Shown piece after piece: positions 1-51,179 of a DNA stretch of 51,179 bases. Within the stretch, counting starts at the first letter, position 1; every line of letters begins with the position of its first letter. The notes beneath the pieces are model-generated. The model saw nothing but the letters and a program-made list of their open reading frames with translations, had not been told where the DNA came from and did not search any database. Source of the DNA: Prevotella sp. Its GTDB lineage: Bacteria > Bacteroidota > Bacteroidia > Bacteroidales > Bacteroidaceae. The DNA is taken from NCBI GenBank assembly GCA_017524385.1, contig JAFWSS010000131.1, positions 1-51,179 on the forward strand, written 5' to 3'. The position numbers and the translations under genes are program-made.

Positions 1-79
1 CGGCAACGGGTCTGCTCACACTCCCAGCCGCACGGGCGGCAGCCGCACCTCAGGCAGTGGCAGCACAGCACGCAGGTAA
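1..79 (+). CDS. C-terminal tail of an unidentified gene (partial)
   Basis: The frame that starts at base 2 is open from the window edge to a TAA at 77-79. It encodes a short tail rich in Gly, Ser, Thr and Arg, ending in STARR. Such low-complexity basic tails are common on nucleic-acid-binding proteins, but there is too little sequence to name the gene. A strong hairpin about 50 bp downstream fits the end of a transcription unit. The other two forward frames also lack stops over this short stretch, so frame choice rests on the composition and on the position of the terminator. Confidence 0.35.
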   Translation, partial: GNGSAHTPSRTGGSRTSGSGSTARR

Positions 80-128
80 GCGCTTACTCCTATATATACA
101 GCATGGGCAACCATGATGCACAAACAAT

Positions 129-157
129 CTCCACACCCTCGACTTGAGGGTGTGGAG
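129..157. terminator. Perfect 12-bp hairpin, probable bidirectional terminator
   Basis: CTCCACACCCTC at 129-140 and its exact reverse complement at 146-157 flank a 5-base loop. On the plus strand a TCTTTATATAT stretch follows. The hairpin lies between the end of the partial plus-strand gene and the end of the minus-strand surface-protein remnant, where a shared terminator is expected. Confidence 0.7.
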
Positions 158-243
158 AGTCTTTATATATGACAGTCTGAAACCGATATGGCAGTCGGCT
201 GTCACCTTGTCAAATCCCGCCTTGCAGCCTGGCCACACTGCTC

Positions 244-747
244 TTAAAGTGCAAATTTCAGCGTACGTCCATCAATTGCAAGGACGTAGACTTGACCCTG
301 CTGCAAGGAAATCTTCTGTTTGCCCTTGTCTATGGTGGAATCGAACACCATACGACCGTCAGACAAACAGACAACACACCGGCTGCCAGGCTCAGCATTG
401 CTGATCAGAACGCCATCGTCTACCACCTTTATGTCTGCACGGGAGGCTGACGTTGCCCTGACAGCTGACGACACCTCCTCATAAACGATGATAATGCTGG
501 CATCGCTTGTGATGACTGGTGTCACAAACTGATTGTCTTCGTTCAACAGTGAAGTTACTTCATTGCCATTCATGACGATGCTACTCACCTTCCAGCCTTC
601 CTCCGGCTTGACGGTCAGCACTTGCTCATCACCCTTCCTCGTTTTCAGGGTGATGCATCCGCTTTTTACGTCTTTTATCGTTAACCATACAAACGAACCT
701 TGTCCTTGTTCATTATCGCTGCTCCCAACAGTGTGCAATTTGTTGTA
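244..747 (-). pseudogene. C-terminal remnant of a secreted surface protein
   Basis: The open frame runs from just after an in-frame stop (748-750) to 244 and has no convincing start; TTG at 736-738 is the only candidate. The roughly 165 residues have two parts. The first is a repeat-like segment with VKPEEGWKV and SDASIIIVYEE, of the kind seen near the C-termini of Bacteroidales LRR/BspA-type surface proteins. The second is an 80-residue sorting-tail-like end (GVLISNAEPGSRCVV, ending in LAIDGRTLKFAL), which resembles type IX secretion C-terminal domains. No signal peptide or N-terminal domain is present, so I read it as the 3' end of a gene that lost its front. A short intact gene is the less likely alternative. 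Confidence 0.5.
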
Positions 748-762
748 TCAACTTTTAATCAA

Positions 763-822
763 AGGCCCCACCCCAACCCCTTTGCGGTCAGGCACAAGAC
801 CTGACCCTACAGGGGAGGGGAT
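763..822. repeat. Structured intergenic stem-loop
   Basis: GGTCAGG (786-792) and CCTGACC (800-806) form a 7-bp stem with a 7-base loop. Outside it, a C-rich arm (about 763-779) faces a G-rich arm (about 813-821) that can extend the pairing imperfectly. No gene overlaps it. It may be a decayed terminator or a member of a dispersed intergenic repeat family; a genome-wide copy search would decide. Confidence 0.4.
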
Positions 823-1188
823 ATGCGCACCGACTGTTGGAAAAGACCTCTTGACATAGAAAGCGAAACGGAATCCTTATGAAAGAAAAGGTTACAAATT
901 GGACACCTTACTTGCATAACTTGAATCAAGTAAAAATGATGCCGACAACCCTGTTTCTGACAAATTTTGACACAAAATCCCCGTTTTGTCGCATATTCAC
1001 CTCTTTGTCGCAACGTGATGAAAGGAAAAAACAGCAAATGTTTTCATGCCAGGAAATCTCGCCTTACCTTTGTAGTGTCAAAAGCAGACAAGTTGTTTCA
1101 TAAGATAATAGTTAGGTTTTTAGTTATTAGGTTTTAGGTTGATAATTAGGTTAGAATTATTTGCAAAGTGAATCATAGTGATGATTGC
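823..1188. other. Gene-free stretch with a degenerate TTAGGTT repeat
   Basis: I see no credible coding region here; the short open frames lack family resemblance and plausible starts. Bases 1105-1157 are a low-complexity stretch in which TTAGGTT or close variants recur about four times. A comparable but different degenerate repeat lies at 9,910-9,948. Function unknown. Confidence 0.4.
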
Positions 1189-1227
1189 CAAGACAGCCTC
1201 CATGTGATGAATATGGAGGCAGTCTTG
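1189..1227. terminator. Long hairpin, 14 bp with one mismatch
   Basis: CAAGAC-A-GCCTCCAT (1189-1203) pairs with ATGGAGGC-A-GTCTTG (1213-1227) around a 9-base loop, with a single A/A mismatch. There is no clear T-run on either side. It could end minus-strand transcription that reads past the tRNA terminator, or be the relic of a lost gene. Confidence 0.4.
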
Positions 1228-1317
1228 CGTTATTCGTGATGACAAGACACCCGATGTGCGGAAGGATGTGGCCAAAATATCACGCCAAAAGCAAGTCAAA
1301 ATTGGGCATAAACAAAA

Positions 1318-1346
1318 CCCAAGTTATTGGTTTTCAACAACTTGGG
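1318..1346 (-). terminator. Rho-independent terminator after tRNA-Pro
   Basis: CCCAAGTT (1318-1325) pairs with AACTTGGG (1339-1346), with three more pairs (TTG/CAA) inside after one mismatch. Read on the minus strand, the hairpin is followed directly by TTTTGTTT. It lies 12 bp past the 3' end of the tRNA. Confidence 0.75.
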
Positions 1347-1357
1347 CTTTAGTAAAG

Positions 1358-1431
1358 TCGGGGTGACAGGATTCGAACCTGCGACACCCTGGTCCCAAAC
1401 CAGGTGCGCTACCGGGCTGCGCTACACCCCG
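1358..1431 (-). tRNA. tRNA-Pro (anticodon TGG)
   Basis: On the minus strand the cloverleaf is complete. It has a 7-bp acceptor stem (CGGGGTG/CACCCCG), a D-arm with AGCGCAGCCCGGTAGCGC, an anticodon stem CCTGG/CCAGG enclosing the loop TTTGGGA (anticodon TGG), and a T-arm with GGTTCGAATCC. The discriminator base is A, and the CCA end is not encoded. It has its own terminator at 1318-1346. A -7-like element CAAAGGTA (plus strand, 1460-1467) lies upstream, with CAAG 20 bp further. Confidence 0.95.
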
Positions 1432-1459
1432 AAAGCATCTCGTTTCCGAAATGCGGATG

Positions 1460-1491
1460 CAAAGGTATGCACTTTATTTCAAATATGCAAG
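1460..1491 (-). promoter_or_regulatory. Probable promoter of tRNA-Pro
   Basis: Read on the minus strand, TACCTTTG (1460-1467) matches the Bacteroides -7 consensus TAnnTTTG. CTTG at 1488-1491 lies 20 bp upstream, close to the -33 consensus TTTG. The -33 element overlaps a small GCAAG/CTTGC hairpin (1487-1501) just past the spt stop, which could be a weak spt terminator. Confidence 0.5.
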
Positions 1492-1502
1492 TTTTGCTTG
1501 CT

Positions 1503-2690
1503 TTATTTTATAAGATTTTGCTCGACGAAGATTTTCTTGAGCACCTGCACGCCTTTTTCCACCTGTTCTTTGGTGTGTGTTGCCATGAGCGCGAACCTGA
1601 CAAGGGTGTCCTGAGGCGCACAAGCAGGAGGAATGACGGGATTGATAAACACCCCGTTGTCGAAAGCGAGTTTGGTGACAAGGAATGTCTTGTCCACATC
1701 TCTTACATAAAGGGGTATGATGGGGCTCTCGGTGTCGCCGATTTCAAAGCCTTCCTCGCGGAACCGTTTAAGCGCATAGTTGGTGGTATCCCACAGCCTC
1801 TGCATTCTTTCAGGTTCCTTTCTGATGATGTGTAGCGCTTCCATGGCTGCAGCTGTGGCGGCAGGAGTGTTTGAAGCGCTGAAGATATATGTTCTGCAAG
1901 TATGCCTGAGATAGTTGATGGTGTCGAAGTCTGCAGCGACGAAGCCTCCGATGCTAGCGAGGCTTTTCGAGAATGTCCCCATGACGATGTCGACATCGTC
2001 GAGCACTCCGAAATGGTCGCACACTCCCCTACCCTCTTTTCCGAAGACACCTATTCCATGGGCCTCATCGACCATCACAGCGGCATTGTATTTCTTTTTC
2101 AGCCTGATGATTTCCGGGAGGTTGGCCAAGTCGCCCTCCATGGAGAACACTCCGTCGACGACGATGAGTTTCACGGCATTAGGCTCGCACTTTTGCAAGA
2201 CCTTCTCGAGGTCTTCCATATCGTTGTGCTTGAATTTGAGTTGCTTTGCAAATGAGAGCCTTCTACCATCCACGATACTGGCATGGTCTCTTTCGTCGCA
2301 GATGATGTAGTCCTCCCTGCCGCAGATGACAGCGAGCACTCCTGAATTGACGAAAAATCCCGTGGAGAAGCAGAGAGCATCATCCTTATGCTCGAATTCC
2401 GCAAACTCCTTCTCCAGTTGCACGTGCAGGTCGACGGTGCCATTAAGGAACCTGCTTCCAGCGCATCCCGACCCATACTTGTCAAGTGCGGCTTTTGCCG
2501 CGTCTATGATTCGCTGGTCGCCCGTGAGCCCCGTGTATGCATTTGAGCCAAACATGAGGACTTTTTGTCCTTCCATCTCCACTTCAGTGCCTTGTTTTCC
2601 GGAAATGGCCCTGAAATAGGGATAGACTCCCATCTCCATATATTTTTGGGGTTCACGGTAGTTTTTGAACCTTTCTTGTAATAGTCCCAT
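1503..2690 (-). CDS. spt: Serine palmitoyltransferase
   Basis: This is a 395-residue PLP-dependent alpha-oxoamine synthase. It condenses serine with a fatty acyl-CoA to give 3-ketodihydrosphingosine, the first step of Bacteroidota sphingolipid synthesis. Visible motifs are the PLP lysine in GTFSKSLAS (Lys242), DEAHGIG at 208-214 (PLP-binding Asp), and the stacking His in DERDH (about 136). Length and start fit soluble bacterial SPT. Related family members (glycine C-acetyltransferase, 8-amino-7-oxononanoate synthase) are possible, but the N-terminal NYREPQKYMEMGVYPYF is what I associate with Bacteroidota SPT. It is transcribed away from a lipid kinase gene, with both promoters in the 210-bp gap between them. 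Confidence 0.88.
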   Translation of the reverse strand: MGLLQERFKNYREPQKYMEMGVYPYFRAISGKQGTEVEMEGQKVLMFGSNAYTGLTGDQRIIDAAKAALDKYGSGCAGSRFLNGTVDLHVQLEKEFAEFEHKDDALCFSTGFFVNSGVLAVICGREDYIICDERDHASIVDGRRLSFAKQLKFKHNDMEDLEKVLQKCEPNAVKLIVVDGVFSMEGDLANLPEIIRLKKKYNAAVMVDEAHGIGVFGKEGRGVCDHFGVLDDVDIVMGTFSKSLASIGGFVAADFDTINYLRHTCRTYIFSASNTPAATAAAMEALHIIRKEPERMQRLWDTTNYALKRFREEGFEIGDTESPIIPLYVRDVDKTFLVTKLAFDNGVFINPVIPPACAPQDTLVRFALMATHTKEQVEKGVQVLKKIFVEQNLIK

Positions 2691-2713
2691 TGATTGATAT
2701 TGATTTTAGGCTG

Positions 2714-2721
2714 CAAAGTTA
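2714..2721 (-). promoter_or_regulatory. Probable -7 element of spt
   Basis: Read on the minus strand this is TAACTTTG, an exact TAnnTTTG match 23 bp upstream of the spt start. I see no TTTG at the ideal distance; the nearest (2746-2749) is 24 bp away. Confidence 0.45.
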
Positions 2722-2816
2722 TGAAAAAAAAGCCTATTCTCCATTCAAAAATCAAAAGTTTTTTAATTTTTGATAAAAAAACGAAGGATAGGTGGCAAAT
2801 AATCGCCAAATATATT

Positions 2817-2824
2817 TACTTTTG
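2817..2824 (+). promoter_or_regulatory. Probable -7 element of the lipid kinase gene
   Basis: TACTTTTG matches TAnnTTTG, 76 bp upstream of the ATG at 2901. No good -33 element is visible at the usual distance. Confidence 0.45.
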
Positions 2825-2900
2825 CAGCAAAAATGCATGCATGCGGGCATTCTCCGTATGGAAAGCGAAAGTTGCCACTCTGTAAGAAAGCAAAGTTACA

Positions 2901-3926
2901 ATGAGAGCGTTGTTTGTGATGAACCCCGTATCTGGCACGGTGAAGAAATCGGGCATTCCGAAATTGATAGACCAGCACCTCGACCACGAAAAGTTTGAAT
3001 ATACAATAAGGTACACGGAACATGTCGGTCATGCCACTGCCATAGCCCAAGAGGCAGTGACAGAAGGATACGACGTGGTTGTTGCCGTTGGTGGCGACGG
3101 CACCGTAAATGAGGTTGGTCGCGGTTTGATTCACAGCGAGACAGCCCTTGCCATCATCCCTTGCGGCTCCGGCAACGGCCTGGCCCGCCATCTCTCCATT
3201 CCCATCAACTTCAAGCAGTCTATCAAGATACTGAACAACTTCAAAGTACACTCTTTGGACTACTGCACGATCAACGGCATACCCTTTTTCTGCACCTGCG
3301 GCATGGGTTTCGACGCTTTCATCAGTCAGAAATTCGCCATGGGCAAGCACCGCGGCCCATTAAAATATATGGAAGAGGTGTTGCTCGAGGGGCTTCGCTA
3401 CAAGCCCCAGGTATACACGATAGAAGACGAGAGCGGCGAGCATCGTTACAAAGCCTATTTGGTGACCTGCGCCAATGCGTCGCAGTATGGCAACAATGCC
3501 TTCATCGCCCCCCGCGCCTCGATGAGCGACGGCCTTCTCGACATCATCGTGATGGAGCCCTTCGGCATCATGGATGCCGCCCAAGTGAGTTTTGACTTGA
3601 TGAACAAGACTCTAGACAAGAGCAGCAAGGTAAAGACATTCAGAGCCTCCAAGGTGCTGATTCGTCGCGACAAGGAAGGTCCCGTACATTACGATGGCGA
3701 CCCTGCCACGATGGGCACCGAGGTTGTGGTGGAGGTGAAGGAGAAAGGCATCCGCGTGGTGTGCAACGAAGAGGCAGAGGATGCCAGCAAGTTGTCGCCT
3801 AATCCTATCCAGAATGCGGTGAGCGAATTGCTCAACGACTTCAGCGACATGAACAGCAACCTGCTGCGCCAGGGTCGCAACATGGTGGCTTTCAACAAGC
3901 GTCTATGGAGGAAACTGACACGCTGA
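2901..3926 (+). CDS. Lipid kinase of the DAGK/sphingosine kinase superfamily
   Basis: This 341-residue protein of the YegS/BmrU type would phosphorylate a lipid hydroxyl with ATP. The nucleotide-binding signature GGDGTVNEV is at 64-72, and the second conserved loop GSGNGLARHL is at about 89-98. GMGFDAF and the C-terminal VHYDGDP block, both typical of the superfamily, are also present. It is some 40 residues longer than YegS because of a C-terminal extension. It is predicted cytosolic with membrane-surface action, with no signal peptide. The substrate cannot be read from sequence; diacylglycerol is the default annotation. Its place beside spt in divergent orientation makes a sphingoid base or ceramide a reasonable alternative, which is an inference from context only. 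Confidence 0.85.
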   Translation: MRALFVMNPVSGTVKKSGIPKLIDQHLDHEKFEYTIRYTEHVGHATAIAQEAVTEGYDVVVAVGGDGTVNEVGRGLIHSETALAIIPCGSGNGLARHLSIPINFKQSIKILNNFKVHSLDYCTINGIPFFCTCGMGFDAFISQKFAMGKHRGPLKYMEEVLLEGLRYKPQVYTIEDESGEHRYKAYLVTCANASQYGNNAFIAPRASMSDGLLDIIVMEPFGIMDAAQVSFDLMNKTLDKSSKVKTFRASKVLIRRDKEGPVHYDGDPATMGTEVVVEVKEKGIRVVCNEEAEDASKLSPNPIQNAVSELLNDFSDMNSNLLRQGRNMVAFNKRLWRKLTR

Positions 3927-4040
3927 ACGCCACAGCCATCCCGAGTCTCTTCTCATCACGAAATGGAGTAATCCAGAGGGATGACAAATAGTGACAACGA
4001 TTTGTCAGTCATAAACTTACAAGTCTATCCCCAGTATGAT

Positions 4041-4751
4041 TCACAAATAGAAATCACTGGTGAGGGTCCGATACCATTCGGACCTCACCCCCGGAGTAGT
4101 TTCGAGCAGCCCCTCCCCAAACTCACAATCCTTGCCTGTGGGGAATGTGAAAGCCATCAGATATCGCTTGGGCTGTTTCGCCGGCGTGGTCTTTACCGCA
4201 CACACCCTTGAGATGACAAGCCCAGCCAAAGCCGCCTCTTCCTCGAATCGTGACTTGTAGTCGAAAGGTATGATGGCCGAGAACTCCCCCTCCTTCTTCA
4301 TCAATGCAACGACGGATTTGAAAAGTTGGTCGAAGGGCAACGCGTCATTGTGCCTAGCCTTAGCCCTTGCCTCCGTGGGAGCCTTGAGTGCGTTCTCAAA
4401 AAAAGGAGGGTTGGACACGATGGCGTCGTAGCATCCTGCATACTCTGCACGGGAGGCAAAAAGCTGCACCGGAGAGCAAATCACACTCACCTGTCTGGCA
4501 AAAGGAGAATCGACGACATTCCCCTCAGCCTGGCAGCACGCCTCCTGGTCGATTTCCACCGCATCCACGAGAGCCTGTGGGAATCGCTGCGCCATCATGA
4601 GAGCAATCACCCCTGTTCCTGCACCGATGTCGAGCACACGTGCGCCTCCATGCGCCCATGCACCGAGCAACACGCTGTCGGTACCCACTTTCATGGCACA
4701 CTTTTCCTGATGGATGACAAACCGACGAAACCTGAAAAAAGAGTTTGGCAT
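4041..4751 (-). CDS. trmN6: tRNA1(Val) (adenine37-N6)-methyltransferase
   Basis: The 236-residue protein is a class I SAM-dependent methyltransferase of the TrmN6/YfiC family, which makes m6A37 in tRNA1(Val). It begins with FRFRRF and the family block HQEKCAMKVGTDSVLLGAW. It then shows the SAM loop DIGAGTG (41-47) and the catalytic SNPPFF motif (113-118), which is typical of N6-adenine methyltransferases. Length is normal. It stands alone, convergent with the lipid kinase gene and divergent from lon, and has its own well-formed promoter. RNA substrate specificity comes from the family, not from the sequence itself. Confidence 0.9.
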   Translation of the reverse strand: MPNSFFRFRRFVIHQEKCAMKVGTDSVLLGAWAHGGARVLDIGAGTGVIALMMAQRFPQALVDAVEIDQEACCQAEGNVVDSPFARQVSVICSPVQLFASRAEYAGCYDAIVSNPPFFENALKAPTEARAKARHNDALPFDQLFKSVVALMKKEGEFSAIIPFDYKSRFEEEAALAGLVISRVCAVKTTPAKQPKRYLMAFTFPTGKDCEFGEGLLETTPGVRSEWYRTLTSDFYL

Positions 4752-4785
4752 GGCTGACGATGACTATAAGAAAGCTTTCAGGTGA

Positions 4786-4817
4786 CAAAGTTACGGATAA
4801 AAAGCGAACCTAGCAAA
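4786..4817 (-). promoter_or_regulatory. Promoter of trmN6
   Basis: Read on the minus strand: TTTG (4814-4817), 20 bp, TAACTTTG (4786-4793). Both elements match the Bacteroides consensus with ideal spacing, 35 bp before the ATG. Confidence 0.75.
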
Positions 4818-4925
4818 CATGCGAGCCTTTTTTTGTCGGTCGCTGTGATACAGCGACATACTCCACATATGAGAGAGGCCATGCAGGACGCACCACGGTA
4901 ATGAAAGCAAAAAAATGTTTTTTGC

Positions 4926-4956
4926 TTTGCATTGCGCTTGTTTTTCACTACCTTTG
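4926..4956 (+). promoter_or_regulatory. Promoter of the lon operon
   Basis: TTTG (4926-4929), 19 bp, TACCTTTG (4949-4956): a full match to the Bacteroides consensus. The leader to the lon ATG at 5041 is about 78 nt. I see no CIRCE-like inverted repeat or other heat-shock operator in it. Confidence 0.8.
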
Positions 4957-5040
4957 CAGAAAATTTACGGAAGCCGGGGGAATCATCATCAAGGATAACC
5001 ATTTTCCGCGTTCCCCCAGCCCCTCCTTATCAATAGAATT

Positions 5041-7515
5041 ATGGACAGAGAACCAACCAATGCATTCCAAATGATAGCCGACTACGAAGGCGACATCAAG
5101 CACCTTTTCGAAAGCCAGCCCGAGGGCGACATCCCCATCCTTGCCACGCGCAACATGGTGATTTTCCCAGGGGTCATCTCACCGGTGCTGGTGGGTCGGC
5201 GCTCCAGCATCAACCTTGTCAGGAAGATGCAAGACAATCCCGATGGCCTGATAGCCATCTTCTGCCAGAAAGACCCTACGCTCGACAACCCCACTGAGAG
5301 CGACCTATACGAGATGGGCGTGTATGCCAAAATCATCCGCGTGCTCGAGATGCCGATGCCCGGCGGCCAACTCACGGCCATCGTCCAAGGCTTGGGCAAG
5401 TGCATGCTCCATGAAGTGAAAAAATACCGACCATACATCATTGGCAGCACCATCCCTGTGACCGAGGAACTTCCCTCTTCCGACGACAAGGAGTTCAATG
5501 CCGCCGTCGACGACCTTCGCAGCACCTCCATAGAGTTCATCAAGAAAAACGACGACATCCCCGACGAGTCGCAGTTCGCACTTCAGAACATCACCAACAA
5601 CATCGTGATGGTCAACTTCTTGAGTTCGAACATGCCATTCAACATCTCCGACAAGATGGACCTCCTCCGCTGCCCATCGACAAAAGACCGCGTGTTCTCA
5701 CTGCTGAAAGTCATCAACAAGGAGATGCAGTTGGTGGAATTGAAGCAGAACATCCGCATCCGCACTCGTGAAGACATCGACGAGCAGCAGCGTGAGTACT
5801 TCCTACAACAGCAAATCAAGAACATCAAGGAAGAGTTGGGCAACGGCGAAGGCTCACCCGAGCGACAGGAACTCATCGAACAAGCCTCGAAGAAGAAATG
5901 GAGCGAGGAGGTGGAAAAGACATTCTACAAGGAACTCGACCGCCTCGACACGCTGAACCCCCAGAGCCCCGACTACAGCATCCAGATCAACTATCTTCAG
6001 ACGATGGTCGGCCTGCCATGGGGTGAATACACGGTGGACGACATGAACCTGAAACGTGCGGAGCGCATCCTCAACCACGACCATTACGGCATGGAACGAG
6101 TGAAGGAGCGCATCTTGGAGCACATCGCCGTGTTGTCGCTGCGTGGCGACCTGAAGTCGCCCATACTCTGCCTCTACGGCCCTCCCGGCGTAGGCAAAAC
6201 CAGTTTGGGCAAGAGCATTGCCTCGGCGATGAAGCGCAAATACGTGCGCATCTCCCTGGGAGGCCTACACGACGAGTCAGAAATCCGCGGTCACCGCCGC
6301 ACCTATGTGGGTGCCATGCCCGGCCGCATCATCAAGAGCATGCAGAAAGCCGGGTCGTCCAACCCCGTCTTCATCCTCGACGAGATAGACAAGGTGACCC
6401 AGCACACCATCAACGGCGACCCCGCCTCGGCACTCCTCGAGGTGCTCGACCCGGAACAGAACAACGCCTTCCACGACAACTACCTTGACGTGGACTACGA
6501 CCTGTCGAAGGTACTGTTCATCGCCACCGCCAACGACCTGAACACCATCCCACGACCCTTGCTCGACCGTATGGAAATCATAGAGGTGAGCGGCTATATC
6601 ACCGAGGAGAAGATAGAAATCGCCAAGCGCCACCTCGTCCCACGAGAGTTGGAGAACACCGGCATGTCCACCCTCTCCGAGAAACCCGCCTTCACCAAGC
6701 AAGCCATCGAGAAGACCATCGAGCAATACACCCGTGAGAGCGGAGTACGCCAGTTGGAGAAACAGATCAACAAAGCCTTCCGGAAGCTGGCATTCATCAA
6801 GGCTCGCGACGGAGAACTCCCTTATACAAAAATCACTCCCGACAAGTTGAGCGACCTTCTTGGCAAGCCACCCTTCTATCGCGACATCTACCAGGGCAAC
6901 GACGACGCAGGCGTGGTGACCGGCCTTGCCTGGACGAGTGTAGGCGGCGAAATCTTGTTCATCGAGACCTCCTTGAGCAAAGGCAAAGGCTCAAAACTCA
7001 CACTGACGGGCAACCTGGGCGACGTGATGAAAGAGTCGGCCGTCATCGCCTTGGAATATGTGAAAGCACACATCGACAACCTCGGTGTTGACTACCGCGT
7101 GTTCGACCAATGGAACATCCACATCCATGTCCCCGAGGGAGCCACCCCCAAGGACGGTCCCTCCGCCGGCATCACCATCGCCACATCCATCGCCTCTGCC
7201 CTCACCCAGCGCAAGGTGCGTCGCAACACGGCCATGACAGGCGAGATCACCCTGCGTGGGCGCGTTCTTCCCGTCGGCGGCATCAAGGAGAAAATCCTGG
7301 CAGCCAAGCGCGCGGGCATCACCGACATTGTGATGTGCAAGGACAACAAGAAGGACATTGACGAGATACCATCCATCTACCTCAAAGGTGTGGAATTCCA
7401 CTATGTGGAGAACGTCAGCGACGTATGGGCATTCGCCCTGACCGACGAGCGCGTGGCACACCCCATCGACCTTCACATCGAAGACACCCCATCCCCCGCC
7501 GCCCATGACCTTTGA
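5041..7515 (+). CDS. lon: ATP-dependent Lon protease
   Basis: This 824-residue LonA-type protein degrades misfolded and regulatory proteins in the cytosol. It has an N-terminal substrate-binding domain (about 30-230) and a helical linker. The AAA+ domain carries Walker [10 protein letters not shown] at about 380-388 and Walker B FILDEID at about 444-450. The C-terminal serine protease domain has the catalytic Ser in KDGPSAG (Ser708) and the lysine pair in GGIKEK (749/751). Length and motif spacing are normal for the family. Its last 11 bases overlap tgt, so the two are translationally coupled. No unusual residues seen. Confidence 0.97.
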
Positions 7516-8632
7516 ACTCCAACACACCGACCCCTACAGTGCCGCCCGCGCCGGCAGGATATCCACCGACCATGGTGAGATAGAGACCCCCATCTTCATG
7601 CCCGTAGGCACCTGCGGCAGCGTGAAGGGAGTGCATTTCAGTGAACTGCGCGAGGAGGTAGGCGCACAAATCATCCTTGGCAACACCTACCACCTCTACC
7701 TGCGCCCCGGCCTTGAGATACTCCGTGCCGCCGGCGGCCTGCACCGTTTCAACACATGGGACCGCCCCATCCTCACCGACTCCGGCGGCTTCCAGGTGTT
7801 CTCCTTGTCGGGCATCCGCAAGTTGCGTGAGGAGGGGTGTGAGTTCCGCTCCCACATCGATGGTTCGAAGCACACCTTCACCCCGGAGAACGTCATCGAC
7901 ACGCAGCGCATCATCGGCGCCGACATCATGATGGCGTTCGACGAGTGCCCCCCGGGCGACAGCGACTACGGCTATGCGAAGAAGAGCCTGGGCCTCACCC
8001 AGCGATGGCTCGACCGTTGCGTGCGACGCATGGAAGAGACCACTCCGCTCTACGGCCATAGGCAAAGCCTGTTCCCCATCGTTCAGGGGTGCACCTACAA
8101 GGACCTCCGCACCGACGCCGCCCTGCATGCCGCCGACAAAGGAGCCGACGGATATGCCATCGGCGGCCTTGCCGTAGGCGAACCCACCGAGGTGATGTAT
8201 GAGATGATCGAGGTGGTGAACGGCATCCTCCCCAAGGACCGCCCCCGCTACCTCATGGGTGTCGGCACCCCCCAGAACCTTTTGGAGTCCATCGAGCGCG
8301 GTGTCGACATGTTCGACTGCGTGATGCCCACCCGCAACGGTCGCAACGCCCACCTTTTCACCTACGAAGGTACGATCAACATGCGCAACAAGAAATGGGA
8401 GAGCGACTTCTCCCCCATCGACCCCGCCGGCTGCTCACTCGACCGTCTCCACAGCAAAGCCTACCTCCACCATCTCTTCAAGGCACAGGAACTGCTCGCC
8501 CTACAGATAGCGAGCATCCACAACCTGGCCTTCTACCTTCGCCTGGTGGGCGACGCCCGCCAGCACATCATCAGCGGCGACTTCACACAATGGAAGTCAA
8601 AAGTCATCACCCAACTTGGCCGCCGCCTGTGA
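7505..8632 (+). CDS. tgt: tRNA-guanine transglycosylase with altered zinc site
   Basis: This 375-residue protein replaces guanine-34 with a queuosine precursor in GUN-anticodon tRNAs. The fold is recognisable from GTCGSVKGV, DSGGFQVFS (Asp92 as general acid/base), FDECPPGD, and the nucleophile context DMFDCV (Asp271). The zinc site is odd. With a constant +6 offset to E. coli Tgt, the residues expected to be Cys, Cys, Cys, His are Ala308, Cys310, Asp313 and His339. Two of the three cysteines are therefore missing while the surrounding SKAYLHHLF is intact. I believe other Bacteroidota Tgt proteins share this loss, but could not check. The start overlaps the end of lon. Confidence 0.93.
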   Translation: MTFELQHTDPYSAARAGRISTDHGEIETPIFMPVGTCGSVKGVHFSELREEVGAQIILGNTYHLYLRPGLEILRAAGGLHRFNTWDRPILTDSGGFQVFSLSGIRKLREEGCEFRSHIDGSKHTFTPENVIDTQRIIGADIMMAFDECPPGDSDYGYAKKSLGLTQRWLDRCVRRMEETTPLYGHRQSLFPIVQGCTYKDLRTDAALHAADKGADGYAIGGLAVGEPTEVMYEMIEVVNGILPKDRPRYLMGVGTPQNLLESIERGVDMFDCVMPTRNGRNAHLFTYEGTINMRNKKWESDFSPIDPAGCSLDRLHSKAYLHHLFKAQELLALQIASIHNLAFYLRLVGDARQHIISGDFTQWKSKVITQLGRRL

Positions 8633-8819
8633 CCCCGACAACCAAGACAACATGAGATACCGCACCATACGCAAGCACCTGAAGCCACTCAAGGCATGGC
8701 GTGCCACCAAAAGGGCCGCCTCGAAGGTTTCGAAGGGGAGCGCTCCCCTTATACAGAAAGGATGGCACTTGTTGCGCAAGTTGCCAGGCCTGCTCGCATG
8801 GCTCAGTCCCGGCCACTAC
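8633..8819 (+). other. Spacer or N-terminal extension before the permease gene, with an 18-bp palindrome
   Basis: The permease frame is open upstream of its conserved start at 8820, back to ATGs at 8652 and 8616. If translated it adds a basic, Arg/Lys-rich stretch of 56 or 68 residues that I do not recognise from LptF/LptG proteins. It includes a perfect 18-bp palindrome (8733-8750, AAGGGGAGC and its complement). The region is either an unusual cytoplasmic extension or a leader with a hairpin between tgt and the permease start. Confidence 0.4.
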
Positions 8820-9905
8820 ATGAAGCGGATGGACTGGTACATCATCAAGAAATTCATCGGCACATATATCTATGCCATAGCACTGATCATCTCGCTCTCC
8901 ATCGTCTTCGACATCAACGAGAACCTGGCGAAATTCACCCAATACAACGCCCCCCTGAAGGCCATCGTCTTCGACTACTACGCCAATTTCGTACCCTACT
9001 TCGCCAACCTGTTCAGCCCGCTGTTCGTATTCATCGCCGTGATTTTCTTCACCTCGAAACTCGCCGGCAACTCCGAGGTCATCGCCATGCTCGCCTCCGG
9101 ACTGTCCTTCCGCCGCCTGATGGTGCCCTACATGGTGTCGTGCATACTGATTTCCATCACCACCTACTACCTTGGAGCCTACGTCATCCCCCACGGCACG
9201 GTGGTGCGCCAGCATTTCGAGACACTCTACAAGCACAAGCGCAAGAACACGTCGGCAGAGAACGTGCAGATGCAAGTCGCACCAGGCGTCATCGCACGCA
9301 TACAATATTACGACAACTTGCGCAAATGCGGCTACGGCTTCATTCTCGACAAGTTTGAGAACAAGAAAATCGTGAGCCACCTGACTGCCTCAGAGGTCTA
9401 TTACGACACCATCAGCAACGAGAAATACCATTGGAAGGCGATGAACTGGAAAATACGAGAGTTGGGCGGAATGAAGGAGAAAATCACCCAAGGCGCCCAA
9501 CTCGACACCGTCATCATCATGGAACCTACCGACCTGGTTTACTCCAAAGGTCAGCAGGAGACATTCACAAGCCCGCAACTCAAGGAATACATCTCCAAAC
9601 AGCAGAGCCGTGGCTCGGGCAACGTGGTGCAATACGAGGTGGAATACCACAAGCGCATCGCGTCATCATTCGCCTCCTTCATCCTCACCATCATCGGGGC
9701 GTCGCTGTCCTCTCACAAACGAAAGGGAGGCATGGGCATGTACCTGGGCATTGGACTGATTCTCAGTTTCACATACATCATGCTACAGACCGTGTCGTCC
9801 ACCTTCTCCATCAACGCAGGATTCCCACCGGTCATCGCAGCCTGGGTGCCAAACTTCCTCTTCGCCATCGTGGCCTATTTCTGCTACCGCCAGGCACCGA
9901 ACTAA
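8820..9905 (+). CDS. LptF/LptG-type permease (YjgP/YjgQ family)
   Basis: This is a membrane permease of the family that, with LptB and LptC, extracts LPS from the inner membrane. I chose ATG 8820 because MKRMDWYIIKKFIGTY is where family members normally start; this gives 361 residues, the usual length. There is one transmembrane helix near the N-terminus and two more before residue 125 (AVIFFTSKLAGNSEVIAMLASG is the family signature). A periplasmic beta-jellyroll domain occupies the middle (about 140-265), and three helices sit at the C-terminus. Upstream in-frame ATGs at 8652 and 8616 would give 417 or 429 residues. LptF and LptG cannot be told apart here. It follows lon and tgt in the same direction. 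Confidence 0.85.
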   Translation: MKRMDWYIIKKFIGTYIYAIALIISLSIVFDINENLAKFTQYNAPLKAIVFDYYANFVPYFANLFSPLFVFIAVIFFTSKLAGNSEVIAMLASGLSFRRLMVPYMVSCILISITTYYLGAYVIPHGTVVRQHFETLYKHKRKNTSAENVQMQVAPGVIARIQYYDNLRKCGYGFILDKFENKKIVSHLTASEVYYDTISNEKYHWKAMNWKIRELGGMKEKITQGAQLDTVIIMEPTDLVYSKGQQETFTSPQLKEYISKQQSRGSGNVVQYEVEYHKRIASSFASFILTIIGASLSSHKRKGGMGMYLGIGLILSFTYIMLQTVSSTFSINAGFPPVIAAWVPNFLFAIVAYFCYRQAPN

Positions 9906-9909
9906 AAAG

Positions 9910-9948
9910 ACGCTAAACGTTAGGCGCTAGACGTTAGACGCTAGACAT
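9910..9948. repeat. Short degenerate tandem repeat, ACGTTAGRCGCTAG type
   Basis: Between the permease stop and the helicase gene, the motif CGCTAG/ACGTTAG alternates about three times (CGCTAAACGTTAGG, CGCTAGACGTTAGA, CGCTAGACATCAGA). No function is evident. Confidence 0.5.
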
Positions 9949-10017
9949 CAGACTTCAGAGCTTGGAATGCCTAGGTAAACCAGAGGCTCCGCCCCCTTAG
10001 AAAAATCAAGAAAAAGA

Positions 10018-11442
<1,425 letters not shown>

Positions 11443-11565
11443 GAGAAAAATTCAAGGAAGACATGCTTCCAATTGTGAAACAAGCGGCTAACACCGACAA
11501 ATACAATCAAACATAGGACAAGGCCCAGGCATGAAGCCCAGGCACGACGCAACCCAAGGGATGAT

Positions 11566-12981
11566 ATGATATTCAATTCGTTCAACTTCATTGTTCTGTT
11601 CCCGCTGATATTCCTGCTATATTACGCCATACCATCGTCTTACGGCAAGGCACGCAACATGTTTCTCCTGGTTGTAAGCTACATCCTTTACATCCAATGG
11701 AAACCTGCCTACGCCCTGATCTTGCTTGGTGTAACAGCAGTCACCTACCTGGCAGCATTGGAAGTGGAGAAAGCCAAGCGCCCCAAGGCTGTCTTGACAG
11801 TAGGTGTGGTTTTGGCTTTGCTGCCATTGGCACTATTCAAATACTACAATTTCATCAACGACACCGTCAACGATGCTTTGACCCTGCTGAGAATGAACTT
11901 TCAACTTGAAGGTCTCAACTGGGCGATACCCATAGGCATATCCTTTTTCACTTTCCAAGCCTTAGGCTATCTTTGGGATGTCTATTACAAGCGCCAACCG
12001 GCAGAACGCGACTTCCTCACCTACGCCCTTTTTGTTTCCTTCTTCCCCAGCATCCTTTCCGGTCCCATCAACAAGGCCTCGTTGGTAATCCCTCAACTAA
12101 AGAAACTGCGTCCCTATTTCGACTACGGCAAGGCCGTTGCAGGCTTGAAGATGATGCTATGGGGCATGTTCATGAAAGTGGTGGTGGCCGACCGTGTGGC
12201 TCTCTACGTTGACACGGTACTGCCCAACTATGCCAACTACACGGGCACGTCCTGCTTTGTAGCAAGCCTCCTTTATACAATCCAGATTTACACAGACTTC
12301 GCCGGCTATTCGTTGATGGCCATAGGCGTGGGCAAGGTGCTTGGTTTCGAACTGACGGAAAACTTCCGTCGTCCCTACTTTGCTTTCAGCGTCACCGACT
12401 TCTGGCGTCGCTGGCACATATCACTCTCCACATGGCTGAAAGATTATGTCTATATTCCCTTGGGCGGCAGCCGCTGCTCCAAGCCCCGCAATTATTGGAA
12501 CATCTTCGTCACCTTCCTTGTGAGCGGCATCTGGCATGGAGCCAATTGGACCTTCATCGTGTGGGGTTGCATGCACGGTTTCTCCCAAATCATCGAGAAG
12601 ATGCTTGGCCAGCAAAAGTGCGAATATGGTAGGTTTGGCAAGACTGTAAAAATCATCATCACCTTCCTTCTTGTCAACTTCGCCTGGATTTTCTTCCGCA
12701 TGCCCACCCTATCCGACGCCTGCGGTGTTATTGCACGGATTTTCGACCCGTCATTGCCTATGAAGGTCTACATGAACAGCTTCACCACATCCGCTTTCAT
12801 TGCATTTGGACTGGTAATGCTGTTTGTCAAGGACTTCTCTGATGAATTCTTCCCCGACAAGTTCCAATTGTTTGAAAACAAGAGGAAGATTGTCCGTTGG
12901 GCCTCCTATCTTCTTGTCATGGTTTCCATCCTGCTGGCAGGTGTTTTCAGTGCCGATCAATTCATATATGCAAATTTCTGA
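11566..12981 (+). CDS. MBOAT family O-acyltransferase (AlgI-like)
   Basis: The 471-residue protein has about 10-12 hydrophobic segments and the MBOAT signature: FRRPYFAFSVTDFWRRWHISLSTW, followed by the predicted catalytic His324 in SGIWHGANW. Members move acetyl or other acyl groups across the membrane onto exported polysaccharides (AlgI, PatA) or D-alanine (DltB). The AlgI-like group fits best from length and the WDVYYKRQP region. It is followed 3 bp later by a secreted SGNH-type protein, the usual AlgI/AlgJ or PatA/PatB arrangement. The pair is convergent with the capsule-type locus, so that glycan is a plausible acceptor, by inference. Confidence 0.9.
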   Translation: MIFNSFNFIVLFPLIFLLYYAIPSSYGKARNMFLLVVSYILYIQWKPAYALILLGVTAVTYLAALEVEKAKRPKAVLTVGVVLALLPLALFKYYNFINDTVNDALTLLRMNFQLEGLNWAIPIGISFFTFQALGYLWDVYYKRQPAERDFLTYALFVSFFPSILSGPINKASLVIPQLKKLRPYFDYGKAVAGLKMMLWGMFMKVVVADRVALYVDTVLPNYANYTGTSCFVASLLYTIQIYTDFAGYSLMAIGVGKVLGFELTENFRRPYFAFSVTDFWRRWHISLSTWLKDYVYIPLGGSRCSKPRNYWNIFVTFLVSGIWHGANWTFIVWGCMHGFSQIIEKMLGQQKCEYGRFGKTVKIIITFLLVNFAWIFFRMPTLSDACGVIARIFDPSLPMKVYMNSFTTSAFIAFGLVMLFVKDFSDEFFPDKFQLFENKRKIVRWASYLLVMVSILLAGVFSADQFIYANF

Positions 12982-12984
12982 CCA

Positions 12985-13920
12985 ATGAAAGGATTCCTTC
13001 TCCGCATAGCCATCTTCTTCGCCTTGTTGTTTGTCATCGACCGTGTGGTGGGTTACACCGTTTCCTATATGACGAAACATAGCAAGGGAGGATACGTAGG
13101 CCATCACAACTACATCACTGACAAAACCAACGAAGACATTCTCATCTTTGGTTCTTCTCGAGCCATCCATCACTATAATCCTCAAATCATCACCGACTCA
13201 TTAGGGCTTTCCTGCTACAATTGCGGCCAAGACGGCAACGGCATCGTCCTTTTTTATGGTTGGTGGCAACTCATCAAAGAGCACTACAAGCCCAAGGTCA
13301 TCATCTACGATGTCACAACATCCTTCGACCTGCTCAAAGGCGAAGCCAACAATAAATATCTCGGTTGGCTGAAGGAGTCTTATGACCGAGACAACATCAG
13401 CGACCTGTTCAAAGAAGTGGACCAAACAGAACAGTACAAGATGTTCAGCCAGATGTATCGCTACAACTCCAAGTTTCTCCAAATCACCACCGATTACATC
13501 CATCCTGTTTTCGTTGTGAAGAACAATGGTTTCCTTCCGATGAAAGGCGAAATAGACACCATGCGCATCAATAAGAAGAAGTTGAAGGGCTTGGCAAGAA
13601 AGCCACAGTTTGACGAGGAGAAACTAGAATTGCTGAACAAGTTCATCGACGAGACCGACGGAGTGCGACTCATTTTCGTGGCATCCCCCATGTGGTATGG
13701 CATCCCCTCCGACCAAATGGCTCCCATCCGCGAGCTATGCCAACAACGTCAAATCCCCTTCTTCGACTATTCCAACTCCCCAAAGTATGTCCATGTCAAT
13801 GAATATTTCAAGGACGGCCAGCACCTGAATGCCAAGGGCGCCGATGAGTTTAGTCGGGATTTGGTCAAAGACATTCACTCACACCATGTTCTCAATCAAC
13901 AAGAAGGGGATGTGCACTGA
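12985..13920 (+). CDS. SGNH hydrolase-like acyltransferase partner of MBOAT
   Basis: The 311-residue protein has an uncleaved-looking N-terminal membrane anchor (residues 5-25) and then a periplasmic domain. Block I appears as FGSSRAIHHY (nucleophile Ser57 or Ser58), and the C-terminal Asp/His pair as DGQHLNAKGADEF. That set is the SGNH/GDSL esterase arrangement used by AlgJ/AlgX, PatB and DltD-like partners to pass an acetyl group onto polysaccharide. It starts 3 bp after the MBOAT stop. Its own stop codon lies inside the loop of a strong hairpin (13901-13936). Enzyme direction (transferase or esterase) is not determined by sequence. Confidence 0.78.
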   Translation: MKGFLLRIAIFFALLFVIDRVVGYTVSYMTKHSKGGYVGHHNYITDKTNEDILIFGSSRAIHHYNPQIITDSLGLSCYNCGQDGNGIVLFYGWWQLIKEHYKPKVIIYDVTTSFDLLKGEANNKYLGWLKESYDRDNISDLFKEVDQTEQYKMFSQMYRYNSKFLQITTDYIHPVFVVKNNGFLPMKGEIDTMRINKKKLKGLARKPQFDEEKLELLNKFIDETDGVRLIFVASPMWYGIPSDQMAPIRELCQQRQIPFFDYSNSPKYVHVNEYFKDGQHLNAKGADEFSRDLVKDIHSHHVLNQQEGDVH

Positions 13921-13936
13921 AGCACATCCCCTTCTT
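13901..13936. terminator. Strong 15-bp hairpin between convergent operons
   Basis: AAGAAGGGGATGTGC (13901-13915) and its exact complement (13922-13936) enclose a 6-base loop. The TGA of the SGNH gene (13918-13920) is in the loop region. It sits at the meeting point of the plus-strand MBOAT operon and the end of the minus-strand glycan locus. T-runs are weak on both sides. Confidence 0.75.
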
Positions 13937-13979
13937 GGGAAAACGACGAACCGTCAGAGAAATCATCCGACGTGAAGCA

Positions 13980-15092
13980 TCACTTTCGTCTCAGATTCTT
14001 CTTGATGGAACCTATCATCAATTTCGGCAAATACCTGGTGAAGAAAGCGACATTGTCAGCAGGTGTGAGCATCAGATATTTGGCATACCTTGCAAACAGC
14101 AGTCTTCCTGTATGCAGGGACCGTTTGACACTGGTCTTCTTGTCCAGATGCTCCCGCTCATACTTGCCCCAATTGCCGTGTAGCAAGATGTCATCAAGGA
14201 TTTTCTTTCCCCATTTCCTCTCACTTTTCCCAATGCTCACCGGAAATTTTTGCTCATCGAGTCCGAGTTTGTCGACAAATATGCACCCAAAGGCGCCAAA
14301 AGCCTTCCTGTAGCCTATGGCGTCGAGCATTTGTTTCAGCAGCTGGGTGTCGATGCTGTCATGCAGTTTGTCGAGCATGATGACCACATCACACAACTGC
14401 CTTAGTGCCACGCCCTCCTTCCTCAAATGGTGATAGAGATGGATGAAGGTATAAAACACGTTCAAGGTGGGTTGCAAGACGGGGATGGCCGTTCCTCCTA
14501 CGTTCACTGTTGTTCTGGTGGAGACGTCATCCACCAACTCGTCGAGATAGCGTTGATGGCGTGGAAGCGGGAAAAGCGCCAGCTTGAAATGCATCTCAAA
14601 CGTGCTGTTGTTGTATTTGAAGGGAAGATGTCGCGGCTGGACCTCCTTCTTCTCCTGCTTGATTTTTATATCCCATGCCTCTTGTATGACCTTCATGACT
14701 TTTTCCATATCCTTTTCAGAGACATAGAAGTCGATGTCGCCCGGAATTCTGAGTCTCGGTTTTGGATACAGCGCCGCCAAGGTCTGTCCCTTCACCACGA
14801 CATGTGGGATGTGATGCCCGTCAAGCAATCTTGTGAGACTTGCCACATTGTCCTCCAAGATTTTATTTTCCCTCTCCATGGCATTCTGCAATTTGAGCAG
14901 ATTGATGACACATTTTTTGGGCAACTCCATATCGTTTGTCCTCAAGCAGTCGGTGACAAGTCCCATCACGCATTGCCGCTCGGCATATTGCATCACCTCC
15001 TTGTATTGCCATCCCGCCATGGCGAAATGCGGATGTGGTTTCTGCCACAATGCAGAGCGTATCAAGCCGAATATGAAATCAGTTTTTGTCAC
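13980..15092 (-). CDS. Uncharacterised nucleotidyltransferase family protein (PF14907 type)
   Basis: The 370-residue protein carries VVKGQTLAALYPKPRLRIPGDIDFYV (residues about 98-123), the core of the NTP_transf_5 family, with the DID pair as predicted metal ligands. Family members occur at the ends of bacterial exopolysaccharide and lasso-peptide clusters, and their substrates are unknown. It is the last gene of the long minus-strand run and ends just before the bidirectional hairpin at 13901-13936. A role in modifying a glycan intermediate or as a maturation factor is possible but unproven. Confidence 0.75.
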   Translation of the reverse strand: MTKTDFIFGLIRSALWQKPHPHFAMAGWQYKEVMQYAERQCVMGLVTDCLRTNDMELPKKCVINLLKLQNAMERENKILEDNVASLTRLLDGHHIPHVVVKGQTLAALYPKPRLRIPGDIDFYVSEKDMEKVMKVIQEAWDIKIKQEKKEVQPRHLPFKYNNSTFEMHFKLALFPLPRHQRYLDELVDDVSTRTTVNVGGTAIPVLQPTLNVFYTFIHLYHHLRKEGVALRQLCDVVIMLDKLHDSIDTQLLKQMLDAIGYRKAFGAFGCIFVDKLGLDEQKFPVSIGKSERKWGKKILDDILLHGNWGKYEREHLDKKTSVKRSLHTGRLLFARYAKYLMLTPADNVAFFTRYLPKLMIGSIKKNLRRK

Positions 15093-15189
15093 TGTTGTAT
15101 TAAATTCTGCCTAAACGTAAAAGCTGAAGCCGTTCGGCTCTGGAGGTTTGTCTGTTGATATTTTGTTTCTTCATTCACCATTCGTATCA

Positions 15190-16215
15190 TTAATTGCAAA
15201 GAAGTTCATCAACTAAATGAACTGGTGAAAAATCTCCCTTATAATAGTATTCCACAGGAGATTTGTCTGTCAGCCATTCTATATCAATATCCTCCACTTT
15301 GTCGAAAATCTTCATATATTGGGGATTATAAAATGGATATTCGGTTATTTGGCTGTTATTTGTTAGGAGTTTTTTATTATAACAAACAGCTTCCATATAC
15401 CTCAGTGTTGGACCTTCTTGACCTGGTCTGATGATTTCAAGCAAGCAATTACTATCAAGTGCTTTTTTCAAACATTCTTCATAAGTCATCATAGCAAAAC
15501 CTTTGGTTATATAATGAATACCATCAATCATATTTTCATACCCCTCATTCCACAACTTAACATGAATATCACATTTTACACCTGCCTTTGCAAGATAACT
15601 ATATACGTCACATATTATCTTTTCTCTTGACTTAGAATAACATACCGCTAAAAATAAATCTTTTGACGGATTTGACACTGATTTCAAATTTCTCATTGAA
15701 TAATAATTGAACCCCATATATTGGAAACCAAACTTTTCACAATCATGTTTATCAAATGAGAATATGGAATCCCACTTGAATGAATTCATTTTTTGTAATA
15801 ACTTTTGAACATCCTCTCTATTTTCTGCGTCACCAAAACCAATCTGATTGATGAGATAAAGGCAAATCTTTATGTCTTTGTTTTTTTTACATTTATTTAG
15901 CACATTAAAATTATCCATAGCATTCAACGCAAAATCCATCACTAATATCACTTTTACGTTTTTAGTTTTGTAAGGCAATGAATAAAAATCTATGTTACCT
16001 AAATCAATTATGATTTTGTCTAGTAAATACTTGACTATTCGCAACAAATAAAGTACAAGTGCTTTAATGCCTTTACCTAATTTAAGATTTTTTAAAAGAA
16101 ACGAATATGGATTACGCTTCAGACTTACTAATTTTACATTTTCCTTATGAATCAAATCTGAATAGAAACCATAATCATTATGACGAATTGGGTAAAGTAT
16201 TACTATTTTTTTCAT
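15190..16215 (-). CDS. Putative glycosyltransferase, AT-rich and probably acquired
   Basis: The 341-residue protein has no motif I can assign firmly. The C-terminal part, with IIRPGQEGPTLRYMEAVCYNKKLLTNN (about residues 262-288) and a preceding acidic segment, looks like the nucleotide-sugar-binding end of GT-B type enzymes annotated as LPS biosynthesis proteins. There is no signal peptide; a hydrophobic patch at about 50-65 may be membrane-associated. The gene is strikingly AT-rich, with Lys, Asn and Ile codons ending in A or T, unlike its neighbours. It is bounded by a 97-bp and a 414-bp gap, which breaks the otherwise tight operon. This suggests separate acquisition. Confidence 0.55.
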   Translation of the reverse strand: MKKIVILYPIRHNDYGFYSDLIHKENVKLVSLKRNPYSFLLKNLKLGKGIKALVLYLLRIVKYLLDKIIIDLGNIDFYSLPYKTKNVKVILVMDFALNAMDNFNVLNKCKKNKDIKICLYLINQIGFGDAENREDVQKLLQKMNSFKWDSIFSFDKHDCEKFGFQYMGFNYYSMRNLKSVSNPSKDLFLAVCYSKSREKIICDVYSYLAKAGVKCDIHVKLWNEGYENMIDGIHYITKGFAMMTYEECLKKALDSNCLLEIIRPGQEGPTLRYMEAVCYNKKLLTNNSQITEYPFYNPQYMKIFDKVEDIDIEWLTDKSPVEYYYKGDFSPVHLVDELLCN

Positions 16216-16629
16216 AATTGTTTATGCAAGCAAGTGAGCAAAAAGAAATTCAATATTTTTCTCAATTTCAATTTTATAATTGTATATACGATTGGGAATG
16301 GGAAAGTTTAGGAATTTAGAACTGTCGGAGCAAAAGCCTTGGAAGTTGGAATATGGTTTTCGGCATAGTTAAAACCTACTTCAAGCCTCATTTTCCTTAC
16401 TTGCGAAATAGAGTGTTCAAGATGTTGTTCTTTTTATCACGAATGGCAGAATATAAGAAAATTCGCAAAAGCCATTGCCTTTCTTTAATTGACTAATTCG
16501 GGATAAATTGATTACATGATATTAAACACTCTACTTGCGGTAACCATTCAGCGATGCTATTCGCTGAACAGTTACTACTTGCGATACTTGAGTTACAAAT
16601 AAATTATAAATTATTAATTATTAATTATC
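16216..16629. other. 414-bp gene-free, AT-rich gap with hairpin and repeats
   Basis: No credible gene lies here. Near its right end is a hairpin (16540-16575: GTAAC, then TTCAGCG/CGCTGAA around ATGCTATT, then GTTAC). The 9-mer CTACTTGCG stands on both sides of it (16531-16539 and 16575-16583). TAGAGTGTT (16409-16417) and AACACTCTA (16525-16533) form a 9-bp inverted repeat about 107 bp apart. This may be a decayed non-autonomous element or the scar of a recombination. No -7/-33 promoter for the gene at 15190-16215 was found. Confidence 0.4.
16540..16575. repeat. Nested hairpin in the gap upstream of the AT-rich gene
   Basis: The inner stem is TTCAGCG (16547-16553) with CGCTGAA (16562-16568); the outer stem is GTAAC (16540-16544) with GTTAC (16571-16575). 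It lies past the 3' end of the UDP-sugar dehydrogenase gene on the minus strand and could end that transcript, but no T-run follows. Confidence 0.45.
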
Positions 16630-17898
16630 TTACAGTCTTCCGTCCACGATGTTCCTGTCGAGGAAAGCCTTTACGTCGTAAATCACATGCTTTTGCTTGA
16701 CGAGTGACAATACGTCGAGGTTGTCAAACTTGGAATGTGCTACGGCGAGGATGGCGGCATCGGCCTTCTCTGTAGGCAGTTGGTTGGTCACTTCAATGCC
16801 ATACTCCTTTCTTACGATGTCGGGATTGGCCCAAGGGTCGTAGACAGTGATGCACAAGTCGAACTCAGCCAGTGCCTTGTAGATGTCGATGACCTTGGTG
16901 TTGCGCACATCGGGGCAATTCTCCTTGAAGGTGAATCCCAGGATGAGGATGTGCGACTTGAGCACCGGTATGCCCTTCTTGAGCATGCACCTTAGTGTTT
17001 GGTTGGCCACATACTCTCCCATTCCGTCGTTTGTCCTTCGTCCCGCGAGTATGATTTCTGGATTGTATCCATGACGTTGCGCGCACTGTGCGAGATAATA
17101 AGGGTCGACACCGATGCAATGCCCTCCCACAAGACCGGGTTTGAAAGGCAGGAAATTCCATTTCGTCGCAGCCGCCTCGAGGACGTCGTGGGTGTCGATG
17201 CCCATGCGATTGAAGATTTTCGACAATTCATTGACGAAAGCGATGTTGATATCCCGTTGTGAGTTCTCTATCACTTTTGCAGCCTCGGCCACCTTGATGC
17301 TTGAAGCCTTGTGGGTCCCGGCCTTGATGACACTTGCATAGACGTTGTTCACTATTTCCGCCACTTCTGGCGTGGAGCCCGACGTGACTTTCTTGATGAG
17401 TTCCACGGTGTGCAACTTGTCTCCCGGGTTGATGCGCTCTGGCGAGTATCCTGCAAAGAAGTCGGTGTTGTATTTCATGCCGCTAACTCTTTCGACAACA
17501 GGGATGCACTCGTCTTCGGTGACTCCTGGATAGACGGTAGACTCATACACCACAATGTCTCCTTTGGAAATGACCTTTCCCACCGTATCGCTTGCCCCAT
17601 AGAGCGGTCGCAAGTCGGGGTTGTTGTTCTCATCCACCGGTGTTGGCACGGCTACGACATAGAAGTTGCAGTCGCGTATCATCTCCAAATCGGTGGTGCA
17701 TGTGAATCCATGATTGTCGATGGCGTCTTTCAACAAGTCGTCAGCCACTTCAAGCGTGCTGTCATGACCTCCCATCAACGCCTCCACGCGTGCCGGGTTC
17801 ATGTCGAAACCCACCGTGGGATACTTGGTGGAGAAGAGTCGTGCCAGAGGCAGGCCCACATACCCCAATCCTATCACGCAAATTCTAATCTCTTTCAT
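16630..17898 (-). CDS. tviB: UDP-N-acetylhexosamine 6-dehydrogenase (WbpO/TviB-like)
   Basis: The 422-residue protein belongs to the UDP-glucose/GDP-mannose dehydrogenase family, which oxidises C6 of a nucleotide sugar twice with NAD. The N-terminus has the Rossmann motif GLGYVGLPLA (10-19). The catalytic Cys is in GGHCIGVDPYY (about 268), and the C-terminal UDP-binding domain is complete. The segment VAVPTPVDENNNPDLRPL is the pattern of WbpO/TviB-type enzymes that make UDP-GlcNAc or UDP-GalNAc uronic acids, rather than UDP-glucose dehydrogenase. It lies 19 bp after the 4-epimerase gene. As in the Vi antigen pathway the pair should yield UDP-GalNAcA; the exact sugar is inferred from family. 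Confidence 0.88.
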   Translation of the reverse strand: MKEIRICVIGLGYVGLPLARLFSTKYPTVGFDMNPARVEALMGGHDSTLEVADDLLKDAIDNHGFTCTTDLEMIRDCNFYVVAVPTPVDENNNPDLRPLYGASDTVGKVISKGDIVVYESTVYPGVTEDECIPVVERVSGMKYNTDFFAGYSPERINPGDKLHTVELIKKVTSGSTPEVAEIVNNVYASVIKAGTHKASSIKVAEAAKVIENSQRDINIAFVNELSKIFNRMGIDTHDVLEAAATKWNFLPFKPGLVGGHCIGVDPYYLAQCAQRHGYNPEIILAGRRTNDGMGEYVANQTLRCMLKKGIPVLKSHILILGFTFKENCPDVRNTKVIDIYKALAEFDLCITVYDPWANPDIVRKEYGIEVTNQLPTEKADAAILAVAHSKFDNLDVLSLVKQKHVIYDVKAFLDRNIVDGRL

Positions 17899-17917
17899 AT
17901 TTCTGTATTATTGTTTG

Positions 17918-18892
17918 TCAAACGTTGTTTTTATACCATTCTATGGCCTCATTGAGCCCACGCTCGAAATTGTATTCCGGATCGTAACCCAGTAATTTCC
18001 TCGCCTTGCTGATGTCGGCGTTTGAATGCTTGATGTCTCCCGGCCTGTCCGGTCCGAATTCAGGTTCCAAATCCGTATTTAGCGCTTTGCAAAGGGTGTG
18101 GTAGATGTCAATGAGATACTCCCGCCCACCATAGGCCACGTTATAGGCTTCCCCTGCTGCTTCGTGTGAAGCCAGGCACGCCTTGAGGTTGGCCTCTATC
18201 ACATTCTCGATGTAAGTGAAGTCGCGGCTTTGTCTTCCGTCGCCGTTTATATGGCATTTCTGACCGTTGAGCAGCAGTTTGATGAACTTGGGGATGACGG
18301 CGGCATATGCTCCGTCGGGGTCTTGCCTTCGGCCGAAGACGTTGAAGTAACGCAGTCCGTAGGTGTCGAGCCCGTAATGCTTGGTGTATTGCTTGGCCCA
18401 CTCCTCGTCACATCTTTTCGATACCGCATACGGTGAGAGCAGGTTTCCCTCCACGCCCTCTCGCTTGGGGAGGTTGGGTTCGTCGCCATAGACAGAGGAA
18501 CTTGATGCATAAACAAACTTCTTGACCCCGTTTTGCCTTGCCGCCTCCAGCATGTTGAGCGTGCCTTGTATGTTGTTTGCGCAGTAGAACAGAGGCATCT
18601 CGATGGAGCGCGGCACACTACCCCAAGCTGCTTGGTTGAGGACGTAGTCCACCCCTTCGCAGGCCTTCATGCAGGTGTCGAGGTCCTTGATGTCTCCCTT
18701 GATGAATTCGTAGTTTGGATGGTCGATGAAAAGGTCGACATTTTTCTGCTTGCCAGTGCTCAAGTCATCGAGGCAGCGCACACGATACCCCATCCTCAGG
18801 ATGGCCTCACAGAGGTTGGAACCGATGAATCCGGCGCCACCGGTGACGAGGAAGAAAGCGTCTTTTGGAAAAGACAAATGACTGTAACTCAT
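17918..18892 (-). CDS. tviC: UDP-N-acetylglucosamine 4-epimerase (WbpP/TviC-like)
   Basis: The 324-residue extended SDR protein interconverts the C4 configuration of UDP-HexNAc sugars. It shows the NAD motif TGGAGFIGSNL (17-27), SSSVYGD, and the catalytic YAVSK. The N-terminal lead of about 15 residues before the Rossmann motif and the RQDPDGAYAAVIPKF block are typical of WbpP/TviC. It immediately precedes the dehydrogenase gene in the same direction. Together they predict a GalNAcA-type acidic residue in the glycan. Confidence 0.87.
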   Translation of the reverse strand: MSYSHLSFPKDAFFLVTGGAGFIGSNLCEAILRMGYRVRCLDDLSTGKQKNVDLFIDHPNYEFIKGDIKDLDTCMKACEGVDYVLNQAAWGSVPRSIEMPLFYCANNIQGTLNMLEAARQNGVKKFVYASSSSVYGDEPNLPKREGVEGNLLSPYAVSKRCDEEWAKQYTKHYGLDTYGLRYFNVFGRRQDPDGAYAAVIPKFIKLLLNGQKCHINGDGRQSRDFTYIENVIEANLKACLASHEAAGEAYNVAYGGREYLIDIYHTLCKALNTDLEPEFGPDRPGDIKHSNADISKARKLLGYDPEYNFERGLNEAIEWYKNNV

Positions 18893-18923
18893 TATTGTAT
18901 TATATTGAATTGATTCCTATGAT

Positions 18924-19928
18924 TCAGCCATGAGAGGGACGTTGCCCGCCATGGTTCATTTTTTTACTTACGAGACTTCTCATTTTCACATAAAAAGGTC
19001 CCAAATACTTTTTCACCAAGAACACGACAAATTCTTTTTTTGAGAGGTTGGCAGCAAGATGTTTCCACAAGTAACTCTTTTCAGCCTTCAAATCCTTACG
19101 TCCTGATCTTTTTATCAACAATTGTATATGGTTGAAAGCATAAATGAGTTCTCTTTTCAGCAACTGCACCGTGGTTTTGGATACATTTGCCTCCTTTGCC
19201 ATTTGCATGACCATCTCCATGGAATAGAACATATCCATCGACTTTGGCGTGAATGAAGAAGTATGTGTAATGGCCGCTCCCGTTGACCGTCTGAAATAAG
19301 CATACACATGCTCTCCGACACACGAGACATCCCTTTTGCAATGGGTCAAGAACTGAAATATGAAATGCACATCCTCCCGATATGCAAGCTTTTCATTGAA
19401 TCTCAAGGCATATTCATCAATAATGGATTTCCGGAATATCTTGGTAAAAAGATAACGCTCACAACAACGTGTCCTTAATTTGCAGATTTCCGTCATGAAA
19501 TCTTCTTTTGGCAAAATCTTGTCTTCAAATTTGCTTTTTTCAGGAATTACTGATTCATTCTCATATCTTTCATACGAGGCGCTGACCAAATCAATGCTTT
19601 CATTGGTGGAAGCCATAAGTGTTTCGAAACCATTGGGCAATACCAAGTCGTCGGCATCAACAAAGCCTACCCATTCACCTCTTGAAATGCCCAACGCTGC
19701 ATTTCTGGCAGAACTGACTCCGCCATTTTGTTGGTGCAAGGCCACGAAACGATTGTCGCGAGCAGCATATTCATCACAGACGGCTCCACTATTGTCTGTA
19801 CTGCCATCATCAACGAGAATGGCCTCGAAGTTGGAGAAGGTTTGTGCCATGATACTGTCAAGGCACGGACGCAAGTATTTTCCAACATTATATACTGGAA
19901 CTATGACAGACAATGCGGGTTGAGACAT
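18924..19928 (-). CDS. Family 2 glycosyltransferase
   Basis: The 334-residue cytosolic or peripheral GT-A enzyme transfers a sugar from a nucleotide donor to a growing lipid-linked repeat unit. N-terminal signature ALSVIVPVYNVGKYLRPCLDS is followed by VDDGSTDNSG (38-47) and the metal-binding VDADD at about 92-96. The C-terminal part is basic (KMRSLVSKK), which suggests membrane association. Donor and acceptor cannot be predicted. Confidence 0.88.
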   Translation of the reverse strand: MSQPALSVIVPVYNVGKYLRPCLDSIMAQTFSNFEAILVDDGSTDNSGAVCDEYAARDNRFVALHQQNGGVSSARNAALGISRGEWVGFVDADDLVLPNGFETLMASTNESIDLVSASYERYENESVIPEKSKFEDKILPKEDFMTEICKLRTRCCERYLFTKIFRKSIIDEYALRFNEKLAYREDVHFIFQFLTHCKRDVSCVGEHVYAYFRRSTGAAITHTSSFTPKSMDMFYSMEMVMQMAKEANVSKTTVQLLKRELIYAFNHIQLLIKRSGRKDLKAEKSYLWKHLAANLSKKEFVVFLVKKYLGPFYVKMRSLVSKKMNHGGQRPSHG

Positions 19929-20032
19929 GGATAATATCTTTCAAAGATGATGATTCTTAAAAACTATAGCGTAAAATCCTTGGGCGGTGTTTTCTTTGTT
20001 CATCAATGCAGGTCGGCGTCACCCCAGCCATC

Positions 20033-21439
20033 CTATGAATTGGTATTGTTGATGATCATCCGATATTTTCCCCCCTTGGTTCTCTCGATTTTTTCCACAT
20101 ATTCAATATCATACTTCATTTTTTCACCAAAGCGGATGTTCATCTCGTCGATGATATGCTTTTCATCACTCTTCTGGTAACGGTCCTTGTCAACTACTAC
20201 ACGGATGAGGATATGGTCGAGTTGGTCCTGAACAAACTGAATATTGATGATGGAGTTGGGCAGATGCTTGATGACGTTCGACATGTTCGCATTGCTGATA
20301 TGCCCCCTTTCAGGAGAAAAGAGGGCATCAGCCTTTCGCCCGTCAATGGCCTTGATGGCCGGGAATCCTATGGATACATCCGGATGGTCTTCTTCCGTGC
20401 ATTCCAAGATGTTGTCGCCAATGTCGTATCTGATGAGCGGTGTGCCATGGGTGGTGAACGACGTGACGATGAGCTTCGTACCATGGTCGGTAGGCATATG
20501 TTCAAAGACCCCTGTGTCAAGGCATTCATGCATATACCCGTCAGGGAACTCGATAATGAACGGTGCACCCTCACTGCTTGCATATTGGTCTCTCACCTTG
20601 CACCCGAACACCTCTTCCAACAATTCCCTATGGTAAGGCAAGACCGTCTCTGAAGTGGGAAAGATGGCCAACGGCTTGAATGTCGGTTTGAGTTGGTGAG
20701 TCTTCATATACAAGGCTATATCGTATATGGTAGAGCAAAATCCATCCAACTCAAGGGGTTTGTACTTGTTGAGATTGTCAACGTAGTATTTGATGTTTTC
20801 CGTTGAAGTGTAAAAACTGGAATAGATGCGTTGTTTCACCGTCCTGTTGTCCCTCCAAAACACCTTTGCCTTCTGCCCCAATGGAATGATGTCCTTTCCA
20901 TTGAACCTGGCGTGCCTGTCCTTGGTCATGGTGAAGCCATACATGCTCTTGAACCAGTCAAGATATGCCATACGCAACTGTACATCCTTCAGGACCACCT
21001 TCACCACGAGCGACTTTCCTGTCGTTCCTCCTGTTCTTGCATAACCACAAGGCACATTCTCCGTGGTATAAATGGCTTTCATATTTTGCCGGAGCGTTTC
21101 CTTGTCCAAGATAGGCAAGAGATGGATATCATCCACCGACTTTACCTTCTGCAAATCCACATCCTTGTAGAATTCCTTGTAGAAGGGGCAATACTTCATG
21201 GCATAAGCCAAGAGTTCCAGGAATTTCTTGTTTTGTATTTCCTTTTGCTCTTTAAGATTTGAGATGTCTCTGTTTTTCAGCCGTTCCAATTCTTGTTTGT
21301 AGACATCGTTGTATCGGTGTTTCGCCAATTTTCTACCATAAACGGTAATCATGAAATTCTGAAACCAAATGGGTGCATGCCGATATGTGCTCTCTATTCT
21401 TTTATCCATACCATGTAGTTTATTTGATTCAACTTCCAA
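20033..21439 (-). CDS. CapK/PaaK-like adenylate-forming enzyme
   Basis: The 468-residue protein resembles phenylacetate-CoA ligase and the CapK proteins of polysaccharide loci. It has the AMP/phosphate loop ARTGGTTGKS (about 138-147), an acyl-adenylate segment DQYASSEGAPF, the hinge region RYDIGD, and the C-terminal end with RTKGGKYRMII. Family members activate a carboxylic acid as acyl-AMP. In capsule loci their substrate is unknown, and several may only attach a group to the glycan. Given the organic-acid genes at 32.8-41.9 kb, this is one of the possible activating enzymes. A second start at Met11 (21409) is possible. Confidence 0.82.
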   Translation of the reverse strand: MEVESNKLHGMDKRIESTYRHAPIWFQNFMITVYGRKLAKHRYNDVYKQELERLKNRDISNLKEQKEIQNKKFLELLAYAMKYCPFYKEFYKDVDLQKVKSVDDIHLLPILDKETLRQNMKAIYTTENVPCGYARTGGTTGKSLVVKVVLKDVQLRMAYLDWFKSMYGFTMTKDRHARFNGKDIIPLGQKAKVFWRDNRTVKQRIYSSFYTSTENIKYYVDNLNKYKPLELDGFCSTIYDIALYMKTHQLKPTFKPLAIFPTSETVLPYHRELLEEVFGCKVRDQYASSEGAPFIIEFPDGYMHECLDTGVFEHMPTDHGTKLIVTSFTTHGTPLIRYDIGDNILECTEEDHPDVSIGFPAIKAIDGRKADALFSPERGHISNANMSNVIKHLPNSIINIQFVQDQLDHILIRVVVDKDRYQKSDEKHIIDEMNIRFGEKMKYDIEYVEKIERTKGGKYRMIINNTNS

Positions 21440-21453
21440 TCACGCCATTCGCT

Positions 21454-22524
21454 TTACAAATAAGTTCTTACGTTGGCTTGATAAGCTTTAGCATTGTTCT
21501 TGGCGTTGCGAATCATCAAGTAAGAGTTCAAGTTCAATCTTTTCAGATACCAAGTAAGGTTACGCATTTCCTTCCTTTTCTGAATGTATGCATTGAGCAA
21601 TTTTCTCCTCATGCTGACATACTCGCCTTTGGGCATGGAGAGGGCTGAGGAATAGCTTTCAAATTGAGGTGCAAGGTCTTTCCTTATTTCCATCTTTTCC
21701 TCCCCCATGTAAAAAGGAATGGTCTCATGATTCTTGACGGCATTCCCTTCAAACTCCAAGATGACGATCATGCCGGTCTTGTTGTTGTCACTCAATTTGA
21801 CCAAAGGTTTCTTTGACTTGCTGGTATATACATCATCAAAACAGAAATTACCCAAACTGTAGAAGATATGCGAGTTGCCACATTTTTCCACCCCTTGCAC
21901 CACATGGGGATGATGTCCGTAATATACATAATCAAACTGCTTTGCCCATTTCCTTGCCATGATGATGGCATCATAGTTGGGGTAGTTCACATGTTCCTGC
22001 CCTGTATGTATGCTGACGATGTTGAAGAAACCTTTTTCTTGGTTTTCCCTCATCTGCCTTTCCACCTCTTCCACGTTCAAGATGTTCACACCATCCTCTC
22101 CCATTCCCAAGGGGTTGGTGGAGTAGCAACAAAAACCGGAAAGTGCTATCTTTGTGGAAGCATCCTCCAGAAACAGTTCCTTCCCCTTGATTCCGAAGAA
22201 GGGTATGTTGTTGTCTTGAAGATGATTGCAGGTGAGTTCAAACGCTTCACGGCCAAAGTCGAAAGCATGGTTGTTGGCCAGTCCTACAGCCGACACATGC
22301 AATGATTTCAGCACCTCGACATTTGGCAGTTTGCAACAGATATGCGCCGACTTGGCGCCATATTTTTTCTGCTTGTCTACAAATGGCGTTTCCAAGTTGC
22401 CAATCACATGGTCCATTCCAGCCAGCAACCTCTCCACATCCTCAAAATAATGGTCGAGATGTGGGTTGTTCTCCACTGCGAATCTTCCATACAAGGCGAT
22501 ATCGCCCAACAATGCTATTTTCAT
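21454..22524 (-). CDS. CapA family protein (poly-gamma-glutamate CapA-like, metallophosphatase fold)
   Basis: The 356-residue protein has the PGA_cap family landmarks: LLGDIALYGRF at the N-terminus, GNLETPF (42-48), LANNHAFDFG (about 81-90), and HTGQEH and YGHHPHVVQG further on. The fold is a calcineurin-like phosphatase. No signal peptide is evident, so a cytoplasmic action is likely, unlike Bacillus CapA. Members are common in Bacteroidota capsule loci, with unknown reaction. It overlaps the upstream glycosyltransferase gene by 4 bp (ATGA), so the two are translationally coupled. Confidence 0.82.
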   Translation of the reverse strand: MKIALLGDIALYGRFAVENNPHLDHYFEDVERLLAGMDHVIGNLETPFVDKQKKYGAKSAHICCKLPNVEVLKSLHVSAVGLANNHAFDFGREAFELTCNHLQDNNIPFFGIKGKELFLEDASTKIALSGFCCYSTNPLGMGEDGVNILNVEEVERQMRENQEKGFFNIVSIHTGQEHVNYPNYDAIIMARKWAKQFDYVYYGHHPHVVQGVEKCGNSHIFYSLGNFCFDDVYTSKSKKPLVKLSDNNKTGMIVILEFEGNAVKNHETIPFYMGEEKMEIRKDLAPQFESYSSALSMPKGEYVSMRRKLLNAYIQKRKEMRNLTWYLKRLNLNSYLMIRNAKNNAKAYQANVRTYL

Positions 22525-23648
22525 GACAATTCTTGAATGAGCTTTTCGATAACAGGGGCTTGCACCTTGTAATTGAAATTTTGGTTCGCCACATCCTTTC
22601 CCCGTTTTCCTATTTCCATCGCAGCCGGGTAGTCATTGAATATGCTTACCAATTTTTCTGCAAAAGCCTCATTGTTGTTTGGCTCCACAATAAAGGAATT
22701 GGATTCGTTCAGATATAGGGGAATGTCTCCTACCGCCGTGACGACCACGGGGTTGCCGGTCGACAAGTATTCACCCAACTTTGTGGGAAATCCCCCCGTG
22801 GACTGCAGTCCCGACGGTCTTGCCAAGGCGAGAGCCTTTGCATTGACCAGAAGAGCCGGTATTTCATCTCTTGAGACCCTTCCGGTGAAAATGATGCGTT
22901 CATTTCCGCTTTCTTTCACGATATCCTTGATTTTTTTGAAATCGTTCTCTCTTGAGGAGCCTCCAATCAACAGCAGATTCACGTCTCCGATACGCTCAGA
23001 TGCCATGATGAACGCCTTGATCAGATTCACCACGCCATCCTTGTTGCCTGCCATGTCGCCGCAATAAGCGATATAATCGCCATATTGGGCATTTCTCTCC
23101 TTTCCTATGGCAAAACGTTCCATATCGATGGTCAGTGGCACTTGCACCATCTTGCATTTCTTGCTTACCCTTGTAGAGAAGTATTCCATGAGCGGCTTGG
23201 TCATCACTATCAAGCCATCAAACAATTTGTATGTGGTTGAAGTATAGAACTTGGCGAAACACTGACGCAGGAATCCTTTCTTCATCAAGACAAATGGGAA
23301 TTCGCTCTTCTCTTGTATGATTTTTATCCCACGCAATTTGCAGACCAGGACGATGGGATAAATCAGAGCCAAACTATTGGAGACGAGGATGACTGCGTCG
23401 TAACGGCCTTTCCATAACCTGGATACCATTTTTGAAAGGGCACCCAATAGATGCAATGCTCCTTTTCCTTTACCCAGGTTATGATACGCTATTCCATCCA
23501 CATTCCCTTCAGGTGAGACAGTATGTGCCGACGATAGAACCTCCACTTCATTTTTCAACTCAACCAATCCCCTTGCATAGGAGAGGAATCTGTTGACAGA
23601 AGCAGCCCCAGAGGGTACTGGCATAGTGTTGACAATTGCTACTTTCAT
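22521..23648 (-). CDS. Family 4 glycosyltransferase
   Basis: The 375-residue GT-B enzyme has an N-terminal acceptor domain that starts MKVAIVNTMPVPSGAASVNR, and a C-terminal donor domain with IAYCGDMAGNKDGV, NLLLIGGSS and RPSGLQSTGGFPTKLGEYLSTG. The last of these contains the family E-x7-E-like site. It probably adds one sugar of the repeat unit. It overlaps both neighbours by 4 bp (ATGA), linking it to the polymerase gene and the CapA-like gene. Confidence 0.88.
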   Translation of the reverse strand: MKVAIVNTMPVPSGAASVNRFLSYARGLVELKNEVEVLSSAHTVSPEGNVDGIAYHNLGKGKGALHLLGALSKMVSRLWKGRYDAVILVSNSLALIYPIVLVCKLRGIKIIQEKSEFPFVLMKKGFLRQCFAKFYTSTTYKLFDGLIVMTKPLMEYFSTRVSKKCKMVQVPLTIDMERFAIGKERNAQYGDYIAYCGDMAGNKDGVVNLIKAFIMASERIGDVNLLLIGGSSRENDFKKIKDIVKESGNERIIFTGRVSRDEIPALLVNAKALALARPSGLQSTGGFPTKLGEYLSTGNPVVVTAVGDIPLYLNESNSFIVEPNNNEAFAEKLVSIFNDYPAAMEIGKRGKDVANQNFNYKVQAPVIEKLIQELS

Positions 23649-24871
23649 GACTTCCTATTCATTAACCCTAAAGATTTACAAACCATGAATGTCAAAGGAA
23701 GATAAACAAATGGTACGACAAAGAAATCATAGCCAGCCATATTCTTGACACAACCCATCGCTACGAACAAGAAGAATCCCAATGAATAATATGGCCTGGA
23801 TCTGATGGGCATGAGTTTGTAGGTAAAATAGAACACGATTCCTATGAACGCAAACAAGAGCAAGGCAAAAATACCGATGGAAGCCAAAAGGTCGATGAAA
23901 TACATATGACCACCCACCAAAGAACCGTCAAAGGTACCCAAAGGGTTACGTATAAAAGTATCCCATGAGTTGGCATACAAGGTCAGCCTGCCACCGACAT
24001 CTCCTTCCGCCTGTTCAAAAAGCAAAGAGTTTTCGAAGTCATCCAATTTTTTCCAATATGCATTACCAGAAGGCAACAAACTACGAGCGAATGAGATCAA
24101 GCCCAAAAGGAAATTCTTGTTGATAAGGAACAACATGAACGACAAAGAGATACCGATAATGACAAAGTTGGCTTTTGTTGTCCTTCTTGAATTGATCAAG
24201 AAAGAAATCAAGACTGCCACGAAAAACATCATGAGAGCCGCAGAAGCTCCTCCCAAGTAAATCAGCAAGAAAGCAACAACAATCAAGCCGAAGCCAACCG
24301 ATTTGATCCAAAACCTTGTGGTGACCTTGAATAAAAACACATAAGCAGGCACCATGTACACCATGGCATGGGTGAGGGAGTAGTCAGCCAAACCCTGAAA
24401 TCTGAATGCATTGATGAGTGCCATGTTCTCGTCCATGTTGATGATCCTTCTGATAAAGAGTGAATCACCCCTTGTAATCATCAATGTCCTTGCAGCGTAA
24501 TACATAACAATCAAGGTCAGTAATGCAACGATGACAGTCTTATGCTTGTCACTTGTATATTTGACAAGGAAATAGAAGTATATGTAAGGATAAAGAAGAT
24601 ATGAAAGGAAATAAGCAAAGTCGGAGGCTGCATCCATGCGCCCACACGTTGAGCCCAGCAAGAAAAAGAAGAAAGATGTAAGGAAGAAAAAGATGTAACA
24701 AATAACACCTCTTTGTCTCAAATCCCTCGGATGATAATAAAAATAGGCGACAGTCCATAAAATGGCAGGGAACCACCCTTGCAACAATGGATGGAAGCCA
24801 TAAAACATCTTGAACATCGTTGCCACAACGGCAACGACACCCAAATAAGTCAGTATTTTCTTTCCTCTCAT
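23645..24871 (-). CDS. wzy: O-antigen/capsule polymerase-like membrane protein (Wzy)
   Basis: This integral membrane protein has about 11-12 predicted helices and a larger loop around residues 255-320 (GNAYWKKLDDFENSLLFEQAEGDVGGR), the layout of Wzy/WaaL-type proteins. Sequence conservation in this group is low, so the call rests on topology, the loop and the locus. A polymerase is expected next to Wzx. I chose the ATG at 24871 because it gives the ATGA overlap seen repeatedly in this operon; an ATG at 24880 would add three residues (408 or 411 in total). An O-antigen ligase is the alternative. Confidence 0.72.
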   Translation of the reverse strand: MRGKKILTYLGVVAVVATMFKMFYGFHPLLQGWFPAILWTVAYFYYHPRDLRQRGVICYIFFFLTSFFFFLLGSTCGRMDAASDFAYFLSYLLYPYIYFYFLVKYTSDKHKTVIVALLTLIVMYYAARTLMITRGDSLFIRRIINMDENMALINAFRFQGLADYSLTHAMVYMVPAYVFLFKVTTRFWIKSVGFGLIVVAFLLIYLGGASAALMMFFVAVLISFLINSRRTTKANFVIIGISLSFMLFLINKNFLLGLISFARSLLPSGNAYWKKLDDFENSLLFEQAEGDVGGRLTLYANSWDTFIRNPLGTFDGSLVGGHMYFIDLLASIGIFALLLFAFIGIVFYFTYKLMPIRSRPYYSLGFFLFVAMGCVKNMAGYDFFVVPFVYLPLTFMVCKSLGLMNRKS

Positions 24872-25926
24872 TTCACGCAATACTTGAAATATTCATCCCA
24901 GTTGCCTATATCCGTCCAGGCACCTTCGCTGATGGGAAAGACCCCCACCTTCCGCCCTTCATTCAGCAGCTTTTCGATAAGGAAGGTGATGTGATAGAGC
25001 CTGTCCGAAGGGATTTCATTGATCAGATGTGGCTCAAGGATGTACATGCCCGTGTTGATTTTGAAGGTCATATCAGGTTTCTCTGTAAGTCCTATGAGTT
25101 GCCCACCCTCGCCAGTTTCCAAAGTGCCATACGGGATGGAGTAGTTCTTCAAAGCTGCGACCATGGTGATTTCATTGCCGTTGGTTCGGTGGAAGTCAAG
25201 GATTTGGGAATAGTCTTCGTCAATGATGATGTCGCAGTTGGAAACGAAGAAAGTGCTGTTGATGTGGTCCTTCAACAAATGGAGGCTTCCGGCCGTTCCG
25301 AGTGGATGGTCTTCTTGGAAATAGGTCAAATGGTATTGCGCTTTTTTGAGGTTGTCGAAATACCTTCTGATGAAATCCGCCTTGTAATTCACAGAGATGA
25401 AGAATTCATGGCATCCACATTCCACGAACTTGTCCATAATGTCCTCCATCATGGTCTGCTCTCCTATCGGTATAAGAGGTTTCGGCAAGACATTGGTCAG
25501 TGGCCTCAGCCGTGTTCCTTTTCCTCCAGCCATGATGATGACAGGAAGGTTGAACTTGTTTTTGATTCTCCCCTCCCTGATGTTCGAGATGTCATCCCAA
25601 AAGATGATGTCCACCACATTGTAGTCGTCATCCACGACAGGCATGAAATCATTTCGACGCTCCTTCATCCTTGCAATTACCGCCTCCCTGTCGTCATTCA
25701 CACTCGCCACTTTCACTTCCTTGCGTAAGATGCCTTCGATGGGAGTTTCCAAAGACTTGTTGGCGATGATGGCTCTTTGTATGTCACCGATGCTGATGAG
25801 GCTATGGAACTTGCCCTCATCCATCACGAGCAAGAGTTTCACTTTTGCCGCATCCATCTGCCTCAGGGCAGAGATGATGGATTGGGTTTTATTGATGGAT
25901 ATGTCCTGCTTCTGCCAACTCTTCAT
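24868..25926 (-). CDS. CBS-domain sugar-1-phosphate nucleotidyltransferase (PtmE-like)
   Basis: The 352-residue protein has two CBS repeats (about 1-115) followed by an NTP transferase domain with IIMAGGKGTRLRPLTN (about 128-143), LPKPLIPI and the metal ligand SNCDIII. This fusion is characteristic of the PtmE/glucosamine-1-phosphate guanylyltransferase group found with amino-sugar genes such as the legionaminic acid pathway. CBS domains probably bind adenine nucleotides and regulate activity. It may supply an NDP-amino sugar for the dehydratase and aminotransferase encoded at 41.9-44.4 kb. The nucleotide used is not certain. Confidence 0.83.
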   Translation of the reverse strand: MKSWQKQDISINKTQSIISALRQMDAAKVKLLLVMDEGKFHSLISIGDIQRAIIANKSLETPIEGILRKEVKVASVNDDREAVIARMKERRNDFMPVVDDDYNVVDIIFWDDISNIREGRIKNKFNLPVIIMAGGKGTRLRPLTNVLPKPLIPIGEQTMMEDIMDKFVECGCHEFFISVNYKADFIRRYFDNLKKAQYHLTYFQEDHPLGTAGSLHLLKDHINSTFFVSNCDIIIDEDYSQILDFHRTNGNEITMVAALKNYSIPYGTLETGEGGQLIGLTEKPDMTFKINTGMYILEPHLINEIPSDRLYHITFLIEKLLNEGRKVGVFPISEGAWTDIGNWDEYFKYCVK

Positions 25927-26843
25927 TTCTTCTCCAATTTATGTGCGGGTGCTCCCAACCATGTTTCCCCATCAGGTATGTTCTTCGTCACGACGGAGCC
26001 CATGCCGACGGTCACGCCTTCACCAATGAGCCTTTGCTCCCTGACGATGACATTGGAAAAGATGGTTGTGTTTTTCCTTACATGCACCGACCCGCAAAGC
26101 ATGGTGTCTCCCGTGATCCACACGTTTTCCTCCAAATGTGAATTGTGGGCGATGAAGCACAGTCCATTGATTTTGCATCCATTTTCAATGAGCGTATCGC
26201 TGAACACACCTTTTGCCACCTGGCTGTTGGCTCCTATTTCCACGTCATCACCTATTATGACACCACCAAGATGGGGGAATTTTGTCAAACGTCCCTCCTT
26301 GTCCCTGGTGCATCCTAGTCCGTCGGTGCCAATGACCACCCCTGCTTGTATGAGGCAGTTGTCACCGATTTCCACGTCGTCGTAAACGACAACGTTGGGC
26401 ATCAAGACCGTATTCTTTCCTATCTTGCATCTTCCCAATACGCATCCTGCAGAAATGCATGCCGTTGGGTTCACTTCAGCCTGCTCGTCGATGACGGCGG
26501 ATGGATGTATGCCAGCTTTTTTCTTTTCAAGGAAGAAATGCCCTGCAATCATGGCCATCGTCCTCCTTGGATTCTTCACCACGAGCAAGGTTTTCTTCTT
26601 TTCCGCCATGAGTGTTGAGTATTCGATGGCCTCTCCAACGACTAACACTTTCGCCAAGCTGTTTTCAGCAATCTCCTGCTTGTTATCCCTTGAAGAATTG
26701 ACCCAGTCCAGGGAAGATTCCACTACATGTGATGCGTCCGGGATATTGTCTATACTCACTCCGTCGACAGGCCCTGCCACTCTGAGCAAGTTCTCACCGA
26801 GGAAATCCACGATACTTTTTATCTCAACACTCTTTATAATCAT
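25923..26843 (-). CDS. LpxD-like left-handed beta-helix acyltransferase
   Basis: The 306-residue protein has an LpxD-type N-terminal uridine-binding-like domain (about 1-105) and then hexapeptide repeats (roughly 110-285). The segment CFIAHNSHLEENVWITGDT matches the catalytic His region of LpxD. It is somewhat shorter than true LpxD, and its place among glycan genes suggests that it N-acylates an amino sugar nucleotide rather than lipid A precursor. Acyl donor and sugar are unknown. ATGA overlaps tie it to the nucleotidyltransferase downstream and the glycosyltransferase upstream. Confidence 0.8.
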   Translation of the reverse strand: MIIKSVEIKSIVDFLGENLLRVAGPVDGVSIDNIPDASHVVESSLDWVNSSRDNKQEIAENSLAKVLVVGEAIEYSTLMAEKKKTLLVVKNPRRTMAMIAGHFFLEKKKAGIHPSAVIDEQAEVNPTACISAGCVLGRCKIGKNTVLMPNVVVYDDVEIGDNCLIQAGVVIGTDGLGCTRDKEGRLTKFPHLGGVIIGDDVEIGANSQVAKGVFSDTLIENGCKINGLCFIAHNSHLEENVWITGDTMLCGSVHVRKNTTIFSNVIVREQRLIGEGVTVGMGSVVTKNIPDGETWLGAPAHKLEKK

Positions 26844-28138
26844 TTTTCATTTGTTTTAAACAACAACTCTTCCGGCACTTCAACACCATTCTCGTAATGA
26901 GCGATGACTGCTTGCATTTGCCGGACAAACAAATTTGCATTATTTCTGTTTGCTGTATTAGTTTCATTTACAAACAATGCCATATTTTCTTTTAATTTTT
27001 CCACCAGGGTGGGATTCTCCATCAAAGCCATCATATTCTCCGCCAACGTTTGATTGTCATCAATGTCAGCTAGTAGGACGGTTTCCCTAACCTTGTTCAA
27101 CGCTGGTGTCCCACTCGTCCTGAATGTAGCTATAGGCAGTCCCAATTTCATCGACTCCCTTATCGTTCCCGAAAGCACATCCATCTTGACGGGTAGCAAT
27201 GCGAATCTTGCCTGGGTGACATATTCCAACAATTTGACATAGTCTGCGAAAGGACTATGGATGTCAAAATTCTTCTCTAGCCCCAACTCCGCAATCCTGT
27301 TCAAATGTTCGTGACCTTCTTTTCCCATGCTTCCTATGGCAAGTATTCTGACATCGGGATGCTTTTTTGTCACGATAGCCGTAGCTTCTATGGCATTGTC
27401 AAATCCTTTCTTCCGATTTAGATAATGGGCAAAATAGACGAAATCATATTTCTTGGGAAGCTGCTTGACGTTCGGGAATTGAGAAGCTGGCCATTTCCTT
27501 GGGAACACGAATGCATCGGGCTTGTATTGCTTGATCAAATCATAATACATCTTGCCAGTGCAAGCATAATATCGTATCTTTTCAAACAGTTTCATTTCCA
27601 CATCCCATCGATATTGGTCGAAGTTGCCATCATACAGTTTCCTTTCAGGATTGGCATAGACCGTTTGACATTGCAGGAAGACAGGTTTGTTTTCTATATC
27701 GAGCGCCGTGATAGAATAATAAGGATTCTCCGCACCTACAAGCAAGACAATGTCTGGGTCGATGCGCTGAATTTCCGATTTAACGATATTTCTATTTCTC
27801 TTGTAACCGTTCTTTTGACTGATATGGTATTTCAGATCCAGATAGTTAAAGGGAAAACGTCTCTCTCCTCTGAAAAAGCAATAGTGTACATTTTTGTTCT
27901 CAAACCTTAAAACTCTGGTTTTCAGACCGATATGAGGGGAAATGACATAGAGATTGACAGACTCTTGCGTAGACAACCCATTGATGATATTGGTGTTCCA
28001 TTTGGCAAAATCACCATAACCTCTTTTTCTTGAAAACAACTTGCTGATCACGTAGTTTTCAAGCTTCATGGACGAGAGAGGCAAGAAGCTGCGTATGTCC
28101 TTGTTGGAAAAATGACAAATCATTGCCACCTTGATCAC
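26840..28138 (-). CDS. Glycosyltransferase, GT4-like
   Basis: The 432-residue GT-B type protein has a donor domain visible in the C-terminal half: DFVYFAHYLNRKKGFDNAIEA (about 232-252), RILAIGSMG, and SGTIRESMKLGLPIATFRTSG with the acidic residue of the nucleotide-sugar site. The N-terminal acceptor domain is less conserved. It probably adds a repeat-unit sugar. An ATGA overlap couples it to the LpxD-like gene. A 73-bp AT-rich gap with a small hairpin (AGTTCA/TGAACT, 28169-28185) separates it from the preceding gene. Confidence 0.82.
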   Translation of the reverse strand: MIKVAMICHFSNKDIRSFLPLSSMKLENYVISKLFSRKRGYGDFAKWNTNIINGLSTQESVNLYVISPHIGLKTRVLRFENKNVHYCFFRGERRFPFNYLDLKYHISQKNGYKRNRNIVKSEIQRIDPDIVLLVGAENPYYSITALDIENKPVFLQCQTVYANPERKLYDGNFDQYRWDVEMKLFEKIRYYACTGKMYYDLIKQYKPDAFVFPRKWPASQFPNVKQLPKKYDFVYFAHYLNRKKGFDNAIEATAIVTKKHPDVRILAIGSMGKEGHEHLNRIAELGLEKNFDIHSPFADYVKLLEYVTQARFALLPVKMDVLSGTIRESMKLGLPIATFRTSGTPALNKVRETVLLADIDDNQTLAENMMALMENPTLVEKLKENMALFVNETNTANRNNANLFVRQMQAVIAHYENGVEVPEELLFKTNEK

Positions 28139-28211
28139 CTTTTTTATAAATTATAATTATAATATTCAAGTTCAATAAATGAACTATATATCTCTGTCAA
28201 AATGAAAAGCA

Positions 28212-29537
28212 TTATTGTGAAACAAACCAATTATTCCCCAAGTCTCTCCAACCGTGTTCCTTCAAGTTTTCACCAAACTCTGAATTTGAATTAATTATAT
28301 GAAGCAATATGAGTGATTGTCGAGTATAATCCTTACAAATATTAAAGAAATAAATAGCGTTGTGAACACGAAATTGACTTTTACCAAAAGTATAATCCGG
28401 GATGATCACAACATCGGAAGCCAATCTTTTCAGAGGATGTTTGCCTGCCACCAAGATACTATTGTTAAGCATTTGAAATTGCGTACAACAGATGTTGAAT
28501 TCTGGTTTTTGCTTGCAAACTTGATATTCCTTATTAGAGCGTGATTCATTCTGACAGATGGCCACCACTTTTTCTATTTTTGTATTTTGTAACACATCGA
28601 AATACGACAATGGCGACCGACTGTCGATGAAGGTGGCAGACCTGGCGTCAGGGCATACCTTATTCAACAAATTTGGCAGTCTTTTCAATTCTTCATTCAA
28701 AGCTTTTGCAGGTGCATTATCCGTGTGAAGGTTGAAACGACTGATTTTTTTCTTGACTCTTTTCAAATTCTGCGAAGGAAACATTCTGACTTTCCCTGAC
28801 AACATCTTTAACATAATTCCAATTTTCCTTTTCCATCTGCGCTCTGACTTCATCTTGTCAATTATTTTTTCTTTGTCAGCAGCAAGAAAAAGCGTCCAGT
28901 CGTCAGCCCATCGGATTTTCTTATCCAACAATCCATCCCATTTTCTATAAACGATACTTTTGTATTTATAATAATCGGCTGTATTCAGTTCCAAGCCATT
29001 AGCCATCATCCTTTTGGCTATTTGGGAAGCCCCGTCTTTCCAAATGTCGAGGATGTAATAATACGACCGCAAGAACGATCGATATGGGCGATATCCCGTC
29101 TCTCCTTCTTTTCGAGGAATGAAACTTCCCAAATCGACATACATAGGCCTATTGTTCTTGAACATCACATTCAACTTATGGCAATCAACCATGTTGTAGC
29201 CATGTCTCCATCCTGTTTGTGCTATCTCCAGCACCATCAGAGCAGCATCCTTCAGCATATTGAAATTCCACTCCATGGCATACACCACCGGTGAAATCAT
29301 CTCATGCTCGATGATCATCCCGAACTGCTCGTTTTCAAAATCGGAAATCCAGGTCTTGGGAAACCATCCCTTTCCTACCACCTCGTCGATGAAGCCCGAC
29401 TCGAAATATCCTTTCGCCTGCTCGACAGCAGTTGGATAGATGCCTCTTAAGAAATGACCTTCCCATACGAAAGTGAAGCCCAACGTGTCGGCATGCAGGC
29501 GAGGTTGTGTAATTTCAGAAGAAGGAATATGGATCAT
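28212..29537 (-). CDS. NoeA-like protein with eroded methyltransferase-like C-terminus
   Basis: The 441-residue protein has an N-terminal half that strongly resembles the family annotated as NoeA-like or class I SAM methyltransferase. It shows AMEWNFNMLKDAAL (about 87-100), then a D-x4-N step (118-123) and PMYVDLGSF (131-139), which recall the catalytic and metal loops of kinase-like folds. The C-terminal half, where such proteins carry a methyltransferase, keeps only a weak outline (SATFIDSRSPLSYFDVL, VVAICQNES) and no clear glycine-rich SAM loop. Function is unknown; modification of a sugar or of the acyl group is possible. It overlaps wzx by 4 bp (ATGA). Confidence 0.6.
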   Translation of the reverse strand: MIHIPSSEITQPRLHADTLGFTFVWEGHFLRGIYPTAVEQAKGYFESGFIDEVVGKGWFPKTWISDFENEQFGMIIEHEMISPVVYAMEWNFNMLKDAALMVLEIAQTGWRHGYNMVDCHKLNVMFKNNRPMYVDLGSFIPRKEGETGYRPYRSFLRSYYYILDIWKDGASQIAKRMMANGLELNTADYYKYKSIVYRKWDGLLDKKIRWADDWTLFLAADKEKIIDKMKSERRWKRKIGIMLKMLSGKVRMFPSQNLKRVKKKISRFNLHTDNAPAKALNEELKRLPNLLNKVCPDARSATFIDSRSPLSYFDVLQNTKIEKVVAICQNESRSNKEYQVCKQKPEFNICCTQFQMLNNSILVAGKHPLKRLASDVVIIPDYTFGKSQFRVHNAIYFFNICKDYTRQSLILLHIINSNSEFGENLKEHGWRDLGNNWFVSQ

Positions 29538-31021
29538 GCTTTGGATTTCTTTGTTTTTTTTGAAGACATAGTATCCTTAAATGTATGAATGACCACCTTG
29601 GAATATGAGAATGCTTCTGGCTTGAAAAAATGGGACCATCCCGAATACAAGATTATATAAAGAATTATTTTGACCACCGCATCTGCATACATAGTCAGAT
29701 GAAGCATCTCCACGCAAACGAAAGTGATGACTGCTATGATAATCGTAGCTATCGTCACGGGGAGAAGGTCTAAAAGTTGTCGATACCATTTGTATCCAAT
29801 ATATTTGGATACCAAACCTATATTGACAAAATAAGCAAGCCAGTGGTTGATCACTACTCCACAAAGCAAGCCCTTCATCCCCCAAATAATAAGGCCTCCA
29901 ATTATAAGCATTAAACTAAATGCTCTCTTGATCACTGTCCAGGTAAAAGTGACCCTGCTTTTCCCTGTGGCAGAAATAGTCTGCATATTAACAGATTGCA
30001 AGCATTGCGCCAATCCTGCTATACACAACATCTGGAAATAGGGTACACTGACCAGCCATTTCTCAGTAAACAGCAAGATGAAAAACGGCTTTGCCACTAA
30101 CAGGAGAATGAACAACGCCGGGAAAGTGAAATATGACAATGTCATTGTAAATCTTTTTACCATATTCTGCAAGGTGGCTTTGTCATCCTGCATCTTGGCA
30201 TACAAGGGATAAGAAGCCCTGACAATCACTTTGGAAATACTTCTTGAAGCCAAGCTCTCTGCGCCATCAGCCTTGGTATAAAAACCCAATATTTCAGGAC
30301 TATATATCTTACCTACTAACAGGGTCTGGATATAAGAGGACATATTGGTAAACAAATGAGTCAACATCATATACATACCAAAACCAAACAATTCCCTGAG
30401 AGATTTCCAAGAAAAGACCAATATGGGTCGCCATTTGACATAAAACCAAAGAAAAAGTGACCTCAATCCTCTCGAAACCAGGTTTCTCACCACCAATGCC
30501 CAAACGCCAAAGCCCATATATGCCAAGACGATACAAATCACAAGGGCTGTAATGGAAGATATAACACTGATAATCGCAAGGATTTTGAAGTTTAATTTCT
30601 TTTTCAGCTGATTGGTTTGAATCAGATTGAATGCATACAAGAACAAAATCAATGCCTGTACCCTGAGGACATCAGACAATTCTGATATTTCGTAAAATCT
30701 CGCTATTGCCGGTGCGCATGCAAACAAAAGCATGTAAAGCACTACTGACAATGACAGGTTGAAGTAGAAGATGGTGGAATAATCCACCTGAGTGGCATTT
30801 TTCTTTTGTATTAATGCCGAACCAAAACCCGAATCGATAAAAGTTTCAGACAACCCCACGAACATTGCCAACATCCCAATACAGCCAAAATCGTAAGGGG
30901 TGAGCAACCTTGCCAGGATGACCTCGGAAATGAATTTGATAATCCTGCTTGAATAGGTTGAGACAGCCGTCCATTTCATCACACTGGCTGCCTTGTACCT
31001 TATGCCTTGCTCTTTTGCCAT
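29534..31021 (-). CDS. wzx: Wzx-type flippase (MOP superfamily)
   Basis: The 495-residue membrane protein has about 12-14 predicted helices and belongs to the polysaccharide transporter group related to WzxC. It starts VMKWTAVSTYSSRIIKFISEVILARLLTPYDFG, the typical family opening, and retains GSALIQKK near residue 70. It should flip the undecaprenyl-linked repeat unit across the inner membrane, ahead of Wzy polymerisation. It lies 4 bp after the PIG-L deacetylase gene and overlaps the NoeA-like gene by 4 bp. Confidence 0.92.
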   Translation of the reverse strand: MAKEQGIRYKAASVMKWTAVSTYSSRIIKFISEVILARLLTPYDFGCIGMLAMFVGLSETFIDSGFGSALIQKKNATQVDYSTIFYFNLSLSVVLYMLLFACAPAIARFYEISELSDVLRVQALILFLYAFNLIQTNQLKKKLNFKILAIISVISSITALVICIVLAYMGFGVWALVVRNLVSRGLRSLFLWFYVKWRPILVFSWKSLRELFGFGMYMMLTHLFTNMSSYIQTLLVGKIYSPEILGFYTKADGAESLASRSISKVIVRASYPLYAKMQDDKATLQNMVKRFTMTLSYFTFPALFILLLVAKPFFILLFTEKWLVSVPYFQMLCIAGLAQCLQSVNMQTISATGKSRVTFTWTVIKRAFSLMLIIGGLIIWGMKGLLCGVVINHWLAYFVNIGLVSKYIGYKWYRQLLDLLPVTIATIIIAVITFVCVEMLHLTMYADAVVKIILYIILYSGWSHFFKPEAFSYSKVVIHTFKDTMSSKKTKKSKA

Positions 31022-31025
31022 CTAA

Positions 31026-31700
31026 CTATCTTCTCTCAAACAACAACTGGAAGGCTTCGGCATACATCACGCCGGCTCTGCTGCCACGCAGGCGAGCCAG
31101 TGCCTTGATGGAACTCAAGCTGCGTGGATAAGGCTCCTCCATCACCTCCTTGGCATACAAGGCCATGATTTCCATTTTTCGCTCCATAAATTCAGTGATG
31201 TCCACATACACATTGGGGATGAAAGTGCGAGCCGGAGTAGCCAGGGCAAATTCAGTCTCAGAGAGTGTCTCCATCATATAGATGCGCTCAATGAAAGGAT
31301 AGCGGAAGGACTTGGTGCAACTGTACACTGCATCGAAGGCGACTCGATGGTCGGAGTGCACGTCATTGGCAAACATCATGTAAATGACATTTGGCTTGAT
31401 GCGTTTGATGACTTCCGACACGCGCTTGATAATATCCCTCAAGTCAAGGGTATGGAGCAATTGTGTGGGCAACGCAAGATATTCCAAAGAGTCATAGCCA
31501 TAAGCATCTGCTACTCGCTGCACACGCTTGCTCCTTTCATCAATATGCTGTTGGGTGAAATGATTAGGATGTTCAAGGGTCGGACCGGTCAGCAACAGCC
31601 AATTGATTACATCACCCTGAGCCTTATGCTTGAGAATTGTTCCGCCACATCCCAATGTCTCATCATCAGCATGGACAGCTATACATAAAACATTATTCAT
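31026..31700 (-). CDS. PIG-L/LmbE family deacetylase
   Basis: The 224-residue protein is a zinc-dependent N-deacetylase. The metal ligands are visible as HADDETLGCGG (10-20) and HSDHR (about 117-121). Members remove acetyl groups from N-acetyl sugars or related amides (MshB, PIG-L, bacillithiol enzymes). In this locus it may free an amine on a sugar so that another acyl group can be attached, which would fit the nearby acyltransferase and ligase genes. There is no signal peptide, so cytosolic action is expected. Confidence 0.88.
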   Translation of the reverse strand: MNNVLCIAVHADDETLGCGGTILKHKAQGDVINWLLLTGPTLEHPNHFTQQHIDERSKRVQRVADAYGYDSLEYLALPTQLLHTLDLRDIIKRVSEVIKRIKPNVIYMMFANDVHSDHRVAFDAVYSCTKSFRYPFIERIYMMETLSETEFALATPARTFIPNVYVDITEFMERKMEIMALYAKEVMEEPYPRSLSSIKALARLRGSRAGVMYAEAFQLLFERR

Positions 31701-31712
31701 TAATCAAATAAA

Positions 31713-32768
31713 TTAAATTTCACGATATCCCAGCAACATCTTGCGATGAACGTCATAACTTTCAGGATGTTTATCCATCCATTGACGGACGATCTCGTCA
31801 TATATCGTCGCATTGTGTATTTTCTTTCCAATATGGAAATCTGAGAGTGACTTGGAAAAATTCATTTTATATTTTAGAAGAGAATTGTCTGGATTGGAAT
31901 TAGACCCACCTCCAAAATGTACAAAACGGCATCCATGAGCTTTCGCAGATTTTATCATAGACCAATACATCAGCGTATTCACCCCAGTCTTGTTGTATTC
32001 CGTGAGTGAAGCTCGAAGATAATTGCTGTAATAATCTTTTGATACCAATCCCGAATAACAGGCGATAGGAATATCGTCTTGATAGGCAATGAAAAATTCA
32101 ATATCATTCATCTGGAACATTCGTCGGAAATGTTCCTTGCTAAAAAAAAGGTAAGGAATGGAATGTACATGCTCCATATTCGCACGATAAATACTGTTGA
32201 AAATATCCACGTTGTCTTCAGTGTATTGAACGGGGCGTATGTCAATCGACTTCGATGCCTTACGTACATGCTGCCTTGTTGACTTGTCAAATCCTTTAAA
32301 AATCTCCTCTTCTGTCTGTGCCAAGTCCATGTAAACGGTATGTCGGTCGAAAATGACATCAAAATGCCCCCTTCCCAACTCTTTATTCTTGAGGATGGGA
32401 TGAAATCGTGTAAATTCCGCCACTATATGGTTTTCATCACAATAACGATCAAAAGCATCCCAAGTCTTATCAATGAAAGCCTTGTCGTTCGAGTTTACAA
32501 TCATACCATTGTAACCATATGCTCCTTGTATGTCGTAATATTCGTCATCCAACTGATATCCTAATAGATTGACGGAATTTTTCATAAAAGGATATATTGC
32601 GACACTACCTTCCTCTTCAAACACAAAGCAGCAAGCCTTGCCATCCCCATTCTTTTCATACAGTGAATAGTATTCAGGGGTGAAATAGACATCCTGCTGG
32701 GAGCTTGGCAGCCTGTCAAGGTATTTTTGCCATTTGAGTTGGTCCTTTGTTGTCAATACTTCTGTCAT
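31713..32768 (-). CDS. FemAB/GNAT-fold acyl- or aminoacyltransferase
   Basis: The 351-residue protein is a double-GNAT FemAB-like protein (Acetyltransf_6 type). Recognisable parts are the FDKSTRQHVRKASK block at about 160-173 and the second GNAT half with FFIAYQDDIPIACYSGLVSKDYYSNYLRAS and FVHFGGGS. Family members transfer amino acids or acyl groups to amines. It lies 12 bp before the PIG-L gene, so an amine unmasked by that enzyme is a candidate acceptor. Substrates are not determined. Confidence 0.78.
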   Translation of the reverse strand: MTEVLTTKDQLKWQKYLDRLPSSQQDVYFTPEYYSLYEKNGDGKACCFVFEEEGSVAIYPFMKNSVNLLGYQLDDEYYDIQGAYGYNGMIVNSNDKAFIDKTWDAFDRYCDENHIVAEFTRFHPILKNKELGRGHFDVIFDRHTVYMDLAQTEEEIFKGFDKSTRQHVRKASKSIDIRPVQYTEDNVDIFNSIYRANMEHVHSIPYLFFSKEHFRRMFQMNDIEFFIAYQDDIPIACYSGLVSKDYYSNYLRASLTEYNKTGVNTLMYWSMIKSAKAHGCRFVHFGGGSNSNPDNSLLKYKMNFSKSLSDFHIGKKIHNATIYDEIVRQWMDKHPESYDVHRKMLLGYREI

Positions 32769-32790
32769 CTCACATCTCTTGTCTAATGGA

Positions 32791-33636
32791 TTATAGGTTC
32801 ACGCTTGCCCGTCGTGGTTCGAAGCAGCAGCATGGCCTTAAAGCCACGATGCGCACACCACTGGCACGTTGAGGTCCCACCTTGGCAAAAGTGGCAAGCA
32901 CGCTGGTCTTGCCACCAAGTCCCAAGGCACCGACGTTGGAAGCATTGACCCTTTGGGTGATGGTTTGTTCAAAATCGCTTTGACGGTCGTAATCACCATA
33001 AGCCATGGCCTCCATCATCAAGGCTGTAGCCTCAAACTGTGAGCGGCCGATGCCTATGGCCAAAGTGCAAGGCGAACAACCCAGTTGGCTGACCGCCGGT
33101 ATGGCACGATTGACGATTTCATCCACCACGGCATTTACGCTATGGCGATGGAAGACCCGCTGCGTGACACCCCTGATGGCAGGTCCTCCACCCAGCATCA
33201 TCACCGTCAACCTCAGCACATCGTCCTCCACCGGCTTGATGATGAAAGGCGAAGGCGCCAGTGCTCCCGGGTCGGCATCAAGTCCGCCAGACTGGTCGAT
33301 GCGCTCCATGTCATCACCCTTGATGGCCATGGGGCGGCCAGGCAGCTTGCGCAACCCTTCCCTGACCCCCTCTTGGATTTGGAAGAGCAACTCCCCCGTC
33401 ACTTGGCGGTTTTTGCCCACTTCCAAGAAAAGATGCGGGATGCCGGTGTCGTCACAAAGCGGGCTGTGGCGTTCCTCCGCCACCAATGCATTGTCAAGCA
33501 CCTGGCGCATAACCCAGCAACTGCTCGTTCCCGGGTCGCTCTCCATAGCTTTGCGATATGCCTCTTTTTGGTCTTCGCGAAACGTGGACCCCGCCTCGAC
33601 CAGGCACTGAGCCACTTTTTCAACTATACTACTCAT
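32791..33636 (-). CDS. Fumarase class I alpha-subunit homologue
   Basis: This protein of about 281 residues corresponds to the [4Fe-4S] N-terminal half of class I fumarase or the alpha subunit of tartrate dehydratase. Three cysteine contexts expected for the cluster are present: PLCDDTGIP, GCSPCTLAIG and the C-terminal PCCCFEP. I prefer the ATG at 33636, which overlaps the beta gene by only 8 bp and has an AAGGAAAAAG stretch before it; an ATG at 33684 would overlap by 56 bp. Members hydrate or dehydrate C4 acids such as fumarate, mesaconate and tartrate. It sits downstream of the beta gene inside a glycan locus, so a dedicated biosynthetic role is more likely than central metabolism. Confidence 0.82.
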   Translation of the reverse strand: MSSIVEKVAQCLVEAGSTFREDQKEAYRKAMESDPGTSSCWVMRQVLDNALVAEERHSPLCDDTGIPHLFLEVGKNRQVTGELLFQIQEGVREGLRKLPGRPMAIKGDDMERIDQSGGLDADPGALAPSPFIIKPVEDDVLRLTVMMLGGGPAIRGVTQRVFHRHSVNAVVDEIVNRAIPAVSQLGCSPCTLAIGIGRSQFEATALMMEAMAYGDYDRQSDFEQTITQRVNASNVGALGLGGKTSVLATFAKVGPQRASGVRIVALRPCCCFEPRRASVNL

Positions 33637-34135
33637 AGATGCTTTTTCCTTTTGCTGCAGCAATGATGGCTTGGTAATGCTCAACCCTTATACGATACAA
33701 TGCTTCCATTCCCAATTCGGGAAACGCCACGCATTCACGCTCAAAAGTATGGCTCTCCAACAAGGCTGTCACAGGTGGAATGATGGCGAATACAGCGATT
33801 TGCTCCTCCAGCATCCTCACCGTCTCGGCCTTGATGGCCCCTTTTCCCAAATGCATCCTCACCCCGGCTTTTGAAAGCGTCTCAAAAGAGCTTTCTATCT
33901 CCAATTTGTTACTTGAGGTCGGTCCCACCCCGGCAGGGCTTACTGCGGTATGGAAGATGACGCCACCTTGCAAGTCAATGCCGCGTTGCTCCCAAGTGCC
34001 TTCCTCTATTTCCTTGCAGATGCGGGGCAGCACGGCATCACGACCGCAAAAGATGTAGCCGCTGATGTCGACCACGTCACCTACTTGCAGCTGCGCGATG
34101 GCTTCCTCACTGAACGGTGTCGTTAATTTGAACAT
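33629..34135 (-). CDS. Fumarase class I beta-subunit homologue
   Basis: The 168-residue protein matches the C-terminal swivelling domain of class I fumarases (TtdB type). It has VVDISGYIFCGRDA near residue 21, FHTAVSPAGVGPTSSNKLE at about 76-94, and HLGKGAIK. The usual GGAAAL segment is replaced by PPVTALLES, so the substrate may differ from fumarate. The beta gene precedes the alpha gene and overlaps it. It lies 6 bp after the ThDP-dependent decarboxylase gene. Confidence 0.82.
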   Translation of the reverse strand: MFKLTTPFSEEAIAQLQVGDVVDISGYIFCGRDAVLPRICKEIEEGTWEQRGIDLQGGVIFHTAVSPAGVGPTSSNKLEIESSFETLSKAGVRMHLGKGAIKAETVRMLEEQIAVFAIIPPVTALLESHTFERECVAFPELGMEALYRIRVEHYQAIIAAAKGKSIYE

Positions 34136-34141
34136 CTTATA

Positions 34142-35275
34142 TCATTTGGATGTATTGAAGAATCGAACAAGAGCGTCCTTCTGTTCCTTATGCTTGATTT
34201 GGAGTTTGGGCATGTCGCTTCGTATGCCTTGGCGCACATGCACATCCACAAACGACATCTTGCCATGGAGGCAGGCTTCTTTGACAAACTGCTGCAACTC
34301 ATCCTTCCTTTCAATCCACGAAGGCGGAACCTCATAATTACAAGCCCTTGCCACAGCAGTCAAATCAACCACCTGGCCTGCAGATTTTTGCCCGCCAACG
34401 GATTCGTTCACCCCATTGTTGAGGACGATATGGAGAAGGTTTCCCGGGCGATAGCGGCCGTTTGTAGCCAAAGCACCCATATGCATCACGGCAGAAGCAT
34501 CCCCGTCGAAAACAACGATGTTTTTCCCAGGTGCGCCCAAGGCCATGCCCAAGCCAATGGAAGACACATGGCCCATCGCACCGACGTTCAGGAATTCACA
34601 ATCTCGGCCATACCCGTGGATGGCCAATTGCTCGTGCAACTCCCTTGTGGCCCTTCCTGTGGTGGCAAGGTAAACCACACTGTCACCCAAGACATCGATG
34701 ACAGCCGAAATGGCCTCCTCGCGATTCATCAAGTTGCTTTCCGGGTATTCCTGATGTTTTTCCTTTTGGGTGAGAATGCCTTTCTTTGCAATCAAAGCCA
34801 CAGGAGAGGAGAGTTCCTTTGCCTTGTCATATGCCCATTTGAACTTTTCCACAACAGTAAGGTCATCATCCAACACCTTGCATGGTATATCCATGTCTTC
34901 CATCAAGACAGGGGTCAGTTCGCCTTGCTTCTTATGCTGTGCATGGTCTTTCACTTCCGGGTCGCCCCTCCATCCTATCACCAGAATCATCGGTATGGAA
35001 TATACAGTGTCATGAACCAATGAGAGCAAAGGATTCGTTGCATTCCCTATGCCTGAATTCTGCATATACACTAATGGGATGTTGCCAGTAGCCATATAGT
35101 TTCCTGCAGCGATGGCAATCGCATTTCCCTCGTTGGCAGCCATCACATGCAGACCATCGGGAACATGATTTGAAAGATATAAACAAAAATCATTCAATAA
35201 CGAATCAGGAACACCAGTGAAAAACCGTATTCCTATTTTCATTAAATCTTGATACAGATTCTTTTGCGATATCAT
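34142..35275 (-). CDS. aepY: Phosphonopyruvate decarboxylase-like ThDP enzyme
   Basis: The 377-residue protein closely follows the AepY/Ppd pattern: FFTGVPDSLLNDFC (18-31), the ThDP-activating Glu49 in NEGNAIA, GWRGDPEVKDHAQH (101-114), and the ThDP/Mg motif GDA at 258-260 with NN at 286-287. AepY decarboxylates 3-phosphonopyruvate to phosphonoacetaldehyde, and sulfopyruvate decarboxylases are close relatives. No PEP mutase (AepX) or 2-aminoethylphosphonate transaminase is recognisable in the window. The true substrate could therefore be phosphonopyruvate made elsewhere, or another 3-substituted pyruvate. Its start overlaps the stop of the MmgE/PrpD gene (TAATG). Confidence 0.85.
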   Translation of the reverse strand: MISQKNLYQDLMKIGIRFFTGVPDSLLNDFCLYLSNHVPDGLHVMAANEGNAIAIAAGNYMATGNIPLVYMQNSGIGNATNPLLSLVHDTVYSIPMILVIGWRGDPEVKDHAQHKKQGELTPVLMEDMDIPCKVLDDDLTVVEKFKWAYDKAKELSSPVALIAKKGILTQKEKHQEYPESNLMNREEAISAVIDVLGDSVVYLATTGRATRELHEQLAIHGYGRDCEFLNVGAMGHVSSIGLGMALGAPGKNIVVFDGDASAVMHMGALATNGRYRPGNLLHIVLNNGVNESVGGQKSAGQVVDLTAVARACNYEVPPSWIERKDELQQFVKEACLHGKMSFVDVHVRQGIRSDMPKLQIKHKEQKDALVRFFNTSK

Positions 35276-36615
35276 TAAACGAATTTCTTGAAATCAACAA
35301 CATCTTCTGTCATTATCATTTCATACAAGAATGTTGATTTATCATTATCAAATCCCGCATGTGATGTCATTGAAATAAACTTTTCCTTTAATTCATCCTC
35401 AGACATAGGATTTTCAGGTTCTCCCTTTGGATAATCCACCCTATGCTCAAAAACATGGCCATCAATCATTTCAATTTTGAGAATAGCAACACGTTTGTCG
35501 GGGACAAGCTTTGTCAATTCTTCATTTCCTTCAATTACGCACAAGTCAATGAGATGAAGAATCTGAGGATTCTTGACATACTTGTTGGAAAAAACTTCAA
35601 CATCAGCTTTTCCTGTATACAAAGCAGCTGCAATACAATAAGGTATGCTCATTCTTGCCGAATTTTCCTCATAGATGTCTTTGCCATCGTGCTTACCAAT
35701 CACCCCCTTGTAAGTTGTGACATTTATGGCTTTTATTTTATCGACGCTGAATTCCTTATTTTTACGAATGGCCAGAGCTGCTTCAATTTCAGGATGAGTA
35801 TGCCGACAAGAAGCATAGGGTTTTAGATAGATGTTACCAATTTCAAAGCCTCTCCCCTTTTCAAATAGTTTTATTTCATCAAAGCTTTTACACATCATAC
35901 TGAAAAAGCCTGTATCACCAGAGAGGACATCATTTGGACCACCATAACCAGCTTTTGCCATCATACAAGCGTAATAGCCCAACAATGCAGCTCTTCCACA
36001 ATTATATGGCTTGAGCTGTGATACATCTTCTATTACTTTTAAAGTTCCATAAGCAGAGACGGCAGCCGCAGAAAAAGCATCTTTCATCTCTCTTTTATCA
36101 TAATCAAGCATTACCGCCAAACCTACGGCCACACCGATAGTGCAACAAGTCGCGGTCGGATGAAAGCCAGCTGAATAATGAGAGGGCTGCATTGCTTTTG
36201 CCAACCGAATGGAAGTTTCATATCCACATATTGCACCTAAGACAAATCGCTTCCATGGAACATCTTTTACAATTGCCACAGGGATCAACGCTGAGAATAA
36301 TGGAGCACTCGGATGTATTACACCGTATCTAATTCCATCATCAAGTTCAAGATAATGAGCGTTTAATCCATTTACAAGAATGGCACAAGCTAATGAAGTT
36401 TCTTCATCCATTCCGATGGGTTTGATGCATCTCGCTCCATCATCCATTAGATGTATAAGCAATTGGTTCTTCTTACGAAGTTCTACAGAACCCGCAATCA
36501 TCACACTAATCGTATCTGCAAGGCAAATTCGCAACATTTTGTGTGTTGAGGAAGGGATTTCTTCGTAATTAATCGAAGAGATATAATCTAAGAATCTATC
36601 TGTATAGTTTACCAT
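35275..36615 (-). CDS. MmgE/PrpD family protein
   Basis: The 446-residue all-helical plus alpha/beta protein resembles 2-methylcitrate dehydratase and its relatives. It has LNAHYLELDDGIRYGVIHPSA near the usual substrate region (about residues 83-103), GYETSIRLAKA, and FHPTATCCTIGVAVGLA (about 151-167), all hallmarks of the family. Known members include PrpD, cis-aconitate decarboxylase and iminodisuccinate epimerase, so dehydration, decarboxylation or epimerisation are all possible. It sits in the nine-gene metabolic block and is visibly more AT-rich than the flanking aldo/keto reductase gene. Confidence 0.85.
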   Translation of the reverse strand: MVNYTDRFLDYISSINYEEIPSSTHKMLRICLADTISVMIAGSVELRKKNQLLIHLMDDGARCIKPIGMDEETSLACAILVNGLNAHYLELDDGIRYGVIHPSAPLFSALIPVAIVKDVPWKRFVLGAICGYETSIRLAKAMQPSHYSAGFHPTATCCTIGVAVGLAVMLDYDKREMKDAFSAAAVSAYGTLKVIEDVSQLKPYNCGRAALLGYYACMMAKAGYGGPNDVLSGDTGFFSMMCKSFDEIKLFEKGRGFEIGNIYLKPYASCRHTHPEIEAALAIRKNKEFSVDKIKAINVTTYKGVIGKHDGKDIYEENSARMSIPYCIAAALYTGKADVEVFSNKYVKNPQILHLIDLCVIEGNEELTKLVPDKRVAILKIEMIDGHVFEHRVDYPKGEPENPMSEDELKEKFISMTSHAGFDNDKSTFLYEMIMTEDVVDFKKFV

Positions 36616-36621
36616 AATGGC

Positions 36622-37566
36622 TTATATGAATTTGAAATACTGTGGACTATCCGGTTTTGCCAATTCCCATGCTTCATCCATGGCCTCACGGATGGTTTGC
36701 GGTAGGTCGCCCTTCTCCACAGCTGCCATGTTTTGCGCCATCTGCTCTTGACGAGACGCCCCAAGCAGTATGCCGTCGCCCTTGGATTCATCCATCAACG
36801 AATGGCAACACAACCAGCGATAAGCCGCCTCCGCCATGGGAATGCCTTCTGCTTCACAAGCTTTCCTTATTTCTTCCACGGCATCAAAATACGACTGTTT
36901 CCAATATCTTTTACGATAACTTTCCAATCTTTCGAAACGGCCTGGCTGTGGCTTGTCGTCATAGTTCTTATGCTTTCCTGTGAGCATGCCTCCAGCCAAA
37001 GGATTGAAGGCGTAGAAACGCATACCTAACGACCGTATGGCAGGAAACAACTCCGGCTCCACATTGCGGCAAAGCGAATTATACATCCCTTGGTAAACCG
37101 AAGGACGCGGACACCCGGCCTTGTCACATTTCCAGGCTATGTCGACAACCTGCCATGCTGGATAATTGCTCAAACCCAGTTCTTTGACGACACCTTTTTC
37201 ATACAGCTCTGCCACGGTCTCCAAAGCCTCTTCAATGGGTGTCTTTGCATCAGGAAAATGGAAATACAACAAGTTGACACTGTCTCTCTTCATACGTTTC
37301 AGCGACTCGTTGAGTTCCATCAAGATGGTCTCACGGTCAAGACGCCCCGTGATGCGAGGATGCACTTTCGTAGCTATCTCATAGCTGTTGCTGTCAATGC
37401 CCGGCAGGATGTCACCCAATATGTTTTCCGTGGCGCCACCATTGTAAACGTATGCAGTGTCCAATTCCCGATTACCGGAATCAAGGAAGGCATTCACCAT
37501 GTTGCGGCTTCCCTCCAAGTCAAGCTGGGGGCCGAAATTCATGGTTCCCAATACGATTTTCATCAT
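36622..37566 (-). CDS. Aldo/keto reductase (AKR7-like)
   Basis: The 314-residue NADPH-dependent TIM-barrel reductase has the catalytic set Asp and Tyr in ELDTAYVYNGG (about 34-44), Lys in ATKVHPR, and His in LLYFHFPDA. The pattern YHFHxPD with FNPLAGGMLTGKH resembles the AKR7 aflatoxin-aldehyde reductases, which reduce dialdehydes and succinic semialdehyde. In the block it could reduce an aldehyde such as the product of the neighbouring decarboxylase, which is inference. It lies 2 bp after the C-C bond lyase gene. Confidence 0.88.
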   Translation of the reverse strand: MMKIVLGTMNFGPQLDLEGSRNMVNAFLDSGNRELDTAYVYNGGATENILGDILPGIDSNSYEIATKVHPRITGRLDRETILMELNESLKRMKRDSVNLLYFHFPDAKTPIEEALETVAELYEKGVVKELGLSNYPAWQVVDIAWKCDKAGCPRPSVYQGMYNSLCRNVEPELFPAIRSLGMRFYAFNPLAGGMLTGKHKNYDDKPQPGRFERLESYRKRYWKQSYFDAVEEIRKACEAEGIPMAEAAYRWLCCHSLMDESKGDGILLGASRQEQMAQNMAAVEKGDLPQTIREAMDEAWELAKPDSPQYFKFI

Positions 37567-37567
37567 A

Positions 37568-38713
37568 TTATTCCCTTTCCCCCAAGACCAGGTTCAAAAC
37601 GGAATCCTCATTCTTGATGACACCGTAGACTTTTGCCCGTGCAACGATTTTTTCCGCCCATCGATGATGCGGGCCTATCTCGTTCATCTTTCCTCCACCT
37701 TCGCTCTTGATCACCCCGCCGGAGGTGTTGAGAATCTGAATGGCATCGTTGTACTCTTCCTCCACGACGGTGAACATGGCATTGACGAACTTGGCGTGAG
37801 TGGGGTGTATGATGGTTTTCCCAATGAATCCATTGGCGCGGTCGAGCATCACTTCCTTGAGAAGTCCGTCGATGGCAGGGTTGACAATGTCCTCCCCCTT
37901 GACCAGGGCATTATGGAAATTGCGTTTGATGACTTCATCGATGTCGTCATCCTTGTATGCTCGGAAATACTCCCATACGGCAGCCGAAACACTGTAGTCG
38001 CAGTATCGGTTGAAGAAATTCAAGATGTCAGACAAGGCGTCACGCACAGGCATGATGTCATACACAGTCGAATTGATTCCCCTACGCACGCCGAAGAGAG
38101 ACGACATGTCAGTACCACCCACACGGATGTTGAGTATGAGGTCCTTATAAGGCTCCAAGATGTTGCGGAGCAGCAACAACTCTTGATTACGAGATTCCCT
38201 GAAAGCACATTCCGCACCTTCGAGGATAGGCATGCCATAAAGGATTACCCCAAGCCTCTTGTTGACTTCCACCAATGTTTTCAACACGCCCAGTGCTGTG
38301 CGGCTGTTGAATTTGGGGAAATTGAATCCTGTAAGCACAGAGGCTTGCTTGGCGGTGAGCCGTGCGGCAAAGCTCTTGAATTGCTCCGGGTTTCGCACAC
38401 GAACGAAAATCAACGGAAGGTCGTCAAGACTCATCCTGCCCTCAGCTATCTGGTCGGCGAAGAAATCCATGTGGTCAAGGATGTTTTGTTCTGCCAATGG
38501 CAAGTCCTCTTCCTTGATGGCATCCTCACAGCACATGACAAAAGAAGTGACATCCAATTGGCGGTTGACAATCTTCTCCTTGATATCCTTCGTGCCAGGC
38601 ATGTACAGCGTTGCTCCAAGACAATACTGCAACAGCTCCCGCTCCGTGAACTTGTTGAAATTCTCAGGTTCCCTTACAAATTGAAAATGTTGGTTATAGG
38701 AATGATGTCTCAT
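37568..38713 (-). CDS. CitE/HpcH-like C-C bond lyase (PF15617 type)
   Basis: The 381-residue TIM-barrel protein follows the C-C_Bond_Lyase family. It has GATLYMPGT (33-41), a CCEDAI segment (61-66) where CitE-type lyases have LEDAV with the metal-binding acid, LPLIFVRVR, GFNFPKF, ILNIRVGGTDMSSLFGVRR, GFIGKTIIHP and PHHRWAEKI. Relatives cleave or form C-C bonds of (acyl)-malate type compounds. This family is best known from the biosynthetic module linked to tellurite-resistance (Ter) operons, where it also occurs with ATP-grasp genes. Here an ATP-grasp gene lies two genes upstream, but no Ter protein is present. Confidence 0.8.
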   Translation of the reverse strand: MRHHSYNQHFQFVREPENFNKFTERELLQYCLGATLYMPGTKDIKEKIVNRQLDVTSFVMCCEDAIKEEDLPLAEQNILDHMDFFADQIAEGRMSLDDLPLIFVRVRNPEQFKSFAARLTAKQASVLTGFNFPKFNSRTALGVLKTLVEVNKRLGVILYGMPILEGAECAFRESRNQELLLLRNILEPYKDLILNIRVGGTDMSSLFGVRRGINSTVYDIMPVRDALSDILNFFNRYCDYSVSAAVWEYFRAYKDDDIDEVIKRNFHNALVKGEDIVNPAIDGLLKEVMLDRANGFIGKTIIHPTHAKFVNAMFTVVEEEYNDAIQILNTSGGVIKSEGGGKMNEIGPHHRWAEKIVARAKVYGVIKNEDSVLNLVLGERE

Positions 38714-38725
38714 ATGCTGTCAATT

Positions 38726-39607
38726 TCATTTAGGCGAGACCACAGCCTCGGGATAGTAAGTGTCGATCACCCTTTTGACCAAAGCCACCTGCTTGGCACG
38801 CTTCTTGGCATCCGCCTCAGTGGTGTCCCAACTGTGTGTGGCAGCCACCGAACCGCCAGTCTTCAGATAGATGGGTGCTGCCACCCTGATAAACTCCGGC
38901 ACCTCATAGTGACGGATGAAGCCTCCTGTTGACTTTGGATTCTCCGTATGGATGTCGATGGGAATGTCTATCGCCGCACGTATGGCAGCCAACATCTGCA
39001 ATTGGATGTCACGAACGGGATTGAACGAATTGGCTCCATTCTCCTGCATGAGTCTTGCCGAACAAGGGTTGCCATGACCGGTATGAGCAGAGATTTTGAA
39101 TTTGGACTCCCTGGGGATGAAACCATCTGCCCTCATCTTGTTGAGCAGCCAAAGCAAACCCTCGTCGTAGACCATGAACGACCTTACGCCAAGTCTTGCA
39201 GCACGCCGGATGTCTTCGACAGCACGAATCACTTGCTCCTGACCTCTGAGCCTGTAACCCATACGCACTCCTTCAGGGGTGTTCACCGAAGCGGAAGTGT
39301 CGGTGGTTGCCCTGGGACCTGTGGCCAGTAGCAGTTCCACCTTCCATTTCTCGGCATATTCGAGCATTTGCTCTATTTCACTATCGAGCAAGAACATGAT
39401 GCCTTTTGTCTGGGTAACCCGGTGGATGCCAATGCCGTAGTTGTCTAATTGTTCGAGCAATGCCTTCATGGCGGCAGGACCTTGGATGCCAGGCACCTCG
39501 AAACGGTATTGACCACCATCATCAAAACGTTTCTCCGAGGTGGGCAAGCCATACAGGTCGCCAGAGGGCAGCCCTAATTGAGAAAGGTAATTCCTTATAT
39601 CATTCAT
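38726..39607 (-). CDS. Unrecognised TIM-barrel-like enzyme
   Basis: The 293-residue protein is not one I can name. It looks like a (beta/alpha)8 barrel: repeated hydrophobic strands end in polar residues, as in VELLLATGPRATTDT (about 90-104), RSFMVYDEGLLWLL, KISAHTGHGNPC, IPIDIHTENPKSTGG and PIYLKTGGSVA. The His-x-Gly-His-Gly and His-Thr-Glu-Asn segments and the late Lys are plausible active-site residues. There is a distant resemblance to the barrel of U32-type peptidases, but I would not assign that function. It lies 12 bp after the ATP-grasp gene and 12 bp before the C-C bond lyase gene, so it probably acts in the same pathway. Confidence 0.6.
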   Translation of the reverse strand: MNDIRNYLSQLGLPSGDLYGLPTSEKRFDDGGQYRFEVPGIQGPAAMKALLEQLDNYGIGIHRVTQTKGIMFLLDSEIEQMLEYAEKWKVELLLATGPRATTDTSASVNTPEGVRMGYRLRGQEQVIRAVEDIRRAARLGVRSFMVYDEGLLWLLNKMRADGFIPRESKFKISAHTGHGNPCSARLMQENGANSFNPVRDIQLQMLAAIRAAIDIPIDIHTENPKSTGGFIRHYEVPEFIRVAAPIYLKTGGSVAATHSWDTTEADAKKRAKQVALVKRVIDTYYPEAVVSPK

Positions 39608-39618
39608 TGGATATATTG

Positions 39619-40890
39619 CTAATAATTGATAAAACTCTCATCTATGGTGTTCAACACCAAGTCCTCACCATCTTGGTTGAAAACCTTAAAATTGCCATAA
39701 ATAAACTGAAGAATGTCCATCATCTGAGACTTATCTTTCACCACCATGTGAAGACCTGCAATTTTCTGGGCTGTTGTTCCATCTTTCCCAATAAGGTCAC
39801 CTTCTTTTTTATTCAACGAGCAGCTGATGACTTCTGGAAGTTTGGATACGATTTCCCATCCTTCAATCCTTGCAATCTTGTCTTCCTTTCCAAGGATGTT
39901 CCATTGAAAACATAGATTTTCAAAATCAGGATTGTCACGCTCAGATATTTGATAGTCAGCCATTTTTCCTGTCAGTGCGAAATGAATCAATTGCTTGACA
40001 GAACTGCTATTATTTTCATAATCAGTAAAGATGAAATGGCATCCCCCACTAAGGCGATATCCCATCTCATAAAAATAGAATTCATCGCCATTGGTAAAAC
40101 TTTGTATGAACAAGACTCCATTGGTGACACCCAAATTCTTATACATGGCACGCACTTTTCCATCCATTTTCTTCAAATATGGGTTGATGTATTTGGAAGG
40201 ATATATGCCACCATTTGTTACAGCACCCGCACCCTCTTTCTTATGGACAATTCTGTCGTTGATGGTAGACATAGAAATATTCCCATCTTGTATAGTATAA
40301 GAAACCGAAACAGTATCCATATCCATATACTTTTCTATGACAACCTTTTTTTTCTGGGAAAAAGACAATGCATATTCAAGGTTATCTTTAAATTCATTGG
40401 GTGATTCACAAGTTATGATACCTCGAGACCCACTATTGTCCACGGGTTTAATCAAAATCTTGTTTTCTGGAGAAATGACCTGAGGATTGAAAGTTGCTAA
40501 ATCAAATTCAGGTACCACCGGGACGTCATTTTCTTTACAAAGTCTTTTAAAATAAGATTTGTCCAGGGTCTTTTCAAAAACCTCCTTGGTTGCATAGCAA
40601 GGAAGCCCTGCAAGTTCACAAACCTTCTGGTATTGCAATAAATACGAATCAGTAAATCCGGTTATCACCCCATCGATATGGCGCTCCTTAATAAGCCTTG
40701 CCAAGATTTCTGGTTTGAAAATCTCTTCATTCCAATATTCATCAGCAACAAGTTTCGCAGGCGAGCGCTTTGTGTCATACCAATCCGTAACGATGGTATA
40801 AACTCCCATGGCCTTTGCCGCATTTACGATGTAGATGGAAGTGGCCCCACCCCCGAGAATCAACAATCTCTTTCCTTTTAAATCTGCCAT
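39619..40890 (-). CDS. ATP-grasp ligase
   Basis: The 423-residue protein is built like carbamoyl-phosphate synthase/biotin carboxylase-type ATP-grasp ligases. It has an N-terminal preATP-grasp domain with LLILGGGATSIYIVNAAK (9-26), the ATP-binding lysine and loop IKPVDNSGSRGI (147-158), and metal ligands in YFYEMGYRLSGG (about 274-285). Such enzymes activate a carboxylate as acyl phosphate and join it to an amine or thiol. In this locus it is a leading candidate for coupling the acid made by the neighbouring enzymes to an amine. The acceptor is unknown. Base composition is AT-rich relative to the TIM-barrel gene next to it. Confidence 0.85.
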   Translation of the reverse strand: MADLKGKRLLILGGGATSIYIVNAAKAMGVYTIVTDWYDTKRSPAKLVADEYWNEEIFKPEILARLIKERHIDGVITGFTDSYLLQYQKVCELAGLPCYATKEVFEKTLDKSYFKRLCKENDVPVVPEFDLATFNPQVISPENKILIKPVDNSGSRGIITCESPNEFKDNLEYALSFSQKKKVVIEKYMDMDTVSVSYTIQDGNISMSTINDRIVHKKEGAGAVTNGGIYPSKYINPYLKKMDGKVRAMYKNLGVTNGVLFIQSFTNGDEFYFYEMGYRLSGGCHFIFTDYENNSSSVKQLIHFALTGKMADYQISERDNPDFENLCFQWNILGKEDKIARIEGWEIVSKLPEVISCSLNKKEGDLIGKDGTTAQKIAGLHMVVKDKSQMMDILQFIYGNFKVFNQDGEDLVLNTIDESFINY

Positions 40891-40899
40891 ATCTGCTTT

Positions 40900-41910
40900 T
40901 TAAGATAACATACTTAAGATTTCATACATTTCCTTCTGCCCATACCTCTGATCCACAATGAGAGAGAGTTCTTCTGAAGCCATCTGCTTTCCTTTTTCTA
41001 CACTCATTCCATCCAATGGCCAATGAATCGGGCAAAATATATTATGTTCGAACATTCTTCGGCGCACAATATCACGATTTTTCAATACAATGGGTAGAAA
41101 CAAAGGAACCTTGTCTTCCTTAAGGGGCAACAATGGTTGTATTCCTAATTCACCCAAATGCTCTGCAAGAATGCGGGCATTATCCAGCCTGTGCTTTCTC
41201 ACACTTTCAAAATCCATATTTGAATATAAACCTATCGCCACTTTGTTCATACCCATTTCCAAATCCTCGTTAATCAACTCTGAACCAAGTTTGGAAATAT
41301 CCAAATAAACATCATCATTCAAAAATCCGTTCCTCATGGATTTCAACAACGCAGCAGCAAGCTTATATTGCCCGAACTTGTTAGGTTGCTTTGCAAGAGG
41401 AAGCTTGTATTTAGTCTTCACCAGCCCTCCTTCAGGAACGGCGAACACCTTCCGAAGGCTCGTGAATTTGAAATCGACCCCATCCAAATCTTTTATGAAC
41501 TCATAATAGGCTTGAACATCATCCTCCAATATGATGGCATCACAGTCAATACTTCGAATGAATTGAATGGAGGGTGAAAGGTCTTGAAGACCAAAATAAT
41601 TAATAATGAGGACAGCAGAAGAAGAATCGTAGAGTTGTGAAAAACTTCCTCCATCCAAAAGTAGATGCTCGTCTATTGAGTAAAACTCATAATGGAACTC
41701 GAGCTTTTTGACGGGTTCCAAGATGGAACAGCACAGATAGTCTGGGAGGAGGAGGCGTGAAATCTTCAACTCCTCCTTCAGGAATTTCAATATATGAAAA
41801 AGGGCGGCTCGACCGGAGGCATACCTATATACACCCTCTTCCTCTACCAAACTGGTATTCTCCGCTTTTAGAATATCAAAAGCCGAAATATGAAACTCTC
41901 CACCTATCAT
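40900..41910 (-). CDS. Divergent DegT/DnrJ-type PLP aminotransferase-like protein
   Basis: The 336-residue protein has the fold landmarks of sugar aminotransferases but in altered form. It has ASGRAALFHIL (31-41) near the cofactor phosphate site, ILEDDVQAYYE (127-137) in place of VEDAAES, and Lys154 in SLRKVFAVPEGGLVKT in place of the usual SFNxxKxxxxGEGG. It is about 40 residues shorter than LegC-type enzymes. It could aminate a nucleotide sugar or a small keto acid or aldehyde from the adjacent block. Activity is not assured, because the PLP site differs. Confidence 0.7.
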   Translation of the reverse strand: MIGGEFHISAFDILKAENTSLVEEEGVYRYASGRAALFHILKFLKEELKISRLLLPDYLCCSILEPVKKLEFHYEFYSIDEHLLLDGGSFSQLYDSSSAVLIINYFGLQDLSPSIQFIRSIDCDAIILEDDVQAYYEFIKDLDGVDFKFTSLRKVFAVPEGGLVKTKYKLPLAKQPNKFGQYKLAAALLKSMRNGFLNDDVYLDISKLGSELINEDLEMGMNKVAIGLYSNMDFESVRKHRLDNARILAEHLGELGIQPLLPLKEDKVPLFLPIVLKNRDIVRRRMFEHNIFCPIHWPLDGMSVEKGKQMASEELSLIVDQRYGQKEMYEILSMLS

Positions 41911-41930
41911 ACAAAAAGTATTGCCGTAGC

Positions 41931-43079
41931 CTACCCCACCCTTACGCTCGAAGGAATGTTCACCACGCGGTCGGCAAACCAGGTGGTGATTTCAAGTCCG
42001 TCGTTCTCACAATGCTCAAACATGGGAAGGCGGTTCATCAGCTCCCAGATGGGGCGTGTCATGATGCCGTGGTCGTTGGTGTATTGCAGAAAAGCCTGTT
42101 GCGCTTCCTTGTCCTTGAGGATGACGGCATTGAGCCAGTAGTTGCTTCTGGAGTCACTTGGCTCGGTGAAGAAATCCACGCCATCGACATCCTTGAAGAA
42201 TTCCTCGTATGCCTTGGCCGTCTCACGCTTGCTGGCCACATATTCCTCGATGTGCTCCAACTGAGCGCATCCCAATGCGGCATTGATGTTGGGCATCCTG
42301 TAGTTGTAGCCGATATGGTCGTGTCGGAACTCCCACCGATGTGGAATCTTCGCCTGTGTGGTGATGTGCTTGGCCAACGCGCCCAACTCCTCGTCGTCAA
42401 AGAGCATCATGCCACCGCCACCGGTGGTGATGGTCTTGTTGCCGTTGAAGCTCAAGGCTCCCACCTTGCCAAAGGTACCGGTATGCCTGCCTTTGTAGAG
42501 GCTGCCAATGCTTTCCGCAGCATCCTCCACCAATTCTATGTGGTATTCTTCAAGCACCTCCACCAGTTCATCCAAATGAACGGGATGCCCGAAGGTATGC
42601 ATGGGAACACAGGCTTTCACCCTTCTACCAGTCCTCTTGTTAAAACACTGCCCTTCTTTCATTTCCGAGTTCTTTGACAGCCACTCACGGACAGCCTTGG
42701 GAGAAAGTCCCATCGTATCCTTGTCAACGTCGATGAACACAGGATGGGCACCAATGTAGCTAAGGGCATTGCATGTGGCGATGAATGTCAATGCTTGTGT
42801 CAAGACTTCGTCATCACGCTCCACACCAGCCAACATGAGCGACATGTGCAAGGCGTTCGTTCCACTTACACACACCACGGCACGACGGCAACCCGTATAA
42901 GCTGCCATGTCATTCTCGAAACGGTCGACGAATTTCCCCACACTTGATACGAACGTGGTGTCGATGCATTCCTCCAGGTATTTCTTTTCGTTGCCTATGA
43001 AAACGGGCACAGACAGAGGGATGAAATCGCCTCCGCCATAAAGGTCACGTATGAAATCTATCGTTTTCTTCAACTCCAT
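41931..43079 (-). CDS. LegC-like nucleotide-sugar aminotransferase
   Basis: The 382-residue DegT/DnrJ/EryC1 aminotransferase converts a 4-keto-6-deoxy sugar nucleotide to the 4-amino sugar using PLP and glutamate. Motifs: VSGTNALHMSL (71-81), LVEDAAESIGS (183-193), and the PLP lysine in SFNGNKTITTGGGGMM (Lys215). The opening DFIPLSVPVFIGNEKKYLEECI is typical of the LegC group. It follows the dehydratase gene by 99 bp, so the two form the standard dehydratase plus aminotransferase pair. Confidence 0.88.
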   Translation of the reverse strand: MELKKTIDFIRDLYGGGDFIPLSVPVFIGNEKKYLEECIDTTFVSSVGKFVDRFENDMAAYTGCRRAVVCVSGTNALHMSLMLAGVERDDEVLTQALTFIATCNALSYIGAHPVFIDVDKDTMGLSPKAVREWLSKNSEMKEGQCFNKRTGRRVKACVPMHTFGHPVHLDELVEVLEEYHIELVEDAAESIGSLYKGRHTGTFGKVGALSFNGNKTITTGGGGMMLFDDEELGALAKHITTQAKIPHRWEFRHDHIGYNYRMPNINAALGCAQLEHIEEYVASKRETAKAYEEFFKDVDGVDFFTEPSDSRSNYWLNAVILKDKEAQQAFLQYTNDHGIMTRPIWELMNRLPMFEHCENDGLEITTWFADRVVNIPSSVRVG

Positions 43080-43178
43080 GCTTTTCTTTTTTATATCACG
43101 AATTTCAGAATTAAAGAATTATCTTTCGCATTGGTCTTTTTCGCGTGGCAATTCTCTTATTCTCAATTTCTTGGCAAT
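43080..43178 (-). other. Short gap with a duplicated 9-mer between dehydratase and aminotransferase genes
   Basis: TGGCAATTC occurs at 43146-43154 and again at 43172-43180, the second copy overlapping the stop region of the dehydratase gene. No promoter of the expected form is seen. It may be a small slipped-strand duplication. Confidence 0.35.
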
Positions 43179-44387
43179 TCACATCTTTTGGTCAAGGTTC
43201 TTGCCTTTCTCCTCATGCTCGAAATTGGGGATGAACCGCTTGATGGCCTCCACCACTTGTTGCTTGGTGAAGTCCTCTTGTGCGAAGATGCCTTCCAATT
43301 CAGAGAAGAAGGTGTCGACTTCCTCCAAGGAGCAACGCTTGGTCTGCTCCACCACTCCCAATGCACGGAACCGTTCCATATTGATTTTCTCGCCTGGCAC
43401 ATAAAACTCCTCATAGGGTTTCTCGCCTGTGGTGTCGCTCTTGAAATAGACCACGGGGTAGTCGTCAGAACCATATGACATCGTGGCAGCGTAATGACGG
43501 GCCTCATCATCGGTGACACATTCCTTCTTGGCAAAGCCTTCCGCCTTGACGAAATCGTCACAAATCTGTGAGAAGGTGAGCATCTGCGTCTCCTCCAGTT
43601 TGGGGAAGAACACCTCCCCTCCGTTTCCGAGGATGCACGCAAGCATGCAAATCTGTCCGGACTCTTCCGGTGAGACGAAATAGCGTCTGACATCCGTAGG
43701 TGCCGCCAGCGGTTGTTTCTTTTGCAAGCGATGCAGCCAACCGTCGGGTAGCGACCCATTGCTGAAGGCTACATTGGCAAAACGAGCGGTAGTGACTTTG
43801 AACACCTTATTATATGCCATCACCAAATCCTCCATGATGCGCTTGCTCGCCCCCATGATGTTCACCGGGTTGGCGGCCTTGTCGGTGGAGACGCAGAAGA
43901 AATGCTTCGGGGGATATGTGCAGAGCAGGTCCATCAGTTTCTTTGCCTTGATGTCATTGTTCTCAATAAGCGCCTGCACGCTATACCTGTCCTTCTCCGA
44001 CCGCACATGCTTGTGTGCGGAGAAGTTGGCCACGATGTCGAACCCTTTCTCCTCGCGGAAGATGCGCTCGAAAATGGGGTCGGCGAAATTCAAGGTGTAG
44101 CACCTGAACTCATCGGGGCAGAAAAGCCCATCGGTGGACCTGACGTCACGCACGAGTTCCGCCAATCCGTTCTCGTTGAGGTCCACGACCACCACGCTCT
44201 TTGGTTCAAACCGCAACACGGCCTTGATGAACGATGACCCAATGGAGCCGGCGCCGCCAATGACACACACCGTCTTGTTGTGGATTTCTCTTGTCAGTAC
44301 CTCCTTGTTGGCTTCTATGTCTTTTGCGAACATGCTGACTGGACGGAAGGTCACACTGTCAGCGATGAATTGGTCTAAATTGAACAT
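43179..44387 (-). CDS. NDP-HexNAc 4,6-dehydratase (LegB/CapD-like)
   Basis: The 402-residue extended SDR protein of the polysaccharide biosynthesis (PF02719) family shows CVIGGAGSIGSSFIKAVL (about 36-53), VVVVDLNENGL, FSAHKHV, and STDKAANPVNIMGASKR. In the last of these the usual Tyr of Y-x3-K is Met, as in many HexNAc 4,6-dehydratases. It should convert UDP- or GDP-GlcNAc to the 4-keto-6-deoxy sugar used by the LegC-like enzyme. Its start codon lies inside a 10-bp inverted repeat that encloses four 11-bp repeats (44381-44456), a possible control point for translation. Confidence 0.85.
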   Translation of the reverse strand: MFNLDQFIADSVTFRPVSMFAKDIEANKEVLTREIHNKTVCVIGGAGSIGSSFIKAVLRFEPKSVVVVDLNENGLAELVRDVRSTDGLFCPDEFRCYTLNFADPIFERIFREEKGFDIVANFSAHKHVRSEKDRYSVQALIENNDIKAKKLMDLLCTYPPKHFFCVSTDKAANPVNIMGASKRIMEDLVMAYNKVFKVTTARFANVAFSNGSLPDGWLHRLQKKQPLAAPTDVRRYFVSPEESGQICMLACILGNGGEVFFPKLEETQMLTFSQICDDFVKAEGFAKKECVTDDEARHYAATMSYGSDDYPVVYFKSDTTGEKPYEEFYVPGEKINMERFRALGVVEQTKRCSLEEVDTFFSELEGIFAQEDFTKQQVVEAIKRFIPNFEHEEKGKNLDQKM

Positions 44388-44456
44388 ATGGAATAAAAGG
44401 GGAGTTAAAGAGGAGTTAAAGGGGAGTTAAAGGGGAGTTAAAGGGACATATGTTCA
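44381..44456 (-). repeat. Four 11-bp tandem repeats enclosed by a 10-bp inverted repeat at a start codon
   Basis: TGAACATATG (44381-44390) and CATATGTTCA (44447-44456) are perfect complements. Between them GAGTTAAAG recurs at 44402, 44413, 44424 and 44435, a strict 11-bp period. On the mRNA the start codon of the 4,6-dehydratase gene (44385-44387) is in the 3' arm of the possible hairpin, and the repeats form a pyrimidine-rich loop (CCCTTTAACTC units). A second ATG in the 5' arm would give only a 3-codon peptide. A change in repeat number would alter the leader length but not the protein. Confidence 0.75.
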
Positions 44457-44527
44457 CTTTTTCCGCCTATTTTACCCCATACTTATTTAAACATTTCCTT
44501 TTCCCTTACTTGCAAAAATAGAACTGG

Positions 44528-45685
44528 TTATTTTCGCCACACCATCCTGTTAACGATTCCGGTGTAACTTTGTATGATTTTGACCACCTTGGTGGAAACG
44601 TTCTCTTCGATATAGTCAGGTACGGGAATGCCATGGTCGCCATTCTGGTTCATGGTGACCGCGGTATCCACAGCCTGCAAAAGGCTTTGCTCATCAATGC
44701 CGGCGATGAAGAAGCATGCCTTGTCGAGTGCCTCGGGGCGCTCGGTGCTGGTGCGTATGCAGATGGCTGGGAAAGGATGGCCTACGGAGGTGAAGAAGCT
44801 GCTCTCCTCTGGTAGTGTGCCGCTATCGCTCACCACGGCGAAGGCATTGAACTGCAAACAGTTGTAGTCGTGGAAGCCAAGGGGTTCGTGCTGGATGACC
44901 CGTTTGTCCAATTGGAAACCACTCTGCAACAGGCGTTTCTTGCTTCTTGGATGGCAACTGTAGAGGATGGGCATATCGTATTTCTCCGCCATCTTGTTGA
45001 TGGCCGTGAAGAGCGACAAGAAGTTCTTCTCCGTATCGATGTTTTCCTCTCGGTGTGCGGAAAGCAGTATGTATTTGCCCTTTTCCAGTCCAAGGCGTTG
45101 ATGGATGTCGCTGCCCTCTATCTCCTTCAGGTTCTGGTGCAGCACCTCGGCCATGGGCGACCCAGTGACATAGGTGCGCTCCTTGGGAAGACCGCACTCG
45201 GCCAGGTAACGACGCGCATGCTCGGAATAGGCCATATTCACGTCGCTGATAATGTCCACGATGCGGCGGTTGGTCTCCTCGGGCAGGCACTCGTCCTTGC
45301 AGCGGTTGCCAGCCTCCATGTGGAAGATGGGGATGTGCAGGCGTTTTGCACCTATGACCGACAAGCAGGAGTTGGTATCGCCCAAGACCAGCACGGCGTC
45401 GGGCTTCGTCTCCACCATCACCTTGTATGACTTGTCGATGATGTTGCCCATGGTGGCGCCGAGGTCGTCGCCCACCGCCTCCATGTAAATGTCGGGGTCA
45501 TTCAGTTTCAAATCCTTGAAGAACACCCCGTTGAGGTTATAGTCGTAGTTCTGTCCCGTATGTGCGAGCAGGCAGTCGAAATACTTGCGGCATTTGTTGA
45601 TGACAGCCGCCAGCCTGATGATTTCGGGGCGTGTGCCGACGATGATCAGCAATTTCAGCTTGCCATTGTTCTTAAACTGGTTCAT
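44528..45685 (-). CDS. capG: UDP-N-acetyl-hexosamine 2-epimerase (CapG/FnlC-like)
   Basis: The non-hydrolysing UDP-HexNAc 2-epimerase has KLLIIVGTRPEIIRLAAV, HTGQNYDYNLN, VLGDTNSCL, HMEAGNRCKDECLPEETNRR, and SAHREENIDTEKN. NYDYNLN and RCKDECLPEETN are the form seen in CapG/FnlC, the last step to UDP-L-FucNAc, rather than in WecB. I prefer the ATG at 45685 (385 residues, 14-bp overlap with capF) to one at 45721. A TATTTTTG -7-like element near its 3' end (44513-44520) could serve the downstream gene, but no -33 element accompanies it. Confidence 0.88.
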   Translation of the reverse strand: MNQFKNNGKLKLLIIVGTRPEIIRLAAVINKCRKYFDCLLAHTGQNYDYNLNGVFFKDLKLNDPDIYMEAVGDDLGATMGNIIDKSYKVMVETKPDAVLVLGDTNSCLSVIGAKRLHIPIFHMEAGNRCKDECLPEETNRRIVDIISDVNMAYSEHARRYLAECGLPKERTYVTGSPMAEVLHQNLKEIEGSDIHQRLGLEKGKYILLSAHREENIDTEKNFLSLFTAINKMAEKYDMPILYSCHPRSKKRLLQSGFQLDKRVIQHEPLGFHDYNCLQFNAFAVVSDSGTLPEESSFFTSVGHPFPAICIRTSTERPEALDKACFFIAGIDEQSLLQAVDTAVTMNQNGDHGIPVPDYIEENVSTKVVKIIQSYTGIVNRMVWRK

Positions 45686-46871
45686 AGAAGGTGTCTGGCT
45701 TGTTGGGGTTGAAGATTTCATTGCAATACATCACGGTGACCAGGTTCTCTGTTTCTGAGAGGTTGAAGATATTATGCGTATAACCGGGAAGCATATGCAC
45801 GGCCTTGATGTCCTCACCACTCACCTCGAACTCAATCACCTCGTCGGAACCAATCTTGCGTTCCTGTATCAACGCACGACCTGCCACGACGATGAAGAAC
45901 TCCCACTTGGTGTTGTGCCAGTGCTGCCCCTTGGTGATGCCGGGCTTGCTGATGTTGACGCTCACCTGGCCGCAGTTCAAGGTGTGGAGCAGTTCGGTGA
46001 AAGAGCCCCGGTCGTCCTTGTTCATCTTCAAGGAAAATGCCACTTTCTCCTTGGGGAGATAACTAAGATATGTGGAATAAAGTTTCTTGGCAAAGCTGTT
46101 TTCCGGTATCTCAGGTATGGTCAGAGTCTGCGGCTGACTGGCAAACAGATGAATCAAGTCTACAATCTCTCCCAGGGTGACGTGATGGGTGACAGGACAG
46201 AAGCAATAGCGCCCGGAGGGGTTTTCCACCACATCGAGGCCGTCGAACTCGCAATGGTGCTCCTTCCCTTCCAGGGCATCGAGCATCTCATCTACGAGGT
46301 CGTCGATGTAGAGCAGTTCCAATTGCACCGAAGGGTCGTTGACCTGGATGGGCAGGTCATTGGCGATGTTGTTGCAGAAAGTAGCCACGGCGGAGTTGTA
46401 GTTTGGCCGGCACCATTTGCCGAAGAGGTTGGGGAAACGATAGATGAGCGTCCTGGCGCCTGTCTCTTCCTGGTAGTTCAAAAAAAGTTCCTCGCCCGCC
46501 TTCTTGCTCCTGCCATACTCACTGTTGCCGAAACGACCTGCCAGCGAGGCTTGCTGAGAGGAGGAGAGCATCACAGGGCATGTATTGCCATATTGCTTCA
46601 GGCAGTCCAACAACGTGGAAGCGAAGCCGAAGTTCCCTTCCATAAACTCCTTTGGGTCCTTGGGGCGGTTCACCCCAGCGAAATTGAAGACGAAGTCTGC
46701 GTTCTTGCAATACTCCTGCAGTTGTTCCATAGTGGAATCGACGTCATACTCATATACCTCGTCAATCTTGACCCCCGGCCTTGTGCGGTCCTTTCCATCC
46801 TTGATGTTGCACAAGGCGGCACATAGGTTCTTTCCGGCAAATCCCTTTGCCCCTGCTACCAATATTCTCAT
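45672..46871 (-). CDS. capF: CapF/FnlB-like reductase with C-terminal cupin domain
   Basis: The 399-residue bifunctional protein has an N-terminal SDR domain with ILVAGAKGFAGKNLCAAL (about 3-20), SSSQQASLAGRFGNSEYGRSKKAGEE, and RFPNLFGKWCRPNYNS. The C-terminal cupin (about 265-399) has KPGITKGQHWHNTKWEFFIVV with metal-binding His residues. CapF carries out the epimerisation and reduction between CapE and CapG in UDP-L-FucNAc synthesis. An ATGA overlap joins it to capE. Length and domain order are as in characterised CapF. Confidence 0.9.
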   Translation of the reverse strand: MRILVAGAKGFAGKNLCAALCNIKDGKDRTRPGVKIDEVYEYDVDSTMEQLQEYCKNADFVFNFAGVNRPKDPKEFMEGNFGFASTLLDCLKQYGNTCPVMLSSSQQASLAGRFGNSEYGRSKKAGEELFLNYQEETGARTLIYRFPNLFGKWCRPNYNSAVATFCNNIANDLPIQVNDPSVQLELLYIDDLVDEMLDALEGKEHHCEFDGLDVVENPSGRYCFCPVTHHVTLGEIVDLIHLFASQPQTLTIPEIPENSFAKKLYSTYLSYLPKEKVAFSLKMNKDDRGSFTELLHTLNCGQVSVNISKPGITKGQHWHNTKWEFFIVVAGRALIQERKIGSDEVIEFEVSGEDIKAVHMLPGYTHNIFNLSETENLVTVMYCNEIFNPNKPDTFYEPV

Positions 46872-47917
46872 TTTGCTATGTTTTCTATTCCCTTCAATTC
46901 GTTCTGAATGTATTCGAGGCTTGCAATCTTCGATTTCGTCTCTTCCAAGCCCAGTCGACGGGTGTTGTCGCTGTTGAACTCGTTGATGGTGACCCGTTTG
47001 ATGTCACCCTCCTTGAAATACTTGTCGTAATTCAAGTCACGGTTGTCGGCAGGGACACGGTAGAAATCACCCATGTCCTCTGCCTTGGCACACTCCTCCC
47101 TGGTGAGCAGCGTCTCATACATCTTCTCCCCATGGCGTATGCCAATGACCTTGATGTCCTCCTTGCGACCACCAAACAATTCGCAGACGGCTTCGGCCTG
47201 CGTCTGTATGGTGCATGCCGGTGCCTTCTGCACGAGGATGTCGCCGTTGTTGCCATGCTCGAAGGCAAAGAGCACGAGGTCTACGGCCTCTTCCAGCGAC
47301 ATGATGAAACGTGTCATCTTCGGCTCGGTCAACGTGATGGGGTTCCCGCTCCTGATCTGGTCAATCCAAAGGGGAATCACCGAACCACGGCTGCACATCA
47401 CGTTCCCATAACGTGTGCAACAAATCTTGGTCTTGCCACTATACCTGCTTTTCGCCACCGCCACCTTCTCTTCAATGGCCTTGGTGATACCCATGGCATT
47501 TATGGGATAGGCAGCCTTGTCGGTGGATAGGCAGATGACACATTCCACACCCTGCTCGATGGCTGCTGTGAGCACATTGTCAGTCCCAATGACATTGGTT
47601 CGCACGGCCTCCATGGGGAAGAACTCACATGAGGGCACTTGTTTCAAGGCTGCTGCATGGAAGATATAGTCTGTACCCGGCATGGCAGACCTCACGCTCT
47701 CCAGCGAGCGCACATCGCCAATGAAATATTTTATCTTGTTGGACGTAGCTGGGTATTTGGCCTGATACTCATGGCGCATGTCATCCTGCTTCTTTTCATC
47801 TCTTGAGAAGATGCGGATTTCCTTGATGTCGGTATCAAGGAAGCGTTTGAGGACGGCATTTCCAAAACTGCCGGTCCCTCCTGTAATCATCAGGACCTTA
47901 TCTTTGAATATTGACAT
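46868..47917 (-). CDS. capE: UDP-GlcNAc 4,6-dehydratase/5-epimerase (CapE/FnlA-like)
   Basis: The 349-residue protein starts MSIFKDKVLMITGGTGSFGNAVLKRFL, the typical CapE/FnlA opening, with the NAD motif at 11-18. It has HAAALKQVP, STDKAAYPINAMGITKA (Met in place of Tyr in the Y-x3-K site, as expected for this group), and RYGNVMCSRGSV. It starts the UDP-L-FucNAc pathway. I chose ATG 47917 because an upstream in-frame ATG at 47971 adds 18 residues with no family resemblance. It is the first gene of the minus-strand locus, about 290 nt after the predicted transcription start. Confidence 0.9.
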   Translation of the reverse strand: MSIFKDKVLMITGGTGSFGNAVLKRFLDTDIKEIRIFSRDEKKQDDMRHEYQAKYPATSNKIKYFIGDVRSLESVRSAMPGTDYIFHAAALKQVPSCEFFPMEAVRTNVIGTDNVLTAAIEQGVECVICLSTDKAAYPINAMGITKAIEEKVAVAKSRYSGKTKICCTRYGNVMCSRGSVIPLWIDQIRSGNPITLTEPKMTRFIMSLEEAVDLVLFAFEHGNNGDILVQKAPACTIQTQAEAVCELFGGRKEDIKVIGIRHGEKMYETLLTREECAKAEDMGDFYRVPADNRDLNYDKYFKEGDIKRVTINEFNSDNTRRLGLEETKSKIASLEYIQNELKGIENIAK

Positions 47918-48041
47918 ATTAAAAAGTTGACAAATATCAATTAGGCATGGCAAAATCACATTACCATCCAAACATATTGAAAATACTAAAAATCACGCAT
48001 TTACGCTTTAGTGTTGGTTTAACTTTGGAAATGATGTGAGT

Positions 48042-48174
48042 GGACTAAACAACGGTTGGAATAAACGCAAGACTATTCTCCTCGTCTGAAATCAAACGAG
48101 TGGCTTACACCAAAAGATTGAACAAAACAGAACCACCTTTGAGCGCCTATGCGCCCGCAGCCCGTATTTAGTCC
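48042..48174 (-). promoter_or_regulatory. Structured 5' leader of the glycan locus
   Basis: On the minus-strand RNA, GGACUAAA (48174-48167) pairs with UUUAGUCC (48049-48042), extended across a small internal loop by ACGG/CCGU. This closes a domain of about 133 nt. Inside are GGGCGC-AUAG-GCGCUC (48156-48141) and CUCGUUUGA/UCAGACGAG (48100-48081). A U-rich stretch (GGUUCUGUUUUGUUC) follows about 5 nt after the first inner hairpin. Such a leader could hold an attenuator acted on by a NusG-like antiterminator, as for Bacteroides capsule operons, but no UpxY or UpxZ gene is in the window. Confidence 0.5.
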
Positions 48175-48211
48175 GCGATGAATGATTTTTCCAAATTAAC
48201 CAATTGGCGTG

Positions 48212-48243
48212 CAAAAGTACGAATGTTTTTCCAAATACGCAAA
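48212..48243 (-). promoter_or_regulatory. Main promoter of the glycan locus
   Basis: Read on the minus strand: TTTG (48240-48243), 20 bp, TACTTTTG (48212-48219). Both elements and the spacing match the Bacteroides consensus. The predicted start is near 48205, leaving a leader of about 290 nt to capE. I found no inverted repeats flanking it that would suggest an invertible promoter. Confidence 0.72.
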
Positions 48244-48301
48244 TAAAAGCCACCTTATTTCGACTTTGCGCTTGGCCTACATTATTTAATTGAATTTCCA
48301 A

Positions 48302-48738
48302 TCAAACAGCATAAATTGCTCTTAACACATAATTAACATACAATTATTCATTAATTTTAAGCCATTTGTATTTTCGTATAGCAATTAATGAAAAAATCTT
48401 GGACGTGCCGAACGATAAAATCGAACGCGTGTCAGTACCTTGTTTTGCTATTGGAGAGATAAAGTTCCATGATTAATTCAGGTTAGGAAACCAAGGCAAG
48501 ACTATGTTTCAAGCTATTTCAACAATTGTCACTTCAATCCTCGATAGCCATACGATGGAAAAGAACACGATGTATCTTCAAACGGATATCGGCCACTGGT
48601 ATTATAAATCTACCGAAGCTTCTGTCACATTTCAATTTTTAATCGATTATTTTTCACATATTAAAAAGATATTGTAACTTTGCCGAGAATTTACCATCAT
48701 AAGTCACTTGAATAAGCGATATAAATAATAAGTAAGAC
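48302..48738. other. 437-bp gene-free, AT-rich intergenic region
   Basis: This lies between the divergent glycan-locus promoter and the GT2 gene. No coding region is supported. It holds a 10-bp inverted repeat TTCATTAATT (48347-48356) / AATTAATGAA (48383-48392), part of a larger AT-rich palindromic area, and the -7 element of the downstream gene. The sequence GCAAGACTAT (48496-48505) also occurs at 48067-48076, which may be chance. Confidence 0.4.
48675..48682 (+). promoter_or_regulatory. Probable -7 element of the divergent GT2 gene
   Basis: TAACTTTG matches TAnnTTTG 57 bp before the ATG at 48739. About 19 bp upstream is TTTTC, which only partly matches the -33 consensus. Confidence 0.5.
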
Positions 48739-49689
48739 ATGCCAAAGATTTCCGTAATCATACCCATATATAACGCAGAGGCTTATGTGAGAAGGTGCCT
48801 TGATTCCATCAAGGCTCAGTCTTTTGTTGATTTTGAAGCCATTATGGTCAATGATGGAAGTACAGACAATTCCTTACAAATTCTTGATGAATACTCAAAA
48901 GAAGACGATAGATTTGTCATCATTGACAAACCCAATGGTGGAGTCAGTTCTGCACGGCAAGCAGGATTGGACAGAGCCAAGGGAGAATTTGTCATACATG
49001 CCGACCCCGACGACTATGTAAGTTCACATTGGCTGGAAAAGCTATATGACACTATCGTTTCCGAACAATCCGACATGGTGATATGTGATTATGTAAGAAT
49101 TATGAAGTCAAAACAAATGGTTTGTCATCAGGTACTTGAAAACATAGATGCCCGACAAGTCACAATAGGAATCTTAAAAGGAAAAATATGGAGCGTCACC
49201 TGGAACAAACTTGTACGAAGAGAGCACATCATACGCAACAACATTTCTTTTGATTTCAACGTTGGATTTTGGGAAGATGTACTCTTCAATTGCACTTTGT
49301 TGAACAAGGGGATAAAAGTATCGTATGTCCCTGAAGCATTATATTTCTACGACAACACTTCCAACAGCAATAGCTTTGTTACAGGATTCAAACCCAAAGA
49401 TGTCGAGTCGATGCTTCATGTCTATCATCAGCTGGAAAATGAGTTGGATGAGTCTTACCTTCCGTATTTTACATATATAAAAAAGAGAATAAAATATAGG
49501 ATTTTTTACACTATACCATACGATGGAGACAAATATGTCAATACTTTTAATGAAATCAATGACGAAATTATCAAAAATGCGAAAAAACGCCCTTTGACTT
49601 TACGAAAAAATGCTTTTGCCATGTGTCTAAAAGGGCATCATAAAATTGGACGCTTTCTTGCATTATTAGACAAGTTGTTTCACAAGTAA
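48739..49689 (+). CDS. Family 2 glycosyltransferase, divergent from the locus
   Basis: The 316-residue GT-A enzyme has KISVIIPIYNAEAYVRRCLDS, VNDGSTDNSLQIL (37-49) and the metal site HADPDD at about 91-96, with an SVTWNKLVRREHI block and WEDVLFN that are typical of capsule GT2 proteins. It is AT-rich and read in the opposite direction from the main locus, with its own promoter-like element. It may add a branch sugar or belong to a neighbouring glycan locus beyond the window. It is followed by AT-rich sequence and an IS transposase. Confidence 0.87.
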   Translation: MPKISVIIPIYNAEAYVRRCLDSIKAQSFVDFEAIMVNDGSTDNSLQILDEYSKEDDRFVIIDKPNGGVSSARQAGLDRAKGEFVIHADPDDYVSSHWLEKLYDTIVSEQSDMVICDYVRIMKSKQMVCHQVLENIDARQVTIGILKGKIWSVTWNKLVRREHIIRNNISFDFNVGFWEDVLFNCTLLNKGIKVSYVPEALYFYDNTSNSNSFVTGFKPKDVESMLHVYHQLENELDESYLPYFTYIKKRIKYRIFYTIPYDGDKYVNTFNEINDEIIKNAKKRPLTLRKNAFAMCLKGHHKIGRFLALLDKLFHK

Positions 49690-49996
49690 CTGTTTCGAAT
49701 TCTCTTTTTTTTCAATATGTAGAAGGCTAGTTCAAAGGAAAAAAGACCTATTATTCCATACTGGATTAAGTGGCGAAAGCCATGGTATATAATTACTATC
49801 ACCTTAATCATTTGATTTTGATTTTCATTTTAACATTCAACATAGAATCAGAAAACTAACATAATAAAATTTTATGTCAAATATATGCTATTGCAAAAAG
49901 GAAAAGAATTGCAGCTTTGTCGGTAATGGCGAAATTCATTAAAACCATGAGATTAAAATCAACTATAATTAAATAAAACTTTCCCAATCAGTAGTA
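49690..49996. other. 307-bp AT-rich gap before the IS transposase
   Basis: No gene is supported here. An eight-T run follows the GT2 stop (about 49,705-49,712) without a clear hairpin. One end of the insertion sequence must lie in or near this stretch, but I cannot define the terminal inverted repeat because the other end is outside the window. Confidence 0.35.
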
Positions 49997-51179
49997 CTAT
50001 ACCTCCTTTTGTTTTGGCTTCCGCCCTCTTTTCTTAGGTTCCTTTTGGGGTTTAGTTAGGAGTGTCAGCTTCTGCATGATATCGATGGCGGCGGGGGCAA
50101 TCTTGATGAGTTGCCAGTTCTTATCTTCTATTCTTATCTTCTTCGCTCGCTTCAGCGTGGCCATCACCTTCTTATATGTATGTTTCTCCAATAGTTTCAC
50201 ACCATCAAACGCCTTTATCAGACGGAAGGTGAGGACGGTTGCAAGAAAGTCGCAGAACTCAGCCCCTATTACGGAGTAGTCATCCTGCACCCTGGTGTCG
50301 TCAAACTGGCATGCAGACTTGTAAAAGCGCATGACAACCTCAATCTCCCATCTCTCGGCATAGGCGGCATAGGCGTTCTCAAGACTTAGATCACAGTCGC
50401 TCTCCAGCACAATCGTTCCGAAAGCCCTCTGCTTCTCTGCAAGCACCTCTGCCGAGTAGGTGCCGTCCTTCTTGGCGTTCTTCAGCCAGTCCTGCTCCTC
50501 CTTCGCGGCCAGTGCCGCGTCGCGGAATGAGTACAGCCACTTTTTCGTGCCTTTGCACTTTTCCTTGCGGCAGGTCACATTGGAGTTCGACGGCAGTATT
50601 TCCGTAAAAGTGAGCATGTCGTATCTCTCTATAAGCTTCGCGTTACGCTTCAGGGGGTTGAGGTAATGGAGGTCTGGGTTGGCCTTGAACTGCGCCTCTA
50701 CAGCCGACGAGGGGAAGCCCTTGTCTGAGACGATGATGCCCTTGGTTATGTGGTTCTCGGATATGAACGACTCGTATGCCGTGACGTCGAGCATGTTGCC
50801 CGGATAGCACTTGGAGCAGACGGGCTCGCGCGCCTCCAGGTCGAAGGCGTATAGCACGGAGATGTCGCGTGTGCCCTTCAGCCTTGCCTTCCTGGAGAAG
50901 TCCGACAGGCTGTTCACCTTCGAGGTGTCGGTCTTCAGGGTTCCGTCCACCAGCAGGTGATGGCTCATGTTCACGGCCTCGGTGCGCAGCCGCATGAATT
51001 TCACGACACGGGAACATGCCTTGCCGGCGTTGTTGAGAAACTCGCAGACGGTGTTGCGGGACAGGGCCACGCCAGGGTAAGTCTCGGACAGGAAACTGTC
51101 GTCGTAGGCCTCTTTCAACTCGCAGTCTTTGATGCCGGGATTGCAGACCCGAAGGATGGCGATGCAGTAGAACTTCAGC
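49997..51179 (-). CDS. IS4-superfamily (IS1634-like) transposase, partial
   Basis: The frame is open from the stop at 49997 to the window edge, so the N-terminus is missing; the codon at 51116-51118 is a TTG inside the gene, not a start. DDE-type residues appear as LLVDGTLKTD and GIIVSDKGF. The third acid is in YAERWEIEVVMRFYK, which fits the Y-x2-R-x3-E-x6-K signature of the IS4 superfamily. The C-terminus is very basic (KEPKKRGRKPKQKEV). No frameshift is seen in the visible part, so it may be active. The gene is more GC-rich than the AT-rich flank, consistent with recent insertion. Confidence 0.88.
   Translation of the reverse strand, partial: LKFYCIAILRVCNPGIKDCELKEAYDDSFLSETYPGVALSRNTVCEFLNNAGKACSRVVKFMRLRTEAVNMSHHLLVDGTLKTDTSKVNSLSDFSRKARLKGTRDISVLYAFDLEAREPVCSKCYPGNMLDVTAYESFISENHITKGIIVSDKGFPSSAVEAQFKANPDLHYLNPLKRNAKLIERYDMLTFTEILPSNSNVTCRKEKCKGTKKWLYSFRDAALAAKEEQDWLKNAKKDGTYSAEVLAEKQRAFGTIVLESDCDLSLENAYAAYAERWEIEVVMRFYKSACQFDDTRVQDDYSVIGAEFCDFLATVLTFRLIKAFDGVKLLEKHTYKKVMATLKRAKKIRIEDKNWQLIKIAPAAIDIMQKLTLLTKPQKEPKKRGRKPKQKEV
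49997..51179 (-). mobile_element. Partial insertion sequence, IS4 superfamily
   Basis: The visible part is the transposase described in the CDS entry. The element extends past the right edge of the window, and its left end lies somewhere within 49,690-49,996. Boundaries given are those of the coding part only. It borders the glycan locus, where such elements often contribute to gene exchange. Confidence 0.7.

Follow-up and report, generated by a model that had tools for sequence, protein, structure and literature searches.

The window, the whole stretch of 51,179 nucleotides of Prevotella DNA analysed here, carries nine closely spaced genes amid glycan genes, and the question it raises is what these nine make and whether the product ends up on the glycan. 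On balance we favour the reading that they belong to a mobile modular cassette, whose enzymes build a citrate- or malate-like hydroxy acid and attach it to an amine on a surface glycan, probably through an amide bond. A literature search judged by titles and abstract openings returned no description of such a cassette, and it is apparently undescribed so far.

Gene content of the locus

All nine open reading frames are found on the minus strand at the places given by a preliminary description of this DNA, and their coordinates, with intergenic gaps of at most 12 bases or else overlaps, confirm the tight packing described there (Table 1). The family names proposed for seven of the nine are borne out by Pfam and NCBIfam matches to fumarase-like alpha and beta subunits, AepY, MmgE/PrpD, aldo/keto reductase, C-C_Bond_Lyase and ATP-grasp, and the protein that had been left as unrecognised, here called TIM, indeed matches no family above cut-off (Pfam U32 peptidase, 16.1 bits with a cut-off of 22.4). 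For the supposed DegT-like protein Pfam and NCBIfam give nothing, but in hhalign its family aligns with a LegC/DegT profile of three rows (E 2.4e-5, probability 75.5%), and a conserved Lys falls over the LegC Lys; 15 homologous ORFs occur among the fetched loci. PDB searches with TIM and the DegT-like protein found nothing at the single-sequence level, and profiles gave only weak or chance matches. The FumA' gene is called from a TTG at 33684 but may instead start at an internal ATG at 33636, which would leave an overlap with the FumB' gene of just 8 bases.

The LegC, dehydratase, FemAB, PIG-L, LpxD-like and CapK genes reported to flank the block are likewise present, and short gaps separate the cassette from LegC on one side and from FemAB/Wzx on the other. 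The LpxD-like hexapeptide protein scores 195 bits, slightly below its cut-off of 207, and the NCBIfam matches of the CapK/PaaK-like ORF are all below cut-off. The CBS and nucleotidyltransferase ORF we take to be PtmE-like.

Table 1. Genes of the nine-gene block and of its flanks in the window.
Feature	Position	Strand	Match
FumA', fumarase-like alpha subunit (class I Fe-S hydro-lyase family), divergent	32791..33684	-	PF05681 164.8 bits
FumB', fumarase-like beta subunit, divergent	33629..34135	-	PF05683 71.2 bits
AepY-like ThDP decarboxylase of 2-oxo acid, type A finishing module	34142..35275	-	TIGR03297 (phosphonopyruvate decarboxylase) 383.7 bits, cut-off 312.5
MmgE/PrpD-family protein, type-matched	35275..36615	-	PF03972 and PF19305 (MmgE_PrpD_N/C)
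Aldo/keto reductase (AKR), type A finishing module	36622..37566	-	PF00248 (Aldo_ket_red) 188 bits
CCL, CitE-fold C-C bond lyase/synthase, type-matched	37568..38713	-	PF15617 (C-C_Bond_Lyase) 352.8 bits
TIM, TIM-barrel enzyme, cassette marker, 293 aa	38726..39607	-	No family above cut-off
ATP-grasp ligase, may link acid carboxylate to amine	39619..40890	-	ATP-grasp_3 26.9 bits, cut-off 23.2; 4dim E 5e-14
DegT-like PLP-fold protein, 336 aa	40900..41910	-	Pfam/NCBIfam none; hhalign to LegC/DegT profile
LegC-family sugar 4-aminotransferase	41931..43079	-	TIGR04181 556 bits, cut-off 420
LegB/PseB-like nucleotide-sugar 4,6-dehydratase (named by resemblance)	43179..44387	-	PF02719 (Polysacc_synt_2) 122.7 bits; NCBIfam PseB 70/408 bits
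FemAB/GNAT-fold transferase, possible acyl or aminoacyl transferase	31713..32768	-	PF13480, PF02388
PIG-L deacetylase	31026..31700	-	PF02585
Wzx-type flippase	29534..31021	-	PF13440 303 bits
Wzy-like polymerase (weak)	23645..24880	-	PF04932 25.4 bits, cut-off 31.7
CBS and nucleotidyltransferase	24868..25926	-	PF00483, PF00571

Recurrence and glycan context

A scan with TIM as query gave 294 relatives, and the best 79 of 294 loci were examined after de-duplication (L006 and L007, which repeat L014 and L051, were excluded from the trees and de-duplicated counts, taking 81 loci to 79; the short loci L087 and L088 were re-examined as L109 and L110). The examined loci span Bacteroidota, Bacillota, Fibrobacterota and Lentisphaerota. 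Since TIM is found in 79 other loci, 53 of which have the complete five-family core (CCL in 75, FumB in 65, MmgE in 62 and FumA in 61), the cassette is more than a chance arrangement. The nine-gene set is nevertheless not one fixed unit: the five-family core recurs, but AepY with AKR is one of three interchangeable modules, the ATP-grasp and DegT genes vary, and FumA' was not found in two cassette genomes in a search run without a positive control. Core genes missing from a locus were often found elsewhere in the genome, FumA in 10 of 12 genomes searched for the 18 loci lacking it (one partial, two with an internal stop) and MmgE in 9 of 11 (one partial).

The proposed association with glycan loci holds across genomes. 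Home-made HMMs place a glycan-type gene in 71 of the 79 loci, a number that falls to 69 when DegT and ATPgrasp_ST proteins are disregarded. In 56 loci they find a Wzx, a glycosyltransferase or a transferase of PglC type, and sugar aminotransferases recur among the loci.

Exchange of finishing modules

The loci fall into types by the module that would finish the acid: type A, that of the window, has AepY and/or AKR, type B a D-2-hydroxyacid dehydrogenase (c6) and type C an Ldh_2-type dehydrogenase (c29). Among the 79 loci 34 are type A, 33 type B, none both and 12 neither (Fisher p 1.6e-12, the rows not being independent), and 4 of these 12 carry the c29 gene. AepY and c6 are mutually exclusive in the 79 loci and AKR accompanies AepY in 33 of 81, while types B and C can coexist, L032 and L038 each having both c6 and an Ldh_2-type protein.

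Gene trees labelled A or B, with loci lacking a type left out, show that CCL and MmgE track the type closely and that TIM and the fumarase-like subunits do so weakly or not at all. Label changes compared with shuffle means were 1 against 21.3 for CCL and 2 against 19.2 for MmgE, as opposed to 15 against 23.0 for TIM, 18 against 18.5 for FumA and 17 against 20.0 for FumB. Within Bacteroidota the corresponding values were 1 against 13.3, 2 against 11.6, 10 against 13.1, 8 against 10.7 and 12 against 11.6, and trees of Bacillota alone gave a similar pattern. The independence of TIM and FumA from the label is incomplete; the shuffles, out of 300, with as few changes as observed or fewer numbered 15 for TIM, 22 for FumA and 216 for FumB in Bacteroidota, and 11, 58 and 25 in Bacillota. 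With type C labels included CCL and MmgE show 5 changes each. Columns that discriminate the types number 9 in CCL and 4 in MmgE, and none in TIM or FumA, among these four families. The ligase family grasp7 also separates (1 change against 4.8 shuffled, though type A makes up only 5 of its 25 rows), grasp10 does so weakly (4 against 7.0), grasp16 not clearly (2 against 3.2) and the aminotransferase AT5 not at all (4 against 3.8). Since the finishing modules are swapped and the lyase and MmgE follow the switch, the types probably start from a shared 2-oxo acid and complete it differently.

TIM and CCL are adjacent in 34 of 34 type A loci and in 10 of the 30 type B loci holding both, and they differ in type-tracking despite this adjacency. 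In L039 and L072, both of type A, MmgE is dissimilar and sits on a long branch.

Divergence of the core enzymes

FumA' retains three Cys positions of the genome's own housekeeping fumarase and of E. coli TtdA, presumably the Fe-S cluster ligands, and it reads CDDTG where both of these have CQDTG. In FumB' GRDAVL and GPTSSNK replace the ARDIAH/CRDVCH (RD(I/V)xH) and GPTTxxRM of the yardsticks. The pair stays below the class I fumarase and tartrate dehydratase equivalog cut-offs (PRK06246, 109 of 276 bits; PRK08230, 58 of 365 bits) and narrowly passes the broad TIGR00722 model (106.5 bits, cut-off 100.65). The closest PDB entries of MmgE are B. subtilis IRG1 (2e-32) and IDS epimerase (2e-24), and the protein is far below the PrpD equivalog cut-offs (TIGR02330, 29.8 of 458 bits). 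Fold comparison places CCL in the CitE/CLYBL/malyl-CoA lyase superfamily, nearer CLYBL and malyl-CoA lyase than HpaI, and by model it is not CitE (23.9 bits, cut-off 443.4); a PDB sequence search with it gave no single-sequence match, and profiles gave weak or chance matches. For TIM the fold search yielded a generic TIM barrel with BKACE not among the matches listed, and a distant relative (L127) reaches 21 bits with BKACE at a cut-off of 24.8. Distant relatives of TIM (37-52% identity) adjoin Ldh_2-type, fumarate-reductase-type, fumarase or MmgE genes, and TIM defines an enzyme family without assigned function, found also beside dicarboxylate genes.

Proposed pathway and alternatives

The exchange of modules, the pattern of co-inheritance, the link to glycan loci, the lack of PEP mutase and the enzyme families are observed; from them we infer the substrates, the direction and order of the steps and the amide as follows. 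TIM, aided where present by FumA'B', would start from a precursor of C4-dicarboxylate type and yield a 2-oxo acid that bears an acidic group on the beta-carbon. In type A the AepY-like enzyme would decarboxylate this acid and AKR reduce the product to R-CH2OH, while the D-2-hydroxyacid dehydrogenase of type B or the Ldh_2-type dehydrogenase of type C would reduce it to R-CH(OH)-COOH. The CitE-fold CCL and the MmgE/PrpD protein would process the branch-specific compound and set the final carbon skeleton, and a ligase, for which the ATP-grasp and FemAB proteins are possible candidates here, would couple the carboxylate to an amine, probably LegC-made. If later steps match, the exchange predicts that the acyl groups of types A and B differ by 43.99 Da (CO2). 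The joining of an acid to a glycan amine, already suggested in the preliminary description, is backed by one of four ATP-grasp families in 57 of 79 loci but less so for the window's own type, since such an ATP-grasp lies within the examined stretch of only 16 of 34 type A loci as opposed to 29 of 33 of type B; the 18 type A loci without one include the Bacteroidota L012, L013, L042, L050, L057 and L065.

That the types are convergent routes to one same acid seems unlikely to us, for although TIM and FumA'B' are common to A and B and grasp10, grasp16 and AT5 occur with both, decarboxylation loses a carbon that the dehydrogenases retain, the grasp7 ligases split by type, if with few type A rows, and CCL residue 168, 3 residues past the invariant Glu165, is Glu in type A (0.91) and Arg in B/C (0.82). 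Quite unlikely, too, is an organic-acid catabolic operon placed by chance in a capsule locus. It draws support from L032, where CitC, a CitE-type lyase, CitF and CitX lie beside c6, TIM, MmgE, FumA'B' and Ldh_2 in an operon that also holds amidase-like proteins and an ABC transporter, and also from the gene neighbours of the distant TIM relatives and from the many type A loci without a nearby ATP-grasp; against it stand the glycan-type genes and ATP-grasps at the frequencies given above, the recurring sugar aminotransferases and the position of the window's cassette. A catabolic operon away from glycan loci had been named beforehand as evidence against a glycan role, and what was found is half of this, namely two near-identical Clostridia loci in which TIM, MmgE and FumA'B' lie in an operon of catabolic appearance, with no AKR, AepY or detected ATP-grasp. 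A search for catabolic relatives around G722 gave 7 of 46 at the level of the class, and at the level of the family it covered only 2 genomes. Since most of the core in these two Clostridia loci lies beside a real citrate lyase, together with amidase-like proteins and an ABC transporter, they also point to a citrate-like acid, as does the CitE fold of CCL.

The preliminary description had further allowed for a phosphonate pathway, in which AepY turns phosphonopyruvate into phosphonoacetaldehyde and the remaining enzymes elaborate it. AepY does exceed the cut-off of the phosphonopyruvate decarboxylase model, but the search for PEP mutase led us to reject this possibility, which we consider strongly disfavoured: the best match in the window's genome (completeness 99.9) has 20.4 bits at a Pfam cut-off of 31.5, and 18 of the 22 cassette genomes tested, the window's included, have none above cut-off, the other 4 comprising one match of 107 residues and 3 of full length. 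In addition, AepY is exchanged for 2-hydroxyacid dehydrogenases with the remainder kept. A sulfonate version, with sulfopyruvate as the 2-oxo acid and isethionate- or sulfolactate-type groups as products, is very improbable. The Ldh_2-type protein of L060 matches L-sulfolactate dehydrogenase best (289 bits) and AepY also matches sulfopyruvate decarboxylase models, but all are below cut-off (500 for the former, 221.5 and 147.95 for the latter), the CitE-fold CCL, MmgE and citrate lyase would have no role, and a type A sulfonate alcohol would offer the ligase no carboxylate.

Going beyond the acid-to-glycan reading that we prefer, we tentatively propose a new, horizontally spread 'acid switchboard', in which a conserved core, present in the glycan loci of several phyla, would build one common 2-oxo acid of the citrate family, a swap of finishing module with matched lyase and MmgE would alter the displayed acid by one CO2 or stereocentre, and some other bacteria would run the same enzymes in reverse to eat it. 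If true, dicarboxylate metabolism would gain a new enzyme family in TIM, and surface glycans a new class of substituent, made by enzymes whose logic is near that of citrate metabolism.

Relation to known systems

The cassette resembles 2-aminoethylphosphonate and phosphonate capsule decoration, with its AepX-AepY-AepZ genes, in the AepY-family ThDP decarboxylase, but differs from it in having no PEP mutase above cut-off, other partners and an AepY replaceable by 2-hydroxyacid dehydrogenases. With the methylcitrate cycle and citrate fermentation (PrpD, aconitase-type hydratases, CitCEFX) it shares the reaction types of C-C bond lyase, MmgE/PrpD and Fe-S hydro-lyase, whereas here the setting is glycan loci, CCL is PF15617 and not CitE, and MmgE is remote from PrpD. 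The biosynthetic module of ter operons has a C-C bond lyase and an ATP-grasp, and the PF15617 lyase family is common to both systems, but the window's ATP-grasp has no ATPgrasp_Ter match. N-acylated 4-amino-4,6-dideoxy sugars occur in O-antigens, as in Vibrio cholerae O1, where perosamine carries 3-deoxy-glycero-tetronate. The pathways to such sugars are alike in having LegB/LegC-type genes beside an acid-making set in a glycan locus, although we take the enzyme set of the cassette to be unrelated to theirs, and activation may be by ATP-grasp. Many of the cassette bacteria derive, by their record titles, from rumen and gut samples, a setting in which surface glycans govern contacts with phage, host and other microbes.

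The cassette and its surroundings

ORF calling placed the nine genes on the minus strand at the positions given in the preliminary description, and most of the families it had named were likewise recovered with Pfam and NCBIfam. The assignments did not stand for the 293-aa TIM-barrel protein (TIM), for which no family model scored above its cut-off, nor for the 336-aa protein, which had no family matches and groups with LegC-type aminotransferases in profile comparison. The window is one entire contig, and the nearest cassette relatives of its genome are found in records of Prevotellaceae and other Bacteroidales. Upstream of the cassette Pfam identifies LegC, a 4,6-dehydratase and a trio of genes resembling FnlA/B/C; the downstream side carries FemAB, PIG-L, a Wzx flippase and glycosyltransferases, together with an LpxD-like protein, a CBS-nucleotidyltransferase, a weakly matching Wzy and a CapK/PaaK-like ORF. 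An ORF without Pfam match separates Wzx from a glycosyltransferase, and a transposase ORF adjoins the glycan locus at the contig end.

Coordinates of the cassette and of further features in the window and in cassette loci (L-numbers)
Location	Position	Feature	Remarks
Window	32791..41910	Nine-gene cassette	Minus strand
Window	28212-29537	441-aa ORF
Window	49997-51118	DDE transposase ORF	PF01609, 42 bits
L071	19359-20480	Second AepY homologue	Opposite strand
L046	15644-16729	ATPgrasp_ST, representative of cluster c13	PF14397
L016	8642-9964	ORF of clusters c21/c22	No Pfam match; by eye resembles Cys/His peptidase
L026	19496-20779	ORF of clusters c21/c22
L012	6192-7253	KASIII-type synthase	Near cassette
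L032	13373-18428	AAT-family, metallo-beta-lactamase-fold and creatininase-family proteins	Adjoin catabolic core

Recurrence and association with glycan loci

A genome-collection scan with TIM as marker (alignment A1) returned 294 relatives, the best 80 of which were read as 79 loci at identities of at least 73%. In samples of the family and of the phylum, 3 of 301 and 3 of 395 genomes, respectively, carry the cassette, each count including the genome of the window. Since it was encountered in Bacteroidota, Bacillota, Fibrobacterota and Lentisphaerota, it is uncommon in its own group and nevertheless reaches several phyla. Carriers whose records bear no metagenome-bin label include Prevotella sp. 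khp7 (L028, type B as defined below) and Ruminococcus sp. zg-924 (L070, type A). Among the 79 de-duplicated loci from the best of the 294 relatives, TIM occurs in 79, the CitE-fold C-C bond lyase (CCL) in 75, the fumarase-like beta chain (FumB) in 65, the MmgE/PrpD protein (MmgE) in 62 and the alpha chain (FumA) in 61, and the core of all five is complete in 53. FumA is absent from 18 of the 79, and a search of the genomes of 12 of these found it in 10 (1 partial, 2 with an internal stop); MmgE is also missing from the locus in 11 of the 12, and was present in 9 of these 11 genomes (1 partial).

The expectation that the cassette would track with glycan loci was borne out, since HMMs built mainly from window proteins detected at least one glycan-type gene in 71/79 loci (73/81 with duplicates), in 69/79 once DegT and ATPgrasp_ST proteins were excluded, and a glycosyltransferase, PglC-type transferase or Wzx in 56/79. 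These HMMs found no glycan-type gene in eight of the 79 loci (L030, L032, L034, L038, L059, L067, L077 and L080), and L077 and L080 have ORFs that by eye resemble the chain-length and tyrosine-kinase proteins of exopolysaccharide loci.

An exchangeable finishing module

The ThDP decarboxylase AepY and the aldo/keto reductase AKR occur jointly in 33 of 81 loci, AKR alone in one and AepY alone in one, and the D-2-hydroxyacid dehydrogenase c6 (PF02826, PF00389) is found in 34, while no locus of the 81 combines AepY or AKR with c6. After de-duplication (n=79) there are 34 loci of type A (AepY and/or AKR, as in the window), 33 of type B (c6), none with both and 12 with neither. A further dehydrogenase, c29 (type C), was found by BLAST with the L060 protein in four of these 12 (L023, L044, L047 and L060) and also in L087; the L060 protein matches Ldh_2-type models with scores under their cut-offs. 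More distant c29 homologues were found by BLAST in L032 and L038, both of which also have c6, and that of L032 is Ldh_2 by Pfam. A single slot is thus taken either by a 2-oxo-acid decarboxylase together with a reductase or by one of two kinds of 2-hydroxyacid dehydrogenase, and as all of these enzymes act on 2-oxo or 2-hydroxy acids, the simplest reading is that a 2-oxo acid is common to the module types.

Enzymes that follow the module

The tree of an enzyme acting on a shared compound should ignore module type, and that of an enzyme acting on a type-specific compound should follow it. We therefore compared changes of the A/B label on trees with 200 shuffles overall and 300 within each phylum.

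Label changes on enzyme trees (shuffle means in brackets) and alignment columns with differing residues at 80% or more in type A versus B+C
Enzyme	Rows (all phyla)	All phyla	Bacteroidota	Bacillota	Three labels (A/B/C)	Differing columns
CCL	63	1 (21.3)	1 (13.3)	1 (4.6)	5 (26.2)	9
MmgE	56	2 (19.2)	2 (11.6)	1 (6.2)	5 (22.2)	4
TIM	68	15 (23.0)	10 (13.1)	5 (7.7)	19 (28.3)	0
FumA	57	18 (18.5)	8 (10.7)	5 (6.1)		0
FumB	60	17 (20.0)	12 (11.6)	5 (6.8)

The values for CCL and MmgE lie below all shuffles, and TIM and FumA are weakly tied to type, equally low shuffles numbering 15 and 22 of 300, respectively, in Bacteroidota and 11 and 58 of 300 in Bacillota. The contrast between the CCL and TIM trees is not explained by linkage, since TIM immediately adjoins CCL in 34/34 type A loci and in 10/30 type B loci with both genes. 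Residue 168 of CCL, three positions after the invariant Glu165, separates the types, with Glu at a frequency of 0.91 in type A and Arg at 0.82 in types B and C.

An ATP-grasp belonging to any of four families is found in 57/79 loci, but among the type A loci in only 16/34 versus 29/33 in type B. The 18 type A loci in which none of the four was detected in the stretch examined, including L012, L013, L042, L050, L057 and L065, must use a different ligase or have the ligase gene elsewhere. Label changes were 1 against a shuffle mean of 4.8 for the grasp7 ligases (only 5 type A among 25 rows), 4 against 7.0 for grasp10, 2 against 3.2 for grasp16 and 4 against 3.8 for the aminotransferase AT5, and the notion of different products for the types rests mainly on grasp7, a single ligase family, and on the module chemistry.

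Cluster c13 recurs near the cassette in 21 loci, and c21 and c22, of about 430-440 aa and secreted or lipoprotein-like, in 10 and 9 loci. Clusters c20, c28, c34 and c42 likewise recur there, one or more being also found in L037, L043, L052 and L081, and together with the KASIII-type synthase they suggest a second acyl-group pathway within the same glycan loci.

Nature of the product

The best-supported reading is that of a mobile cassette with a switchable finishing module which, its reactions presumably running towards synthesis, would make a citrate- or malate-like hydroxy acid for attachment, probably as an amide, to a glycan amine. No description of such a cassette was found in the open-access literature searched, which cannot prove novelty. 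The phosphonate product alternatively proposed in the preliminary description is made unlikely by the lack of PEP mutase: the best match in the window's genome stays below the cut-off, which is exceeded in only 4 of the 22 cassette genomes searched, in one of these four by a match of just 107 residues. Matches with E-values of 0.001 or lower occur in 21/22 genomes, mostly short and weak. The second AepY homologue of L071, from a genome (G709) with full-length PEP mutases, is perhaps a true phosphonate gene near a cassette.

The best hint that the hydroxy acid would be citrate-like is that CCL has the CitE/CLYBL fold and that citrate lyase occupies L032, where CCL is absent. On a single strand this locus, which looks like a catabolic sibling of the cassette, encodes CitC, a CitE-type lyase (PF03328, plus PF15617 at 37.5 bits), CitF, CitX, c6, TIM, MmgE, a second TIM, FumB', FumA' and Ldh_2, followed by AAT-family, metallo-beta-lactamase-fold, family 5 solute-binding and creatininase-family proteins and an ABC permease, with more ABC-type ORFs beyond (by eye). 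The cassette genes of L038, the only ones compared, are the same by BLAST, and neither window-type CCL nor the four ATP-grasp families were detected in L032 or L038. The AAT-family, metallo-beta-lactamase-fold and creatininase-family proteins of L032 are candidate enzymes for releasing the acid from an amide.

The divergent fumarase-like FumA'B' retain three Cys positions, and motifs shared by housekeeping fumarase and E. coli TtdAB are altered in the alignment; a separate class I fumarase is encoded on contig C90 of the window's genome. We treat FumA'B' as an accessory, shared step, since no FumA homologue was found in two cassette genomes (L109, L110), by a search without positive control whose query matched 10/12 genomes in a separate search. 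Distant TIM relatives (37-52% identity) lie beside Ldh_2-type and fumarate-reductase-type genes (L127), beside MmgE and a PrpR_N regulator (L128), beside a fumarase scoring above its cut-off, an Ldh_2-type gene and, by eye, a malic-enzyme-like ORF (L129), and beside ORFs that resemble FumA/B and a malic enzyme (L130). These neighbourhoods link TIM proteins as a family to dicarboxylate metabolism.
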